Positions 1 through 64,000 of a DNA stretch of 64,000 nt are shown piece by piece. Source of the stretch: Mucilaginibacter geliditolerans (lineage in GTDB: Bacteria > Bacteroidota > Bacteroidia > Sphingobacteriales > Sphingobacteriaceae); assembly GCF_014200495.1 (NCBI RefSeq), contig NZ_JACHBY010000002.1, forward strand, positions 186,001-250,000, given 5' to 3'. The notes below the pieces were generated by a model, which ran no database searches, was not told the DNA's origin, and saw only the letters and a list, made by a program, of their open reading frames with translations. The position numbers and the translations under genes were made by a program. Within the stretch, counting starts at the first letter, position 1. Each line of letters begins with the position of its first letter.

Positions 1-3000
1 TAGCGTATTTGCCGACAGGTACTTTGCCCCTTTCATTTCCTCTGGCGTGAATACCTGGTTTATGGTAGCATCCGCATAGCTTTTATAGTCGGGAAAACGT
101 CCGCGCATCATGCTGATCTGGTCGAGCAGTTCATCACGGGTTACGCAGGGGTAGCTTTTATGCTGAATGTAAAAACACAGTATCGGATCAACTGAACCAT
201 TATCGTCAAAGTCCTTATAATACATTTCGGCAGGTTCCGTATCGGAAGCCTTGCATTGGGAGTTAAGCCCAAGATTGCCCACAAGCAAATCGGGGTGACC
301 ATCGTGGTTGATATCGCTTACCTGTAAGCAGTTCCACCAGCCGGTATATTTCTTGTCAAAGTATTTTACAGTGGCATTGATTAATTTTCCGTTTGTATTT
401 TCAAAAACCGTAACAGGCATCCACTCACCTGCTAAAACCAGGTCGGGCTTGTTATCACCATTCATATCTACCCAGGCAGCATCGGTTACCATGCCGATAT
501 GTTTTAAGGCTGGGTTGTAGGTATTCGTCTGATCAATAAAATGCCCTTTGCCATCATTGATCAGAATATAGCTTTCAGGTGTTTCCGGGTAACGGCCGGG
601 GACTACCCTGCCACCTACAAACAGGTCTATTTTACCATCACCATTAATATCTGCTGCTTTTACACAGCCTTTGCTGCTCAGCATTTTAGGCAATGCGTTA
701 TTTGATTTAGTAAAGTTGCCTTTTCCATCGTTGATGTACAACCTGTCCTGCAGCAATGGGTCATCCGGCATATAATCGCCATAACCACCCGAGCAAACAT
801 ACAGATCAGGCTTGCCATCGCCGTTGGCATCAAAAAAGATGGCCGCCGCGTCAGTACTTTTCTTATCGGCTTCAAAGGCGGGTTGAGGTTTTAAAATAAA
901 GCTGCCATTTTTTTGCTGAATATACAGGCTGCCTGCTTTGCCATTCGTTCCGCCAACATACACATCTTCCAACCCATCGCCATTCACATCACCTTTTACT
1001 ACACATGGACCTGAAAAGGAAAGCGGGTTTACCAGCAGCGGCTGGCGTTTAAAATCATTGGTGGTATTTATTGTTTCATGATAATTTACGGGCGATTTTA
1101 CCTCCGTAAACAATGGCTTTACGGCTGGTGGTTTGCTGTAATTATTTGATGCATCCTTTTCATTGAGCGTGATCTGCTGATCTCCTTTTACGTTTTGCAA
1201 TAGCTGGGTTTTACCACGCTGCCAGATGATCCTTAAGGAATCCACCTGTTTGTCTTTACCTAAGCCAAAATGCAATACCGGTGATACGCTGGATTCATAG
1301 CCGCGGGTAGGCATTTGCTCCAGGTATTGGTGTTTATTGCCGCTGTAAATAATGACCTTTGCACCTATCCCCTGCGTGTTCTTATCCGCCCCTTTAAGGT
1401 TGATGGATAGGTAATGGTTCCCATTTTGTGTAGTGGCCTGGTTCTGATAAATAAAGGCCGGTTTGTTGATGTTGTTAACCACCAGGTCAAGGTTGCCGTC
1501 ATTATCTAAATCAGCATACGCTGCACCGTTGCTGTTTGATGGTTGATTGATACCCCAATCGGCACTGGTATTGGTAAAGGTTAAATTGCCATTATTTTTA
1601 AAGAAATAGCTCTCCACATCTGATGAGGGCATCTGGCTCACCAGGTTCAGCAGGTCCTGCCGCATAACCTGCCTATTCTGCAGGTTATCGCCCATAAACT
1701 TCAGGAAATCCATATTGGTATAATCCCGGGTATAGCCATTGCTCACAAACAGGTCCTTCCAGCCATCATTATCATAGTCAGCGAACAGCGGCGCCCAGCT
1801 CCAGTCGGTGTTTGAGATCCCGGCTACCTGCCCTATCTCACTGAACGTATTATTACCGTTATTTACTTGCAGCATATTACGCATATACTGGTAATAGAAA
1901 CCCGAGCGTAGATTTAGGTTAAAGGCTTCATAATTATCGCCTCCATACAATAGCTTCTGCCGTCTATTATCTTCAGGCAGCATATCCAGCGTGTAAATAT
2001 CGGGAGTAAGGTCATTGTTGATATCGGCAATATCGTTCCCCATCGAGTACAGCGAGGTGTGGCCTACCTGCTGTTGAAGTTGATCTGTAAATGTGCCGTT
2101 ACCATTGTTGATATACAGCCTGTCGGGCACGCTGTAATCATTGGAGATATAGATATCCGGCCAACCATCGCCATTTATATCGGCTATGCCGGCAGCCAAA
2201 CCATAGGATAATGTGGTATTTATGATGCCTGCCTGTTTAGTTACCTCAGTAAAATGGCCATTATCGTTCCTGAAAAGTCGTATGCCTGCTTCGGTGTCCG
2301 TTTTGCTCATCAGTTCTTTTACCGAGGTGTTGTCAAGTGTGTTGATCCGTTTGGGGTTGTGATTTACCAGCAGCAGATCAAGGTCACCATCCCTGTCATA
2401 ATCGAAAAAATAGGCCTGTGTACTGGATGACGGAAAATCAAGACCATACTCAGCAGCCATTTCTTTAAACTGGGGCACACCATTAGCATCATTTCCCTGG
2501 TTAATAAATAATTGATTTACCCGTTTCTCAGGGCTTATCTTTCCCGAATAACATACATAAATATCCAGTTTACCATCTCCATTGATATCTACCAGCGTTA
2601 CCCCCGTTTTCCATGGGCCGGGCCTGCCTGCTACTCCTGAGGCCGCTGTAACATCAGTAAACTGCATATGCCCTTTGTTAAGATAGAGCTTGTTATCGGT
2701 CATGTTACCTGTAAAATAAATATCCTGCAGGCCATCACCATTCAGGTCGCCCACCGCTACGCCACCGCCATTATAAAAATATTCATACATCAGCACGTTA
2801 GTATTTAAACCCTCTGTTAACGTATTGCTGAAGTCGACGTGCGTTTGTTCTGATGGCAGTAATTTAAAAAGCGTGTTTTTTGGGGCCTCACTATTACTGC
2901 CTGAGGGAGTTGATTTGCAACTACAAACACCGGATATCAAACCTAAAATTACCAAACAATTTAGAACGATAGAATTGCGCTTCGTTAAAATTGAAGGCAG

Positions 3001-3030
3001 CAGCGGACATAGGGGTTTTCTTGTAATCAT
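1..3030 (-). CDS. VCBS/FG-GAP repeat protein with ASPIC/UnbV domain, lipoprotein (3' end outside window)
   Basis: An open frame runs from an ATG at 3030 leftwards off the window, about 1010 codons, so the C-terminus is missing. The N-terminus is basic then hydrophobic and ends in a Cys-Ser-Cys stretch near residues 36-38, which suggests a lipoprotein signal. The rest is a long series of FG-GAP/VCBS calcium-binding repeats of the type GDLNGDGLQDIYF, AYADLDNDGNLDLVV and GDVNGDGLEDVYVGG. An ASPIC/UnbV-like segment lies near residues 540-617, with GIGAKVIIY and LRIIWQRGK. Such proteins form surface beta-propellers and are common near SusC/SusD loci in Bacteroidota. Their biochemical role is mostly unknown, and no catalytic motif was recognised. 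The gene follows the HTCS gene on the same strand after 271 bases, so it may be one of its targets. Confidence 0.88.
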   Translation of the reverse strand, partial: MITRKPLCPLLPSILTKRNSIVLNCLVILGLISGVCSCKSTPSGSNSEAPKNTLFKLLPSEQTHVDFSNTLTEGLNTNVLMYEYFYNGGGVAVGDLNGDGLQDIYFTGNMTDNKLYLNKGHMQFTDVTAASGVAGRPGPWKTGVTLVDINGDGKLDIYVCYSGKISPEKRVNQLFINQGNDANGVPQFKEMAAEYGLDFPSSSTQAYFFDYDRDGDLDLLLVNHNPKRINTLDNTSVKELMSKTDTEAGIRLFRNDNGHFTEVTKQAGIINTTLSYGLAAGIADINGDGWPDIYISNDYSVPDRLYINNGNGTFTDQLQQQVGHTSLYSMGNDIADINNDLTPDIYTLDMLPEDNRRQKLLYGGDNYEAFNLNLRSGFYYQYMRNMLQVNNGNNTFSEIGQVAGISNTDWSWAPLFADYDNDGWKDLFVSNGYTRDYTNMDFLKFMGDNLQNRQVMRQDLLNLVSQMPSSDVESYFFKNNGNLTFTNTSADWGINQPSNSNGAAYADLDNDGNLDLVVNNINKPAFIYQNQATTQNGNHYLSINLKGADKNTQGIGAKVIIYSGNKHQYLEQMPTRGYESSVSPVLHFGLGKDKQVDSLRIIWQRGKTQLLQNVKGDQQITLNEKDASNNYSKPPAVKPLFTEVKSPVNYHETINTTNDFKRQPLLVNPLSFSGPCVVKGDVNGDGLEDVYVGGTNGKAGSLYIQQKNGSFILKPQPAFEADKKSTDAAAIFFDANGDGKPDLYVCSGGYGDYMPDDPLLQDRLYINDGKGNFTKSNNALPKMLSSKGCVKAADINGDGKIDLFVGGRVVPGRYPETPESYILINDGKGHFIDQTNTYNPALKHIGMVTDAAWVDMNGDNKPDLVLAGEWMPVTVFENTNGKLINATVKYFDKKYTGWWNCLQVSDINHDGHPDLLVGNLGLNSQCKASDTEPAEMYYKDFDDNGSVDPILCFYIQHKSYPCVTRDELLDQISMMRGRFPDYKSYADATINQVFTPEEMKGAKYLSANTL

Positions 3031-3301
3031 TTGCTTTATTTAAGCTACAACTAAGGTAATTGTATACAAATTCCTATTAAATTAATAAAAAAAACGATTA
3101 GTGCACTATTCAGAACACATCATCAAAATCATTCAAATTTCAAAGTTTATCCTTTGAAAAAACGGTTTACACTGGCTAACTGGGAAGCTAATCTAAATAA
3201 TTAAAAGTAAATAGTCTAGGGGTATTCTCAGCAATCATACAGGGTAAATTTAGCAGATAACTGAGAGATGCCGAGAAAGTGTACATAATTTGCTTGTACA
3301 T
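3031..3301. other. Intergenic region between HTCS gene and VCBS lipoprotein gene
   Basis: This 271-base AT-rich stretch follows the HTCS stop codon and should hold the promoter of the minus-strand lipoprotein gene. I found no exact TAnnTTTG box on the minus strand. Two copies of TGTACA at 3280-3285 and 3295-3300 could form only a weak 6-bp hairpin just after the HTCS stop. No RNA gene or small ORF is convincing here. Confidence 0.5.
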
Positions 3302-6300
3302 CTACTTTTGATTTTTTATAACATCCCGGTTAATAGTTAAATCCTTATGAAAAGAATCACGGTATTTCTTTATATAATCTGATGGATTTAAACCAAACAA
3401 CTTGGCAAATTGCTCCCGAAAATGCCTGGCATCAAGGAAACCCACCTGATATGCAGCTTCCGCAATGGTACAATCGGTGGTTAACAATATTTCGGCAGCT
3501 TTTTTTAACCGTATAAAGCGGATAAAACTATTAACCGATTGCCCCGAGATAGATTTGATTTTCCGATAAACATTCGAATGGCTCATCCCCATTTCCCTGG
3601 ATAATGTTTTGATAGTAAAATCAGGATCATTTAAATGATGGCCAACGATATCAATACATTTTTGCAAAAAATCTTTATACTCCTGGGATATTTTGAGGTT
3701 ATTAGGTTTCAGCGTTATCTCATTGAAAAAATATCGTTGAAGGTTATTCCTGGTTTTAAGTATCCCTTTCACACGCGCTATCAGCATTTCCTTTTCAAAA
3801 GGCTTGCTGATATAGTCATCGGCGCCGCCTTCAATGCCTTTCAGCTTAATTTCAGGGGCTGTAATGGCCGTCAATAATATAACCGGTATATGACTAAGGT
3901 CGGGGTCTTCTTTTATGCGGCTGCATAATTCTATCCCGCTCATACCCGGCATCATTACGTCGCTGATAATAATATCAGGCATTAATTCAATTACCATTTT
4001 TAAGCCAGATTCGCCATTATCGGCTTCATATACAATATATTCTGATACAAAAACCTGCTTAATATAATCGCTTATCTCCTTGTTATCTTCAATAATGAGC
4101 ATCGATTTAAAATCCGAGGTAATTTCTGCAGCAGCAGGTATAGTCATATCAGGCGCAACCAGCGGATTGTTGCCATCTTCTTCTGCCATTAGCTCGTTAA
4201 AGAAAACAGACCTTTGCGGAGCCTCTTCTATTATTGATGCTGATTTTAAATGTGATGCCCCTTTAAGCAGTTCCAAATTAAAAACTGTTCCTTTCCCGGC
4301 TTCACTTTCATAGCTTATTGCGCCACCATGTTGCTCTGCATAATTTTTCACCAGGAATAACCCTATACCCAAGCCGCCTTTTGATAAGGTATTATGCTGA
4401 TACTCCTGGTAATATTGATGATAAAGCTTGTCTCCGGCCGTTTGCGCTATACCGCATCCTGTATCTCTTACCTGTATATTAACCTTATCGCTCGTCTGGC
4501 TTACATACATCTCCACTTCGCCGCCCGGCTCAGTAAACTTTACAGCATTTGATAGCAGATTAAATAAAACGATCTCAATTTTTTCACAGTCGGCTATAAT
4601 TTCTATATACTCTTCAGTACAATTGTATTCAAACTTTAGTTTCTTAGCATTTGCCTGGTGGGTGAAGCATAAAAAAACCTCTTTGCTCAGATCAACAATA
4701 TTAATTTTTGCAAGTTTTAATTCGTCCGCATCTGCATCTGCCTTTCTAAATAATAGTAGCTGGTCAACCAAACTTAGCAAGCGCTTTGCATTGCGGTTTA
4801 TGGTGTTAAGGTTTTGCTGATCAACATCATTCCCTCCTGTATATAAAATCTCTTTCAGTGGGTTAATGATCATGGTTAGCGGTGTTCTGAACTCATGCGA
4901 GATATTGGTAAAGAAGGATAATTTCTTTTCGTGTAACTCCTTTTCCTTCTCAGTTTCAATATGGGCTAGTTTTACCTCATATTTTAACTTAGCCTGCCGG
5001 TTATTATAAAAGATATAGCCATAAACAGCAGCACCAAAAAGTGAAGCATATATAAGATAAGCCCACCAGGTAAGATACCATGGGGGCGTAATTATGACAA
5101 CAATTGACCTTCCTTCATCATTCCATACCCCATCATTATTTGATGCCTTAATGCGAAAAACGTATCTGCCTGGGTTTAAGTTTGTATAAGTGGCTTTACG
5201 CTGACTGCCAACATAGTTCCATCTTTTATCAAACTCTTCCAGCTTATACGCATAACTGTTCTTCTCGGTATGGGTATAATTAAGCGCGACAAATTCAATT
5301 GAAAAAACGCTTTGATTATACTTTAAAACTATTTCTTTCGCATTTTGAATGGGTTCCTTAAGCGGACTGTTATCACCCGGGATAACCGACTTATTGAATA
5401 CCTGCAGATCGGAAAAATATACTGGCGGTGCAACCTTATTATAATCAATGGCCAATGGATCAAAGGAAACCAGCCCCTTATTACCACCCAACAGGATCTG
5501 ATGATCATTTACTTTACATATCACGGAATTGGCAAATACGCCATCACCCTCATCAAAGTTGATCACTTTCATTGTCCGGGGATTAAAGCATGATACACCG
5601 GTTTCAGTTACTATCCACAAATTACCGTTCACATCCTCCACTATCTGCTTAAATACATTACTGGCAAATCCATTATTCTTTGAAAAAACCTGGAAAGAGT
5701 CCGTACTTCTTACATATTTGTTTAAGCCATCCTGCGTACAGATCCAAACATTTTTACGCGAATCGAGGAATATGCTATGTATATCATTATTGCTGATATG
5801 CCCAACCTTTTTATCATTGACCAAATAATTATAAAATCTTTGTGATGATTGTACAAAACGGTTCAATCCGCCACCTTCAGTACCGATCCAGATATTGTCA
5901 TCAGCATCTTTTAACAGGCAATACAAATGATTATTACTCAGGGTATAGGGCCTGTCTTTCTGATTGAAATAATGGCTGAAGGTGTTAGTTTGGGCATGAT
6001 AAATTTTAAGTCCGGCATCTGTAGCCAGCCAATAGTTACCTGGCGTTACTTCTAAAATATCCCTGAATACATCCTCATTGAAAAAGCTACCCAGGCTTGA
6101 ATGATGCGAATGGTGGGTAAAGTTCCCGGTTTTATCATCATATTCATCAAATCCAAACTCGGTTAGGTCCCATAATTTATTATTGGCATCCAGGTACAAT
6201 TTGTTTACTGCATTGCTACCAATACTATTGGGGCCGTTGGCATGCAAAAAGGTTTTGGATGCATTAGTATTTAACTGAATAGTGGTTAACCCGTTGTTTG

Positions 6301-7429
6301 TTCCCACCCAAACCATGTTGTTTTTAACCAGTATACTTTTAACCAGTCGTTTTTCATTTGAAAACGGATAGAATGCAAATTTATATTGTTTACTGTCTAA
6401 CTTGGTTAAACCTTCCATTGAGCATATCCAGATGATCCCGTTATTATCGCGAAACAGGCCTGCCTGCTGAAAACTTGTTAGGTCATTAATTTTTTGCCAG
6501 CTGTTATTTGCTGAATTGAACCAGTAAAAGCCATCATTCCCCGCCAGGATCATTGACTGATGGCCTAAATTTAAAATCCTGAAAACGCTTTGGTTTTCCT
6601 TATCCGGAGATGGATATGATGTGAATTTACTTGTTTTTACTTCAAATTTAAACAGCCCCTTCCAGTAAGTGCCAACCCAGATATCGCCGTTTTCATCCAT
6701 GCAGAGGCTCCATACATCATTCGGATTCCTTTCATTAGCTTTTTGAACCTGGGGAAAGTTGACAAACTTTTTAGTATACTTGTTAAACTTGTTAAGGCCG
6801 CCGCCCCAGTTGCCCAACCAAAGGTTATTGGCCTTATCCTCAAGTATCGCATTAACAGATTTACCTTTTATAGCATTCGCATCTGATATATTGGGCTGGA
6901 AGATTTCAAAACTTTTGGTTTTCTCAATAAACCTGTCAAAACCATCATCAGTACCTATCCAGATATTATTGTCCTTATCGGCCAAAAGCGACCATATCTT
7001 ATTATTACTCAGCGCACCGGGGCCTTTATCCTGGTGACTAAACCGCTTAAACTTTTCTGTCAGTGGATCAAGCAAGTTTAACCCGTCAAGTGTACCCACC
7101 CATATCCTACCTTTTTTATCCTCAATAATGGTGTTAATATAATTATTGGTAAGGCTTGTGCTATCACCCGGGATGTTAACAAAGGTTTTAAACGAATAGC
7201 CATCGAACCGGCAAAGGCCATTCTCGGTTCCTACCCAAAGGAAACCACTCCTATCCTTAATAGCGCAGGTAGTACTATTTGATGGAAGACCGCTATTGAT
7301 GCCATAAGCTTTTATTGCATAATTTTTAAGCTTGGCTATATCATTGCTCTGAGGTTTATTAAATTGGGCATATCCCGTTTTTACTATTAAAAGTATAAAC
7401 ACAAACAAACCAATATTTAAAATCCTCAT
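3302..7429 (-). CDS. Hybrid two-component system sensor/regulator (HTCS)
   Basis: This 1375-residue protein joins a sensor kinase and a DNA-binding response regulator in one chain. It has a signal peptide (residues 1-21), then many Reg_prop beta-propeller repeats of the form DKSGFLWVGTENGL or DNNIWIGTDDGFDRF to about residue 690. A Y_Y_Y domain precedes a membrane segment near 783-806. The kinase core has HisKA with the phospho-acceptor His845 in ISHEFRTPL, and HATPase motifs DTGCGIA and GGLGIGL. The receiver domain has Asp1157 in ISDVMMPG. An AraC-type helix-turn-helix occupies the last 110 residues. In this family the periplasmic propeller senses an oligosaccharide and the HTH switches on a nearby PUL. 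The ligand is not readable from sequence; pectic oligosaccharides are suggested by context. The gene is divergent from kdgK. Confidence 0.97.
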   Translation of the reverse strand: MRILNIGLFVFILLIVKTGYAQFNKPQSNDIAKLKNYAIKAYGINSGLPSNSTTCAIKDRSGFLWVGTENGLCRFDGYSFKTFVNIPGDSTSLTNNYINTIIEDKKGRIWVGTLDGLNLLDPLTEKFKRFSHQDKGPGALSNNKIWSLLADKDNNIWIGTDDGFDRFIEKTKSFEIFQPNISDANAIKGKSVNAILEDKANNLWLGNWGGGLNKFNKYTKKFVNFPQVQKANERNPNDVWSLCMDENGDIWVGTYWKGLFKFEVKTSKFTSYPSPDKENQSVFRILNLGHQSMILAGNDGFYWFNSANNSWQKINDLTSFQQAGLFRDNNGIIWICSMEGLTKLDSKQYKFAFYPFSNEKRLVKSILVKNNMVWVGTNNGLTTIQLNTNASKTFLHANGPNSIGSNAVNKLYLDANNKLWDLTEFGFDEYDDKTGNFTHHSHHSSLGSFFNEDVFRDILEVTPGNYWLATDAGLKIYHAQTNTFSHYFNQKDRPYTLSNNHLYCLLKDADDNIWIGTEGGGLNRFVQSSQRFYNYLVNDKKVGHISNNDIHSIFLDSRKNVWICTQDGLNKYVRSTDSFQVFSKNNGFASNVFKQIVEDVNGNLWIVTETGVSCFNPRTMKVINFDEGDGVFANSVICKVNDHQILLGGNKGLVSFDPLAIDYNKVAPPVYFSDLQVFNKSVIPGDNSPLKEPIQNAKEIVLKYNQSVFSIEFVALNYTHTEKNSYAYKLEEFDKRWNYVGSQRKATYTNLNPGRYVFRIKASNNDGVWNDEGRSIVVIITPPWYLTWWAYLIYASLFGAAVYGYIFYNNRQAKLKYEVKLAHIETEKEKELHEKKLSFFTNISHEFRTPLTMIINPLKEILYTGGNDVDQQNLNTINRNAKRLLSLVDQLLLFRKADADADELKLAKINIVDLSKEVFLCFTHQANAKKLKFEYNCTEEYIEIIADCEKIEIVLFNLLSNAVKFTEPGGEVEMYVSQTSDKVNIQVRDTGCGIAQTAGDKLYHQYYQEYQHNTLSKGGLGIGLFLVKNYAEQHGGAISYESEAGKGTVFNLELLKGASHLKSASIIEEAPQRSVFFNELMAEEDGNNPLVAPDMTIPAAAEITSDFKSMLIIEDNKEISDYIKQVFVSEYIVYEADNGESGLKMVIELMPDIIISDVMMPGMSGIELCSRIKEDPDLSHIPVILLTAITAPEIKLKGIEGGADDYISKPFEKEMLIARVKGILKTRNNLQRYFFNEITLKPNNLKISQEYKDFLQKCIDIVGHHLNDPDFTIKTLSREMGMSHSNVYRKIKSISGQSVNSFIRFIRLKKAAEILLTTDCTIAEAAYQVGFLDARHFREQFAKLFGLNPSDYIKKYRDSFHKDLTINRDVIKNQK

Positions 7430-7464
7430 TTAATAATTTTAATTGTTTATAAAATGGTTATTAT

Positions 7465-7483
7465 GGTTAACGCTGCGGTTAAC
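7465..7483. promoter_or_regulatory. Two GGTTAAC direct repeats upstream of HTCS gene
   Basis: GGTTAAC occurs at 7465-7471 and again at 7477-7483, with starts 12 bases apart. They lie 36-54 bases upstream of the HTCS start codon. Each copy holds the palindrome GTTAAC. They could be a binding site for the HTCS regulator or another protein, but this is only a position-based guess. Confidence 0.3.
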
Positions 7484-7745
7484 TTATTAGTAAATATATC
7501 CAAATAGCGCTAACATGAAATTATTTCAACCAAACAATTATTCTGGCTGTTTATCATAATTAACACTGCAAAATCTGGTAATAAAGGCTTAATAACACCT
7601 ATGGCTTACAATATATGTCAAATTAACATATATTAATTCTAATTAAAAAAGAGTTTTACATATTTTTTAATATTATAATATTTGCCATCTGTATGCTCTT
7701 TAAAAAGGATATGTTTATCAAGAAATTATAAAAAACTATTCCTTC

Positions 7746-7761
7746 ACTATAACGATGGAGT
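7746..7761. promoter_or_regulatory. Putative LacI-type operator, kdgK operon
   Basis: The site ACTATAACGATGGAGT fits ACT-N2-AACGTT-N2-AGT with one mismatch in the core (A for T). It lies just upstream of the predicted kdgK promoter. The sequence from the core onward matches the uxaC site at 14935-14954 at 18 of 20 bases, which extends well beyond the palindrome. Confidence 0.65.
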
Positions 7762-7780
7762 AAATAATAACACCATAAAG

Positions 7781-7811
7781 TTTGAAAGGGTGATATTTCA
7801 ACATATTTTTG
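7781..7811 (+). promoter_or_regulatory. Bacteroidota-type promoter for kdgK
   Basis: TTTG at 7781-7784 and TATTTTTG at 7804-7811 are separated by exactly 19 bases. This matches the known Bacteroidota sigma-ABfr consensus TTTG-N19/21-TAnnTTTG. It would give a leader of about 50 bases before the kdgK ATG at 7867. Confidence 0.65.
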
Positions 7812-7866
7812 GAATTAACTTCGGATAAAAAACGATTCGTTAAATCCTGCTATCTGTAAGCTGCCA

Positions 7867-8910
7867 ATGAATAAACAATTTAATAAAAAAAAATACACGG
7901 GTTCTGTACTATGCTTTGGCGAACTGCTATTCAGGATAAGCCTTGATGCCGGTGGTAATTGGTTAAAAAATGATGCTGTCCCATTTTTTATGGGCGGCGC
8001 CGAACTGAATGTAGCCACGGCCCTATCCTTATGGGATGTACCCTCGCAATATTTTACTGCACTGCCTGATAATCATATGACGGCGCAGATCACGTCCCAT
8101 CTTAAAAGCAAGGATATCGATCCCTCAAAGATCTATCATCATGGCGACCGTGTTGGCTTATATATACTAACCAAGGGTGCCGATTTGAAAAATGATTCGC
8201 TGATCTATGATCGTGCACACTCAGCATTCGCCGAACTAAAACCGGGAATGATAGATTGGGATAAAGTATTGGATGGCGTAAGCTGGTTCCATTTCAGCGC
8301 TATATGCCCTGCCATCAATCAACATGTGGCCGATGTTTGTAATGAGGCATTAATAGCCGCATCTGCAAAAGGCATTACGATCTCTATTGATTTGAACTAT
8401 CGTTCAAAGCTATGGCAATATGGTAAAACACCCCTACAGATAATCCCTGAACTGGTGCAATATTGTGACCTGGTGATGGGTAATATATGGGCCGCTGAAA
8501 TCATGCTGAGTATCCCAGTTGAGGAAGGCTTGCATGCTGTTGGGCAAAAAGCCAAATATCTGGATGCCGCTTTACAAACATCAAAGCATATTACCGAAAA
8601 GCACCCAAAATGCAAAGCTGTTGCCAATACATTCAGGTTTGATAATAACGAAGGGATCACCTATTACACCTCCTTATATACAGGCGGCGAATATCACAGC
8701 ACTATTGACCACGCAGCCCTTAAAATAATAAACAAAGTAGGCAGCGGCGATTGCTTTATGGCGGGCCTCATTTATGGCTTTTATAATAGCCATGAACCAG
8801 CCGAAATATTGGAGTTCGCCACTTTAGCAGCTTTTGATAAGCTATTTATTGATGCCGATGCCACGTCTAAAACCGTAGAGGAAATTAAAACTACAACTAT
8901 TCCCAAATGA
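7867..8910 (+). CDS. kdgK: 2-dehydro-3-deoxygluconokinase (KDG kinase)
   Basis: This PfkB-family sugar kinase of 347 residues phosphorylates 2-keto-3-deoxygluconate (KDG) with ATP to give KDPG in the cytoplasm. The N-terminus reads VLCFGELLFRIS, as in KdgK proteins. The glycine-rich GGAELNVATALS block follows. The PfkB C-terminal signature is KVGSGDCFMAG, with the catalytic base Asp295. Length and layout fit the family. The stop overlaps the next gene, eda, by four bases (ATGA), so the two are translationally coupled. The gene is the first of a three-gene operon with a good promoter and a LacI-type operator upstream. It joins the UxaA product to the aldolase step. Confidence 0.93.
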   Translation: MNKQFNKKKYTGSVLCFGELLFRISLDAGGNWLKNDAVPFFMGGAELNVATALSLWDVPSQYFTALPDNHMTAQITSHLKSKDIDPSKIYHHGDRVGLYILTKGADLKNDSLIYDRAHSAFAELKPGMIDWDKVLDGVSWFHFSAICPAINQHVADVCNEALIAASAKGITISIDLNYRSKLWQYGKTPLQIIPELVQYCDLVMGNIWAAEIMLSIPVEEGLHAVGQKAKYLDAALQTSKHITEKHPKCKAVANTFRFDNNEGITYYTSLYTGGEYHSTIDHAALKIINKVGSGDCFMAGLIYGFYNSHEPAEILEFATLAAFDKLFIDADATSKTVEEIKTTTIPK

Positions 8911-9566
8911 GCAACCACGAAACCATACTTGCCGGCATTATAACTCAGGGCATTTTACCTTTGTTCTTTTATGAAGATGCGGAGGTGAGCCTGCAGGTTA
9001 CACGCACACTATACAAGGCCGGTGTTAGGGCTATTGAATATACAAACCGCGGCCCGGCCGCGCTTGAAAACTTTAAAGTGCTGAAAAAAGCACAACAGGA
9101 CGAAATGCCTGAACTGCACTTAGGTATAGGCACCATAAAATCGGAGCAGGAAGCCAGGGATTTTATAGCCGCGGGGGCTGATTTTATAGTAGCACCCATT
9201 GTGAACCCCGCCGTAGCAAAAATAGCCCATGAGCATGGCTTATTATGGTGCCCGGGATGTATGACACCTACCGAAATTTACACGGCACAGCAAAATGGCG
9301 CGGCGCTGATCAAGCTATTCCCTGCCAATATTTTGGGGCATTCATTTTTAAGTTCGATAAAGGAACTATTCCCAGGGCAATTATTTATGCCCACTGGTGG
9401 TGTTGAACTGCATATTGAGAACATTAGCAACTGGTTTAAGGCCGGGGTTTGCGCTGTAGGCTTGGGCAGCAAACTCATTACCAAGGATGTATTGACCAAA
9501 GGATTATACGACCAATTATATAACGATACTATTAAGGCGATGGAGCTTGTAAAAGCCGCCAAATAA
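8907..9566 (+). CDS. eda: KDPG/KHG aldolase (2-dehydro-3-deoxy-phosphogluconate aldolase)
   Basis: This 219-residue class I aldolase splits KDPG into pyruvate and glyceraldehyde 3-phosphate. Family motifs are visible: AIEYTNRGP, with the conserved Glu; GIGTIKS; CPGCMTPTEI; and the Schiff-base lysine Lys136 in ALIKLFPA. The glycine-rich PTGGVE loop for phosphate binding follows. The start codon overlaps the kdgK stop by four bases, and the MFS gene begins 18 bases after the stop. The context makes KDPG from hexuronate breakdown the likely substrate. Confidence 0.94.
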   Translation: MSNHETILAGIITQGILPLFFYEDAEVSLQVTRTLYKAGVRAIEYTNRGPAALENFKVLKKAQQDEMPELHLGIGTIKSEQEARDFIAAGADFIVAPIVNPAVAKIAHEHGLLWCPGCMTPTEIYTAQQNGAALIKLFPANILGHSFLSSIKELFPGQLFMPTGGVELHIENISNWFKAGVCAVGLGSKLITKDVLTKGLYDQLYNDTIKAMELVKAAK

Positions 9567-9584
9567 GTTAATATCTACCGAATT

Positions 9585-10931
9585 ATGACCAATGAAACCA
9601 AGGTTGGAAACTACAGATGGGTAATAGCATCTCTGCTCCTATTTTCTACCACCATAAATTATATGGACAGGCAGGTGATCAGCTATGTGAAGGATTATTT
9701 CTGCACACCCATAGCCAAAGGCGGTTTCGGCTGGACGGATAATCAATACTCTTACGTTACCGCGTGTTTTACTGCATTTTATGCAGGTATTACTGTAGTT
9801 GCAGGTTTGGTTATTGATAAAATAGGCACCAAAATGGGACTAGCGTTATCGCTTATTATATGGTCGACTTTTGGTATCCTGAATGCTTTTGCAGGTAGCT
9901 CAGTTGTAGTACATACCATTGTAAGGAGTTTATTTGGCATTGGTGAGGCAGGAAATTTTCCAGCATCAATAAAAACAGTTGCCGAATGGTTCCCTAAAAA
10001 GGAACGCGCACTGGCAACAGGCATTTTCAACAGCGGATCCAATATCGGCGCTATGATAGCGGCCCTATTTGTGCCCTGGTGCCTCATTCATTGGGGCGAA
10101 GCTACAGGCTGGAAAATGGCTTACATTATAACCGGCGCTGTTGGCTTTTTATGGCTGATATTTTGGTTCTTATTATATAATCCGCCTGCTAAATCCAAGT
10201 ATCTCACAAAAGAGGAATTTGATCTGATACATGAGGACGACCTGGTTGTATATGCGGCACCATCCGAAGATGTGGCCCTGCACGAAAATATATCATGGGG
10301 GAGATTATTCAGGTACCCGCAAACCTGGGCCTTTTTCTGGGGTAAATTTCTTACGGATGGCGTGTGGTGGTTCCTGTTATTCTGGCTCCCCGATTATTTA
10401 AAAAAGCAATTCGGTATGGATGTTCATCATATTATGTGGCCCACCTTTACCGTATACTTCATCTCTATCTTCGGCAGTACTTTCGGCGGCAACCTACCCC
10501 GCATGATGATCAATCGCGGCACACCTGTATACAAAGCGCGTATGCGTGCCATGTTTATTATTGCACTATTTCCTTTGTTCCTGCTATTAACACAATACTT
10601 TGGCAATAAAGCAGTATTTGGCGACTATGCATCGGTATTAGCTATCACGGTGATTTGTATAGGGGCAGCAGCTCACCAGGCATGGTCGGCAAATTTGTTT
10701 ACCACAGTGTCTGACATGTTCCCGAAAAAAGCCATTGGTTCAGTAACCGGTATAGGAGGAATGGCAGGGGGTATTGGTGGCGTGGTAATCCAACGTTTAT
10801 CGGGTATACTAAATACATCCTATCCTAAAGATGCTTATATGATCATGTTTACCATATGCGCGTTAGCGTATATAATAGCGTGGACTATCATCAGGCTGTT
10901 AACCTTAAAACCGTCGAAGATTGCAGTATAA
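9585..10931 (+). CDS. exuT: MFS hexuronate transporter (anion:cation symporter family)
   Basis: This 448-residue membrane protein has about twelve hydrophobic segments. Its first helix carries NYMDRQVISYV, the NYxDR signature of the ACS family, which includes ExuT and related hexuronate permeases. The segment VRSLFGIGEAGNFPASIKTV and the following EWFPKKERALATGIFNSG are also typical. It probably brings galacturonate or glucuronate across the inner membrane with a proton. It is the last gene of the kdgK-eda operon, so transport and the last catabolic steps are made together. Substrate is inferred from family and neighbours; the symbol is tentative. Confidence 0.87.
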   Translation: MTNETKVGNYRWVIASLLLFSTTINYMDRQVISYVKDYFCTPIAKGGFGWTDNQYSYVTACFTAFYAGITVVAGLVIDKIGTKMGLALSLIIWSTFGILNAFAGSSVVVHTIVRSLFGIGEAGNFPASIKTVAEWFPKKERALATGIFNSGSNIGAMIAALFVPWCLIHWGEATGWKMAYIITGAVGFLWLIFWFLLYNPPAKSKYLTKEEFDLIHEDDLVVYAAPSEDVALHENISWGRLFRYPQTWAFFWGKFLTDGVWWFLLFWLPDYLKKQFGMDVHHIMWPTFTVYFISIFGSTFGGNLPRMMINRGTPVYKARMRAMFIIALFPLFLLLTQYFGNKAVFGDYASVLAITVICIGAAAHQAWSANLFTTVSDMFPKKAIGSVTGIGGMAGGIGGVVIQRLSGILNTSYPKDAYMIMFTICALAYIIAWTIIRLLTLKPSKIAV

Positions 10932-10965
10932 TAGGCAATAATTAAATATGCTTATCAAGAGATAA

Positions 10966-11051
10966 TGTCATTTCGAACGAGGTACGAGGAGAAAACTTCT
11001 GCTGTAGACTCAGCACACGAAAAAGATTTCTCACTAACGTTCGAAATGACA
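10966..11051. repeat. Palindromic intergenic repeat (REP-like)
   Basis: TGTCATTTCGAACG at 10966-10979 is a perfect inverted match to CGTTCGAAATGACA at 11038-11051. A second inner pair (GAGAAA with TTTCTC) extends the stem imperfectly. From memory, similar TGTCATTTCGA-bounded palindromes recur between genes in Sphingobacteriaceae genomes. It lies in the convergent gap after the MFS gene. Confidence 0.65.
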
Positions 11052-11066
11052 ATGTTTCTTAATGTA

Positions 11067-11097
11067 TGCATTGTACGATTTTCAATCGTACAATGCA
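11067..11097. terminator. Bidirectional hairpin terminator between MFS and yhcH-like genes
   Basis: TGCATTGTACGATT and AATCGTACAATGCA form a perfect 14-bp stem with a three-base TTC loop. It lies between convergent stop codons (10931 and 11104). There is no long T-tract, but its position and perfection suggest a shared terminator. Confidence 0.65.
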
Positions 11098-11103
11098 TTA
11101 CGC

Positions 11104-11724
11104 TTATTCAGCATATTTAATCTTTATTACTAGCTTTTTATCCGAATCGTAACCATCAACCTTAATATTGGGTTTATGTACTTCGGATGGGAAGAATAAA
11201 TAAAACACGTTTGGCGTAGCTAAATAATATTTTCCATCCGCAGTATAATTTGCGCCATCTTTCTTCTCATCATAAGGAACAGTAACCGTGGCTGTTCCTA
11301 TCGGGCTCACCCCTATCGTTTCCTCGCCCTTAATCACATATTGCAGATCGATATATTTACGGTGCGATTCCCATTTGGCTACATCAGGTGTACGGGTAGG
11401 CATATCAGTAATGGATGCGTAGGCATTTTCTCCATCTATCGGATATTTGCCAGGTGCTAATTTTGCCAGTTTTGCGGTATCAGCCAAAAAGGCGAAGCAT
11501 TTATCCCACATAGTTTTATTGGCTTCGTACTGGCGTTTAAACTCAACGCTGTTTATATCAGGGTAAACTTTAATTTCAAGCTTTTTTGCCCATACTTTAC
11601 TTTTAACCCACTTATTCGCAGCCCTTACTTTACTTGCTGAATCTGTTTGTGCAAATGACGAATGACTTGCGAAAATTAACGCGATAAATGGTGCGATCTT
11701 TTTAATATCCGGGAAGATGTTCAT
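11104..11724 (-). CDS. YhcH/YjgK/YiaL family (DUF386) protein, secreted form
   Basis: This 206-residue protein belongs to the cupin-like DUF386 family. The block HRKYIDLQYVIKGEETIGVSP and the later YLFFPSEVHKPNI are the usual family core with likely metal-binding His and Glu residues. Members such as YhcH, YiaL and EbgC sit in sugar-acid or sialic acid operons and are thought to act on sugar anomers or isomers; no firm activity can be given here. Unlike the usual cytoplasmic form of about 150 residues, this one has a signal peptide (residues 1-25, ending FASHSSFAQ) and about 50 extra residues before the core. It is divergent from kduI and shares its control region, so a role with unsaturated or free uronates is plausible. 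Confidence 0.82.
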   Translation of the reverse strand: MNIFPDIKKIAPFIALIFASHSSFAQTDSASKVRAANKWVKSKVWAKKLEIKVYPDINSVEFKRQYEANKTMWDKCFAFLADTAKLAKLAPGKYPIDGENAYASITDMPTRTPDVAKWESHRKYIDLQYVIKGEETIGVSPIGTATVTVPYDEKKDGANYTADGKYYLATPNVFYLFFPSEVHKPNIKVDGYDSDKKLVIKIKYAE

Positions 11725-11809
11725 AGTTAATGATTTATCAATTGGTGATTTGAATTATCAATTATACAAGCTAACTCGTTAAAAGTGCTAAATTAAGCGC
11801 TGATTATTT

Positions 11810-11825
11810 ACTTTAACGTTTGAGT
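11810..11825. promoter_or_regulatory. Putative LacI-type operator between yhcH-like gene and kduI
   Basis: ACTTTAACGTTTGAGT is a full match to the palindrome ACT-N2-AACGTT-N2-AGT. The TTTG inside it (11819-11822) could also act as a -33 box, with TAACTTCC 19 bases further as a weak -7 box. A weaker site centred on AACGTT at 11862-11867 lies downstream, about 47 bases away. Both could control the divergent genes. Confidence 0.7.
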
Positions 11826-11909
11826 AGAAATATGGCTGCAATAACTTCCTTATTATATCATAACGTTGTAGACTTGTAATTGCAATTATATAATTTAAAT
11901 CATACACCC

Positions 11910-12740
11910 TTGAAAGTATTACATAGCGTACACCCGGATGATTTTAAAACCTATCAAACAGCTTTAATAAGAGAGCGTTTTTTGATAGACAAACAGGTTC
12001 AGCCTGATCAGATAAATTGTGCCTATACGCATTACGACAGGATGATCGTAGGCTTTGCTAATCCTGTAAATCATCAACTGGAACTACCTAATTACCCCAA
12101 CTTGCGTGCGGAGTATTTTTTAGAGCGCCGTGAGATCGGTATTATTAACGTTGCGGGCGATGGTATAGTTACTGTCGACAGTGTAAAGTACAACCTTAAA
12201 AAACTGGATTGCCTGTACATTGGCAAAGGCACAAAAAGAGTAACCTTTGAAAGTAAAGACGCCACGGCTCCAGCCGTGTTTTATATGCTCTCCGCTCCTG
12301 CACATGCGGTGTATCCAACCACATTATTAACTCATGCCGATGCGGTTAAGGTAACTTTAGGTTCAGCATTAACAGCAAACCATCGCACAATAAATAAATA
12401 CATCCATTTAGAGGGCATAAAAAGTTGCCAGCTGGTAATGGGCTTAACTATTTTACATGATGGCAGTGTATGGAACACTATGCCTTCGCACGTGCATGAC
12501 CGCCGTATGGAAGCTTATTTTTATTTCGATGTTCCCCAGGGTCAAAAGATCTTCCATTATATGGGCGAGGGAAATGAAACAAGGCATATCACCATGGATA
12601 ATTATGACGCAGTAGTATCGCCACCTTGGAGCATACATTCAGGCAGTGGCACGGCAAGCTACAGCTTTATATGGGGTATGGCCGGCGAGAACCTGGATTA
12701 TACTGACATGGATCCTATTGCTATAACTGATTTAAGATAA
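11910..12740 (+). CDS. kduI: 5-keto-4-deoxyuronate isomerase (4-deoxy-L-threo-5-hexosulose-uronate ketol-isomerase)
   Basis: KduI turns the unsaturated uronate product of pectin lyases and GH105 enzymes into 3-deoxy-D-glycero-2,5-hexodiulosonate. The cupin zinc site is clear in SHVHDRRMEAYFYF and PPWSIHSG. The frame is open from a TTG at 11880, but I place the start at the TTG at 11910 (MKVLHSVHPDD). That gives 276 residues, close to the E. coli length of 278. The metal ligands then fall at His194, His196, Glu201 and His243, each two less than the E. coli positions. No ATG start is available. It is followed after 25 bases by an SDR gene, and divergent from the yhcH-like gene. Confidence 0.93.
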   Translation: MKVLHSVHPDDFKTYQTALIRERFLIDKQVQPDQINCAYTHYDRMIVGFANPVNHQLELPNYPNLRAEYFLERREIGIINVAGDGIVTVDSVKYNLKKLDCLYIGKGTKRVTFESKDATAPAVFYMLSAPAHAVYPTTLLTHADAVKVTLGSALTANHRTINKYIHLEGIKSCQLVMGLTILHDGSVWNTMPSHVHDRRMEAYFYFDVPQGQKIFHYMGEGNETRHITMDNYDAVVSPPWSIHSGSGTASYSFIWGMAGENLDYTDMDPIAITDLR

Positions 12741-12765
12741 TCATCATAAAATTAAAACTAAGACA

Positions 12766-13581
12766 TTGGAAAATAAATTCTCATTAGCCGGTAAAGTAAT
12801 TGTTGTTACCGGCGGCACAGGCATATTAGGCAATTCATTTATCAACGGCATTGTTGAGGCTGGCGGCGCGGTGGGCATTTTAGGCAGGAACGCTGCTGTT
12901 GCCGAAGAACGTGCGGCAGCTATCAATCAAAACGGTGGCAAGGCAGTGGCTTTGGTTGCAGATGTTTTGGACGAAGCAGAGCTACAAACAGCCAAAACCA
13001 AACTGCTGGATACTTTCGGTCGTTTAGATGGATTGGTAAATGGCGCAGGCGGCAATATGCCCGAAGGTGTTTTGCAAAACGAGGATAACATTTTTAAAAT
13101 GAATATTGCCGGTATGAAGCGTACCATGGAGGTAAACACCTGGGGAACCATAATCCCCACACAGGTTTTTGGTGAAGCTATTGCACAAACCGGCAGCGGC
13201 AGTATTGTGAATATCTCTTCTATGAACTCAAAACGAGCCATAACCAAAGTATTGGGCTATAACATAGGCAAGGCGGCTGTTGATTGTTATAACCAATGGT
13301 TCGCGGTTGAACTGGCTAACCGTTATGGTGATGCTATCCGCATGAATGCCCTTGCTCCCGGCTTTTTTCTTACCGAACAGAACCGTAACCTGCTCACCAA
13401 ACCCGAAGGCGGCTACACCCCACGAGGTGAATTGGTTATAAAACAAACACCGTTCAAACGCTTTGGTCACCCAGATGAATTGATCGGCGCGCTGGTATGG
13501 TTGCTCAGTGATGCATCGCAATTTGTAACAGGTTCTATGATCTGTGTTGATGGCGGCTTTTCCATTTTTGGAGGAGTATAA
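12766..13581 (+). CDS. SDR-family oxidoreductase, D-mannonate oxidoreductase (YjmF)-like or KduD substitute
   Basis: This 271-residue short-chain dehydrogenase starts at a TTG 25 bases after kduI. It has the NAD(P) motif VTGGTGILG, the NGAGG segment, and catalytic Ser-Tyr-Lys in NISSMN and YNIGKAA. The segment NALAPGFFLTEQNRNLLT and the TP(F)KRFGHPDEL tail resemble the SDR-type mannonate oxidoreductase YjmF/UxuB of Bacillus better than classic KduD as I remember them. Two roles are possible: reduction of fructuronate to mannonate in the glucuronate branch, or reduction of the KduI product to KDG. The position directly behind kduI favours the second, the sequence favours the first. No other kduD and no mannonate dehydratase (uxuA) is in this window. 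Confidence 0.85.
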   Translation: MENKFSLAGKVIVVTGGTGILGNSFINGIVEAGGAVGILGRNAAVAEERAAAINQNGGKAVALVADVLDEAELQTAKTKLLDTFGRLDGLVNGAGGNMPEGVLQNEDNIFKMNIAGMKRTMEVNTWGTIIPTQVFGEAIAQTGSGSIVNISSMNSKRAITKVLGYNIGKAAVDCYNQWFAVELANRYGDAIRMNALAPGFFLTEQNRNLLTKPEGGYTPRGELVIKQTPFKRFGHPDELIGALVWLLSDASQFVTGSMICVDGGFSIFGGV

Positions 13582-13614
13582 ATAAAATATATTTTATCCC
13601 ATATATCTGTATTT

Positions 13615-13712
13615 CCCCGTTGTCTGTGTCCTCACAGACAACTACCTACATCATAACGCGACGAATAAACATCGCTTATCTCAGATGTCTGTGAGAACAC
13701 AGACAAGGGGGG
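13615..13712. repeat. Nested palindrome of two hairpins after the SDR gene
   Basis: TTGTCTGTG/CACAGACAA (13620-13641, loop TCCT) and TGTCTGTG/CACAGACA (13686-13705, loop AGAA) are two perfect hairpins. Their outer flanks are C-rich on the left (CCCC) and G-rich on the right (GGGGGG), so the whole 98 bases is also an imperfect inverted repeat. It may serve as a terminator for kduI-SDR, but it also looks like a dispersed REP-type element. Confidence 0.65.
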
Positions 13713-13846
13713 AATCACACACATCGGGGGAAGTTTTTCCATCTTCAGGAGAGTGTAACCCTGCTTTTACACACAGATTAACTTTATTTATCTTAAATTT
13801 CTTATGTTTACTTTTTGGGCTTAACCAATGGCCCGGTATTCATAAT

Positions 13847-13854
13847 TAATTTTG
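13847..13854 (+). promoter_or_regulatory. Possible -7 box for the lacI-type gene
   Basis: TAATTTTG matches TAnnTTTG and lies 15 bases before the ATG at 13870. No TTTG is found at the right distance upstream (the nearest, at 13813-13816, is 30 bases away), so support is weak. Confidence 0.3.
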
Positions 13855-13869
13855 TTTAAATAGGATAAG

Positions 13870-14913
13870 ATGAACTTTGGGGCAGTTACCATTAAAGATA
13901 TCGCGAAGGAATTAGGTATATCAGCTTCAGCAGTTTCAAAAGCGCTGAAAGACAGTCACGAGATCAGTGAAAAAACAAAAAAGCTGGTTTTAGAATGTGC
14001 CAAAAAACATAACTATCAACCTAACCCTATGGCCCAAAGCTTAAAGCGGGGCAATAGCAAATCGTTAGGCATAGTTATATCAACCATTGATAACCAGTTT
14101 TTTTCGCAGGTTATTAATGGGATTGAATCGGTCGCTTATAGTAAGGGTTATAATGTCATCATCACCCAAACACATGAATCGTACGACCTGGAACTATCAA
14201 ACGTTAATCACCTTACGGTTAGGGCAATTGATGGACTGTTGATATCCTTATCCACAGAAACAAGAAATCTTGATCACCTTAAATATTTACATGATAAGGG
14301 GCTGCCCATTGTATTTTTCGACCGTGTAACGGATGAGCTGGAAACGCACAGCGTTATTGCCGATAATTGCAAAGGCGCATATGATGCTACCAAACATTTA
14401 ATTGATGTTGGCTTCAGGAAAATTGCGCATGTTACCAGTTCGCCGCATGTATCAATTACTGCTGAGCGGTTAAAAGGTTATAAACTCGCTCTGGAAGAAT
14501 CCAATATCCCTATTGATGAAAAATATATAAAATACTGCCTGCATGGCGGCAGGGATCTGGCTGAAATTGAGAATGTACTGGCTGAGCTTATTCAATCCCC
14601 CGATCGCCCTGAAGCTATTTTTACAGCATCGGAAAGAATAACAACCACAACGCTAACTATCCTGCACAGATTAGGTGTTAAAATACCACAGGATATTGCC
14701 CTGCTTGGTTTTACCAACACCCATCTGGCCGAAGTGTTAAACCCGTCATTAAGCGCTGTTTACCAGCCGGGCTTTGATATGGGTAAAAAAGCTACCGAAA
14801 TGCTGATCGGACTTATTGAAACTAAGCGCCCTATTACCGAGTTTCAAAAGGTGGTGCTGCCTACCGAATTGTTTATCAGGGATTCATCACAACCTGTGCT
14901 TATTTCTAAATAA
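13870..14913 (+). CDS. LacI-family transcriptional regulator (uronate regulon candidate)
   Basis: This 347-residue protein has a LacI-type helix-turn-helix at about residues 7-56 (TIKDIAKELGISASAVSKAL), a hinge helix around NPMAQSLKRG, and a periplasmic-binding-protein-like effector domain (SKSLGIVIST onward, with IVFFDRV and LLGFTN). It should bind DNA as a dimer and respond to a sugar or sugar acid. It lies between kduI-SDR and uxaC. Four copies of a LacI-style palindrome with an AACGTT core lie in front of the surrounding uronate genes, making this protein their most likely regulator. No copy was seen in front of its own gene. The effector, perhaps galacturonate, KDG or a related acid, cannot be read from sequence. 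Confidence 0.93.
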   Translation: MNFGAVTIKDIAKELGISASAVSKALKDSHEISEKTKKLVLECAKKHNYQPNPMAQSLKRGNSKSLGIVISTIDNQFFSQVINGIESVAYSKGYNVIITQTHESYDLELSNVNHLTVRAIDGLLISLSTETRNLDHLKYLHDKGLPIVFFDRVTDELETHSVIADNCKGAYDATKHLIDVGFRKIAHVTSSPHVSITAERLKGYKLALEESNIPIDEKYIKYCLHGGRDLAEIENVLAELIQSPDRPEAIFTASERITTTTLTILHRLGVKIPQDIALLGFTNTHLAEVLNPSLSAVYQPGFDMGKKATEMLIGLIETKRPITEFQKVVLPTELFIRDSSQPVLISK

Positions 14914-14929
14914 ATTGAATATAATAGCT

Positions 14930-14945
14930 ACTGCAACGTTTGAGT
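14930..14945. promoter_or_regulatory. Putative LacI-type operator, uxaC
   Basis: ACTGCAACGTTTGAGT is a full match to ACT-N2-AACGTT-N2-AGT. It lies 80-95 bases before the uxaC start, and the run from 14935 to 14954 is 18/20 identical to the kdgK site. Confidence 0.7.
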
Positions 14946-14958
14946 AAATAATAATACG

Positions 14959-14997
14959 CCAAATGTTGCCTAAGGATAACAACTGTCCTACATTTGG
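14959..14997. repeat. Inverted repeat in the uxaC leader
   Basis: CCAAATGT at 14959-14966 pairs with ACATTTGG at 14990-14997, and inner AGGA pairs with TCCT, leaving a bulge on the left arm. It sits 27 bases before the uxaC ATG. It may be a second protein site, a leader hairpin, or chance. Confidence 0.35.
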
Positions 14998-15024
14998 TTT
15001 GCAGATAAACTGCCATACTCTATT

Positions 15025-16428
15025 ATGAAACCTTTTTTAGATAAAAATTTCTTATTGCAAAGCGCAACTGCGGAACGTTTATACCACGATTATGCCGCCG
15101 CATTGCCTATTATAGATTACCACTGTCACCTTGACCCTGCACAGATTGCAGGCAATATAAGCTTTACCAACCTTACCGAGATCTGGCTTAAAGGCGACCA
15201 TTATAAATGGCGTGCCATGCGTGCCAACGGTGTTAATGAGCAATATATAACCGGTGCTAAAACTGATTTTGAAAAATTTGAAAGCTGGGCCGCAACCGTA
15301 CCCTATACCCTGCGCAACCCTTTATATCACTGGACACATTTAGAGCTGCAGCGTTATTTCGATGTACATGACATTCTATCGCCAAAAACAGCAAAAGCTA
15401 TATATGATGATTGTACCGCAAAGCTGCAAACACCCGCATACACCGTGCAAAACATCATCACCAAAATGAATGTGGAGGTGATCTGTACAACAGATGATCC
15501 TATAGATAATCTTGAATATCATCAGCAAATAAAACAGGTCAACTGGAACACTAAGGTTTACCCGGCCTTCCGACCGGATAAGGCGATGAATGCAGATGAC
15601 CCGAAAGCGTTGAACGAATACATCAATAAAGTAGAAGCAGTAAGCAATACATCAATAGGCAGTTACCAGGATTACCTGACCGCGCTAAAAAAACGCCACG
15701 ATTACTTTGCTGAAAATGGCTGCACTGTATCCGACCACGGTTTAGAGCAGATTTATGCTGAAGATTATACAGAGGCAGAAATAGCTGCTATATTTAATAA
15801 GATCCGTTACAATGTGCCAGTACAGGCAATCGAGAAGCTGAAATTCAAATCAGCTATGCTGTATGAATTTGCCATATGGGATCATGAAAAAAACTGGGTG
15901 CAGCAATACCATTTAGGGGCATTACGAAACAATAACGAACGTGCTTACAGAGAGATCGGGCCTGATACCGGTTATGATTCTATAGGTGATTTTACACAGG
16001 CGCAAGCACTTTCACGCTTTTTGAACAGGCTGGATAGCACCAATCAATTAGCAAAAACCATCCTTTATAACCTTAACCCCAGCGACAACGAGCTTTTTGC
16101 AACTATGGCCGGTAATTATAACGATGGCACCGTTGCAGGCAAAATACAATTTGGTTCAGCATGGTGGTTTTTGGATCAAAAGGATGGCATGACCAAGCAG
16201 ATCAACTCCCTATCAAGCATGGGGCTGTTAAGTAAACTGGTGGGCATGTTAACCGATTCGCGCAGCTTTTTATCTTACCCGCGCCACGAGTATTTCAGGC
16301 GCTTATTGTGTAACCTGCTGGCCGAAGACATAGAAAAAGGCGAACTTCCTGCCGATTTGGAATGGACTGGTAAGATTGTACAGGACATCTGCTATTATAA
16401 CGCCAAAAACTACTTCACATTTAAGTGA
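15025..16428 (+). CDS. uxaC: Uronate isomerase (glucuronate/galacturonate isomerase)
   Basis: UxaC converts D-galacturonate to D-tagaturonate and D-glucuronate to D-fructuronate in the cytoplasm. The 467-residue length is usual. The metal site HxH of the amidohydrolase-like barrel is His33 and His35 in IIDYHCHLDP, and the conserved segments CTTDDP, YPAFRPDK and SDHGL are all present, as is the late LTDSRSFLSYPRHEYFRR. The gene stands alone between a LacI-type operator upstream and a hairpin downstream. It supplies tagaturonate to UxaB, whose gene is in the next operon. Confidence 0.97.
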   Translation: MKPFLDKNFLLQSATAERLYHDYAAALPIIDYHCHLDPAQIAGNISFTNLTEIWLKGDHYKWRAMRANGVNEQYITGAKTDFEKFESWAATVPYTLRNPLYHWTHLELQRYFDVHDILSPKTAKAIYDDCTAKLQTPAYTVQNIITKMNVEVICTTDDPIDNLEYHQQIKQVNWNTKVYPAFRPDKAMNADDPKALNEYINKVEAVSNTSIGSYQDYLTALKKRHDYFAENGCTVSDHGLEQIYAEDYTEAEIAAIFNKIRYNVPVQAIEKLKFKSAMLYEFAIWDHEKNWVQQYHLGALRNNNERAYREIGPDTGYDSIGDFTQAQALSRFLNRLDSTNQLAKTILYNLNPSDNELFATMAGNYNDGTVAGKIQFGSAWWFLDQKDGMTKQINSLSSMGLLSKLVGMLTDSRSFLSYPRHEYFRRLLCNLLAEDIEKGELPADLEWTGKIVQDICYYNAKNYFTFK

Positions 16429-16446
16429 TCCAACACTTCAAACACT

Positions 16447-16516
16447 CAACTAAAAATACTCCATAAAAACATTTCGTAACCAGTAATTTACGATAACGTT
16501 GGAGTGTTTTTAGTTG
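16447..16516. terminator. Long-arm hairpin after uxaC, overlapping next operon's operator
   Basis: The 17-base arm at 16447-16463 (starting CAACTAAAAATACTCCA) pairs with 16500-16516, with one G-T pair. The loop is 36 bases. The right arm ends in a T-rich run, consistent with a uxaC terminator. The operator at 16490-16505 overlaps the right arm. Confidence 0.5.
16490..16505. promoter_or_regulatory. Putative LacI-type operator, GH28-CE8-uxaBA operon
   Basis: ACGATAACGTTGGAGT fits ACT-N2-AACGTT-N2-AGT with one mismatch in the left outer triplet. A TAGATTTG -7-like box follows at 16549-16556, though with no good -33 box at the expected spacing. The site is 138 bases before the GH28 start. Confidence 0.6.
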
Positions 16517-16642
16517 CCCATATTCGCTTTTTATTGGTGCAGAGTATTTAGATTTGCTATAACAGTAAGTTTAACACTTATTTATAAACCAAACTTTTGA
16601 GGCAAACTATTATAGTATCCTGCCCCAAATAAAATATCGAAA

Positions 16643-18295
16643 ATGCCTGTTTTAAAAAGATTTGTTTTTATCTGCACTTTGTTGTTTTCAGCCGCGCAAA
16701 TAGCATCAGCTCAAAATGAGCAATTCTCGTGGCAGCATTTGCCGCAAGTGAGCACCCCTGTTTTTAAAAAGGATACGTTTAATATTATAAGTTATGGAGC
16801 CAAGGCAGATGGTATTACCCTTAATACACAAAGCATAAATAAAGCCATAGCTGATTGCAGCGCAAAAGGCGGTGGCGTAGTACTTATACCACAGGGTTTA
16901 TGGCTCACCGGGCCTGTAATGATGAAATCAAACGTAAACCTGCATGTAAGTCGTGCAGCTTTACTTCAGTTTACGGATGATAAAAGCCAGTACCCATTGG
17001 TTGAAGGCAATTATGAGGGGCATGCGGCTGTACGTAACCAATCCCCTATTTCAGGTACAGATCTGCAAAATATAGCTATTACCGGTGAAGGTATTATTGA
17101 TGGACACGGCGAAGCATGGCGCGCCATTGGTAAAGACAGGCTTACCGATAACGAATGGAAAGCGCTGACAGCATCAGGCGGCGTACTAAGCGAGAACGGC
17201 AAAACATGGTACCCATCCCAAAGTTATGTCGACGGGTTTAAAACACCTGATGCAGGTGTAATACAACCAGGTAAAAAACTGGGAGATTATGCTTCGATGA
17301 AAGATTTTTTCAGGCCTAATATGCTGGTGTTTACCAATTGTAAAAAAGTATTGCTGCAGGGCGTTACTTTCCAAAACTCCCCGGCATGGTGCCTGCATAC
17401 TTTGATATGCGAGGATTTGACACTGGAAAATGTACACGTTAAAAACCCATGGAATGCACAGAACGGCGATGGCATTGATGTGGAATCATGCAAAAATGTA
17501 TTGATCGAGGGTAGCACTTTTGAAGCTGGCGATGATGGTATTTGCATAAAATCAGGGCGCGACGAAGAGGGCCGACGAAGAGGAAAACCTACTGAAAATG
17601 TGGTGGTTAAAAACGATGTAGTCTACCGTGCGCATGGGGGCTTTGTTATAGGCAGCGAAATGTCGGGCGGGGCACGCAATATTTTTGTATCCGATTGTAC
17701 TTTTATTGGTACCGATGTTGGTCTGCGTTTTAAAACCACCCGCGGCCGTGGCGGTATTGTAGAGAATATCTACATTAAAAACATCAGCATGCGGAATATC
17801 GTTACCGATGCGATATTGTTTGATATGTATTATATGGGTAAATCGCCGGGTGAAGATTCGGCTGGTGATGAAAAGGCTGTTCCTGTTACCGAAGCAACCC
17901 CACAGTTCAGGAATTTTTATGTAGATAACGTGGTATGTATCGGTGCTGAAAAAGGTTTACAGGTAAGGGGGTTACCCGAAATGAATATCAAAAATATCTA
18001 TTTGCAAAATTTGGTATTAAAAACAAATCAAGGGATTGATATTATTGAAGGAACGGGTATCAGCCTTAAAAACGTTCAACTGGACTGCAAAAACACATCG
18101 CCGCTTATTAATATTGAGAATAGCCATGATATTAATTTTAATAATATCACTTACTCAAATGCACAAACACTGTTTGCTGTAAGCGGGAAAAGATCGGCAC
18201 AAATAAAAGTCTCTAATACTGATGTTACCAAAGCTGTTAATAAGACAGATTTTAAAACCGGCGCAGATAATGACTCACTAACAATAGTTAAGTAA
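16643..18295 (+). CDS. GH28 polygalacturonase, secreted
   Basis: This 550-residue right-handed beta-helix enzyme hydrolyses alpha-1,4 bonds between galacturonate units of homogalacturonan or rhamnogalacturonan. The signal peptide ends near residue 24 (ASAQ). Family motifs are present: NGDGID (Asp276 in the NTD position), GDDGICIKSG (Asp297 and Asp298), HGG (His331) and RFK (Arg362, Lys364). The catalytic acids are all there. The length and the N-terminal SYGAKADG segment resemble bacterial exo-acting members, so release of single galacturonate is possible but not proven. It is first in an operon: its stop codon shares a base with the start of the CE8 gene (TAATG). It is probably periplasmic. 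Confidence 0.95.
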   Translation: MPVLKRFVFICTLLFSAAQIASAQNEQFSWQHLPQVSTPVFKKDTFNIISYGAKADGITLNTQSINKAIADCSAKGGGVVLIPQGLWLTGPVMMKSNVNLHVSRAALLQFTDDKSQYPLVEGNYEGHAAVRNQSPISGTDLQNIAITGEGIIDGHGEAWRAIGKDRLTDNEWKALTASGGVLSENGKTWYPSQSYVDGFKTPDAGVIQPGKKLGDYASMKDFFRPNMLVFTNCKKVLLQGVTFQNSPAWCLHTLICEDLTLENVHVKNPWNAQNGDGIDVESCKNVLIEGSTFEAGDDGICIKSGRDEEGRRRGKPTENVVVKNDVVYRAHGGFVIGSEMSGGARNIFVSDCTFIGTDVGLRFKTTRGRGGIVENIYIKNISMRNIVTDAILFDMYYMGKSPGEDSAGDEKAVPVTEATPQFRNFYVDNVVCIGAEKGLQVRGLPEMNIKNIYLQNLVLKTNQGIDIIEGTGISLKNVQLDCKNTSPLINIENSHDINFNNITYSNAQTLFAVSGKRSAQIKVSNTDVTKAVNKTDFKTGADNDSLTIVK

Positions 18296-19290
18296 TGAAA
18301 AAGCTATTGCTGTTTACCCTAATCCTGTTTTCATCAGCTATGCTGATGGCGCAGTCTGCCACCTACCCTACGCATTTTACAGTGGCGCAGAATGGCAGCG
18401 GTGATTTTAAAACTATACAAGAGGCAGTAAACGCGGTACGTGATCTTTCACAACAACAGGTCATCATCAATATAAAACCCGGCACTTATCACGAAAAACT
18501 GGTGATTCCTTCATGGAAAACTAAAATCTCATTAATTGGCGAAGATAAAGCTCATACCATCATCACCAACAGCGATTACTCAGGCAAGGCAAACCCGGGT
18601 GGTACGGATGCTTTTGGCAAGAATAAATTTACTACATATACCTCCTACACCGTATTGGTACAGGGCAATGATTTCATCGCAGAAAACCTAACTATTGAAA
18701 ATGCCTCGGGCCGTGTTGGGCAGGCAGTGGCCTTGCATGTGGAAGGTGACAGATGCGTTGTAAAGAATTGCAATTTATTAGGGAATCAGGATACTTTATA
18801 CGCGGCTACTGAAAATAGCCGCCAGTATTATAAGGACTGCTTTATACAAGGAACAACAGATTTTATTTTTGGCGAGGCTACGGCGGTTTTTGATCATTGC
18901 GTGATCAAAAACCTGTCTGATTCCTATATCACAGCGCCATCCACTACCCCGCGGCAACAATTTGGCTTTGTATTTCTTGATTGTAAACTCATAGCCGATT
19001 CATATGTTAAAAAAGTGCACCTCGGTAGGCCTTGGCGACCTTATGCCAGGTCAGTATATATCCGCACTGAAATGGGAGCTCATATTATACCTGTCGGTTG
19101 GGATAACTGGCGCAACCCGGACAATGAAAAGACAGCCTACTTTGGTGAATACAAAAGTACCGGGTCGGGTGCCAATAAAACAGATCGTGCAGTGTGGTCG
19201 CATCAGTTAACATCCGAAGAAATAAAAATTTATACTATAAAAAATATACTTTCCGGCAAAGATGGCTGGAATGTGGAAGCGGTCAATTAA
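18295..19290 (+). CDS. CE8 pectin methylesterase, secreted
   Basis: Pectinesterase removes methyl groups from homogalacturonan so that polygalacturonase can act. The protein has 331 residues and a signal peptide (residues 1-20, ending LMAQ). It then shows the beta-helix family motifs: GSGDFKTIQEAV at the start, the catalytic Asp166 in GNQDTLYA and Asp189 in GTTDFIFG, and the substrate-binding Arg245 and Trp247 in LGRPWRPYA. All catalytic residues are intact. It overlaps the GH28 gene by one base, and the uxaB gene follows after 13 bases. Confidence 0.96.
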   Translation: MKKLLLFTLILFSSAMLMAQSATYPTHFTVAQNGSGDFKTIQEAVNAVRDLSQQQVIINIKPGTYHEKLVIPSWKTKISLIGEDKAHTIITNSDYSGKANPGGTDAFGKNKFTTYTSYTVLVQGNDFIAENLTIENASGRVGQAVALHVEGDRCVVKNCNLLGNQDTLYAATENSRQYYKDCFIQGTTDFIFGEATAVFDHCVIKNLSDSYITAPSTTPRQQFGFVFLDCKLIADSYVKKVHLGRPWRPYARSVYIRTEMGAHIIPVGWDNWRNPDNEKTAYFGEYKSTGSGANKTDRAVWSHQLTSEEIKIYTIKNILSGKDGWNVEAVN

Positions 19291-19303
19291 TAATTAAAGC
19301 ATC

Positions 19304-20800
19304 ATGATCTTATCAAAAGATAATTTAAAAAACATAGAGGTTCCAGGCTTACAAGTACCAAATGAGGATATCTTTAACCTGCCTGAAAAGGTTTTGCAAT
19401 TTGGTACAGGTGTATTATTAAGGGGCTTGCCCGATTATTTTATTGACAAAGCTAACCGTAACGGCGTTTTCAACGGTCGTGTTGTAGTTATTAAATCAAC
19501 CGACAAAGGTTCTTCTGCTGATTTTGACGATCAGGATAACCTGTACACCTTTTACGGCAAGGGAATTGAAGACTCAAAAGAAGTAAGCGAGCAAATAGTT
19601 TGCTCTGCTATCAGCAGGGTATTATCTGCCGCCAGCGATTGGGATGCAGTACTTGAAGTGGCCAAAAGCCCCGACTTACAGGTAATTATTTCCAATACCA
19701 CCGAAGTAGGTATCCAACTGGATAAAGATGATAATGTATATAACACCCCACCTGCATCATTTCCTGGCAAGCTGCTGGCTGTTCTGTACGAGCGTTATAA
19801 AGCCTATAGTGACAAAGCTGATAGCGGATTGATCATCATCCCAACAGAACTTATAGTAGACAATGCCACTAAATTAAAGGCTATTGTGTTTGAGCTTGCC
19901 CGTTTAAACAACATGGAGCCTGAGTTTATACAATGGTTGGAAGATCATAATAAATTTTGCAATTCACTGGTTGACAGAATTGTTCCGGGCAGGCCCTCTA
20001 AAGAACTGGAACAACAATTAGAAGCCGAACGTGGTTATACTGATAAATTAAATATCATGTCAGAAACCTATAGCTTATGGGCTATTGAGGGCGATCAGGA
20101 CGTGGCAGCAGTTCTATCATTTAGCAGAACTGATAAAGGTGTGGTCATAACGCCGGATATTGAATTATTCAGGGAATTAAAACTGCGTTTATTGAATGGT
20201 TCACATACATTAAGCTGCGCACTCGCATTCCTTTCAGGCTTTGATACTGTTAAGGAGGCGATGGATGATGAAGGCTTTTTAAACTTTATTACCCAGCTTG
20301 CTTTTGGCGAGATCATCCAATCCATACCTTACAAGATCAGTCCGCATGCTGCCGCCGATTTTGCAGGTAAGGTGCTCGACAGGTTCCGCAACCCGCACAT
20401 CAGGCATGAATGGTTAAGTATTTCTATGCAATATACCGCTAAACTTAAAATGCGTGTACTACCTTTACTATTAAACTATTATAAAACAAATAATACTGTA
20501 CCGCCCAATATGGCCCTTGGCTTTGCAGCTTTCATCAGGTTTATGAAAGTTGTACAAAAAGAAGATGGCAGCTATGCAGGCACAATAAATGACCGTGAGT
20601 ATATCGTTAATGATAGCCAGGCGCCTTATTTTTGTAAAGTTTGGCAAACAAACGATACCAATTTAGTAGTAGAACAAATCCTGAGTAATCAGGAACTTTG
20701 GAACACTGACCTTACTGCGTTACCCGGCTTTAAACAGGCCGTAACAAATAACCTGGATAAAATTATAGCAGGCGGAATAACAGAATTAACCGCCGTATAA
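19304..20800 (+). CDS. uxaB: Tagaturonate reductase (altronate oxidoreductase)
   Basis: UxaB reduces D-tagaturonate to D-altronate with NADH. The 498-residue protein belongs to the long-chain mannitol dehydrogenase family. Its Rossmann start is VLQFGTGVLLRG (residues 30-41), and the family segment LKLRLLNGSHTLSCALAFLSG lies in the C-terminal helical domain. The neighbouring uxaA gene starts 12 bases later, and UxaC is encoded just upstream, so altronate rather than mannonate is the likely product. The embedded SNTTEVGI segment is also characteristic of the UxaB/UxuB group. Confidence 0.94.
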   Translation: MILSKDNLKNIEVPGLQVPNEDIFNLPEKVLQFGTGVLLRGLPDYFIDKANRNGVFNGRVVVIKSTDKGSSADFDDQDNLYTFYGKGIEDSKEVSEQIVCSAISRVLSAASDWDAVLEVAKSPDLQVIISNTTEVGIQLDKDDNVYNTPPASFPGKLLAVLYERYKAYSDKADSGLIIIPTELIVDNATKLKAIVFELARLNNMEPEFIQWLEDHNKFCNSLVDRIVPGRPSKELEQQLEAERGYTDKLNIMSETYSLWAIEGDQDVAAVLSFSRTDKGVVITPDIELFRELKLRLLNGSHTLSCALAFLSGFDTVKEAMDDEGFLNFITQLAFGEIIQSIPYKISPHAAADFAGKVLDRFRNPHIRHEWLSISMQYTAKLKMRVLPLLLNYYKTNNTVPPNMALGFAAFIRFMKVVQKEDGSYAGTINDREYIVNDSQAPYFCKVWQTNDTNLVVEQILSNQELWNTDLTALPGFKQAVTNNLDKIIAGGITELTAV

Positions 20801-20812
20801 ATATATATAGCT

Positions 20813-22465
20813 ATGAAACAAAAAATAACAAAGGTACATCCAAAAGATAATGTAATGGTTGCCCTCACCGACCTGCAGGCTGGTGAAGGGGTTACTTACA
20901 AAGGCGAAACCTATAAACCCATTGAATATATACCTGCCAAGCACAAATTTGCAGTAACCGATCTGCCTGAAGGAACTGATATTATTATGTACGGTGTTTT
21001 GGTAGGTCGCACACAGAGCCATATACCGGTTGGTGGTTTGTTAACTATCACCAATATTAAACATGCTGCCAGTGGTTTTGTTACCGGTACAAATCATTTA
21101 GATTGGCAGGGCCCTGATACCACTAAATGGGAAAATGCCACATTCAATGGCTTCCACCGTGCTAACGGTGATGTGGGTACTGCCAACTATTGGCTGGTGA
21201 TACCAATGGTTTTTTGTGAGAATCGCAACATTGAGGTTTTACAGGAAGCTCTGATAAAACCATTGGGCTATGGTCGTAAAAAGACTTATGAAATAAAGGC
21301 GCAGCAGCTGATCAATAAAATACGCACAGGCAGCGGTATTGAAGAAGTATTATACACCGAAATTGGCAGCGACACTGCCCAAGCTGGACAGGACAAGCTA
21401 TTCCCGAATGTGGATGGTATTAAATTTTTAACACACACAGGTGGCTGCGGTGGCACACGCCAGGATTCAACCGCATTGTGTGGTTTACTGGCTGGATACA
21501 TCACCCACTCCAACGTGGCGGGAGCAACAGTTTTAAGTTTAGGTTGCCAGAATGCAGAGGTTAAAACCTTGCAGGAAGAAATTGCCAAACGCACACCTGA
21601 TTTTAATAAGCCTTTATACATTCTGGATCAACAAAAAGTAGGCTTAGAAACTGATTTAATGGAGCTGGCCATCCGCCAAACTTTGGCAGGATTGATCCAG
21701 GCTAATGAAGTTACCCGCAAACCTGCGCCTTTAAACAAACTGGTGATAGGCTTGGAATGCGGAGGTTCTGATGGTTTCTCGGGCATCTCGGCCAACCCGG
21801 CTATTGGTTATACTTCTGATCTGCTGGTGTCGCTTGGCGGTTCGGTTATACTATCTGAATTCCCTGAGCTGTGTGGTGTTGAGCAAAATTTGATTGACCG
21901 TTGTGTAGATAAAAGCAAGGCCGAGCGTTTTTCATCACTGGTACGTGCTTACAGCGCGCGTGCTGAGGAAGTAGGCTCTGGTTTTTATATGAACCCATCA
22001 CCCGGCAATATAAAGGACGGACTGATCACTGATGCTATAAAATCAGCAGGCGCAGCAAAAAAAGGCGGCACTTCCCCTGTTACCGATGTATTGGATTATC
22101 CTGAGAAAGTAACTAAACCCGGCCTTAACCTGCTTTGTACGCCCGGTAATGATGTGGAATCAACCACAGCTGAGGTTGGATCTGGTGCTAATGTGGTTTT
22201 ATTTACCACAGGTTTAGGAACGCCAACCGGCAACCCGATAACCCCTGTAATTAAGATCGCCACAAATACAAAGCTGTATAACCGCATGAGCGACATTATG
22301 GATATCAACACCGGAACAATTGTTGAGGGCGATGAAACCATTGAGCAGGCCGGTGAACGCATACTGGACTACATAGTTAAAGTTGCCAGTGGCGAAATTG
22401 AGGTAAGCGCTGTAAGGCATGGGCAAAATGATTTTATCCCCTGGAAAAGAGGAGTTTCATTGTAA
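20813..22465 (+). CDS. uxaA: Altronate dehydratase
   Basis: UxaA dehydrates D-altronate to 2-keto-3-deoxygluconate, the substrate of KdgK. The 550-residue protein has the small SAF domain at the N-terminus (HPKDNVMVALTDLQAGEGV), a linker, and the large catalytic domain with TGGCGGTRQD, LGCQNAE and LECGGSDGFSGISANPA. Conserved cysteines in these motifs probably bind the metal. It is somewhat longer than the E. coli enzyme (about 495 residues). It follows uxaB in the operon and lies before the GH105 gene by 32 bases. Confidence 0.95.
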   Translation: MKQKITKVHPKDNVMVALTDLQAGEGVTYKGETYKPIEYIPAKHKFAVTDLPEGTDIIMYGVLVGRTQSHIPVGGLLTITNIKHAASGFVTGTNHLDWQGPDTTKWENATFNGFHRANGDVGTANYWLVIPMVFCENRNIEVLQEALIKPLGYGRKKTYEIKAQQLINKIRTGSGIEEVLYTEIGSDTAQAGQDKLFPNVDGIKFLTHTGGCGGTRQDSTALCGLLAGYITHSNVAGATVLSLGCQNAEVKTLQEEIAKRTPDFNKPLYILDQQKVGLETDLMELAIRQTLAGLIQANEVTRKPAPLNKLVIGLECGGSDGFSGISANPAIGYTSDLLVSLGGSVILSEFPELCGVEQNLIDRCVDKSKAERFSSLVRAYSARAEEVGSGFYMNPSPGNIKDGLITDAIKSAGAAKKGGTSPVTDVLDYPEKVTKPGLNLLCTPGNDVESTTAEVGSGANVVLFTTGLGTPTGNPITPVIKIATNTKLYNRMSDIMDINTGTIVEGDETIEQAGERILDYIVKVASGEIEVSAVRHGQNDFIPWKRGVSL

Positions 22466-22497
22466 AATTAAGAGATCCATCATTCTATCACCCACCT

Positions 22498-24387
22498 ATG
22501 AAAAAAATCATCTGCCTCATTATATTGTTTTTTGCTGGCTTTACCATCGCCAGTGCACAGCAACCATGGTCGCAGCGAATGGCTGCTACTGCCATGAAAC
22601 TATGGCCTGATACCTCCGGCCGCTGGACTTACGAACAAGGCGTAATGCTTAAAGGCATAGAAGGCGTTTGGATGCAAACCGGCGATAAAAAGTATTTCAA
22701 ATACATCCAGAACTATATGGATAGGTTGATAGCGGATGACGGTACCATAAAAGGTTATAAAAAAGAAGATTTCAGCCTGGATAACATCATGTGCGGCCGC
22801 TTGGCTATGCTCCTGTACAATGTAACCGAGAAACCAAAGTACCATAAGGCGGCAGTGCTGCTGCGCGATCAGTTAAAGGATCAGCCGCGAAATACGGAGG
22901 GTGGTTTCTGGCATAAAAATAAATATACCAGCCAAATGTGGCTGGATGGCCTGTACATGGCTGAACCTTTTTATGCTGAATACGCCTATTCTTTTCATGA
23001 GGATACCGACTATAATGATATCGCTAAACAGTTTATCCTGATAGAACAGCATGCCCGCGACCCAAAAACAGGATTATTATACCATGCATGGGATCAAAGT
23101 CGTGCCGAGAAATGGGCAGATCCGAAAACTGGTTTATCTCGAAACGTTTGGGGCCGGGCCGATGGCTGGTATGCTATGGCTTTGGTTGATGTACTGGATA
23201 AATTCCCGGCTGGTAACCCAAATCGTGCTAAACTGTTAGCCATTTTAAACCGCCTCGCCATCGCCATACAAAAGTATCAGGACTCCAAAACTGGCTTATG
23301 GTACCAGGTAATGGATAAAGCTAATGAAACCGGAAATTATCCTGAAGCATCGGCCTCATGTATGTTCGTATATGCATTGGCTAAAGGCGCAAGGGAAGGC
23401 TATTTGCCAGCCAGTTATTTAGCTATAGCTAAAAAAGGCTACCAGGGTATCCTTGATAAATTTATTACTACCGATGCCAACGGACAGGTTAATTTAAACG
23501 GCACGGTCAGCGTAGGCGGCCTGGGCGGTAAACCCTATCGCGATGGCAGCTATAAATATTACCTGAGCGAAAAAGTGGTGCAGAATGACCCTAAAGGCAT
23601 TGGCGCATTTATACAGGCCAGCGTGGAGATCGAACGCCTGACAAATTTATCAGCAGGTAAAGGAAAAATTGTGACCGTTGACAGCTATTTTAATGATGAA
23701 CACCGGAAAGATATAACCGGGCGCACTGTTTCCTATCATTACAAATGGGACGAGATGACCAACAACGGGTTTTCTACATTCGGGCATATTTTTAATAATT
23801 TCGGAGTAAAAACGGAAATACTTTATGATGCCCCAACCGTGCAGAATTTGAGTAAATCGAATATTTATATCATTGTTGATCCAGATATCCCGAAGGAAAA
23901 CCCGAACACAAAATATATTGAGGAACCGCACATCAAGGCCATAAGTGAGTGGGTGCATGCGGGAGGTGTATTGGTAGTTTTGAATAACGATACCGGTAAC
24001 GCGGAATTTAAACATTTGAATAACCTGATGCTGAAATTCGGCATACAGTTTAATGAGGATAGCCGTAATCATGTAGAAGGTACAAAATTTGAACAAGGCG
24101 CTATCTATATCCCTGAAGGGAACGAAATATTCAAGACTGCAAAAAAGGTCTATATAAAGGAGATCAGTACTTTAAAAGTGAGCCCACCTGCTGCATCAGC
24201 ATTAACAGATAAGAACGATGTGATCATTGCAGTAGCAAAATATGGCAAGGGTACTGTCTTTGCTGTTGGCGATCCATGGTTTTATAATGAATATACCGAT
24301 GGACGAAAACTACCGTATGATTTTCAAAACTTTGAAGCAGCCAACGATTTGGTAAAGTGGCTGATTGAACAAATCCCCACAAAATAA
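22498..24387 (+). CDS. GH105 unsaturated glucuronyl/galacturonyl hydrolase with C-terminal ThuA/DUF4350-like domain
   Basis: The first part (about residues 25-380) is a GH105 (alpha/alpha)6 barrel, the YteR/RhiN type, which removes the 4,5-unsaturated uronate left at the end of pectic oligosaccharides by lyases. Likely catalytic acids are Asp95 (SLDN) and Asp150 (MWLDGLYMAEPF). A signal peptide covers residues 1-21. The second part (about 385-629) starts KIVTVDSYFN and contains IYIIVDPDIP, WVHAGGVLVVLNND and GTVFAVGDPWFYNE, resembling the class I glutamine amidotransferase-like (ThuA/DUF4350) fold; its role is unknown. It supplies unsaturated uronate for KduI. Its stop directly abuts the start of the next gene (TAAATG). 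Confidence 0.92.
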   Translation: MKKIICLIILFFAGFTIASAQQPWSQRMAATAMKLWPDTSGRWTYEQGVMLKGIEGVWMQTGDKKYFKYIQNYMDRLIADDGTIKGYKKEDFSLDNIMCGRLAMLLYNVTEKPKYHKAAVLLRDQLKDQPRNTEGGFWHKNKYTSQMWLDGLYMAEPFYAEYAYSFHEDTDYNDIAKQFILIEQHARDPKTGLLYHAWDQSRAEKWADPKTGLSRNVWGRADGWYAMALVDVLDKFPAGNPNRAKLLAILNRLAIAIQKYQDSKTGLWYQVMDKANETGNYPEASASCMFVYALAKGAREGYLPASYLAIAKKGYQGILDKFITTDANGQVNLNGTVSVGGLGGKPYRDGSYKYYLSEKVVQNDPKGIGAFIQASVEIERLTNLSAGKGKIVTVDSYFNDEHRKDITGRTVSYHYKWDEMTNNGFSTFGHIFNNFGVKTEILYDAPTVQNLSKSNIYIIVDPDIPKENPNTKYIEEPHIKAISEWVHAGGVLVVLNNDTGNAEFKHLNNLMLKFGIQFNEDSRNHVEGTKFEQGAIYIPEGNEIFKTAKKVYIKEISTLKVSPPAASALTDKNDVIIAVAKYGKGTVFAVGDPWFYNEYTDGRKLPYDFQNFEAANDLVKWLIEQIPTK

Positions 24388-26706
24388 ATGAAGTTTAGAT
24401 CTTTGCTCTTGTGCGTACTTGCCGGTATGTCTTTTTTTAAGGCTGATGCACAAACAGCAGAATTGAATACCAATAATTTAATCTGGACAAGTCAAAGTAA
24501 AAACTCCGGCGAATCCATGCCCTGCGGTGGTGGAGATATCGGTCTGAATGTTTGGGTGGAGAATGGTTATCTATATTTCTATATTTCAAAAAGCGGCACG
24601 TTTGACGAGAATAATACCTTCTTGAAACTCGGCCGTGTAAAGATCAAACTATCCCCTAACCCGTTTAGTGGTACCGATTTTTCACAGCAGTTGCATTTGC
24701 AGGATGGCTCGGTTATCATCAAGGGCAAAAACGGTAATTTAAGTACACAGGTAAAGCTTTGGGTTGATGTTTATCGCCCGGTTATTCATGTGGAGATCAG
24801 CAGCAGTAAGCCCATAAAAACTGAAGCGGATTATGAAAGCTGGCGCTACCGCGACCGCACCGCAAATGGCACTGAAAACAACCAGGATTCGCGTAAATGG
24901 GCGAAAGATGGCGTGGTAAAAACGCTTAAAGATAACATCTCCTTTAAAAATAACACCGTACAATTCTATCACCAAAACCAGGATTCAACAGTTTTTGATG
25001 CTACCGTACATGAACAAGGCATGGATGCGGTAAAATCCGAAATGTTTAACCCGCTTGCTCATATGATCTTCGGCGGTATATTGAAAACCGATGGTATGCA
25101 AACTGCCGGAACATATGAAGGCAAATACCAAAATACTGATTTTGAGGGCTGGCGACTGCAAAGTACCAAAGCAACAACAAAGCAAAATATTGAGGTTTAT
25201 TTAAATACAAGCCATGTAAACTCAACCCTATTATGGGAGCAAAAGCTGGATAGCGTTGTTCGCGAAGCGGCTTCAAACAAAAAAACGGCTTTACAAAACA
25301 CACAAAATTGGTGGAAACAATATTGGGAACGCAGCTATATATTCATCAATCCGAATAATACTGATCCACAAAGTCCTGAATGGCAAGCCGGGCGCAATTA
25401 CCAATTATTCAGGTATATGCTGGGTTGCAATGCCTTTGGTGAATATCCAACAAAATTTAACGGCGGCTTATTTACTTATGACCCGGTAAATGTTGATACC
25501 ACTTACAAATTCACGCCTGATTTCAGGAACTGGGGTGGTGGCTTAATGACAGCCCAAAACCAGCGACTGGTTTACTGGCCGATGCTAAAAAATGGTGATA
25601 TTGATATGATGAAACCGCAATTTGATTTCTACCTGCGCTCATTACATAATGCGGAATTGCGGAGCAAGGTTTACTGGAGACATGATGGCGCCTGTTTTAC
25701 CGAGCAAATTGAAAACTTCGGCCTGCCAAACATGGGCGAATACGGATTAAAACGCCCGGCGGACCTTGATAAAGGCGTAGAATACAACGCCTGGCTTGAA
25801 TATACATGGGATACCGCATTGGAATTCTGCCAGATGATGCTCGAAACTGAACACTACACGGGTAAGGATATTAAGCCATATATTCCGTTTGTTGAAAGCT
25901 GCCTTACCTTTTTTAATGAACATTACCAATATCTCGCCAAGCAACGTGGCATAAAAGTGTTTGATAGTGATGGTCATTTAGTGCTCTTCCCCGGTTCATC
26001 AGGCGAGACTTATAAAATGGCATATAACTCTACCTCAACCATTGCGGCGCTGCAAACAGTACTCACTACTTTGCTGAAATTACCGCCACAGTATTTAACC
26101 GATGCAGAGCGCAAAAACTTGGAAACTATGCTTAAACGCATCCCTCCTATTAATTTCAGAGAGATTGACGGGCATAAAACTATCGCCCCGGCAAAAGTAT
26201 GGCAACGGATAAGTAATGTAGAAAATATGCAGTTCTACCCTGTTTTTCCATGGGGAATTTATGGCGTGGGCAAACCTGATCTGGATGTAGCCATTAACAC
26301 ATGGAAGTATGATACACTGGCTATAAAATTCAGGAGCGGTATTGGCTGGAAACAGGATAATATTTTCGCTGCGCGGATGGGGTTGACTAAAGAAGCTGCT
26401 GATCTCACCGTATTCAAACTTAAAGATTCCGGACGTCGCTTTCCTGCCTTTTGGGGGCCAGGTTTTGATTGGACTCCTGATCATAACTGGGGTGGAACAG
26501 GCATGATAGGCCTGCAGGAGATGCTGATGCAGGTTGATGACAAAAAGATCTACTTATTCCCGGCATGGCCCAAAACATGGAATGTACACTTTAAACTGCA
26601 TGCACCCTATAATACTACAGTTGAAGCTACAGTAAAAAACGGCAAGGTTGAATCATTAATAGTAACGCCAAAAGAACGCGAGAAAGATATCGTGAATATG
26701 CTCTAA
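24388..26706 (+). CDS. DUF5703 domain-containing, GH95-like (alpha/alpha)6 protein, secreted
   Basis: This 772-residue protein has a signal peptide (residues 1-22, ADAQ). Its N-terminal beta-rich domain (NLIWTSQSKNSGESMPCGGGDIGLNVW) matches what I recall as DUF5703. A long helical part with WGGGLMTAQNQRLVYWPMLKNG and WTPDHNWGGTGM follows. The layout resembles GH95 and related (alpha/alpha)6-barrel glycosidases, but I know no assigned activity. The operon points to a pectic oligosaccharide as substrate. The gene is the last of the GH28 operon and its TAA lies one base from the stop codon of the convergent GH127 gene. There is no room for a terminator between them. Confidence 0.8.
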   Translation: MKFRSLLLCVLAGMSFFKADAQTAELNTNNLIWTSQSKNSGESMPCGGGDIGLNVWVENGYLYFYISKSGTFDENNTFLKLGRVKIKLSPNPFSGTDFSQQLHLQDGSVIIKGKNGNLSTQVKLWVDVYRPVIHVEISSSKPIKTEADYESWRYRDRTANGTENNQDSRKWAKDGVVKTLKDNISFKNNTVQFYHQNQDSTVFDATVHEQGMDAVKSEMFNPLAHMIFGGILKTDGMQTAGTYEGKYQNTDFEGWRLQSTKATTKQNIEVYLNTSHVNSTLLWEQKLDSVVREAASNKKTALQNTQNWWKQYWERSYIFINPNNTDPQSPEWQAGRNYQLFRYMLGCNAFGEYPTKFNGGLFTYDPVNVDTTYKFTPDFRNWGGGLMTAQNQRLVYWPMLKNGDIDMMKPQFDFYLRSLHNAELRSKVYWRHDGACFTEQIENFGLPNMGEYGLKRPADLDKGVEYNAWLEYTWDTALEFCQMMLETEHYTGKDIKPYIPFVESCLTFFNEHYQYLAKQRGIKVFDSDGHLVLFPGSSGETYKMAYNSTSTIAALQTVLTTLLKLPPQYLTDAERKNLETMLKRIPPINFREIDGHKTIAPAKVWQRISNVENMQFYPVFPWGIYGVGKPDLDVAINTWKYDTLAIKFRSGIGWKQDNIFAARMGLTKEAADLTVFKLKDSGRRFPAFWGPGFDWTPDHNWGGTGMIGLQEMLMQVDDKKIYLFPAWPKTWNVHFKLHAPYNTTVEATVKNGKVESLIVTPKEREKDIVNML

Positions 26707-26707
26707 C

Positions 26708-28762
26708 CTACCTGTCAAAAGGAATCCATGTTTCCATATTCACGTGGCCGCGATTATCCCAGGCATAGTATGGTATGAGTTGGATATTGAGTTTCGTATT
26801 GATGTTTGCTAATGAAACTTCTTTATATAAACTATTATTCCAATTGTTCTCGTTTCGCACATCAGCAAAGCCATTTAAGCTCATGATATCGCTATTGGCA
26901 ATTTTAATCAATTGCGGTTTCAGATTTGCTTTTGATGATAACGCGATATCTGCTATCTTTTTTCCTTTTGGCAGATCAACCGATTCCAAACAATAAACTA
27001 TAGGTCCACGCTTTACAGCCACTTGGTTACGGGTTTCCTCTACCAGAGGATTAGCTTCCATCATTTTAACCGGCATAGGCAATTGTAATTCCAGTTGATC
27101 GCCGGCTTTCCAATTACGGGTTATTGCGGCGTATTCACCGGGAGTTAGTTTAATATCCGCAGTTTTACCATTAATCATCAGTGATGCATCTTTACACCAG
27201 CCGGGAATTCGTAAAAAAGCAGAGAATTCTTTTCCCGGCGTTTCATCAAAGTGAATTTTGACATTTCCGTTCCAGGGATAATCCGTTGTCTGGGTTAATT
27301 TTATTGGCGAACCATCCTTCAATTTGGTTGACAATTTATTCCCGCCATACAAATTGAACCACAGACCTTTATCGGATATATTGTAAGCATAGTTACTTAC
27401 TTCGGCAATGGTACGCACCACATTTGGCGGGCAGCAATCCGAATAAGCGATATAACCTACCCTATCTCTCGACCATCTATCTCTAAAAGGCAGGTCATCA
27501 TCAATACTCAACGGGTTGGTATAAAAAAAACTCTTGCCATCTAAACTGATACCTGATAACATCCCATTGTACAAAGTTAGTTCCATTACATCGGCATATT
27601 TGGCATTGCCGGTAAGCTGCAGCATACGCCAGTTCCATAATACATTGCCTATGCTGGCACAGGTTTCATTGTGGGCTGTGAAATTTGGTAATTGGTAATC
27701 ACGTCCGTAAGCCTGGTGCACTTCCTGTACATCTTTTAAAAGATAGGATGTACCATCAGGCGATACGCCATCATATAAAGCCCCGCAGCCCCCGGTAATG
27801 TACATTTTCCGATTAATCACATCGTTCCAAACCAAATTGAGCGTATGCAATAAAGTAGTATCACCTGTTTCAGCATATACATCGGCAGCACCCGCGTATA
27901 AGTAATTGGCCCGTACGGCATGCCCGGTTGCTGCGGTTTGTTGCCTGAATGGGATGCGATCCTGGTTATCATCTGTGCCATCCTTCATCAATCCGCGGAT
28001 GTCAATCAAGTTTTTAGCCAGTTCCAGGTATTTAGGGTCATACGTTGTCCGATACATCTCCACCACACCCATATAATGTGATGGGCAAATGGCATTACGC
28101 GCCAGTTCTGGCGATGCAGTTTTATAAAAATTGTATAGGTAATCAGTTGCTTTTATGGCGATATCAAGGAAATTTCGCTTTCCTGTAGCGCGATAATGTA
28201 TGCAAGCTGCGGTCATTAAATGCCCGAGGTTATAGGTTTCAAAATTCAGCCTGTCATTAAATGCTTTTGATTGGTTGGGATGATTTCGCTCTTCTATTGA
28301 AGTAGGCGTATGAATATAGCCATCAGCACGCTGCGCTTTGGCAAAAAGCGCGATGGTATTGTCCATTAGTTGGTCTAGCTTGGGATCATGAGTAGCAGCA
28401 TACATAGCCGCGACAGCCTCAAATAATTTATAAAAGTCCCCATCCTGAAATGGTGGCCCCACATGCGAACCTGTATCTAACCCGGCAGCTATCTCAAAGT
28501 TCTGAATAGCATGGCCCATTTTGGGGTCACTGTATATCTTCCATAAATTAGGGATCATTGTTTCCCGGCAAACTTTAAAGCGATCAGCCCAAAAACCTGT
28601 TGTCCAGTTTACATCGCCCATATTTACACTGCTCAGTTTGGCATACGGACTGGCAGAAGTATTTACCAGCGCTTTATCCTGCGCGTATAATGCATTAGCG
28701 CTTAAAATCACAATTGCTATTATCGCAAAGCTGGTTGCCGCTCTTCTCATCATCAAATTCAT
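26708..28762 (-). CDS. GH127 family glycosidase (beta-L-arabinofuranosidase type), secreted
   Basis: This 684-residue protein is of the DUF1680/GH127 kind. It starts with a signal peptide (residues 1-27, ALYAQ). The zinc-cysteine active site is complete: Glu366 and Cys368 in NETCASIGN, and Cys443-Cys444 in SDCCPPNVV, one of which is the nucleophile in the family. Known GH127 enzymes remove beta-L-arabinofuranose, and one in the B. thetaiotaomicron RG-II locus acts on aceric acid, so the exact sugar is open. It is the last gene of the long minus-strand operon; its start shares a base with the GH106 stop. Confidence 0.92.
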   Translation of the reverse strand: MNLMMRRAATSFAIIAIVILSANALYAQDKALVNTSASPYAKLSSVNMGDVNWTTGFWADRFKVCRETMIPNLWKIYSDPKMGHAIQNFEIAAGLDTGSHVGPPFQDGDFYKLFEAVAAMYAATHDPKLDQLMDNTIALFAKAQRADGYIHTPTSIEERNHPNQSKAFNDRLNFETYNLGHLMTAACIHYRATGKRNFLDIAIKATDYLYNFYKTASPELARNAICPSHYMGVVEMYRTTYDPKYLELAKNLIDIRGLMKDGTDDNQDRIPFRQQTAATGHAVRANYLYAGAADVYAETGDTTLLHTLNLVWNDVINRKMYITGGCGALYDGVSPDGTSYLLKDVQEVHQAYGRDYQLPNFTAHNETCASIGNVLWNWRMLQLTGNAKYADVMELTLYNGMLSGISLDGKSFFYTNPLSIDDDLPFRDRWSRDRVGYIAYSDCCPPNVVRTIAEVSNYAYNISDKGLWFNLYGGNKLSTKLKDGSPIKLTQTTDYPWNGNVKIHFDETPGKEFSAFLRIPGWCKDASLMINGKTADIKLTPGEYAAITRNWKAGDQLELQLPMPVKMMEANPLVEETRNQVAVKRGPIVYCLESVDLPKGKKIADIALSSKANLKPQLIKIANSDIMSLNGFADVRNENNWNNSLYKEVSLANINTKLNIQLIPYYAWDNRGHVNMETWIPFDR

Positions 28763-31700
28763 TAATAATCCAGTTTAACTAGCTGTACCGGGCCCAATAA
28801 TCCAGCAGGTAACAAAGGTTTGCCATCCAATCTGTAAACCGCATTTGTCCAGGTGATCTGTTTTTCTTTAGGCAGAGCATGGTCACCGATTAAGCGATTG
28901 GCCCAAGTATTGGAAACCTCGATCTTGATCTCATTTTTCCCATTTTTTAAAGCTTTGCTAATGTTAACACGATAAGGATAAGTCCAGGCAGTGCCACAAT
29001 GGATACCGTTAACATAAACATCGGCAAGGTTAGCTACTTTGCCCAGGTCGAGCCATATATCACCTTTCAGACTAATTTGCCAGTTGAAACTCTGGGTGTA
29101 GGCTGCCGTGCCTGAATAATATTTTATAGCATCAATACTATTTTTGCTCCAGTCATCCAAAGCATTAAAAATCACGGACTGTTCAGGGCCGCCGAATGCT
29201 TTATCAAACTTTACTGTCCACGTTTGTTTAAGGGTTTGTATTGGCTTTATTATCGGCCAGTTCTGATGTTTTTGAGTTGATACAATGTTGGCAGACTGCC
29301 TCAAAACCACAAACACAGATCCACTGGCATCCAGCTTTATGGATAATATAGTCCTGTCGTTTACAATCTTCCAGTTGCCAGCTGTTTTTATCTCCCCTGT
29401 AAGCGGATCAAACAACTCCGGCACTTTGCCCGATGTCCTTAATGACAGCGCAATAGTTCGTTGCTGATCATCCTGATTCGATATAAAATAACTATCAAAA
29501 CCTGCACCTGCTCTATGGTTCCAGGCAATATTTGCTGCAAAACTTCCTGTGGAGTCAGTAACGATCACATCCCTTGCTATCCCTAATTTATCAAAGTTTT
29601 CATCCGTATAAGGCCCGATAATTACTTTGCCTTTTGTGCCTGATGTGTTTAAAATTTCATTAGCTATCTGCTTAACAACCGCATCATCAGCCATGCCGGG
29701 TGCTTGCGTTGGATGGCTATCCCAAATTACCGTAGCGCCTTCTTTAATCAATTGTTGTATTTTTTTTATAGCCTGCGGCGACATTAAACTACTATCCGGC
29801 GACATGGGATGTACGCCCGGTATCATCAACACCCCGTAGCTTGCCCCGCTCGGTAGTTCAATCCTGCCATTGCGCACTGTTGCCAATCTTAATAAAGCAT
29901 CCAGATTAAATGAGTCGTAAGCATAGCCACGCATGGGGTTTATCCATTGCTGCGGCTCAGCCATATTTGCCGAACTATTTACCCCATCCGGTATAGTGCG
30001 CATAGGTTCCCCTCTATTGGCAAGGCGAATGACTTCGGATTTGACCCGCTCTTCGCCAAATATACCGGGCAATGTATTAACCAATCTATCAGGTAAAATA
30101 GCCCTGCGCGGCGTTTCCTCGCCTGTAAAAACGGCTATATCAGTAACAGGGTGGCCCATTTGCAGCATAGCCTGGCAGCGTTGCAGGTATTCCACCCACG
30201 CTTTCCCGGGTTTCCACCAGGTTTGATCGCGCTGAAAGAAGGTGCCGATACCATCCAGTGTCATCCCCGGTTTACGATCGAGCCATGGGTTGTGCACATC
30301 TACGTGGAATGTAAAACGGTTAATGCCCAAAGCAAACTCCCTATCGGCTATGGCTTTAAGCATAGCGGGATGTTCGTCCCACATCAGGCGCAGCTCTGTA
30401 AATGCCTCTGCCTGGATAATTTTTTTGCCATAGATATGCCCACCCGAAACCGCATCCATGATATCATTGGGCTTATCATGCGTAGGGCTGCGCAGCCAAA
30501 ATTCGCCCATCGGTATACCAACCTGACTGTAATGCAGCATACCATCGCTCACCATGGTTGGCGCAACACTTTCGGCGCTGAAGCTGCATCCCTGCGCGTG
30601 AGCAAGCTTGGCCATTGTACCGAAAAATTTATCCGATACCAGCTCGGCTATCGTTTGCCTTACGTCGCTCAACACCTTTTCAGAAACAGATGCGCTTTGC
30701 ACCGGTACGCCTGTCATTACGGGCAGATAAGGCATCAAATCATAACCACGGCGTTTTTTAAATTCCACAGCAAAATTAGCCGACCAGTTTTGACTTCCAG
30801 CTTCCCAGCTATCAACGTGGAAGATCTTTAAGACACGTTTAGCGAGTTCAGGCCCGGCTTGTTTAACGGCCTCGCCAAACCAACTGTTGAATTGAAGGGT
30901 AATCACTGCCGGATTAAACTTATCGCATTCTAAACCTGCACCTGCGCCGCCAGTAGCATTAGTATGCCCTGTTGAGGTATGGCCGATACGCAGGATAGTC
31001 CAGTTACCTGAGGGCACATCCCAATTTAATCTACCGCTGGCATCCAGCTTATCGGTAATATCGATGATCTTATCTTTTGGTATACACAAGTTATCCGGCA
31101 ATTGTTGAGTATTGGTGCGTTTGCTTACCCGCCAAACTTCCCCGGTTTTACCTTCATATTGATGAATTTTAGGTTCTGCAGATAGTTCAATGCCTGATAA
31201 TCTTAAGGATGGTTTCCATTTGGCAAAATCCAGATCTTCTGATCCGGGTTCAGATCCTGCCTTATCATATATAAATCGAAAATATTTTGCAGTGGTGGGC
31301 ACAATTTCATTTGTGATAGGCGCGTCGCCATCCTGCCAGCCATGCCGTGGTGGGTCAAGGCGGGTTAACGGTTTAAAGTTAATGCCATCATCACTGGTTT
31401 CAACCAGCAACCTTTCTGATTCATAATTACTGGCGTTAGTATGAATGATCAGCGAGCGACAGGTAAACGGTTGCTCAAATGACAACTGGATCCAGCAAGG
31501 CTCGCTGCTGGCGAAACTTGTTTTATTACCGGGTACAGCCAGGTATTGCACATCGGCACCGGTACTGGCAGTAATTTTAGGCACGATAGTTTTAGTGCTT
31601 ATTCCACTGCCTTGCGGCGATGGATAGGCGAATATCTTAATATCCTTATAATAGCCTTTATAACTCTGTGGTTTGGCCAGTGTATCGTGGTACACTTTGC

Positions 31701-32166
31701 CACCACTGGCCAATGTTTTTGACCACACCACTTTTTGCATGGAGAGTTCAGGTGTGATCCATGGGCCACCGGCTACTGCAAAACCATCACAATCATGCAG
31801 GGCAAGTCTTATACCCAGCCTGTCGGCCTCACTCATGGCAAACTTCACCATATCCCACCAGGGCTTGCTTAGCTGTTCAACTGGTGGTATCATATAAGGC
31901 GGATTTGCCGGGCCTTTTATAGGCATCAGATAAGCACCCTCAATCCCTTCTTCTTTCATTGATTCCAGGTCGGCAGTTATGCCTGCTTTGCTTACGCTGG
32001 CCTGCATCCAGTACCAATAGATCCACGGTTTTGCGGCTTCAGGCGGATGTAAAAAGGCTTGTGTAAGCTGATCTGCAGGTCTAGATTTAGATTGCGCATA
32101 TCCCTGCAATGCAAGCCAATTGAGACTGCATATGTAAACCAGTATTACAAGGATGAACTTCTTCAT
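28762..32166 (-). CDS. GH106 alpha-L-rhamnosidase, secreted
   Basis: This long protein (about 1134 residues) matches the GH106 pattern: the N-terminal segment PEAAKPWIYWYWMQASVSKAGI and LESMKEEGIEGAYLMPIKGP, then HDCDGFAVAGGPWI, KIFHVDSWEAGSQNWS, and a C-terminal jelly-roll ending with GDIWLDLGKVANLADVYVNG and WANRLIGDHALP. I chose the second Met (codon at 32166) because it opens a clean signal peptide (MKKFILVILV to GYAQ) and leaves a four-base gap after the upstream gene. The longer start at 32184 would overlap it by 14 bases. The enzyme removes terminal alpha-L-rhamnose from pectic side chains. It works beside two GH78 rhamnosidases in the same operon. Confidence 0.92.
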   Translation of the reverse strand: MKKFILVILVYICSLNWLALQGYAQSKSRPADQLTQAFLHPPEAAKPWIYWYWMQASVSKAGITADLESMKEEGIEGAYLMPIKGPANPPYMIPPVEQLSKPWWDMVKFAMSEADRLGIRLALHDCDGFAVAGGPWITPELSMQKVVWSKTLASGGKVYHDTLAKPQSYKGYYKDIKIFAYPSPQGSGISTKTIVPKITASTGADVQYLAVPGNKTSFASSEPCWIQLSFEQPFTCRSLIIHTNASNYESERLLVETSDDGINFKPLTRLDPPRHGWQDGDAPITNEIVPTTAKYFRFIYDKAGSEPGSEDLDFAKWKPSLRLSGIELSAEPKIHQYEGKTGEVWRVSKRTNTQQLPDNLCIPKDKIIDITDKLDASGRLNWDVPSGNWTILRIGHTSTGHTNATGGAGAGLECDKFNPAVITLQFNSWFGEAVKQAGPELAKRVLKIFHVDSWEAGSQNWSANFAVEFKKRRGYDLMPYLPVMTGVPVQSASVSEKVLSDVRQTIAELVSDKFFGTMAKLAHAQGCSFSAESVAPTMVSDGMLHYSQVGIPMGEFWLRSPTHDKPNDIMDAVSGGHIYGKKIIQAEAFTELRLMWDEHPAMLKAIADREFALGINRFTFHVDVHNPWLDRKPGMTLDGIGTFFQRDQTWWKPGKAWVEYLQRCQAMLQMGHPVTDIAVFTGEETPRRAILPDRLVNTLPGIFGEERVKSEVIRLANRGEPMRTIPDGVNSSANMAEPQQWINPMRGYAYDSFNLDALLRLATVRNGRIELPSGASYGVLMIPGVHPMSPDSSLMSPQAIKKIQQLIKEGATVIWDSHPTQAPGMADDAVVKQIANEILNTSGTKGKVIIGPYTDENFDKLGIARDVIVTDSTGSFAANIAWNHRAGAGFDSYFISNQDDQQRTIALSLRTSGKVPELFDPLTGEIKTAGNWKIVNDRTILSIKLDASGSVFVVLRQSANIVSTQKHQNWPIIKPIQTLKQTWTVKFDKAFGGPEQSVIFNALDDWSKNSIDAIKYYSGTAAYTQSFNWQISLKGDIWLDLGKVANLADVYVNGIHCGTAWTYPYRVNISKALKNGKNEIKIEVSNTWANRLIGDHALPKEKQITWTNAVYRLDGKPLLPAGLLGPVQLVKLDY

Positions 32167-32170
32167 ATAC

Positions 32171-37665
<5,495 letters not shown>

Positions 37666-37668
37666 AAA

Positions 37669-39264
37669 TTAATGTCCGTTAAATACCAGGTACAGGCATA
37701 TCATCACAATAATTAAAACTCCCCAGGCAATTTTCACCTGCTTGGTGGGTTTAACAATGGTCACCAACTTATCGGGGATATACATTACGGGGTTTTGATC
37801 CAACAATGAAATAATAACTGCCAAAGCCATCAGGAATGCGAAAATGTAAAACGATAGCAGTAAATAATGCGGCCAAATGGGGTATTTATCCGGCGTAAAA
37901 ACCCATAAATAAAGTACACCAACCCCCAAACTAAATGCTGACCCAGCGGATAAGACCGTATTTACGGCCTTACGGCTGGTTCTTTTCCAAAATACTGTGA
38001 GCAGAAACACAACAGCCAATGGAGGGGCAATGAAACCTAATACTGATTGAAATACATCGAACAGATTGAGCCCTTTAATCTTATCAATAGCCAGCGCCAC
38101 GGTAACGGCAAAAAGACAGCCTGCTACTACGGCAATACGGCCTACTTTAATGATCTGTTTATTGGTGGCATTGGGATTGAATTTCTTTACGTAAACATCC
38201 ATCGTAAATACCGTACTCAGTGAGTTGAGTGATGAACCGATGGTGCCTACCAGTACGGCTATCAGCACTACGATCACCAGGCCATTTAAACCCGGAGGGA
38301 AAAGATGCGTAACCATGGTCATATAAGCTTCGGCCGGGTCTTTTAAATCCGGATATAGTATAAAGCACAATATGCCCGTAAGGATAAAAAGCGGCAGCGA
38401 CAGTATTTTTAGCCATGCGATGAAGTTTACGCCCAACTGCCCCTGCTCCAAATTTTTAGCACCCAAAACTGATTGCACCATAGCCTGATCGGTACAAAAG
38501 AAAGCAATGGCCGAAACCGGATACCCCAATAAAATGGCATACCACGGGTATTTTTTATCGCTCGCGGGATGGATCAGGTTCCAGTAATCATGCGGTACTT
38601 TATGATATACTGCCGATAGACCGCCAGCTTTTATAACGCCTAATACAGTTAATAATAAGGATACGGCTATCAGCAATATCATCTGGAAGAAATTAACCTT
38701 GGCGATGGTTTTGAGTCCGCCTGCAAAAGTGAACAATCCCGCGAAGGATACCAGCACAATTACTGACTCCAACATGGGGATGCCCAGGATCTGCCTTACT
38801 AAAAAGCCGCCTGCAAACAGGCCTAATGACAGCCACGAGATCAGTATTTTGATCAGCGCGTACCAGGCCAGTATATTTTGGGTAGAATCGCCATAGCGTT
38901 TGCCCATAAATTCGGGCATAGTGCTTACTTTCGTCGCCAGGTATTTTGGCGCAAAAACTACAGCTAATAGTAACAGGAACACAAATGCATACCAATCGAA
39001 ATTTACAGCTACAATGCCTGTGGTATACCCAATGCTGGCAAAAGCCAACAACATTGACGGACCCACATTAGTACCCCACATATTAAAACCTATGCTCGCC
39101 CAGCCCAATGATTTATTGGCGAGAAAAAGCGTTTCATCCGTCTTTTTCTTTTTAGCAAAACTGGCCCTGTAACCAATCACCATCAACACGATGATGTAGG
39201 CCACCACAATGGCATAATCCAGTGCCGTTAAATTGGTTACTAAACTACCCATTGCCACCATCAT
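37669..39264 (-). CDS. Sodium:solute symporter (SSS family)
   Basis: This 531-residue inner-membrane protein has about thirteen hydrophobic segments and SSS features such as YRASFAKKKKTDETLFLANKSLGW, GTNVGPSMLLAFASIGYTTG and FTFAGGLKTI. It would import a sugar or organic solute with sodium. The gene overlaps the Gfo/Idh gene by four bases (ATGA) and is inside a rhamnose- and apiose-rich PUL. A monosaccharide released in the periplasm is therefore the likely cargo. Which one is not readable. The start MMVAMG is ambiguous by one to four residues. Confidence 0.93.
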   Translation of the reverse strand: MMVAMGSLVTNLTALDYAIVVAYIIVLMVIGYRASFAKKKKTDETLFLANKSLGWASIGFNMWGTNVGPSMLLAFASIGYTTGIVAVNFDWYAFVFLLLLAVVFAPKYLATKVSTMPEFMGKRYGDSTQNILAWYALIKILISWLSLGLFAGGFLVRQILGIPMLESVIVLVSFAGLFTFAGGLKTIAKVNFFQMILLIAVSLLLTVLGVIKAGGLSAVYHKVPHDYWNLIHPASDKKYPWYAILLGYPVSAIAFFCTDQAMVQSVLGAKNLEQGQLGVNFIAWLKILSLPLFILTGILCFILYPDLKDPAEAYMTMVTHLFPPGLNGLVIVVLIAVLVGTIGSSLNSLSTVFTMDVYVKKFNPNATNKQIIKVGRIAVVAGCLFAVTVALAIDKIKGLNLFDVFQSVLGFIAPPLAVVFLLTVFWKRTSRKAVNTVLSAGSAFSLGVGVLYLWVFTPDKYPIWPHYLLLSFYIFAFLMALAVIISLLDQNPVMYIPDKLVTIVKPTKQVKIAWGVLIIVMICLYLVFNGH

Positions 39265-40346
39265 GCGCTTAGTTTTTCAGGTGATAACTGGTATTCGGCA
39301 AGTATATCCGCAACTTTTACCGGCAGACCGGTTTTTAATGACCTATCCATCGCTTGTAACAGCGCAACTGTGCCTATACCCTCTTTAATGTCGGGATAGG
39401 CGGTTTCGCCGCTTTCCAAACAATCTGCGAAATATTCAAGATAATTTTGGTACTCACCAGCGTGATGGCTTTGCCCCTCAAACCTGAAGTAATATTTTAA
39501 CGTTTTATCCCCCCAGTAAATGATCTTTTCCTCCCCTGTTTTATCGGTTACAGCATAACGCAGTTCATGATAATCCGCCTGGGATGCACCTTCGGCACAC
39601 CTTAAGATCACACTCATGCCGCTATCGCGCTGTGTGGGTTGGGTATAACCAGTGTAAGCGCCGCTTACCCGCGCGATTCGTCCATCTGCCGCCTTAAAAA
39701 TAAAGTGCATGGTGTCTTCATTATTCAATCCCGCTGTTTTCCCATTATTGCTGATCATACCATAGCCCATTACTTCTTCAACATCAGGCAGGTACCAGCG
39801 TATAAAATCAACGGGGTGACTTAAACCACCATACAGCCATTTAAATGCCTGCTCAAGCGCCCAGGGTTTCTCCAAAAACCAACGATGATCGGCATGGTAA
39901 TGGCTTTCAACCGTAATCAGATCGCCGAGCAAACCTTCTTCATAATCCTTTCTCTGCCTTTTTGCAGGCTCAAAAAAGCGGGAACTTTGACCTACAAATA
40001 CTTTTTTATCTGTTTGTTCAACCAAGTCTAAAAGTTCCTGAGCCTGTGTCAGATCATCAATAAATGGCTTGGTGCAGATCACATGCTTATTATGCAGCAA
40101 AGCTTGTTTAACATGTCCGGCGTGTAAATGATCGGGGGTATAAATGGCGATAATATCAATTTCAGGGTCGTCCAGCATTTTTTGATAGCTGGTGGTGTAT
40201 TGATGGAAATTAAACTCCCCGGCACGTTGCTTGCACGTTTCAATATTCATATCGCACACCATTTTCAGCTCATATTTAGCGCTGTTCAATGCTGCCGACA
40301 TGGTGCTGCGGCCTTCTCCTAATCCTAATATGCCTAACTTTAACAT
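39261..40346 (-). CDS. Gfo/Idh/MocA-family oxidoreductase
   Basis: This 361-residue cytoplasmic protein has the Rossmann start LGILGLGEGRST, the DIIAIYTPDHLHAGHV segment and the family motif VICTKPF with its catalytic lysine. The C-terminal substrate domain includes YGGLSHPVDFIRWYLPDVEEV. It has no signal peptide, so it should act on an imported sugar with NAD(P). Coupling to the SSS transporter by a four-base overlap suggests they handle the same compound. Known members include myo-inositol, glucose-fructose and apiose dehydrogenases; the GH140 enzyme in this operon makes apiose a candidate, but this is only context. Confidence 0.88.
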   Translation of the reverse strand: MLKLGILGLGEGRSTMSAALNSAKYELKMVCDMNIETCKQRAGEFNFHQYTTSYQKMLDDPEIDIIAIYTPDHLHAGHVKQALLHNKHVICTKPFIDDLTQAQELLDLVEQTDKKVFVGQSSRFFEPAKRQRKDYEEGLLGDLITVESHYHADHRWFLEKPWALEQAFKWLYGGLSHPVDFIRWYLPDVEEVMGYGMISNNGKTAGLNNEDTMHFIFKAADGRIARVSGAYTGYTQPTQRDSGMSVILRCAEGASQADYHELRYAVTDKTGEEKIIYWGDKTLKYYFRFEGQSHHAGEYQNYLEYFADCLESGETAYPDIKEGIGTVALLQAMDRSLKTGLPVKVADILAEYQLSPEKLSA

Positions 40347-40365
40347 GGTTATTGGTTATTTACCA

Positions 40366-41049
40366 TTATTCTATAAATTTCTTATTGTCAACCTCTTTAA
40401 AAAACACCCACACTTCGCCTTTTTTGGTTCCTTCAATGCCTTCCTGGTATTTTTTCATCATGTTATTCCAGTCATCAACGCGCGGGTTATTTTTGCTGGT
40501 AAGTGGGTTCAATTTATCCAGGCTTTCGCCTTTGGGTATGCTGATGACCAGCATTAGCTGCCTGCCGGTTTTAAATACCAGCAACTGCTGAAAATTGGCA
40601 TTACAAAAGCCTTGTGATACCTCGGGCCATTTTTGGAACTGCGTAGCGTGGCAATTCAGATATTCCTGTTGAAGCTTTGGATCTTTAACGAGGTTTGCCG
40701 AAAGGATAATATTATCCCATTGTTTAGCTACCGTTTTATCACTGCAATATTTCCTGTTGAAATTGTAGAACGGGTTCTCAAATAATATGACCTGATCGGC
40801 CGGATATTCTTTTATTATGCGATCTTTTAATTGCTGCGGATAGGCAGTACTCGCATAAACTATCACCCGGTTGTTCCATTGCTGAATGTTTTCAATCCCG
40901 TAACCTTTCATATCGGCAAAAGCACTAAATTTGAAGGCTGAGCTCTTTGCAACTATCTCTATTATAACCGGCTTACCAGTTGGTGCTTGTGCATCCGCTC
41001 TTATAAAGGCAATGCTTATCAGCAATAAAACAAACAGTCGCTTTTGCAT
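40366..41049 (-). CDS. Secreted RhaM-like protein (L-rhamnose mutarotase domain)
   Basis: This 227-residue protein has a signal peptide (residues 1-21, ADAQ) and two halves. The second half (about 110-227) resembles L-rhamnose mutarotase: EYLNCHATQFQKWPEV keeps the active His and the Trp-Pro-Glu segment, and RVDDWNNMMKKYQEG matches the RhaM helix. The first half (about 25-105, KPVIIEIVAKSSAF to ILFENPFYNFNRKY) has no obvious match and may be a second alpha-beta domain. RhaM normally is about 104 residues and cytoplasmic; a secreted form would convert anomers of rhamnose freed in the periplasm by the GH78 and GH106 enzymes. One base separates it from the beta-helix gene upstream. Confidence 0.83.
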   Translation of the reverse strand: MQKRLFVLLLISIAFIRADAQAPTGKPVIIEIVAKSSAFKFSAFADMKGYGIENIQQWNNRVIVYASTAYPQQLKDRIIKEYPADQVILFENPFYNFNRKYCSDKTVAKQWDNIILSANLVKDPKLQQEYLNCHATQFQKWPEVSQGFCNANFQQLLVFKTGRQLMLVISIPKGESLDKLNPLTSKNNPRVDDWNNMMKKYQEGIEGTKKGEVWVFFKEVDNKKFIE

Positions 41050-41050
41050 A

Positions 41051-42976
41051 TTAATGATTTATAAGTTGATGATCAGCATTCACTTTTATACCATTTAACA
41101 GGTATTTATAGGACGACTGCAATCCCGCAGCGTTCTTTATATCATCCGCCACCATCGGCCCGTTATTTTCCCAAACATTGCCGGGCCCGTTGGCATTCTT
41201 CAGGAATTTTTCAGACGGGCACCAGTTATTTTTTACGGTGAAATACGATGAGCCTTCATCAGTATATAAATAAAACCAATGCTGCGGATCATGTGCGTAG
41301 GATACCTTGTAAATACTATCCACATAATTGCTGTCGATAACAGAATTTGGCTGCGCCGATAAGGTGTAGATGCCTGCTACATCGTACATGTATTTAGCGT
41401 AGTGATGCACTTTGTTGGCACGGATAATATTATCGCTCATGGCATTGGCGGCTTTAGTCCACCCCCAACCTACATTGATACCGGAATAAGACACATCGCA
41501 AACTTCATTATGCTCAATCCTGATGCCCTTTACATAACCCGCGCTGATACCCAGGCATCCCCAATCTTCGTTAGTGGCATCAACAACTAAATTATTTTCG
41601 ATGTGCTCATTGGTACAAATTTCCCGTACATCCGATGGATTGTAAGGTAAATGAGCTTCAAAACCTTCATCTGAAAACACGCCAACCTGTATACCTGTAC
41701 CGCCGATATCTTTAAATAAGTTGCCTTTGATATCATTATCATGGGCACCTCGTGTATAATCCAAAGCGGTTGATGCCAGGTGCGTAAATGTACAGCCTTC
41801 GAAACCTGTATGGTTCACATAACTTAATTCAACAGCAGCGGGTGGGCGACCCACCCAAGCCTGGTTTTCCAATCCGCTTTTTTCTGGTGTGCCTTTTACT
41901 TTCAATTTATAAGCATCAAGCAGATACATACCTGCCTGCAATGGCACATGACCCTGTTGTGATGGCCGTAGCCATGTAGTATACTCAAAACTGATGCCTT
42001 TAAAAAACACATAACTTACCGGCCTTTCCATCGTACCGCTTACCTGTACCAATTTTTCAAGCGATGGGGCTATTACTTTCGCGTTAGCCAAATTTTCACT
42101 GTTACGAGGCCAATAATAAATTTTGCCGGCTTGCATATCCTCATACCATTCTCCGGGTTTATTTAAAAACCACAGCGAATTAGTTAGATAAAAAGCCGAA
42201 TTACCGTTCATCTTATGTTCTTTATCAATTACCGGGGCAGGCCACGGATGCTCAAATTCTATTTTGCTTTCTGGCTGATAAAAGGTTAACCCGGCTTTGT
42301 TGCCATCAATGGTTATAGACTTTACACGTAAATTGGCGATGGCCCATATCTGGTGGATCACCATTTCCATTTGTCCGGGAGATTTTGGTAACCCATTTGC
42401 GGGTACAGGGATCCAGATCTCTTGTTTTTGTTTATCCAGCGATAGAATACGGCTCATGCCTTCATCGTTATCACTTTCTCTGGCTCGGATAGCTTTATTA
42501 CCGTTAACCCACAGCTGCCTGAATAATAAATTGCTGCCACCTGTTTGAGGGATCGCAGCTTCCCATAGTTTGCCTTGCGCCTCTTTGGGTAAACCGGGGA
42601 TATGCGTTGAACTTTTCGTCCAATTATTAATAGCCACTCCTCCGCTGATTACGGGCTTTGCATCCGGCGCATTCTCAATTATAGTTGGCGATGTGGCTGT
42701 GCCTGAATCCTCCGGGCGAATAAATAGGGGTTCATCTAAAATGTATTCGCCATTCGCTATAAGAATATGAACACCACCCGTTATTGACGGGTCATTCAAC
42801 CTGCGCAGTTCACGGGCCTGGCGTAAAGCTGCCGTTATGGTTTGTTTGGGGTTATCCTTTGTACCTGCATTATTGTCACTACCGTTTACAGCCACCCAAA
42901 TATCAGTTGCATAGCTATTTATGCTGATAAAATGCAGTGTGCAAACGCTTAACAACAGGATACAAAATATTTTCAT
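41051..42976 (-). CDS. Right-handed beta-helix protein, GH141-like, secreted
   Basis: This 641-residue protein has a signal peptide (to about residue 23, SYATD) and starts with WVAVNGSDNNAGTKDNPKQT, typical of parallel beta-helix carbohydrate enzymes. The helix rungs include FEGCTFTHLASTALDYTRGA, GIQVGVFSDEG and GYVKGIRIEHNEVCDVSYSGINVGWGW. The pattern, as I remember it, fits the GH141 group, whose founding member is an alpha-L-fucosidase of the RG-II locus of B. thetaiotaomicron. A polysaccharide lyase or other helix-fold enzyme is an alternative. It is internal to the PUL operon. Confidence 0.8.
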   Translation of the reverse strand: MKIFCILLLSVCTLHFISINSYATDIWVAVNGSDNNAGTKDNPKQTITAALRQARELRRLNDPSITGGVHILIANGEYILDEPLFIRPEDSGTATSPTIIENAPDAKPVISGGVAINNWTKSSTHIPGLPKEAQGKLWEAAIPQTGGSNLLFRQLWVNGNKAIRARESDNDEGMSRILSLDKQKQEIWIPVPANGLPKSPGQMEMVIHQIWAIANLRVKSITIDGNKAGLTFYQPESKIEFEHPWPAPVIDKEHKMNGNSAFYLTNSLWFLNKPGEWYEDMQAGKIYYWPRNSENLANAKVIAPSLEKLVQVSGTMERPVSYVFFKGISFEYTTWLRPSQQGHVPLQAGMYLLDAYKLKVKGTPEKSGLENQAWVGRPPAAVELSYVNHTGFEGCTFTHLASTALDYTRGAHDNDIKGNLFKDIGGTGIQVGVFSDEGFEAHLPYNPSDVREICTNEHIENNLVVDATNEDWGCLGISAGYVKGIRIEHNEVCDVSYSGINVGWGWTKAANAMSDNIIRANKVHHYAKYMYDVAGIYTLSAQPNSVIDSNYVDSIYKVSYAHDPQHWFYLYTDEGSSYFTVKNNWCPSEKFLKNANGPGNVWENNGPMVADDIKNAAGLQSSYKYLLNGIKVNADHQLINH

Positions 42977-42994
42977 TTCAGTTAGAAAATGGTA

Positions 42995-44413
42995 TTAATA
43001 AGCTGGATTCTTTTCTCTTGGAGCGGAGGCAAAAACATGCAATAAATTGGCATAGCCATGTAAAGCATCTTTTGGAAGATATTGACCGTGATCACCAAAT
43101 ACATACATCAGCGGTTCTTTCTCAATGGTCACTTCTGATTCATCTATGTTGCCGCCTTTATCCTCTATCTTGCTTATATCTAACTTGAAATTTTTAGCGA
43201 CAAATTTGTAAAGCGCGTTTCGTTTTGACGGGCCGTAATCATGACCTTCATTAGGCAGGTGCACGTTTTCAACCTGATTACTCTTGCCATAATAACCGTA
43301 AACTTTTTGCAGGTATGGAAAGTCATGCTCGGGCATATGGGCTGTCCAGTCTTTACCATCTGTAATCAACAACTGCGGATTAGGTGCTGCCATAGCGGCC
43401 AGCTCCACATTATCAGTACCGCCATCGCACATATGAATAGGCATGCCACTCTCGCAAGGGCAACCACCATAGAAATAAGACGATACCGAAACCACAGGGG
43501 CGCTTAATTTAATGCGTGGATCAATTGCTGCCATTAATACCGTATGGCTCCCACCACCCGAGCCTCCGCTAATACCCAAACGGGCAGGGTCTGTTTCCTT
43601 TAAACTCAATAAGTAATCTATGATTCTGATAGCTCCAAGTGTTTGTACAACCTGGGCAATGCTTGTACGGTGATCTTCAGATTTAAATTGCAGTAACGAT
43701 TCACCCCATGCAAACAGGTCATAACTGTAAGCCATGCAACCCATGCGGGCAAGTGAAGCGCAACGCAGCTGACAATCGGCGCGGTAACGTTGTTTATCCC
43801 AATGTCCGTCGGGACTTAACATCACAGGGATTTTCCCCTTAAAATGTAATGGTTTGTATAACGAGCCGTTGATATACAAACCCGGTAAAATCTCGATAGC
43901 GATATTTTCAACAGTATAACCGTTATAAATTCTTTTTGCGGTGATAATGGGTTTTGAATCGGGCTTAGCAGGTAATGGCGACAGATCAAGCGCCTTATAT
44001 AATTCGGGGCGGAGTATAACTTTCCGTTGCTCCCAGCTGTTTACATCATGATATAGTTTGGCTATGCTATCCAGCTTTGCCCAACCATCCTCAACCGACC
44101 ATACGTTGTATTCATAATCCTTCAATTTGTAGGCTGCAGGGCCAGTTTTATTCACCTTCATATCCACTGGAGCCAGCACATTAGTCAGTGTTTCCTCAAC
44201 CGTATTGCGGAAACGCCAATCGGCATAATTCACGTATTTATCTTTAACCTGATCGTCGGCATATTTTATCTTGACATGATACCTCGTCTGTATCTCATCC
44301 AGCACATCTTTTAATGACCGCCTGTAATCATGGTCGGTATCCTGCTGAGCCCATATCATGAGCGGCAGCAACATAAAACATAACAGCACATATACTTTAT
44401 ATCTTCTCATCAC
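42995..44413 (-). CDS. Secreted alpha/beta-hydrolase esterase with N-terminal STN-like domain
   Basis: This 472-residue protein has a signal peptide (to about residue 22). Residues 32-98 (SLKDVLDEIQTRYHVKIKY to AAYKLKDYEY) look like an STN domain, the small module at the N-terminus of SusC receptors and secretins. The rest is an alpha/beta hydrolase with VMLSPDGHWD, SYDLFAWGES, and the nucleophile elbow GGSGGGSHT (Ser at about residue 285), then LITDGKDW and NEGHDYG for the other catalytic residues. It may be a pectin or acetyl esterase; a link to the RG-II methylesterase group (CE19) is a guess. The first codon is a GTG directly before an ATG at 44410. Confidence 0.85.
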   Translation of the reverse strand: MMRRYKVYVLLCFMLLPLMIWAQQDTDHDYRRSLKDVLDEIQTRYHVKIKYADDQVKDKYVNYADWRFRNTVEETLTNVLAPVDMKVNKTGPAAYKLKDYEYNVWSVEDGWAKLDSIAKLYHDVNSWEQRKVILRPELYKALDLSPLPAKPDSKPIITAKRIYNGYTVENIAIEILPGLYINGSLYKPLHFKGKIPVMLSPDGHWDKQRYRADCQLRCASLARMGCMAYSYDLFAWGESLLQFKSEDHRTSIAQVVQTLGAIRIIDYLLSLKETDPARLGISGGSGGGSHTVLMAAIDPRIKLSAPVVSVSSYFYGGCPCESGMPIHMCDGGTDNVELAAMAAPNPQLLITDGKDWTAHMPEHDFPYLQKVYGYYGKSNQVENVHLPNEGHDYGPSKRNALYKFVAKNFKLDISKIEDKGGNIDESEVTIEKEPLMYVFGDHGQYLPKDALHGYANLLHVFASAPREKNPAY

Positions 44414-44421
44414 AAACCTCC

Positions 44422-45570
44422 TTATAAATCTTTTGTATCCCCTGTTACCACCGGTGGCGTGTAGCCTTCAACTTTGGGCCATTCGCCATTAATTATCTCT
44501 TTTAAAACAAGCTTTTTCGGGTCGATAACCACATGTCTAATACGTTGCCTGCGCCAGGTATAAACTACATGGACTAAACCATCGGGAGTTTGTATTACGG
44601 TTGGATAGGAATACTGGCTGATGGGTGAATCTTCCAATATTAGCGCGGCATACCATGTTTTGCCATCTTTTGATACTGCTACGTTAAGCGGCGTACGTGC
44701 GCCCTTGGCAAGGTTGCCAGGCGGTAATACATGGTTATAAACCAGTAACTGGCGACCATCCTTAAGTGTTACCCCATCAATGCCTGAGTTATTATTTGGC
44801 AGGGATGTTTTATCAAGCGGCGACCATGTTTTACCATTATCAGCTGACCGTGATTCATATATCGCCCGGTTCTGGGTGCGACAAAGCATTTGCAAACTGT
44901 CGCCTTTGTGAAATAGAATAGTAGGCTGTAAGGCTTTTACCGTTTTGCCATCATTAAGAGGTTCTGTAGCCTGCCAGGTTAGGCCTTTGTCTGATGATAG
45001 TTCAAAATGAACCTTAGCGCCGTTATTTTCCGTACCTGATGGCGACAGGATATTACCATTATTTAATGTTACCGGCTGGTTTTTAACCGGACCCAAAATG
45101 CCATCAGGCAAAGCCTCCTGCGCCGACCAGGTAATACCGCCATCTTTAGACCTCCTGATAAATCCCTTCCATTTTGCTGGCGAAGGACCGATCTTATAAA
45201 ATAACAACAGATCACTGCCCAAAACCTGGTAAAGCACCGGGTTCCAGCAGGCATAGCGTAAGGTGTCGTTTTGTATACCGTTGGCAACGTTTATAGCTTC
45301 CGTCCATTTACCATTTACCAGGCGGCTTACCCAAATACAAACATCCGGATTGCGCTCTTTTGTACCGCCAAACCATGCAGCTACAAGTCCCGTTTTAGTT
45401 TCGGCAATAGTGGCTGAGTGGCATTCGGGATACGGTGCTTTCTCAAAAATAAATTCATTGGTGATGATGCCTTTACTCCATTGTTTAGGCTGGGCGTATG
45501 TGTTTATAGCAAATGCCAGGCACAAAGCCATCATCATCCACAATCCCTTTTTATACCTGTTATTTGCCAT
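44422..45570 (-). CDS. Sialidase-like BNR-repeat beta-propeller protein, secreted
   Basis: This 382-residue protein has a signal peptide (to about residue 26, TYAQ) and at least three Asp-box (BNR) motifs: SKDGGITWS, SSDKGLTWQ and SADNGKTWS, spaced through a six-bladed-propeller-sized chain. Conserved segments are PYPECHSATIAET, WFGGTKERNPDV and SQYSYPTVIQTPDG. The family is usually annotated as exo-alpha-sialidase or BNR_2. Sialic acid is unlikely in plant pectin, so a related acid sugar or a lyase reaction is more plausible. Its end overlaps the GH78 gene by 11 bases. Confidence 0.88.
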   Translation of the reverse strand: MANNRYKKGLWMMMALCLAFAINTYAQPKQWSKGIITNEFIFEKAPYPECHSATIAETKTGLVAAWFGGTKERNPDVCIWVSRLVNGKWTEAINVANGIQNDTLRYACWNPVLYQVLGSDLLLFYKIGPSPAKWKGFIRRSKDGGITWSAQEALPDGILGPVKNQPVTLNNGNILSPSGTENNGAKVHFELSSDKGLTWQATEPLNDGKTVKALQPTILFHKGDSLQMLCRTQNRAIYESRSADNGKTWSPLDKTSLPNNNSGIDGVTLKDGRQLLVYNHVLPPGNLAKGARTPLNVAVSKDGKTWYAALILEDSPISQYSYPTVIQTPDGLVHVVYTWRRQRIRHVVIDPKKLVLKEIINGEWPKVEGYTPPVVTGDTKDL

Positions 45571-48331
45571 AATTATTTATCTCAAAATGGTAATCGCCTG
45601 ATTCAATCTCTATTTTCACCCTGCCGTCCGCGTCAGGTAATTGTTTTGCTCCTGTTAATGCTGATAAACTTTTTCCATCACAGGTAATATCGCTCATCTT
45701 ATCAGTCGGTAAATGCACTATTGCTTTTGAGTTTGCGGGGATGACAACCGTCCAATCAAAATGCCCTGATTGCTTTTTCCAATTACTTTTTACTAAACCA
45801 TAAGATGTTGTGTAGGAGGCATTCACATAATCCAGCTCTTTCACATTTGCGGGTTTCATCACAATGGTTTTAAATCCGGGTTCATCGGCTTTAATCCCAC
45901 CCAGATCCTGATAAAACCAGGCGATGAGGTCACCTAAAAGCATGATGTGGTTGCGGGAATTCATGGCCGGTGCAGCGGTATCGCCGTTCCACAGCTCCCA
46001 AATAGTAGTTGCACCGCGTTTCACCATATAACCCCAGCTTGGGTAGTCATCATTTGCGGCTATATGGTAAGCAATATCAGGGCGACCAAAATCTGTTAAT
46101 CCCCGCATGAGCCATTGGGTGCCGATAACGCCTGTGCTGATATGGCTTTTGGCATCGATAGTGATCTTGTTCACAATATTATTGAACACTGCTCTCCTAT
46201 CTGCCGCAGGCACCATACCGAAATACAACGGCAACAAATTTGCGGTTACCGTATTGTTATCATATTGAAGCGTTTTTTTATCGAGGAACTTTTGATTGAA
46301 GGCATTTTTAGCCTGTAACGCTTGTGCAGCAAATTGCTGCACATCGGCAGGTTTATTCAAAATTTGGGCAAAGTGCTGCATTAACAGCAGCATGCGATAG
46401 TAATAAGCAGTGGCGATCAAAACTCCATTGGTATTGCGTGAAGAATCCCTTGAGTGGATCAACTCCGGCGACTCTGGCGGCACGCACCAATCGCCATATT
46501 TATCCTTGGTCATCAGGTTGCCCTTGTAGTAATTCTGGCGCATATAGCCCAGCCATTTTTTCATGGATGAATAATGCTTTTCAATCGGCCCTTTATCGTC
46601 AAACTGATTATAAAGCATATCGGCAATAAGGATGTAGGTGCCGGGCCAGGTCATGTTGTCGCTATAATAATTCCAGTAAGCCGGGGCCACATCCGGTATA
46701 GCGCCATCAGGTTTTTGCGCTTGTTCGATATCATCCAGCCATTTGGCATACAGGTTTTCATTGTCAAATACAAAGCTTTCGCCCAAAGAGCCAATCGCCC
46801 GGTCGCCGAGCCATGGCATACGTTCGTTGCGTTGCGGACAATCAACCGGCATACCTTTGTAATCGCTTAAAATACCCCAGTAAGCATTATGATAGATCTG
46901 ATTGATCAACGGATTTGAGGTTTCAAAATGGCCTGTATTCGCCATATTATCTGAAACCGCCTGACCTATAAAATCATTTAAAGTCGGCGTACCGGCGTAC
47001 CCGGTGATCTGCACATATCTAAACCCATGGTATACAAAAACTGGGTGCCATATTTCTTCCCCGCCGCCTTTCAGCGTATAAACGTCGGTTACTTTGGCAT
47101 CACGCAAGTTGGCAACGTATAGATCACTGTCTTCTTTAAGCGTTTCGGCAAAGCGCAACGTTACTTTATCGCCTTGTTTGCCCTGTACTTTCATCTGCAC
47201 CCAGCCTGCCATATTCTGGCCCATATCCATTATCCATGTGCCGGGTTTTAGTTGTTTTATGCTGATGGGATGAATGGTATCCACTATTTTGATCGGCTCA
47301 TTCATCTGCGCCTCAACCCTACCGCCGGGTGATTCAACCAGTTCAGGCTTTAGCCATTTGCTGTCATCGTAGCCGTTAACATTCCAGCCGGTGAGTTCTT
47401 TGGTAGCATCATATTCCTCGCCATCATATTCATTATTGGTGCGGATGGGACCATCAGCTGTAAACTTCCAGCCATCATCACTTGTGATCACTTTTTTGCT
47501 GCCATCCTGATAAGTTATTTCCAGTTGCAGCAGCATTTTAGGGAAACCAAATTCTTTGATCTTATTAGGCTTATACTTAGGCCGCATGGTAAAAAAACGG
47601 CCGTTACCTAATACCGTGCCGATAACGTTTTTACCTTGCTGTATATCTTCAGTAACATCAAACGTATTATATAACACTGATTGAGTATAATCCGTAGGTG
47701 CTTCGGCCAAAACCTGATCGCCGATAGGTTTTCCATTGATGTATAGTTCATAATGACCTAACCCAACTATATAAACCACAGCCTTTTTAACCTGCTGCCG
47801 ACTGGCTTGAAATTGCTTGCGGTAATAACGTGCAGATAACCTTGAAAATTTGGAAACACTATCCCACGGGAAACCATGCTCATACCCTATCCAATTTGCT
47901 TTCCAGTCGGCAGCATTTAATAAGCCAATGCTCCATGATGCGGGTTGACTCCAGCTGCTTTCGCCTTTGGTAGTCCATACCTTAACTTTCCAGTAGCAGG
48001 CTGCACGACTAACCAACGACTTGCCTGCGTAGTTAATCATGATTGATCTATCAGAAATAACTTTATGCGAATCCCATAGATCGCCAATATTTGAAGCCAG
48101 TTTTTGTGCCGACGAGGCGACGATGATCTGGTAGGCGGTTTGCTGCGTATTACGCTGGTCGCTGTTAATTTGCCAGCTTAAACGTGGTTGCGTTGTGCCG
48201 ATGCCTTGTGGATTTTTCAGCATTTCGCATTGCAGATGCTGAACGTTTACCGCAGCCATGCTTGTATTTTTAACACTTATCAAAATAATAAATGTCAACA
48301 CCGCAGCTATATATATTCTCGTCTGCCTCAT
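45560..48331 (-). CDS. GH78 alpha-L-rhamnosidase (long form), secreted
   Basis: This 923-residue enzyme shows the complete long GH78 layout: N-terminal VQHLQCEMLKNPQGIG and QPRLSWQI, the carbohydrate-binding jelly-roll (GHYELYINGKPIGDQVL), the DMGQNMAGWVQM segment, and the (alpha/alpha)6 barrel. The catalytic acid is Glu503 in CPQRNERMPWLGD and the base Glu779 in TTIWELWNGD. The signal peptide covers about 27 residues. It removes terminal alpha-L-rhamnose. Its stop is 11 bases inside the BNR gene, and its start directly abuts the GH2 gene stop. Confidence 0.96.
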   Translation of the reverse strand: MRQTRIYIAAVLTFIILISVKNTSMAAVNVQHLQCEMLKNPQGIGTTQPRLSWQINSDQRNTQQTAYQIIVASSAQKLASNIGDLWDSHKVISDRSIMINYAGKSLVSRAACYWKVKVWTTKGESSWSQPASWSIGLLNAADWKANWIGYEHGFPWDSVSKFSRLSARYYRKQFQASRQQVKKAVVYIVGLGHYELYINGKPIGDQVLAEAPTDYTQSVLYNTFDVTEDIQQGKNVIGTVLGNGRFFTMRPKYKPNKIKEFGFPKMLLQLEITYQDGSKKVITSDDGWKFTADGPIRTNNEYDGEEYDATKELTGWNVNGYDDSKWLKPELVESPGGRVEAQMNEPIKIVDTIHPISIKQLKPGTWIMDMGQNMAGWVQMKVQGKQGDKVTLRFAETLKEDSDLYVANLRDAKVTDVYTLKGGGEEIWHPVFVYHGFRYVQITGYAGTPTLNDFIGQAVSDNMANTGHFETSNPLINQIYHNAYWGILSDYKGMPVDCPQRNERMPWLGDRAIGSLGESFVFDNENLYAKWLDDIEQAQKPDGAIPDVAPAYWNYYSDNMTWPGTYILIADMLYNQFDDKGPIEKHYSSMKKWLGYMRQNYYKGNLMTKDKYGDWCVPPESPELIHSRDSSRNTNGVLIATAYYYRMLLLMQHFAQILNKPADVQQFAAQALQAKNAFNQKFLDKKTLQYDNNTVTANLLPLYFGMVPAADRRAVFNNIVNKITIDAKSHISTGVIGTQWLMRGLTDFGRPDIAYHIAANDDYPSWGYMVKRGATTIWELWNGDTAAPAMNSRNHIMLLGDLIAWFYQDLGGIKADEPGFKTIVMKPANVKELDYVNASYTTSYGLVKSNWKKQSGHFDWTVVIPANSKAIVHLPTDKMSDITCDGKSLSALTGAKQLPDADGRVKIEIESGDYHFEINNYGK

Positions 48332-51142
48332 TTATTTTCCCGAAAAATCAAAGTATAATGTGAGCGATAAGGCATCTTCGATATGCTTATCGTAATTAAA
48401 ATATTGGTTCACTTGCCCCTGCGGACCTAATCGTGTTGGTTGCTGGGATTTTGTGCCGATGGGCGTTATACCATGCATAAATGATATATCACCCGAAGGG
48501 AAATCAGGTGCGATGTTATTACCATAGGTAAGCTTTGGGTACTTAGGCGTGAACAGGCGCATAAAAACATCCCGGCTATCGCAGATCACTGTTATAGGTT
48601 GCCCGGTGGTTTTTATCTTCATCCAGTATAAATTGGAGTAATAGCCTTTAAATTCGGGATAGATCAACTTGGTGCTATCCTCCCCGGTTATGGTATTGTT
48701 ATAGGTTTTGTCCCACACATTCAGCGTTACACCTTTCAATCTGTCTTTCCAAACCCGGTATGGGCCATCACCCATATAACTTACGCTTTGTACATCTTTT
48801 TCAGGATAAGAAAAGCTTGCGCCTAACAATTTACCCTCCTCGCCGACAGGCCAATATTTTAAATCAAGTCGTACTAAACCCGATGGATAGATCATCCACC
48901 TTAATTGTGCCTCAGTAGTTTTTGGGGCGAAATCAGCTTCAATAACCAGCGTATCGGCTTTGTAATAATTCCTTAGTTTTTGGAAGCCTGATTTATCCTG
49001 CCCTTCAGCTAATACCGGGCCGTTATTGAATGGAATTGTGCCTTTACTGTTTCCTACGTTCTTTAAGATCCCGTTATTACGGTTAAACTCTAATTGAATA
49101 CCATTGGTAGTTACTTTATATAGCGAGTCTGTTTCTGTAATAACAGGCTTATTACTGCCAGATTTAGCCACCATTGGCTGCGTAATTATAGCATGACTAC
49201 TGATGGGCCAGCTCCAGGTAAAGAGTTCGTTTTTGTATGGATCATATGCTGTCACATACAACACATCATAGTTTTGCCAGCCGGCAGGTAAATGTAATTG
49301 CAAATTGCCATACTGTCCGGGGCCTATTTCAGGAGAAGCGATTGTTCCGGTTTTCGGCGCTACCTTATTTTGCTGATAAGGATTACTAAATTTAGCCAGC
49401 TTATACGCAAATGTGCATTGCTTTAAGTTGGTGTACAGGTAACGGTTTTCTAATCGCAATTTCCCATCAAACTGTGGCGTAATTTCCCGCGATTCTAAAT
49501 GAACAGGACACCAAACTTCTTTTATGGTATAAAAACTGCCTTCCTTTTCATGATATGGCCCTAAAATACCGTCCGGTCCATGGTCGCCATCTGAATCAAG
49601 TAAGCCATTTTTATCAGTACGCACCACTGCTTCATCTGCAAAAACCCAGATAAACCCACCTGCCGAAATTGGCGTGTGCCACATCTGTTCCCAAAAATCA
49701 TCTAATCCTGCACCTGCACCGCCGTCATAAATTCCATGCAGGAATTCTGTAGGAAAAAACACATCGTGACCATGGATAGCAGTGTTATTGCCATAATCGT
49801 AATTGATATAGTGCTGGGTATTGGTACCTCTAAACACAGCCCAGGGATGTATCAGCGGGCGTTTTTGAATATCTAGATCATCAAACCAATGATCGAGGTC
49901 GAAATTAAAACCGCCTTCGTTGCCGTTATCCCAGATCACAATTGAGGGGTGATTTACATCTTTCTCAATCATTTCCTTAGCTAATTTGGAACCTACCTGC
50001 GTATCATAAGCATGATGCCAGCCGGTAAGCTCATCCAGTACGAACAAACCCAGTGAATCGCATACATCTAAGAAATGCTCATCGGGCGGGTAATGTGACA
50101 TCCGCACCGCGTTCATGTTCATATTCTTAATCAGTTTTACATCGGCAATGCTGATGGCTTTACTGGTAGCCCTGCCAGTAGTTGGCCAAAATGAATGGTG
50201 ATTAACACCTTTGAATTTGACTTTTACATTGTTTACGTAGATGCCATCGTGCAAACGCAATTCAACGGTGCGGAAACCGAAACGTTGCTGAACGGCATGT
50301 ATCGACTTGCCATTTGAGGTAAGCGTAAATACAACATTATACAAATTAGGGAACTCGGGCGACCATAATTTTGGAGCAACCAGATGTGTTTTAATCAATA
50401 CAGAAGTATCACCAGCCTTAACTTTTGTAGAAAATGCAAGTCCGGCTTTTTGACCCGCAATCGTATAAAATTGCCCCGTTACCGCATCAATATTTTTTAT
50501 GTTCGATAGGTTAAGTTGTGCCTCAAAACTACCATCAGCTTTGCCATTAACTGCTACATGGCTGATATGCTGCTGCGGAAAAGCTTCCAGAAAAACAGGC
50601 CTGAAAATTCCACCGAATACCCAGAAATCACCTTTACGCTCGCTGGCGTTTACAGATGCATTTACAGAATATTTGGATACGGTTACTTCCAGCAAATTTG
50701 GCTGACCGTATTTTAACAGCTTTGTGATATCATATTTAAAACGATAAAAAGCGCCCTGGTGAATATCGCCTGCCTGTTGACCATTAATTAGCACTTTTGT
50801 ATCCGTCATGGAGCCATCAAATACGATGTTTACTGCTTTATCCTGCCATGTTGCAGGCACAGTAAACTGGTATTTATATAGCCCCTGCTCCTTGCCTTTA
50901 AGGGTATCTTTATCAAGGCCATAATTATACTTTCCAAAGCCCTGTAATTCCCAGTTGGAGGGGACTGGAATGGTTGTCCATTTGCCTGAATTATGGCCTG
51001 CTGTGCAGTAGAATTGCCAGTTTATGGTATGGTTGCTGCCTGTGCCAGAAAGAAATTGGATTTCTGTTTTTTGGGCATACGTATTTAGGGCTGGTATCAG
51101 CAGTAGAGCGTATATGAATATTTTAAAGCAGGCATTTTTCAT
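48332..51142 (-). CDS. GH2 family beta-glycosidase, secreted
   Basis: The frame opens at a TTG at 51154, but the ATG at 51142 begins a better signal peptide (MKNACFKIFI to NTYAQ), giving 936 residues. The GH2 domains are the jelly-roll (WTTIPVPSNWELQGFGKYNYG), the immunoglobulin-like domain and the barrel with NHHSFWPTTGRA and AVRMSHYPPDEHFLDVCD. The acid/base is Glu413 in WDNGNEGGF, and Glu470 (FPTEFLHGIYDGG) is a candidate nucleophile. The nucleophile region differs from LacZ, so the sugar may not be galactose; galacturonate or glucuronate are options. It lies between the GH78 and SGNH genes with almost no spacing. Confidence 0.9.
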   Translation of the reverse strand: MKNACFKIFIYALLLIPALNTYAQKTEIQFLSGTGSNHTINWQFYCTAGHNSGKWTTIPVPSNWELQGFGKYNYGLDKDTLKGKEQGLYKYQFTVPATWQDKAVNIVFDGSMTDTKVLINGQQAGDIHQGAFYRFKYDITKLLKYGQPNLLEVTVSKYSVNASVNASERKGDFWVFGGIFRPVFLEAFPQQHISHVAVNGKADGSFEAQLNLSNIKNIDAVTGQFYTIAGQKAGLAFSTKVKAGDTSVLIKTHLVAPKLWSPEFPNLYNVVFTLTSNGKSIHAVQQRFGFRTVELRLHDGIYVNNVKVKFKGVNHHSFWPTTGRATSKAISIADVKLIKNMNMNAVRMSHYPPDEHFLDVCDSLGLFVLDELTGWHHAYDTQVGSKLAKEMIEKDVNHPSIVIWDNGNEGGFNFDLDHWFDDLDIQKRPLIHPWAVFRGTNTQHYINYDYGNNTAIHGHDVFFPTEFLHGIYDGGAGAGLDDFWEQMWHTPISAGGFIWVFADEAVVRTDKNGLLDSDGDHGPDGILGPYHEKEGSFYTIKEVWCPVHLESREITPQFDGKLRLENRYLYTNLKQCTFAYKLAKFSNPYQQNKVAPKTGTIASPEIGPGQYGNLQLHLPAGWQNYDVLYVTAYDPYKNELFTWSWPISSHAIITQPMVAKSGSNKPVITETDSLYKVTTNGIQLEFNRNNGILKNVGNSKGTIPFNNGPVLAEGQDKSGFQKLRNYYKADTLVIEADFAPKTTEAQLRWMIYPSGLVRLDLKYWPVGEEGKLLGASFSYPEKDVQSVSYMGDGPYRVWKDRLKGVTLNVWDKTYNNTITGEDSTKLIYPEFKGYYSNLYWMKIKTTGQPITVICDSRDVFMRLFTPKYPKLTYGNNIAPDFPSGDISFMHGITPIGTKSQQPTRLGPQGQVNQYFNYDKHIEDALSLTLYFDFSGK

Positions 51143-51150
51143 GCGACAGA

Positions 51151-52617
51151 TCAATTAGCGGTTAAAGTGAATTTTAGCGGATTATCCGTGCGGAAAGGCA
51201 CAGCGGGTAAACCATCCTTGTTATAAAAATTGGGTTCGGCTACTTCCGTCCACCCAAAGCGTACAGCTACAGGTGCAGGCACTTCCCGCGAGGAAACTTC
51301 TACCTTATTGCCTTTAATTATTGCGGTAGCATTTACAAATTTGCCATCGCTGCCAGCTATAGCGAAATAATTGAGCGGCTTACCATCATGACTTACAAGG
51401 CCACTGCCGGTATATTTAAAATCAAGAATGATCTTATTGCCCTTCACCTTCATTTTATCATACATCGGGCCTGAGAAAACAACTTTTTTGCCGTAAGTAT
51501 TAGCCAATGCCTGCAGCTCCAAACGCTGACCTACCACCCATTTAAAAGCCGGGTGGATATTGGTCAATGAATCATTCAGATCGGTAGTAACGATCATACC
51601 TGTATGTGGTATTTTGAGGGCCATGGTCTGAGCCTCGCGTAATTCGGGCTCAGTATAAATAGTAAATGGGATATTGGTGCTGCTTTTAGCCCTTGAATAA
51701 TAAAAAGGCGCTATCTGCACATAATAGAACGGCAGGTTTTTATCATTCCATAACTTGCGCCACCAATGGATAAGTGCTTCCATTTTGTAGGTATAGCTGA
51801 TGGTTTCAGCTAAATAACTGCTGCTTTCGCCCTGGTACCATAAAAAACCGCGCAATGCATAAGGCGCAACGGGGGCTATCATATTCACATATAGTTTACC
51901 TGGATCACCATCTATTTTGTAGTTAGTATCCTTAAAATATGGGATCTCGTCAAATGCTTCGCGTGGCATCCATGGTTCGATTCGGCTGCCGCTAATGGCA
52001 GAGCAGATGATACCCACGGGAACTTTCAGATCGTGATTCAGGTTTTTGCCGAAAAAATATCCGGCAGCCGAAAAATCCCTGAGCGCTGTGCCTTCTGCAA
52101 TATCCCAACCTGCATGTGTTGAATCAGGCTTTCTCAAATTCTTTTGTGTTACCAAAAAGATCCTGATCTGTGGGTTATGCGCCCTGTCGAGCTCATCAAT
52201 TGGCGAGTTGACCGTACTGGTATCGGGCCTGTGTACTTTGCTGTTCTTGCGCATTTCGTACGACATGTTTGATTGCCCTGAACATAGCCACACCTCGCCT
52301 ACTAAAATATTTTCGAGCTTTATGGTGTTAGTTCCCTTAATTTCTAAAACCTGCGGCGTTGCCGATGCTTGCATTGGATCGAGCATTATTTGCCAGTTAC
52401 CTGCCGCATCGGCAGTTGTTTTTTTAGTTTGATCGTTAAACTTTACGGTAATAGCCTCACCCGCTGCTGCGGTGCCCCAAACAGGTACAGGTTTATTACG
52501 CTGCAGCACCATGTTATTACCCAATATTTTAGGTAATACAATTTCGGCATAGCCAGTACTTGTCAAAGCTATACAGCCTAATAAAAAAACGATTGCGATA
52601 TATTTTTTAGCAGCCAT
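51151..52617 (-). CDS. Sialate O-acetylesterase-like SGNH esterase, secreted
   Basis: This 488-residue protein belongs to the SGNH/DUF303 (SASA) esterases. The signal peptide is about 24 residues. The N-terminal beta-rich segment LPKILGNNMVLQRNKPVPVWG and the GEVWLCSGQSNMSYEM block, with Ser116 in GQSNM as the likely nucleophile, are diagnostic. FLWYQGESSS and HPAFKWVVGQRL hold later conserved residues. In pectin loci these enzymes remove acetyl groups from sugar residues. It shares one base with the start of the gene upstream in the operon. Confidence 0.93.
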   Translation of the reverse strand: MAAKKYIAIVFLLGCIALTSTGYAEIVLPKILGNNMVLQRNKPVPVWGTAAAGEAITVKFNDQTKKTTADAAGNWQIMLDPMQASATPQVLEIKGTNTIKLENILVGEVWLCSGQSNMSYEMRKNSKVHRPDTSTVNSPIDELDRAHNPQIRIFLVTQKNLRKPDSTHAGWDIAEGTALRDFSAAGYFFGKNLNHDLKVPVGIICSAISGSRIEPWMPREAFDEIPYFKDTNYKIDGDPGKLYVNMIAPVAPYALRGFLWYQGESSSYLAETISYTYKMEALIHWWRKLWNDKNLPFYYVQIAPFYYSRAKSSTNIPFTIYTEPELREAQTMALKIPHTGMIVTTDLNDSLTNIHPAFKWVVGQRLELQALANTYGKKVVFSGPMYDKMKVKGNKIILDFKYTGSGLVSHDGKPLNYFAIAGSDGKFVNATAIIKGNKVEVSSREVPAPVAVRFGWTEVAEPNFYNKDGLPAVPFRTDNPLKFTLTAN

Positions 52618-54461
52618 TAGTATCCCGAAGTTTTAAATGATGTAATATAAAATGCAGCAGGCGTTACTGACTCCCCGGCTTTGGGTTGGTCATAATCCTG
52701 ATCGGTTGGGGTATCTGCGTAAGGGAAGCGCCTTATATCGCCGGTACGGAAAACAACCCGGTTAACATTCAGCACAGGCGCGAAAAACAAGGCAGTAAGC
52801 ACATCCTTACCATTCACATTCACCGTATAAAAACGGGTATCAGTATTTAATTTTATGCTGATATGATACGGCGTGTTAGCCGTGTACTTGAGCATATTTT
52901 TAGAGCGATAACCTGTTTTTGCCTTAAAAACTCCGGTTGAATCGAACGTTAACCTTAGAGCTGCATCACCGCTGGCGTTTTGCACTTCGATGTCAAGCAT
53001 CCCCGTATTATTTTGTGCAGGGATGATGGTAAAATCTGCGATCAGTTTTTTTGATTCAGGCACTATGCGTTCGGCTTTGGCATAATCAAATTTGTCCCAG
53101 TCTTTGAGCGCTAAGACTCGTGTACCGTCAGGCGCTTTATCAATATTAACGGGTGCCCATAACGAACTATAGGTGTTCCACTTTTCAAGTTCCTTACCGG
53201 CGGGCAGGTCATTAAATACTTCGTTGGCTTGTTCCAATGTTACATCTGTGATCGGTACCGGGATGGATGACACCCAGATATCTTCCTTATTCATGCTGTA
53301 AGTAACCCACAGCTTGCCATCTGGTGGTACACCGTTTCCTTCTTCAATCCCCCGGGTATATTGCGGGCCGTATGATTTATAGTTGCCGCCATAACGCATG
53401 GTTGGGATCTCGCCGTTTACCAGCAGCAGGTTGGTATAGTTTAACCCATCTTGGCTAACAGAAATACCCAGCGGCCACCTGAATTCCGATGGATTATAAA
53501 CTGTAGCATATTTACCATCAGATGTGCGCTGCCCCCATATTTTAGCATTGCTGGTTACAAATCGCGGCGCGCGACTGGCATTGGCCGGCCATGTTTTGCC
53601 ATTATCCGTGCTTATAGCGGTTAATGCATATTTCCATAAACCAACCACTCGTCCATCAGGTAAATGATAGAAGTTAAAAGCTTTATAATCCTTATGCAAT
53701 GGGATTAACGGATCTTTACGATCAGTTTCCTCCTGCCACTGCATCATCATTAAAGGGTTTGCCATTAGCTCATCGCAGGCTTGCACAAAACCTTTATCTT
53801 TACTGGTTTTATAAAATGGGTACGAGGTGTTTTGCTCGTTCCATTTGGGGTTATAATGGATGAAATAAATGGGGCCAAATTTCCCGCTGGGATAAACTTC
53901 TCTTATTACCCTGCCAATTCCCTGGCCGTCGTTTGGATCATCGTGCGCATCCAAACAAATACCATAAAAACCAAGCACTAATAAGCGTTTTGATTTAGCG
54001 GTATAAAAGCCCATACGCTGGTGCATAACAGCGTACAGATCTTTTGCTACTCCGGGATGATCTTCTTTTGTAGTACCATCGGGAATTTTATATTGCGGGA
54101 AAACAACCGTCGGTTTAGACCAGGTCGCGCCATCTTTTGAGGTGATCAGCAGGGTTTGCCCCGGAGGCACGCTTTCACCTACTTTATCGCTCAAATACTC
54201 TACATAAAAAGTATTGTTCCAGTAAGCCAGCATAGGCTGGTGGTTATAGGTAAAGCCAAAACCATCGGCCTGATCAGGATGCTCGCGATTAGCTCGGAAG
54301 ATCTGCATGCTATGTACACCGATCACCGGGCTTAGTCTGCCGTTGTGGTAATCCACATTAGCTACCGTATTACCGGTATACCTCACTGTGTCCTGCGCTT
54401 TGGTAGCCGACCAGCATCCGGCAATTGTTATGAATAATATGGCTATTTTAATTTTAAGCAT
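52617..54461 (-). CDS. Secreted beta-propeller protein with C-terminal jelly-roll-like domain, function unknown
   Basis: This 614-residue protein has a signal peptide (to about residue 22, TKAQ). The first 400 residues look like a beta-propeller with sialidase-like turns: TLLITSKDGATWSKPTVVF, ALTAISTDNGKTWPAN and LGISVSQDGLNYTNLL. About 170 residues at the end (ADFTIIPAQNNTGMLDIEV to VFRTGDIRRFP) form a jelly-roll or LamG-like module. Some rhamnose-glucuronate lyases (PL27 and PL42) are propeller proteins, so a lyase cutting rhamnose-uronate bonds is conceivable, but I saw no diagnostic residue. It is internal to the PUL. Confidence 0.82.
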   Translation of the reverse strand: MLKIKIAILFITIAGCWSATKAQDTVRYTGNTVANVDYHNGRLSPVIGVHSMQIFRANREHPDQADGFGFTYNHQPMLAYWNNTFYVEYLSDKVGESVPPGQTLLITSKDGATWSKPTVVFPQYKIPDGTTKEDHPGVAKDLYAVMHQRMGFYTAKSKRLLVLGFYGICLDAHDDPNDGQGIGRVIREVYPSGKFGPIYFIHYNPKWNEQNTSYPFYKTSKDKGFVQACDELMANPLMMMQWQEETDRKDPLIPLHKDYKAFNFYHLPDGRVVGLWKYALTAISTDNGKTWPANASRAPRFVTSNAKIWGQRTSDGKYATVYNPSEFRWPLGISVSQDGLNYTNLLLVNGEIPTMRYGGNYKSYGPQYTRGIEEGNGVPPDGKLWVTYSMNKEDIWVSSIPVPITDVTLEQANEVFNDLPAGKELEKWNTYSSLWAPVNIDKAPDGTRVLALKDWDKFDYAKAERIVPESKKLIADFTIIPAQNNTGMLDIEVQNASGDAALRLTFDSTGVFKAKTGYRSKNMLKYTANTPYHISIKLNTDTRFYTVNVNGKDVLTALFFAPVLNVNRVVFRTGDIRRFPYADTPTDQDYDQPKAGESVTPAAFYITSFKTSGY

Positions 54462-54464
54462 ATC

Positions 54465-55409
54465 TTATTGGTTTACCGGCATCGCGGCAGCTAACTTTAA
54501 TCGTTTCAGCGTTTTTTCGGTCACTTTAAATATTGTACCGTGTTTATGGCCCTGCGGCACATTAACAGAATCGGCTATATTGGTAAATGTTTTAAAATCG
54601 ATTGTACGCATGCATCCGAACTTTTTAAGGCGATAAGAATCATAATAGATCAGCCAGTTATTACCTGCTTTAGTTATCGTCGGCCCTTCTGAATACAGTT
54701 CAGTAAACCGTTGGGAATAATTACTATATGGGCCCAGCGGGTTATTGCTGAAAGCCACCAATATATTGCGATTGGGGCGGGTATTGTCCTTCATTACTAA
54801 TACATATTTGCCTTTGTCCATTTTTACGATTTCGGGGTCTATCACACTAAAACCGGGATCAAGAAATAACTTTGCCGGGGTAAAAGTTTTAAAATTCTTA
54901 GTGGTAGTATAATACAAGCGATGATTGTTATTTTCATCCTCCTCTCCTTTCGGGAAACGGAATGGCACTGTTGAGGCCCAGCTGATAATAAACTGATCTG
55001 CAACATCGTCATAAAACAACTCCGGTGCCCAGGCATTAACCGCGGTTGGTTCATCAGCCATTATATTCAGGTGCTGCTCTGCCGACCAGTGGATCAGGTC
55101 TTTTGATTCGGCATAACCTATGCCGGTATCATTTTTCCAGCCGGTTGTCCAAACCAAATGATAAATACCATCCGGCCCCTGTTGTATAGAAGGATCACGC
55201 ATGATCTTTGCCTCTCCAACTTCAGGCTTGATGAAAATATGATTCAGATCAGTCCAGTGATAAGCATCGTGACTATATAGCAACCTTAAACCTGCGCTTG
55301 CAGGCTCATTAAACGAGGTGAAAAGGTATACGTCTTTCCGGGTATTGCAGGAGAGCAAAACCATACCGGTTAAAATCAAGATGTATATATTTTTAAATCC
55401 CGCCATCAC
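54465..55409 (-). CDS. GH43-like glycosidase, lipoprotein
   Basis: This 314-residue protein has a lipobox (VLLSC, Cys21) and a five-bladed-propeller-sized catalytic domain. The three GH43-type acids appear in order: Asp72 in MRDPSIQQG, Asp191 in SVIDPEIVK and Glu241 in SEGPTITK. The motif NAWAPELFYD is also typical. GH43 members act on arabinose, xylose or galactose linkages, and the sub-family is not clear from reading. A GTG precedes an ATG (55406), so either may be used. The mature protein should be anchored in the outer membrane, exposed to pectin fragments. Confidence 0.86.
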   Translation of the reverse strand: MMAGFKNIYILILTGMVLLSCNTRKDVYLFTSFNEPASAGLRLLYSHDAYHWTDLNHIFIKPEVGEAKIMRDPSIQQGPDGIYHLVWTTGWKNDTGIGYAESKDLIHWSAEQHLNIMADEPTAVNAWAPELFYDDVADQFIISWASTVPFRFPKGEEDENNNHRLYYTTTKNFKTFTPAKLFLDPGFSVIDPEIVKMDKGKYVLVMKDNTRPNRNILVAFSNNPLGPYSNYSQRFTELYSEGPTITKAGNNWLIYYDSYRLKKFGCMRTIDFKTFTNIADSVNVPQGHKHGTIFKVTEKTLKRLKLAAAMPVNQ

Positions 55410-55421
55410 AATTTTCTCAGG

Positions 55422-56792
55422 TTATATAGCATCAAGGATCAGCACCCAATCATTACCATTCGCCGGAGTACCGGGAGGATTAAATTTCGTTATTTTCGAT
55501 TTATTAAAGGTGCCAATAGCTGTAATAATGCCGTTACTGGGGTTATACCACGATGCCTTTATCTTACTACCCGGCAACTTTGTAGTATTGATATCCATAT
55601 CGCGCCCAGTATAAGTGTAAACAAACGCGTAGTTGGTACCACGTGTGGCTATCAGTCTATTATATTTTATTCCCTGACCGTCTGCAATTAAAGATTGATC
55701 TGGCACACGCTCAAAATACGGGCGTGATAGTATCAGCTTTTTTAGATAAACCATTTGCTGCGCACCGGGATCATTAATTGAGTTATACCAAAAACCTTTT
55801 GAACCATATGCGCCAATGGCTTTATCTTTTGGATTATGCATCTGCATCACATCATTGTTGCCATAAGTGTACCCACAGGCACCCGCAAAAACCGACCAGT
55901 AGCCATAGCGCCTTACATCAGCATCAGTCCATTTTGGGAGATTAATATCATGCAAGCCATAAGGGATCTTTTCGTAGGATGGCTCGGCATCCAATGTTGG
56001 TTTAATGGGTGGTTTGTTATAATCAACCTGCACATAGCGCCAGTTATCTTCGCCATAATGGAAATCATCTTTTGATGTATCCTGTTTATAATTCTTATGG
56101 CCCGATTGAAAACTATTAAAACTAAGCCATGATTCATTATGAAACCAGATGGAAGATTGCTTTCTTCCCCGAGGATGGAACGTAATTAAATGAGCAGTAT
56201 CAATAGCGTGTAATGTAGTGCCGATTGCATTCCATACTTTTAATGAATCGCTACCGGCAATATCGCCGCCATTCATCCAGATCACATTACTGTACGATTT
56301 ATACCTGTTCGCTAAAAATGTGGCATATGCTTTAGCCTGAATTTGGTTAGTATGCGCCGCTTTTACTACCGAGCCCCAAATGGGCACCATGGCTACATAC
56401 ATTCCTTTTTCGGCGGCTTTGTTTAGTACCCAATCAATATTGCTCCAATAATTATTTGCTGAATTATTGAAATGAGGTGTAGTTATATTTTTGTTGATGA
56501 GTGCGGAATCGCCGTAGGCATTTGTTTCGGAAAGGCTATGAATTACCATTACCTGTATCACATTAAAGCCCTGTTGGCGGCGTATTTCCAGGTATTTTTC
56601 AGCATCCTCGCGGTTAAGTTTGGAGAAGAGCAGCCAACCGGTATCCCCTAACCAAAAAAATGGCTCGCCATTGGCGGTAAAAAACCGGTGATTAGGCGAT
56701 ACTTTTAAAGTGGGCAATACATCTGCCTCATCGCTTTTTATAGAAAAAAGCAAACAGGAAATAATACCTATCAGAACAATCCTTTTTAACAT
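55422..56792 (-). CDS. GH140 (DUF4038) apiosidase-family glycosidase, secreted
   Basis: This 456-residue protein is of the DUF4038 type: LKVSPNHRFFTANGEPFFWLGDTGW at the start of a TIM barrel, QGFNVIQVMVIHS, and NVIWMNGGDIAGSD. Likely catalytic residues are Asp177 (NGGD) and Glu270 (LDAEPSYE). The C-terminal beta domain ends with KASWYNPSNGI and GNDWVLILD. The characterised GH140 member cleaves the apiose-galacturonate bond of RG-II, so this enzyme suggests RG-II or apiogalacturonan as substrate. A signal peptide of about 20 residues is present. The spacing to both neighbours is under 15 bases. Confidence 0.9.
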   Translation of the reverse strand: MLKRIVLIGIISCLLFSIKSDEADVLPTLKVSPNHRFFTANGEPFFWLGDTGWLLFSKLNREDAEKYLEIRRQQGFNVIQVMVIHSLSETNAYGDSALINKNITTPHFNNSANNYWSNIDWVLNKAAEKGMYVAMVPIWGSVVKAAHTNQIQAKAYATFLANRYKSYSNVIWMNGGDIAGSDSLKVWNAIGTTLHAIDTAHLITFHPRGRKQSSIWFHNESWLSFNSFQSGHKNYKQDTSKDDFHYGEDNWRYVQVDYNKPPIKPTLDAEPSYEKIPYGLHDINLPKWTDADVRRYGYWSVFAGACGYTYGNNDVMQMHNPKDKAIGAYGSKGFWYNSINDPGAQQMVYLKKLILSRPYFERVPDQSLIADGQGIKYNRLIATRGTNYAFVYTYTGRDMDINTTKLPGSKIKASWYNPSNGIITAIGTFNKSKITKFNPPGTPANGNDWVLILDAI

Positions 56793-56798
56793 AATTAT

Positions 56799-59700
56799 TT
56801 AGATACGGATGAGCCATAAAATAGCCTCGCCTGATTTAGGGTTTTTAATTTCAACTCCATTGCCGCCTTTTACCTGTTCCTCGCCCGGTAACGCCTCACC
56901 TGTTTTTGGGTCGATCCATTTTGCTTTATAACTGGCATTGGTTGCAAGGTCGAGATGAATAGTATCAGAATTACTGTAAACTATATATCCTTTTGCCACA
57001 TTACCCAAAGCCCACTGATCTTTCGGATTGCCCGGCAGATCAATACCTTTCATGGCTGATGCATCACTTAAAAATTGCTTATCAGTTGTTGCAGGTAAGG
57101 CAGGTAATGAACCACCTGCTATTAATACGGCCCAGCCAAAATGGTCGTAGCCATCGGCAGAATATAGTACTGCCTTATCAGGATATTTTTGCTTGTACTC
57201 GTGCACTGCACGATAAACCTGCTCAAATGTTGGCGCTTTGGGTTTATAGATGCGTTCCTGCTGGCGAGGTGCAAGGCTCTGGCCTCCATTAGGCGCGTAA
57301 GTTTTGCCGTTACCTTCATAGTACCAATACCGAATGTCGATCACATTGATAACTGAAGATTTTGTGGGATCAGCAAGAATAGCATCCTGCACATCCTTGG
57401 TAGCGCTCAGGCCAACGATCTCTTTCTTTTTGTGCAGCGTTTCCCACTGCTTAATGGTTTCAACCCAAAATTGCATAAAGTGCAGCGGGCCGGTAAACTC
57501 CGCGCTGGTGGTTTGGATAACCCCGTTATTATCAGCAAAATTATCCAGACATTTATTGATATATGCTATCAGTAACTTACGCCTTGCAGGGTCCGTTTCA
57601 TCATAAAATTGCTCAGCCATAAACTGGCGTTTGTCGCCCGCATAGTTTACCGGTTCAGGGAATCCTGTGCCATTGATATTATTGGCAGTTCTCCACGGGA
57701 AATCCGCGTAATGCGCGCCTGCCTCTATAATGTTATGCTGAAAGAAGTTTTGATGGAACAATACCAATCCTTTTTCATCAGCTATATCAGCAAACTGTTT
57801 AAGGCGGCCCCAATACCAGGGGTTGTATTTTGTAAGATCGTATTTACTTAAGCCATCCCATGCCAGATCTTTACCGCTACGGGCAAAAGGTAATTCATAA
57901 AAAGGCGCCCAAACATCCCCATCCATACGGCGGATGCGCTCATGATCATCACGACGACGCTCATACCATAAGCCATAGTTATGCTCTAGTACAATGATAT
58001 TATCTTTTTGCATCCATGTGGCCACATCATCCAGATCATCGGTTAAACCTGTACCTGTACGGCCGGGAACCCAGCGGGTAATGTCGGGCTTTGCTTCTTT
58101 TAGATAATCCGGTTTAACATTACCACTCCACCACGGGGCTTCAAAGTGCTTGCCTAGTAAAACAGTATTACCACGTACCAGCCAGCCATTTGTAACGCTC
58201 ATTTTGGGAGCCATTGTCGGAGTTACTGCTTGTTTGTAACCAATCTCATCAATACTTTTTGCGCCGGATGAGGCGATGCTTATCGGGTTTCTTTTAGATG
58301 CGCCATCAACCCAGTCGCTTATGGTAGTAGCGGGCCGTTTGGCTGCTGCCATTAATGCCGCGGCTTCGGCCACTGTAGGGCTGCTTGACGGTTCTGTTTC
58401 AATCCGTAATATATCAGCTTGTTTGCTAACATCTTTATTTAACCTGTTGGCTAACTGCGCATAATATAAACTGCGTGGGTTTACTGTGCTATTTGAGGAT
58501 TCCCAATACCCATCACCACCAAATTGCGCCCAGGAACCAAAAGACCAGTTTTGCGCGGTTGGCGGTTGATAACAATCAATATGAGCGGCGCTGCAATTCC
58601 ATACAACACTATTGGCAGCGTTCCAGCCTGCGCCCTGCCCGTCCTGACCGCGGTTTATATAACTTAAAGCCTGTCCATCGATATTGGCGACATCAAACAA
58701 TACGCCTGATGCCCAGCTATCAATACCACCACTGAAACTATAAGGTTGCCATGCTGAACATTGCACAAATGCAGTTGGGCCGGGGGCACAAAAACCTGTA
58801 GCGAAATCATGAAAGCCATTTACGGAATATAAACGCTGAAAAAGCGTTTGCCCGCCCATTGTCCAGAAAGTGTTACGGCGATAGCCGCCAATTTCCGATA
58901 TCGGGGCCAATGATTTGCAGTCTTCAACTGTTATGCGGTTAGCGGTTTCTAATACAAAAACTGCCGAGCCCGCGAAATGTTCAAATACCACCTGGCGAAC
59001 CCAGGCATCTGATACGTTTTCCATGGTGATAGCCATCCAGCGATGCGCCTCATCTTTGGGGTTATTTACATCATAAGTTGATTGTAAATGAATATTTTCA
59101 ATGCCGACACGGTCAATTCTGCCGGGCCAGTCGTATTTGGCAACCATACCACCGCCGTAGGTACTATCTAAAGCGGTGGTTAAAGGTGCATCAATAGTTA
59201 TAGTATTTCCATTTATAGCTGTGATCTTCCGATCCCAGTTAATATCACGCTCACCCGGTTTCCAGGCTAAAGCAGTGAGGCCGCCACCAAAATGATCGGT
59301 GCCTAGTTTAGTGATCCAATTCTGTGTACTTGGGCGATGTATGATGATCATATCGCCGGCTTTAAAATCCCCAGGATCAGTAACGTGAAACGTTAATGCG
59401 TTAACAGGTACATAGGCATCTGCTATTTTAATTTCTTTTGATTTTTTACGGTCGTTTTTACCTAAAACCTGTATCAAGGTTGCCCTGTCTTTTCCGGCAC
59501 CTAATAGCATCGTACCATCAGCACCCATACCGCTGCCGCGAAGCACAACACCCGAAGCTTTCATTTTCAGGCTGCCATCAACTTCATAAATACCTTTATT
59601 CAGTAACACAACGCCACGAAAGCCATCGGCACCAACGGGTAATGAAGCCACATAATCCAATGCAGACTGGATGCGCAAAGTAGCATCACCTTTTTTAAGC

Positions 59701-59954
59701 GGAACAATTATCCGTACCGGAACAGTAGGAATTGCCTGTTCTGATGCCATGTAGCCACAATAAGAAAAATCAGGGATTCGGTTGCCGTTCTCATCGGCCT
59801 GATAATTTATTTTTCCATCCTTACCCACAGAAAGCGGTGCAGATGATTGAACAGATTTCTTGTTTTTTTGAGCTATTGCGGGAGTATGCATAAGCATACC
59901 CCCAACAAATAGACCTCCTGACAATAAACCAATTTTAACTCTTGATAATATCAT
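56799..59954 (-). CDS. Large two-part beta-helix protein (DUF6298-like C-terminus), secreted, function unknown
   Basis: This 1051-residue protein has a signal peptide (about residues 1-28, AIAQ). The first half (about 90-520) looks like a parallel beta-helix, with GVVLLNKGIYEVDG, ASGVVLRGSGMG, RVGIENIHLQSTYDV and NRITVEDCKSLAP. The second half (about 640-1051) resembles a glycosidase-type barrel plus a small beta domain, with NIIVLEHNYGLWYERRRDDHERI, GLVLFHQNFFQHNI and IRYWYYEG. I recall this layout as DUF6298-containing, but no enzyme activity is known to me. It sits between PL1 and GH140, so both halves may act on pectin. Confidence 0.82.
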   Translation of the reverse strand: MILSRVKIGLLSGGLFVGGMLMHTPAIAQKNKKSVQSSAPLSVGKDGKINYQADENGNRIPDFSYCGYMASEQAIPTVPVRIIVPLKKGDATLRIQSALDYVASLPVGADGFRGVVLLNKGIYEVDGSLKMKASGVVLRGSGMGADGTMLLGAGKDRATLIQVLGKNDRKKSKEIKIADAYVPVNALTFHVTDPGDFKAGDMIIIHRPSTQNWITKLGTDHFGGGLTALAWKPGERDINWDRKITAINGNTITIDAPLTTALDSTYGGGMVAKYDWPGRIDRVGIENIHLQSTYDVNNPKDEAHRWMAITMENVSDAWVRQVVFEHFAGSAVFVLETANRITVEDCKSLAPISEIGGYRRNTFWTMGGQTLFQRLYSVNGFHDFATGFCAPGPTAFVQCSAWQPYSFSGGIDSWASGVLFDVANIDGQALSYINRGQDGQGAGWNAANSVVWNCSAAHIDCYQPPTAQNWSFGSWAQFGGDGYWESSNSTVNPRSLYYAQLANRLNKDVSKQADILRIETEPSSSPTVAEAAALMAAAKRPATTISDWVDGASKRNPISIASSGAKSIDEIGYKQAVTPTMAPKMSVTNGWLVRGNTVLLGKHFEAPWWSGNVKPDYLKEAKPDITRWVPGRTGTGLTDDLDDVATWMQKDNIIVLEHNYGLWYERRRDDHERIRRMDGDVWAPFYELPFARSGKDLAWDGLSKYDLTKYNPWYWGRLKQFADIADEKGLVLFHQNFFQHNIIEAGAHYADFPWRTANNINGTGFPEPVNYAGDKRQFMAEQFYDETDPARRKLLIAYINKCLDNFADNNGVIQTTSAEFTGPLHFMQFWVETIKQWETLHKKKEIVGLSATKDVQDAILADPTKSSVINVIDIRYWYYEGNGKTYAPNGGQSLAPRQQERIYKPKAPTFEQVYRAVHEYKQKYPDKAVLYSADGYDHFGWAVLIAGGSLPALPATTDKQFLSDASAMKGIDLPGNPKDQWALGNVAKGYIVYSNSDTIHLDLATNASYKAKWIDPKTGEALPGEEQVKGGNGVEIKNPKSGEAILWLIRI

Positions 59955-59969
59955 TATGCTTTTACCCTA

Positions 59970-61652
59970 TTAATTTAATTTGCCGTTCGGCATAGGGTGT
60001 TGTCCCTTTGCTGCTACCGAGTTCAGGTAAACTTCGATATTGGTATAGCCGCCGCCATTTTTGGCAAGCTTACTTGCATCCTTAGCATCATGCGGGTTAA
60101 GCCCGTGAGCAATTTCGTATGAATCCGGCATACCGTCGTTATCACTGTCTTTATATGGTGTGCCTTTATATACCGGATAGCCACCTACCTGCCATGGTGC
60201 TGTTATAATACCCAACTTATAAGAATCTTTAGGTAATTTACGTATTTTGAACTGGAAATCAGTATCAGTTTTCATTTCAGTATAAGTGATCTTTCCTGTT
60301 CTTACCTGTGCCGCTATGCGCAAATCAACAGCATCACGGTGAGGTAATGTTGCTCCTGAATTTTCAACTACATATTTGTAAGCCTCTTGTGCCGACATGA
60401 TGGTAACCGGTGCCATTGGAAAAGGATCATCAGATTTCATATAATCTTTATACGGTCCCGCATCCGGTAATTCCTTGCCGCCCGGCCCTTCAACCTGTAT
60501 ACCACCATTCCAAGGGTCTTTGGTAACTTCAGGATAACCTTCCATAATGTTTCCGGATGCATAAACACGGCCAAAAAACTTTTCTTTAAGCTTGCTGCGA
60601 CCTGACTCCGGTTTTAATATACGGTGACCGACAGGCTCGTCTTTTGGGGTAACCGGCCCCGGTTTAAAATAATTATTGATGATATTAAAGTTAGTCGTAT
60701 AATCGCCACCATCCATTGAGCGGTGATGCCAGTTAAATACCACGTTGTTTACAAAAGTATAAATACCATTCCATCCAACTGATGGGTTACGGCCTGTGTT
60801 ATCGGCCCACATGTTGCGGATAAGCGTACTGTTTTCGCCACCTGTGGTACTACCGAACGCGTGGTTCCAATAGTCTAATGATTCAGCATAGATACAGTTT
60901 TGAATGGTGATGTTAACTGTGCCCAGTTTTTCAGGTTTTGAACCATCCTCAGGATCGAACATGTGACGGTACATAGAGAAATTTTCGTCCAGGCCCCAGC
61001 TTGTTGAAGTGTGGTCAACAATGATATTACCTACAGGATCGCCGCCAAGCGCATCATCACGACGGCCTACATTGGTTTCACCGCGACGGAAACGCATATA
61101 GCGGATAATAACATCATGCGTATTAACCCAAAATGATTCCCCTGCAACACAAACACCATCTCCGGGCGCTGTTTGCCCTTCAATAGTAATGTACGGTGCC
61201 CTGACAATAATAGGTGTTTTAATACGGATGATACCGGCAACGTTAAATACAATGATACGTGCACCACCCTGCTCACAAGCCCAACGCAAGGTTCCTGCCC
61301 CGTCATCAGCCAAACTGGTTACTACATAAACTTTACCACCACGGCCGCCAAAAGTAAATTTACCGCCACCTTCAGCACCCGGAAAAGCAGGTATTTTTGC
61401 CTGTGGAAGATCGGTTGGTCTTGCTGCCCATGGCACATACACTTTTCCCCTGCGCTGATCTGCCTGTACAATAGGTAATGCAACTTTCCATGCAGAATCT
61501 GAATGACGATTAGCCGCAGCCATCATTGAATCACTTTCTGCCTTAACCGCTTTGGGCACATCCGGGTATTGGGCAAACGCCTGGTTAGCAAATCCCAAAG
61601 CGGCCACAAGTAAAAATAAGCCTGTCTTCTTTTTCATAGTTAAATTTATCAT
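59970..61652 (-). CDS. PL1-family pectate lyase-like protein, secreted
   Basis: This 560-residue protein starts its beta-helix with FPGAEGGGKFTFGGRGGKVYVVTSL, and continues with ITIEGQTAPGDG, VIIRYMRFRRGE, RDDALGG and NIIVDHTSTSWGLDE; the RNMWADNTGRNPS segment holds the conserved arginine. These are PL1 pectate lyase features, so beta-elimination of polygalacturonate is expected. The tail has a DSDNDGMPDSYE calcium-binding (thrombospondin type 3-like) repeat. The reported frame starts MINLT; the second Met (61637) opens a cleaner signal peptide (MKKKTGLFLL to NQAFAQ). It is the first enzyme after susCD, with a strong hairpin in between. Confidence 0.92.
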   Translation of the reverse strand: MINLTMKKKTGLFLLVAALGFANQAFAQYPDVPKAVKAESDSMMAAANRHSDSAWKVALPIVQADQRRGKVYVPWAARPTDLPQAKIPAFPGAEGGGKFTFGGRGGKVYVVTSLADDGAGTLRWACEQGGARIIVFNVAGIIRIKTPIIVRAPYITIEGQTAPGDGVCVAGESFWVNTHDVIIRYMRFRRGETNVGRRDDALGGDPVGNIIVDHTSTSWGLDENFSMYRHMFDPEDGSKPEKLGTVNITIQNCIYAESLDYWNHAFGSTTGGENSTLIRNMWADNTGRNPSVGWNGIYTFVNNVVFNWHHRSMDGGDYTTNFNIINNYFKPGPVTPKDEPVGHRILKPESGRSKLKEKFFGRVYASGNIMEGYPEVTKDPWNGGIQVEGPGGKELPDAGPYKDYMKSDDPFPMAPVTIMSAQEAYKYVVENSGATLPHRDAVDLRIAAQVRTGKITYTEMKTDTDFQFKIRKLPKDSYKLGIITAPWQVGGYPVYKGTPYKDSDNDGMPDSYEIAHGLNPHDAKDASKLAKNGGGYTNIEVYLNSVAAKGQHPMPNGKLN

Positions 61653-61664
61653 ATCAATTATAAC

Positions 61665-61691
61665 AGATGGCGGGATAATAACCCGCCATCT
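61665..61691. terminator. Intercistronic hairpin between susD and PL1 gene
   Basis: AGATGGCGGG (61665-61674) and CCCGCCATCT (61682-61691) form a perfect, GC-rich 10-bp stem with a 7-base loop. It begins seven bases after the susD stop codon. No T-run follows on the minus strand, so it is more likely a partial terminator or an mRNA-stabilising hairpin that sets the ratio of susCD to enzyme transcripts. Confidence 0.7.
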
Positions 61692-61697
61692 AAGCTT

Positions 61698-63587
61698 TTA
61701 TTTAAGGGGATCGAAAGAACCGCCCCAGGTATTATTTTGCTGTATATTCGGATCATTCTGTATAGTAGCAAGCGGTATTCCAAAGAAATAATCGGCTGTT
61801 TGGTATGTAATAGCTTGACTGTCCAGATATTTTAGCTCACCAAGTGTACTGCCTGCGCCTACGGTCATCGGCACATAACTAAAATAATTTGTATAAACAT
61901 TATCAAGACTGGTCTGGGCCATTGCGTCGCGATTGTTTAATAGATAATCTGTATTTGCCTGGCCGGAAGTTGTATTAGGCTGCAGCAAGAAAGTAACACC
62001 TTGCCTCTTTTTGCCGTTCAGTGTGCTTTCCAATAGCTTCCATCTTCTCAAATCCCAATAGCGTTTGCCTTCGTATGCAAACTCAATTTGCCTTTCAAAT
62101 AATACAGCCATAGCCAGGTCGGTACCTGTAAGGCCTGGAGTAAGACCATACATACCGTCACCTGCTTCAATACCAGCTCTATTGCGTATGGCTATCAGGT
62201 CGGTATAAGCTGTGCTGCTATTGCCTATCATTGCTGCTGCCTCCGCCTGATTTAATATTACTTCTGCATAGCGGATCTCCTGCCAGTCGGTTCCTGAATA
62301 TGGCAGATTAGTTGCACTTATAGCAGGATCGACTGCTTTACGACAATAGAAACCGCTAGAAGATGCACCTACAGGTTCGGTGGTTTTTGTAGCCGTATTT
62401 GATGAGTTTGTAAAATAATAATATGTCCACAACCTGTTAGTAGCGTTACCCTCAAGTGGCCATAAGCAACCGTTGTAAGCAATGGTTTGATTAAAGCGCG
62501 GATCGCGGTTATCAAAGAAATGTACAGGATCATATGGATATTTGGTTGAAGCGCCGGGCGCTTTGCCGTCCAGCATCGGAAATGCCTGAACCTCGTCCCA
62601 GGTAGGATTGTTGGCGCCACCACCGCCTAATGCCTTAGGTATATTACTGGCAGTATAAGTGTTATTATCCTCCGTATTGCTCGATGAGTTATCCGTATTA
62701 AACTCCGTAACCATAACGGCTTCGGGATTTGCAGGACCGGAAGCTCCGGGGCCTTCCGTTGTCCACATGGTTACATCCTCCTTTGGATACAGGCCATAGC
62801 CATGTGAGCTAAGCGTTGCAATAGCATCAGTATTGGCCTGATAAGCTGCTTGCCAACGGCTAATATCATTGGTTGAATTAAACTGCGGACTCGCCCAGGT
62901 TAACAATACGCGGCCCAAAAAAGCTTGTGCAGCGCCTTTGGTTATGCGGCCGTAATCAATTGCAGGCCAATTACCTGGCAAGTACATAATAGCAGTATCC
63001 AGGTCGTTTACGATCTGATTAAATGTTTGCGTGGTGGTATTGCGTGGTAGCAGGGCAGCTTGTTTGGCAGCCGTACCTACAACAGGCAGCGGGGTTAAAA
63101 CAAGTGGCACACCGCCATATAATCTAACCAGGTCGAAATAACGGTATGCCCTCCAGAACAAAGCTTGCGCCTTAAACCTGTTTTTTGTCCCCATAGCAAT
63201 GGGGCTGCTTGCCAAATTGCTTATAAAATCATTTAAAGCACGTATTTTACCATAATTATTAGTAGCGTTGTTGCCGGTGCCTATATCAGTAACACTGGAT
63301 GAAACTACTGTACCCAAAACAAATATGTTACTCCCTTGATTCTCTTCGGTAAGTGTACCAACACTTGCAGAAGCAATGGTGCTGTTTGCCCCACCGTTGC
63401 CTGCCCATGTAGGTAAATTATTTGAATAAATAGAGTTTAAATACTCTACCGCGAGTGTTGAGTCAGAAAAAACGAGTTGTCCGGTATAGGTTGTTAAAGG
63501 CCCTTTATCAAGCACTTTTTTACAGCCCGAATATAGCAGCGCTGATATAACCAGAACTGCGAACGATATGTTATATAATTTTTTCAT
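61698..63587 (-). CDS. susD: SusD/RagB-family surface glycan-binding lipoprotein
   Basis: This 629-residue protein has a lipobox (LLYSGCKK, Cys22) and the RagB/SusD pattern: KVLDKGPLTTY at the start, RFKAQALFWRAYRYFDLVRLYGGVPLVL with its TPR helix, KGAAQAFLGRVLL, IRYAEVILNQAEAAA and ERQIEFAYEGKRYWDLRRWKL at the C-terminal side. It forms the surface lid over the SusC channel and captures pectic oligosaccharides. The gene lies 11 bases after susC and before the enzyme genes. Confidence 0.97.
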   Translation of the reverse strand: MKKLYNISFAVLVISALLYSGCKKVLDKGPLTTYTGQLVFSDSTLAVEYLNSIYSNNLPTWAGNGGANSTIASASVGTLTEENQGSNIFVLGTVVSSSVTDIGTGNNATNNYGKIRALNDFISNLASSPIAMGTKNRFKAQALFWRAYRYFDLVRLYGGVPLVLTPLPVVGTAAKQAALLPRNTTTQTFNQIVNDLDTAIMYLPGNWPAIDYGRITKGAAQAFLGRVLLTWASPQFNSTNDISRWQAAYQANTDAIATLSSHGYGLYPKEDVTMWTTEGPGASGPANPEAVMVTEFNTDNSSSNTEDNNTYTASNIPKALGGGGANNPTWDEVQAFPMLDGKAPGASTKYPYDPVHFFDNRDPRFNQTIAYNGCLWPLEGNATNRLWTYYYFTNSSNTATKTTEPVGASSSGFYCRKAVDPAISATNLPYSGTDWQEIRYAEVILNQAEAAAMIGNSSTAYTDLIAIRNRAGIEAGDGMYGLTPGLTGTDLAMAVLFERQIEFAYEGKRYWDLRRWKLLESTLNGKKRQGVTFLLQPNTTSGQANTDYLLNNRDAMAQTSLDNVYTNYFSYVPMTVGAGSTLGELKYLDSQAITYQTADYFFGIPLATIQNDPNIQQNNTWGGSFDPLK

Positions 63588-63598
63588 TTCTTTTAAAT

Positions 63599-64000
63599 TT
63601 AAAATCCTGCATTAAGACCGAAAGTAAATGTTCTGAGCAATGGATAGTTTTCTATACCAACCTGATCAGTTCTGTAATGGTCCGGATATGGGTTATATAA
63701 ACTTAACACATTTGTACATTGGCCGAATAACCGTGCACTGGCAAGGCCTACAACCTTTATCCACCTTGTAGGTAGGGCCCAGCTTAAATTGGCTTGTTGT
63801 ATATTCCAGTTGAAACTATTTACAAACCAGAAGTTAGATACTACATCCCATTCTTTGTAATAATAAGGAGCAGGATAGGTAGCATTGGTGTTTGTAGGTG
63901 TCCAGTGATCGCTCCAGAATGCTGCCCTGTTTTCCTGCAAATCAGCACCACCCGAGCTTGCATTCTGATTATCGTTTGATGTTAGCTCAGTACCCGATAT
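63599..64000 (-). CDS. susC: SusC/RagA TonB-dependent outer membrane receptor (C-terminal part only)
   Basis: The frame is open from the window edge to the stop at 63599, giving the last 133 residues. They end with NYPLLRTFTFGLNAGF, the usual beta-barrel C-terminus of SusC proteins, and contain NIQQANLSWALP and VVGLASARLFGQCTNVLSLYNPYPDHY, typical last strands. The N-terminus, plug and promoter lie beyond the window. It pairs with SusD to import oligosaccharides through the outer membrane using TonB energy. It heads the long minus-strand operon as far as can be seen. Confidence 0.93.
   Translation of the reverse strand: MSGTELTSNDNQNASSGGADLQENRAAFWSDHWTPTNTNATYPAPYYYKEWDVVSNFWFVNSFNWNIQQANLSWALPTRWIKVVGLASARLFGQCTNVLSLYNPYPDHYRTDQVGIENYPLLRTFTFGLNAGF

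Follow-up and report, generated by a model that had tools for sequence, protein, structure and literature searches.

Genes for the use of pectin and its uronic acids lie together in a 64,000-nucleotide stretch of the Mucilaginibacter geliditolerans genome (hereafter the window), where copies of the palindrome ACT-N2-AACGTT-N2-AGT precede four transcription units and a gene encoding a LacI-family regulator is found among them. This arrangement raises the question of whether the LacI protein acts through these sites and, if so, whether it represses or activates the genes that follow. Reading of the sequence confirmed the four palindromes reported in a preliminary description of this locus, two of them perfect and two with a single mismatch (Table 1), as well as the identity of 18/20 positions between the kdgK and uxaC copies from the core onward. 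An Rfam scan of positions 7400-17000 returned no family at threshold.

Table 1. Operators, predicted promoter boxes and genes of the uronate region, with positions in the window.
Feature	Position	Strand	Remarks
Operator of kdgK-kdgA-MFS operon	7746..7761	+	ACTATAACGATGGAGT; one mismatch; pattern match, orthologous regions, spacing
kdgK -33 box TTTG (predicted)	7781..7784	+	19 bp 5' of -7 box
kdgK -7 box TATTTTTG (predicted)	7804..7811	+	50 bp from operator centre
kdgK-like PfkB sugar kinase	7867..8910	+	
KDPG/KHG aldolase (kdgA/eda)	8907..9566	+	
MFS transporter	9585..10931	+	Closest model D-galactonate transporter, under model cut-off
YhcH/YjgK/YiaL family protein	11104..11724	-	
yhcH -7 box TATAATTG (predicted)	11759..11766	-	51 bp from operator centre, opposite direction
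Operator common to kduI and yhcH	11810..11825	.	ACTTTAACGTTTGAGT; no mismatch
kduI -7 box TAGACTTG (predicted)	11869..11876	+	51 bp from operator centre; one mismatch to TAnnTTTG
kduI	11910..12740	+	TTG 11910 taken as start; longer ORF starts at 11880, 4 bp beyond predicted -7 box
SDR oxidoreductase	12766..13581	+	D-mannonate oxidoreductase model NF006132 above cut-off; possible KduD role
LacI-family regulator	13870..14913	+	Recognition helix SASAVSKAL
Operator of uxaC	14930..14945	+	ACTGCAACGTTTGAGT; no mismatch; pattern match, orthologous regions, spacing
uxaC -33 box GTTG (predicted)	14965..14968	+	20 bp 5' of -7 box
uxaC -7 box TACATTTG (predicted)	14989..14996	+	51 bp from operator centre
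uxaC, glucuronate/galacturonate isomerase	15025..16428	+	
Operator of GH28 operon	16490..16505	+	ACGATAACGTTGGAGT; one mismatch; pattern match, orthologous regions, spacing
GH28 -7 box TAGATTTG (predicted)	16549..16556	+	51 bp from operator centre
GH28 polygalacturonase-like gene	16643..18295	+	Leads GH28-PME-uxaB-uxaA-GH88-DUF5703
Remaining presumed GH28 operon	18295..26706	+	Pectinesterase, mannitol-dehydrogenase family (UxaB-like), altronate dehydratase (UxaA), GH88, DUF5703

The palindromes could have arisen by chance, or could belong to the promoters with no LacI regulator involved, and the count of the bare pattern in the genome agrees with this explanation. A genome scan, a step also suggested in the preliminary description, showed no enrichment, since the pattern with at most one mismatch occurred at 12 places in 6.5 Mb compared to 27 for a reversed control pattern. 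Within the window, six matches with at most two mismatches were found against 2.06 ± 1.32 in shuffled sequences (2 of 100 shuffles reached six), which taken alone is a modest excess. Four of the 12 genome matches fall inside 8.8 kb, each 5' of a uronate operon, while the other eight are located within open reading frames (five) or in intergenic regions (three). Conservation and a constant spacing to the promoter are what set the four sites apart from chance.

In eight related Mucilaginibacter genomes, the pattern was located 5' of 18 of the 21 operon-first uronate genes, a list drawn up after the orthologous regions had been inspected, omitting the near-conspecific L137 and including a hand-set kdgK region of G008, where the ORF caller had started 5' of the site. 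In the same genomes it was absent from all 39 other gene regions (1/39 if two mismatches were allowed), among which the siteless kduI region of E4BP6, 37 bp behind a transporter gene, was placed with its absence already known. For the operon-first count, 400 permuted palindromes gave a mean of 0.065 and a maximum of 8, and shuffles of the regions a mean of 0.03 and a maximum of 1. Besides, 10-12 of the 12 specified operator columns were invariant compared to 24-39% of the flank columns. The check in related genomes had been proposed beforehand, and it turned out in favor of the sites: the palindrome was conserved in genomes that retain the LacI orthologue, in genomes that are not independent of each other (close pairs G000/G041, G009/E4BP6, G008/LS_FP, and G013/G017). 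This included the LacI genes unlinked to kduI, 250 kb away in G013 and on a different contig in G017, and in both genomes kduI still had two perfect sites. The test in other genomes, with its permuted and shuffled controls, argues strongly against chance matches, as does the retention of sites where LacI is unlinked, making this explanation extremely improbable. Of nine inspected palindrome loci away from uronate genes, a single one, next to a lyase-like gene, showed a -7 box at 51 bp, and the SAVS-type LacI loci L140-L142, L144, L145, and L151 had no adjoining uronate genes.

The view of a local regulon proved too narrow, given that the kduI operator also faces yhcH and that an FBPase gene lies outside the window. 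This single operator is placed at 51 bp from the predicted boxes of two divergent promoters, and the yhcH-kduI spacer of G013 and G017 contains two operators 50 bp apart, each with a separate -7 box at a distance of 51 bp, with the farther of the two kduI-side operators facing yhcH. The FBPase gene, which lies 26 kb outside the window, had a site in all six genomes with the cluster, and no site was found at FBPase in G013, G017, G020, and flavus, despite a LacI of the same subclade. The pfkA gene is at most a candidate further member: a perfect site occurs in G000 only, downstream of a promoter-like box, a position that would suit repression, and none was found 5' of pfkA at 29 other loci (seven further matches, including a second G000 copy, were left out).

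The regulator itself belongs to the LacI/GalR family, with PF00356 and PF13377 above cut-off and the CcpA and PurR structures among the closest by sequence, and the sites have the form expected for this family, an even palindrome centred on CG. In a tree of 61 proteins, the KdgR-like uronate LacI clade (a name coined in this analysis) splits from the STSTVSRAL clade with support of 100/99. A LacI-type palindrome does precede each of the four units that had been attributed to this protein, and the attribution to this particular LacI holds only conditionally, as the same genome encodes a 62% LacI paralogue (G000:C2:595825). The helix of this paralogue, SSSAVSKAL, differs by one residue from that of the local LacI, and a different binder of this kind could occupy the palindromes, leaving the local LacI with other targets. 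We regard this as quite unlikely, since G008 retains all four local sites although, at the threshold applied, its sole match besides the local LacI (80%) stands at 38%, and the operator bases shift together with the LacI subclade.

The outer bases ACT/AGT are typical of the subclade of the window LacI, its relatives having mostly ACG/CGT, and a change from Thr to Ala in the helix appears to accompany that from ACG to ACT. The comparison covers kduI-type regions, with 2 of 13 STVSK loci lacking a site, and its Fisher value of 9.6e-8 is only nominal, because the half-sites depend on each other and few changes on the tree suffice. Moreover, the correlation is not clean, because ACG frequently makes up one half-site at the remaining promoters of this subclade (6/6 FBPase sites and 2/4 GH28 sites). 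The window LacI may also have taken the pectinase operon over from a second LacI type, which is missing in these genomes.

The distance from the operator to the promoter bears on the mode of action. The operator centre was 50 or 51 bp from the predicted -7 box in 28/28 sites (including G041 and, for kduI of G013 and G017, the nearer of two sites only), compared to a mean of 0.26 and a maximum of 2 in shuffles, whereas its distance to the start codon ranged from 87 to 145 bp within the window. The predicted boxes place the operator near -63 relative to the transcription start, and across the 28 sites its end is about 19 bp 5' of the -33 position. An initial reading of the alignment, with the operator covering the -33 box, was dropped, as better -7 boxes lay further downstream. 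The AT fraction was 0.91 directly 3' of the operator and 0.56-0.57 over the following 12 bp, the two other LacI clades in this comparison being restricted to sites with a box. A composite of half operator and -7 box was found at seven places in the 6.5-Mb genome, six of them regulon promoters (control, 3), and did not match 5' of the LacI gene in the window, giving no sign of LacI autoregulation. In two related LacI clades, the distance was 49-52 bp in 36/80 oriented candidates and 49-53 bp in 42/49 double operators (averages of 0.3-0.9 in shuffles for both counts), and class-wide an ACG-type composite was not enriched (10 matches in 9 of 119 genomes vs 12 control matches).

Judged by the predicted boxes, the 28 sites thus have the upstream position at a fixed promoter distance of class-I-type regulation, and none of the regulon promoters examined had the operator over the -33 or -7 box; a position overlapping or following the promoter, as for a classical occluding repressor, was seen at G000 pfkA only. 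Since the operator is near -63 and not over the promoter, the regulator could touch RNA polymerase. The same LacI might nevertheless be a uronate-relieved repressor that works from the upstream site by holding the polymerase as GalR does, or with a second protein. LacI proteins are textbook repressors, mostly known for repressing sugar genes, and the geometry does not fix the sign of regulation, because GalR at -60.5 represses by polymerase contact. Repression would also agree with the perfect -7 box TAnnTTTG in 4/6 promoter types, which is dispensable for an activated promoter and so counts against activation, and with the even palindrome with central CG, the form of 1173/1303 predicted LacI motifs (PMC4052901). 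A blocking repressor, however, would not need a constant distance, nor an operator that serves two divergent promoters at equal distance or paired operators that each keep their own 51 bp. The fixed upstream distance and the absence of promoter overlap therefore make activation, or another polymerase contact, likelier than blocking, and we consider the repressor possible but rather doubtful.

From the sites, their conservation and their fixed spacing to promoter-like boxes, all observed in the sequence, we infer as best explanation, and with some confidence, that the local LacI binds these palindromes, touches RNA polymerase, and most likely activates the regulon. A LacI dimer would occupy each 16-bp site, centred 50-51 bp 5' of the -7 box, with an AT-rich block of 8 bp separating the operator from the -33 box, and from near -63 it would contact the polymerase at what would be the promoters of kdgK-kdgA-transporter, kduI, yhcH, uxaC, the GH28 pectinase-uxaBA operon, and one FBPase gene. 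Activation would occur in the presence of a uronate-derived inducer, perhaps KDG.

More tentatively, and with slightly more doubt than conviction, we suggest that the uronate LacIs of Sphingobacteriaceae and Chitinophagaceae are activators at a rigid 49-53 bp before the -7 box, and that one such protein in Mucilaginibacter changed its helix and operator together, gained control of the pectinase operon in place of a second LacI since lost, and brought an FBPase paralogue into the regulon, so that pectin breakdown would switch on its own gluconeogenesis. If true, these proteins would form a group of LacI activators with one exact promoter distance over many unrelated target genes, and an operator with a -7 box 49-53 bp away would be a rule for uronate and pectin regulons of soil Bacteroidota. 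The host of this pectin-sugar regulon is itself a soil bacterium. In addition, the FBPase link would indicate that a catabolic regulon is able to bring its own gluconeogenic step, and the helix and operator change would offer a natural example of a regulator and its sites altering jointly.

Among known systems, CRP, which exerts class-I activation from -61.5, and GalR share with the proposed arrangement a dimeric regulator that is rigidly placed near -60 and touches RNA polymerase (here as a proposal), and differ in that the present case is drawn from sequence geometry, in promoters of Bacteroidota that have a TAnnTTTG box. AraQ/MalR1 of Bifidobacterium are likewise LacI-type regulators of central carbon flux, in Actinobacteria and for another pathway (PMC6882875). 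KdgR and UxaR of Bacteroides, predicted by comparative analysis similar to the present one, are LacI-family regulators of glucuronate/galacturonate and KDG genes in Bacteroidota (PMC3878776). These proteins (BT0487 or BT0824) belong to another lineage and are likened to the window LacI by description only, and the fixed promoter distance and the FBPase gene found here are not among the features given for them in the portion of that report considered (PMC3878776). Finally, Cra/FruR of Escherichia coli and PckR of Rhizobiales are LacI-family dual regulators that activate gluconeogenic and repress glycolytic genes (PMC4052901), which resembles the upstream site of FBPase and the downstream site of G000 pfkA; they are global regulators, whereas the LacI described here would govern uronate genes plus a single FBPase paralogue, and the pfkA site occurs in one genome only.

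The four palindromes (ACT-N2-AACGTT-N2-AGT) lie where the preliminary description placed them, before kdgK, yhcH/kduI, uxaC and the GH28 operon, and its gene names, including that of a LacI-family regulator among the four sites, are borne out by the gene annotation. The kdgK-side genes encode a PfkB-type KDG kinase, a KDPG aldolase and an MFS transporter, the central genes YhcH, KduI, an SDR oxidoreductase, the KdgR-like LacI regulator (helix SASAVSKAL) and UxaC, and the pectinase run reads GH28-pectinesterase-UxaB-UxaA-GH88-DUF5703. A MAG named M. xinganensis encodes the identical LacI protein, and its LacI locus has six other genes with 92-97% identity to those of the window. Two intergenic inverted repeats, MITE- or REP-like and one of them in the SDR-LacI spacer, have arms of 33 nt (88% complementary) and 26 nt (85% complementary). 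Divergent from kdgK is a hybrid two-component regulator (Reg_prop, Y_Y_Y, histidine kinase, response regulator, AraC-type HTH), which may co-control the pectin genes.

Coordinates of operators and other features in the window and in compared loci
Feature	Location	Remark
Operator, kdgK	window 7746	one mismatch
Operator, yhcH/kduI	window 11810	perfect
Operator, uxaC	window 14930	perfect
Operator, GH28 operon	window 16490	one mismatch
LacI-family regulator	window 13870-14913	
Hybrid two-component regulator	window 3302-7429	
Inverted repeat	window 13611-13715	
Inverted repeat	window 10954-11063	
Palindrome before pfkA, window's genome	G000:C4:150194-150209	L003 1501-1516
Genes flanking FBPase	L111 2-1423 and 3053-4045	
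Operator facing alginate-lyase-like gene, G021	L072 position 1501	
Palindrome before myo-inositol-1-phosphate-synthase-like gene	L065 and L071, position 1501	

At up to one mismatch, the whole-genome scan returned 12 places for the operator pattern versus 27 for its reversed control, and the bare pattern is therefore weak genome-wide. Four of these places precede the four uronate units, five fall within open reading frames and three between genes; the expectation that matches would precede uronate genes thus held for those four, while the pattern as such did not rise above the control. Conservation in relatives, also anticipated in the preliminary description, was found where the LacI subclade is kept. 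The unchanged pattern was applied to eight other genomes whose LacI belongs to that subclade; close pairs in the LacI tree (G009/E4BP6, G008/LS_FP and G013/G017) make them fewer independent cases than eight. It was present (up to one mismatch) in 18 of 21 regions before operon-first genes versus 0 of 39 regions of other genes at the same loci (1 of 39 at two mismatches), and 400 permuted palindromes reached at most 8 (mean 0.065) and shuffled regions at most 1 (mean 0.03). The three regions without it precede uxaC of G013, G017 and G020, where this gene lies outside the LacI cluster. In the aligned upstream regions, 10 (kdgK), 11 (kduI), 12 (uxaC) and 11 (GH28) of the 12 specified columns are invariant, compared with 24-39% of flanking columns. 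Moreover, kduI keeps two perfect operators in both G013 and G017 although LacI is 250 kb away in the former and on a different contig in the latter, which speaks for a LacI that would act in trans.

The Bacteroidota -7 box, TAnnTTTG, is placed at -12 to -5 in a Flavobacterium study (PMC9723704). In all 28 oriented sites of the local LacI subclade (kdgK 5, kduI 8, uxaC 5, GH28 4, FBPase 6), a predicted -7 box begins 50 bp (in 5) or 51 bp (in 23) past the centre of the operator; it is exact in the 20 non-kduI sites and has one mismatch in all eight kduI sites (shuffles: mean 0.26, maximum 2). Since the operator centre lies 87-145 bp from the start codon within the window, the promoter and not the gene sets the distance, and with the box taken to start at -12 the operator is centred at -62.5 or -63.5. 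The 11810 operator has a second -7 box, TATAATTG, at 51 bp the opposite way, towards yhcH, and in the yhcH-kduI spacer of G013 and G017 two operators stand at a mutual distance of 50 bp, each with its own -7 box 51 bp away, as if the distance constraint were being kept. Between operator and -33 box, all three LacI groups (17, 25 and 32 distinct promoters after clustering at 70% identity) have an AT-rich block, with 0.91 AT versus 0.56-0.57 in the next 12 bp. A composite of half operator and -7 box had seven matches in the 6.5-Mb genome (control 3), of which six are regulon promoters, and 58 matches over nine genomes versus 30 for the control. Additionally, two further LacI clades keep the distance rule: in one, 36 of 80 oriented candidates, many of whose operators will serve one side only, fall within 49-52 bp (shuffles 0.85), and in the other, double operators in front of SusC-sized or pectinase genes have their box within 49-53 bp in 42 of 49 cases (shuffles 0.56), compared with 7 of 48 in the opposite direction, mostly towards LacI. 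Across 119 genomes of the class the ACG-type composite showed no enrichment (10 matches versus 12 for the control), which counts against wide generality.

An occluding repressor requires promoter overlap and no constant distance, while class-I activators such as CRP have a constant distance near -60 and an AT-rich block that serves the alpha subunit of the polymerase; within the LacI family, GalR at -60.5 offers a precedent for contact with polymerase leading to either activation or repression. Read from the sequence, the operators of the window's regulon share this CRP-like class-I layout. Because the distance is constant near -60 and joined by an AT-rich block, in place of overlap, LacI bound near -63 would likely touch RNA polymerase, and activation appears more likely than repression; operator binding by the local LacI, its effector and the sign of regulation are what we infer here.

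The regulon, first described as local, does have its operator before all four window units and is wider, as a class I fructose-1,6-bisphosphatase (FBPase) gene 26 kb beyond the window also has one. This operator stands 151-164 bp before the start in six of six genomes with the merged uronate/pectinase cluster, which represent about three lineages (G000, the window's own; G041, its near-conspecific; G008; G009; G042; and G043, whose cluster contig ends after uxaC). In a first set of 27 FBPase loci, which came from 21 of 25 genomes, it occurred in three only (G000, G008 and G009), and among a second 27 from 14 genomes in three cluster genomes, a few loci in these sets being cut by contig ends; in the second set an ACG-type or one-mismatch site also occurs in G047, where it has a -7 box at 51 bp, and in G016 and G048. 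The operator is missing from seven FBPase paralogues of the cluster genomes and from the FBPase genes found in G013, G017, G020 and flavus, though these four share the LacI subclade. Gluconeogenesis requires FBPase when uronates enter as pyruvate and glyceraldehyde phosphate. In L111 the operator-bearing gene lies between a convergent pectate-lyase-like and a divergent alcohol-dehydrogenase-like gene, both named by eye.

A pfkA gene of the window's genome is preceded, at 38 bp, by a perfect ACT-type palindrome that lies downstream of a promoter-like TATTTTTG box. Such a place would fit phosphofructokinase being repressed when FBPase is expressed, but the palindrome is absent at the 29 other pfkA loci fetched and is possibly a chance match. 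A further member may be an alginate-lyase-like gene of G021 (named by eye), which is faced by an operator that has its -7 box at 51 bp. In two relatives, a gene resembling myo-inositol-1-phosphate synthase (named by eye) is preceded by the perfect palindrome TTACTTAAACGTTTAAGTAA; this has no -7 box at 51 bp and therefore probably belongs to another regulator.

The LacI tree splits into an STSTVSRAL clade and one whose helices are SxSTVSKAL or SxSAVSKAL, with support of 100/99. The third half-site base in kduI-type regions is T in 19/20 and G in 1/20 for SxSAVSKAL, and G in 28/36 and T in 8/36 for SxSTVSKAL; outside them the apparent association is not clean, as the SxSAVSKAL group has one ACG half in 6/6 FBPase and 2/4 GH28 sites, and it is a correlation since the change traces to few events on the tree. 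The STSTVSRAL operator is a 28-bp double palindrome (TTTAYGCAAWCGTTCCCGRNAACG..., centres 12 bp apart) that adjoins SusC-sized, GH28 or LacI genes (L057-L062, many of L160-L216) and would mark a second uronate LacI clade; position 5 of its -7 boxes at the fixed distance is occupied by A in 25 cases and C in 17, and never by T. LacI sites that overlap at a spacing of about 13 bp have been described (PMC4052901). Of 17 genomes searched, 9 have the STSTVSRAL regulator, at 74-100% identity; its double operator in G020 faces the same GH28, PME, GH88, uxaB and uxaA set. The regulator was not found in the six cluster genomes (best match at most 54%; G009 is 58% complete), whose GH28 operon has the 16-bp site instead of the double operator, nor in G044 and G049, whose LacI locus lacks a merged cluster of this kind. 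The simplest reading of this distribution would be a takeover of the pectinase operon by the KdgR-like LacI.

The literature searched, with most subscription papers outside its reach, yielded neither a uronate regulon of Mucilaginibacter nor a LacI activator of Bacteroidota that works from a fixed distance. Uronate regulons under LacI-family control are known in kind from this phylum, since KdgR, UxaR and UxuR of that family were predicted for Bacteroides (PMC3878776). For these regulators, the accessible part of that source is silent on promoter distance and on FBPase.
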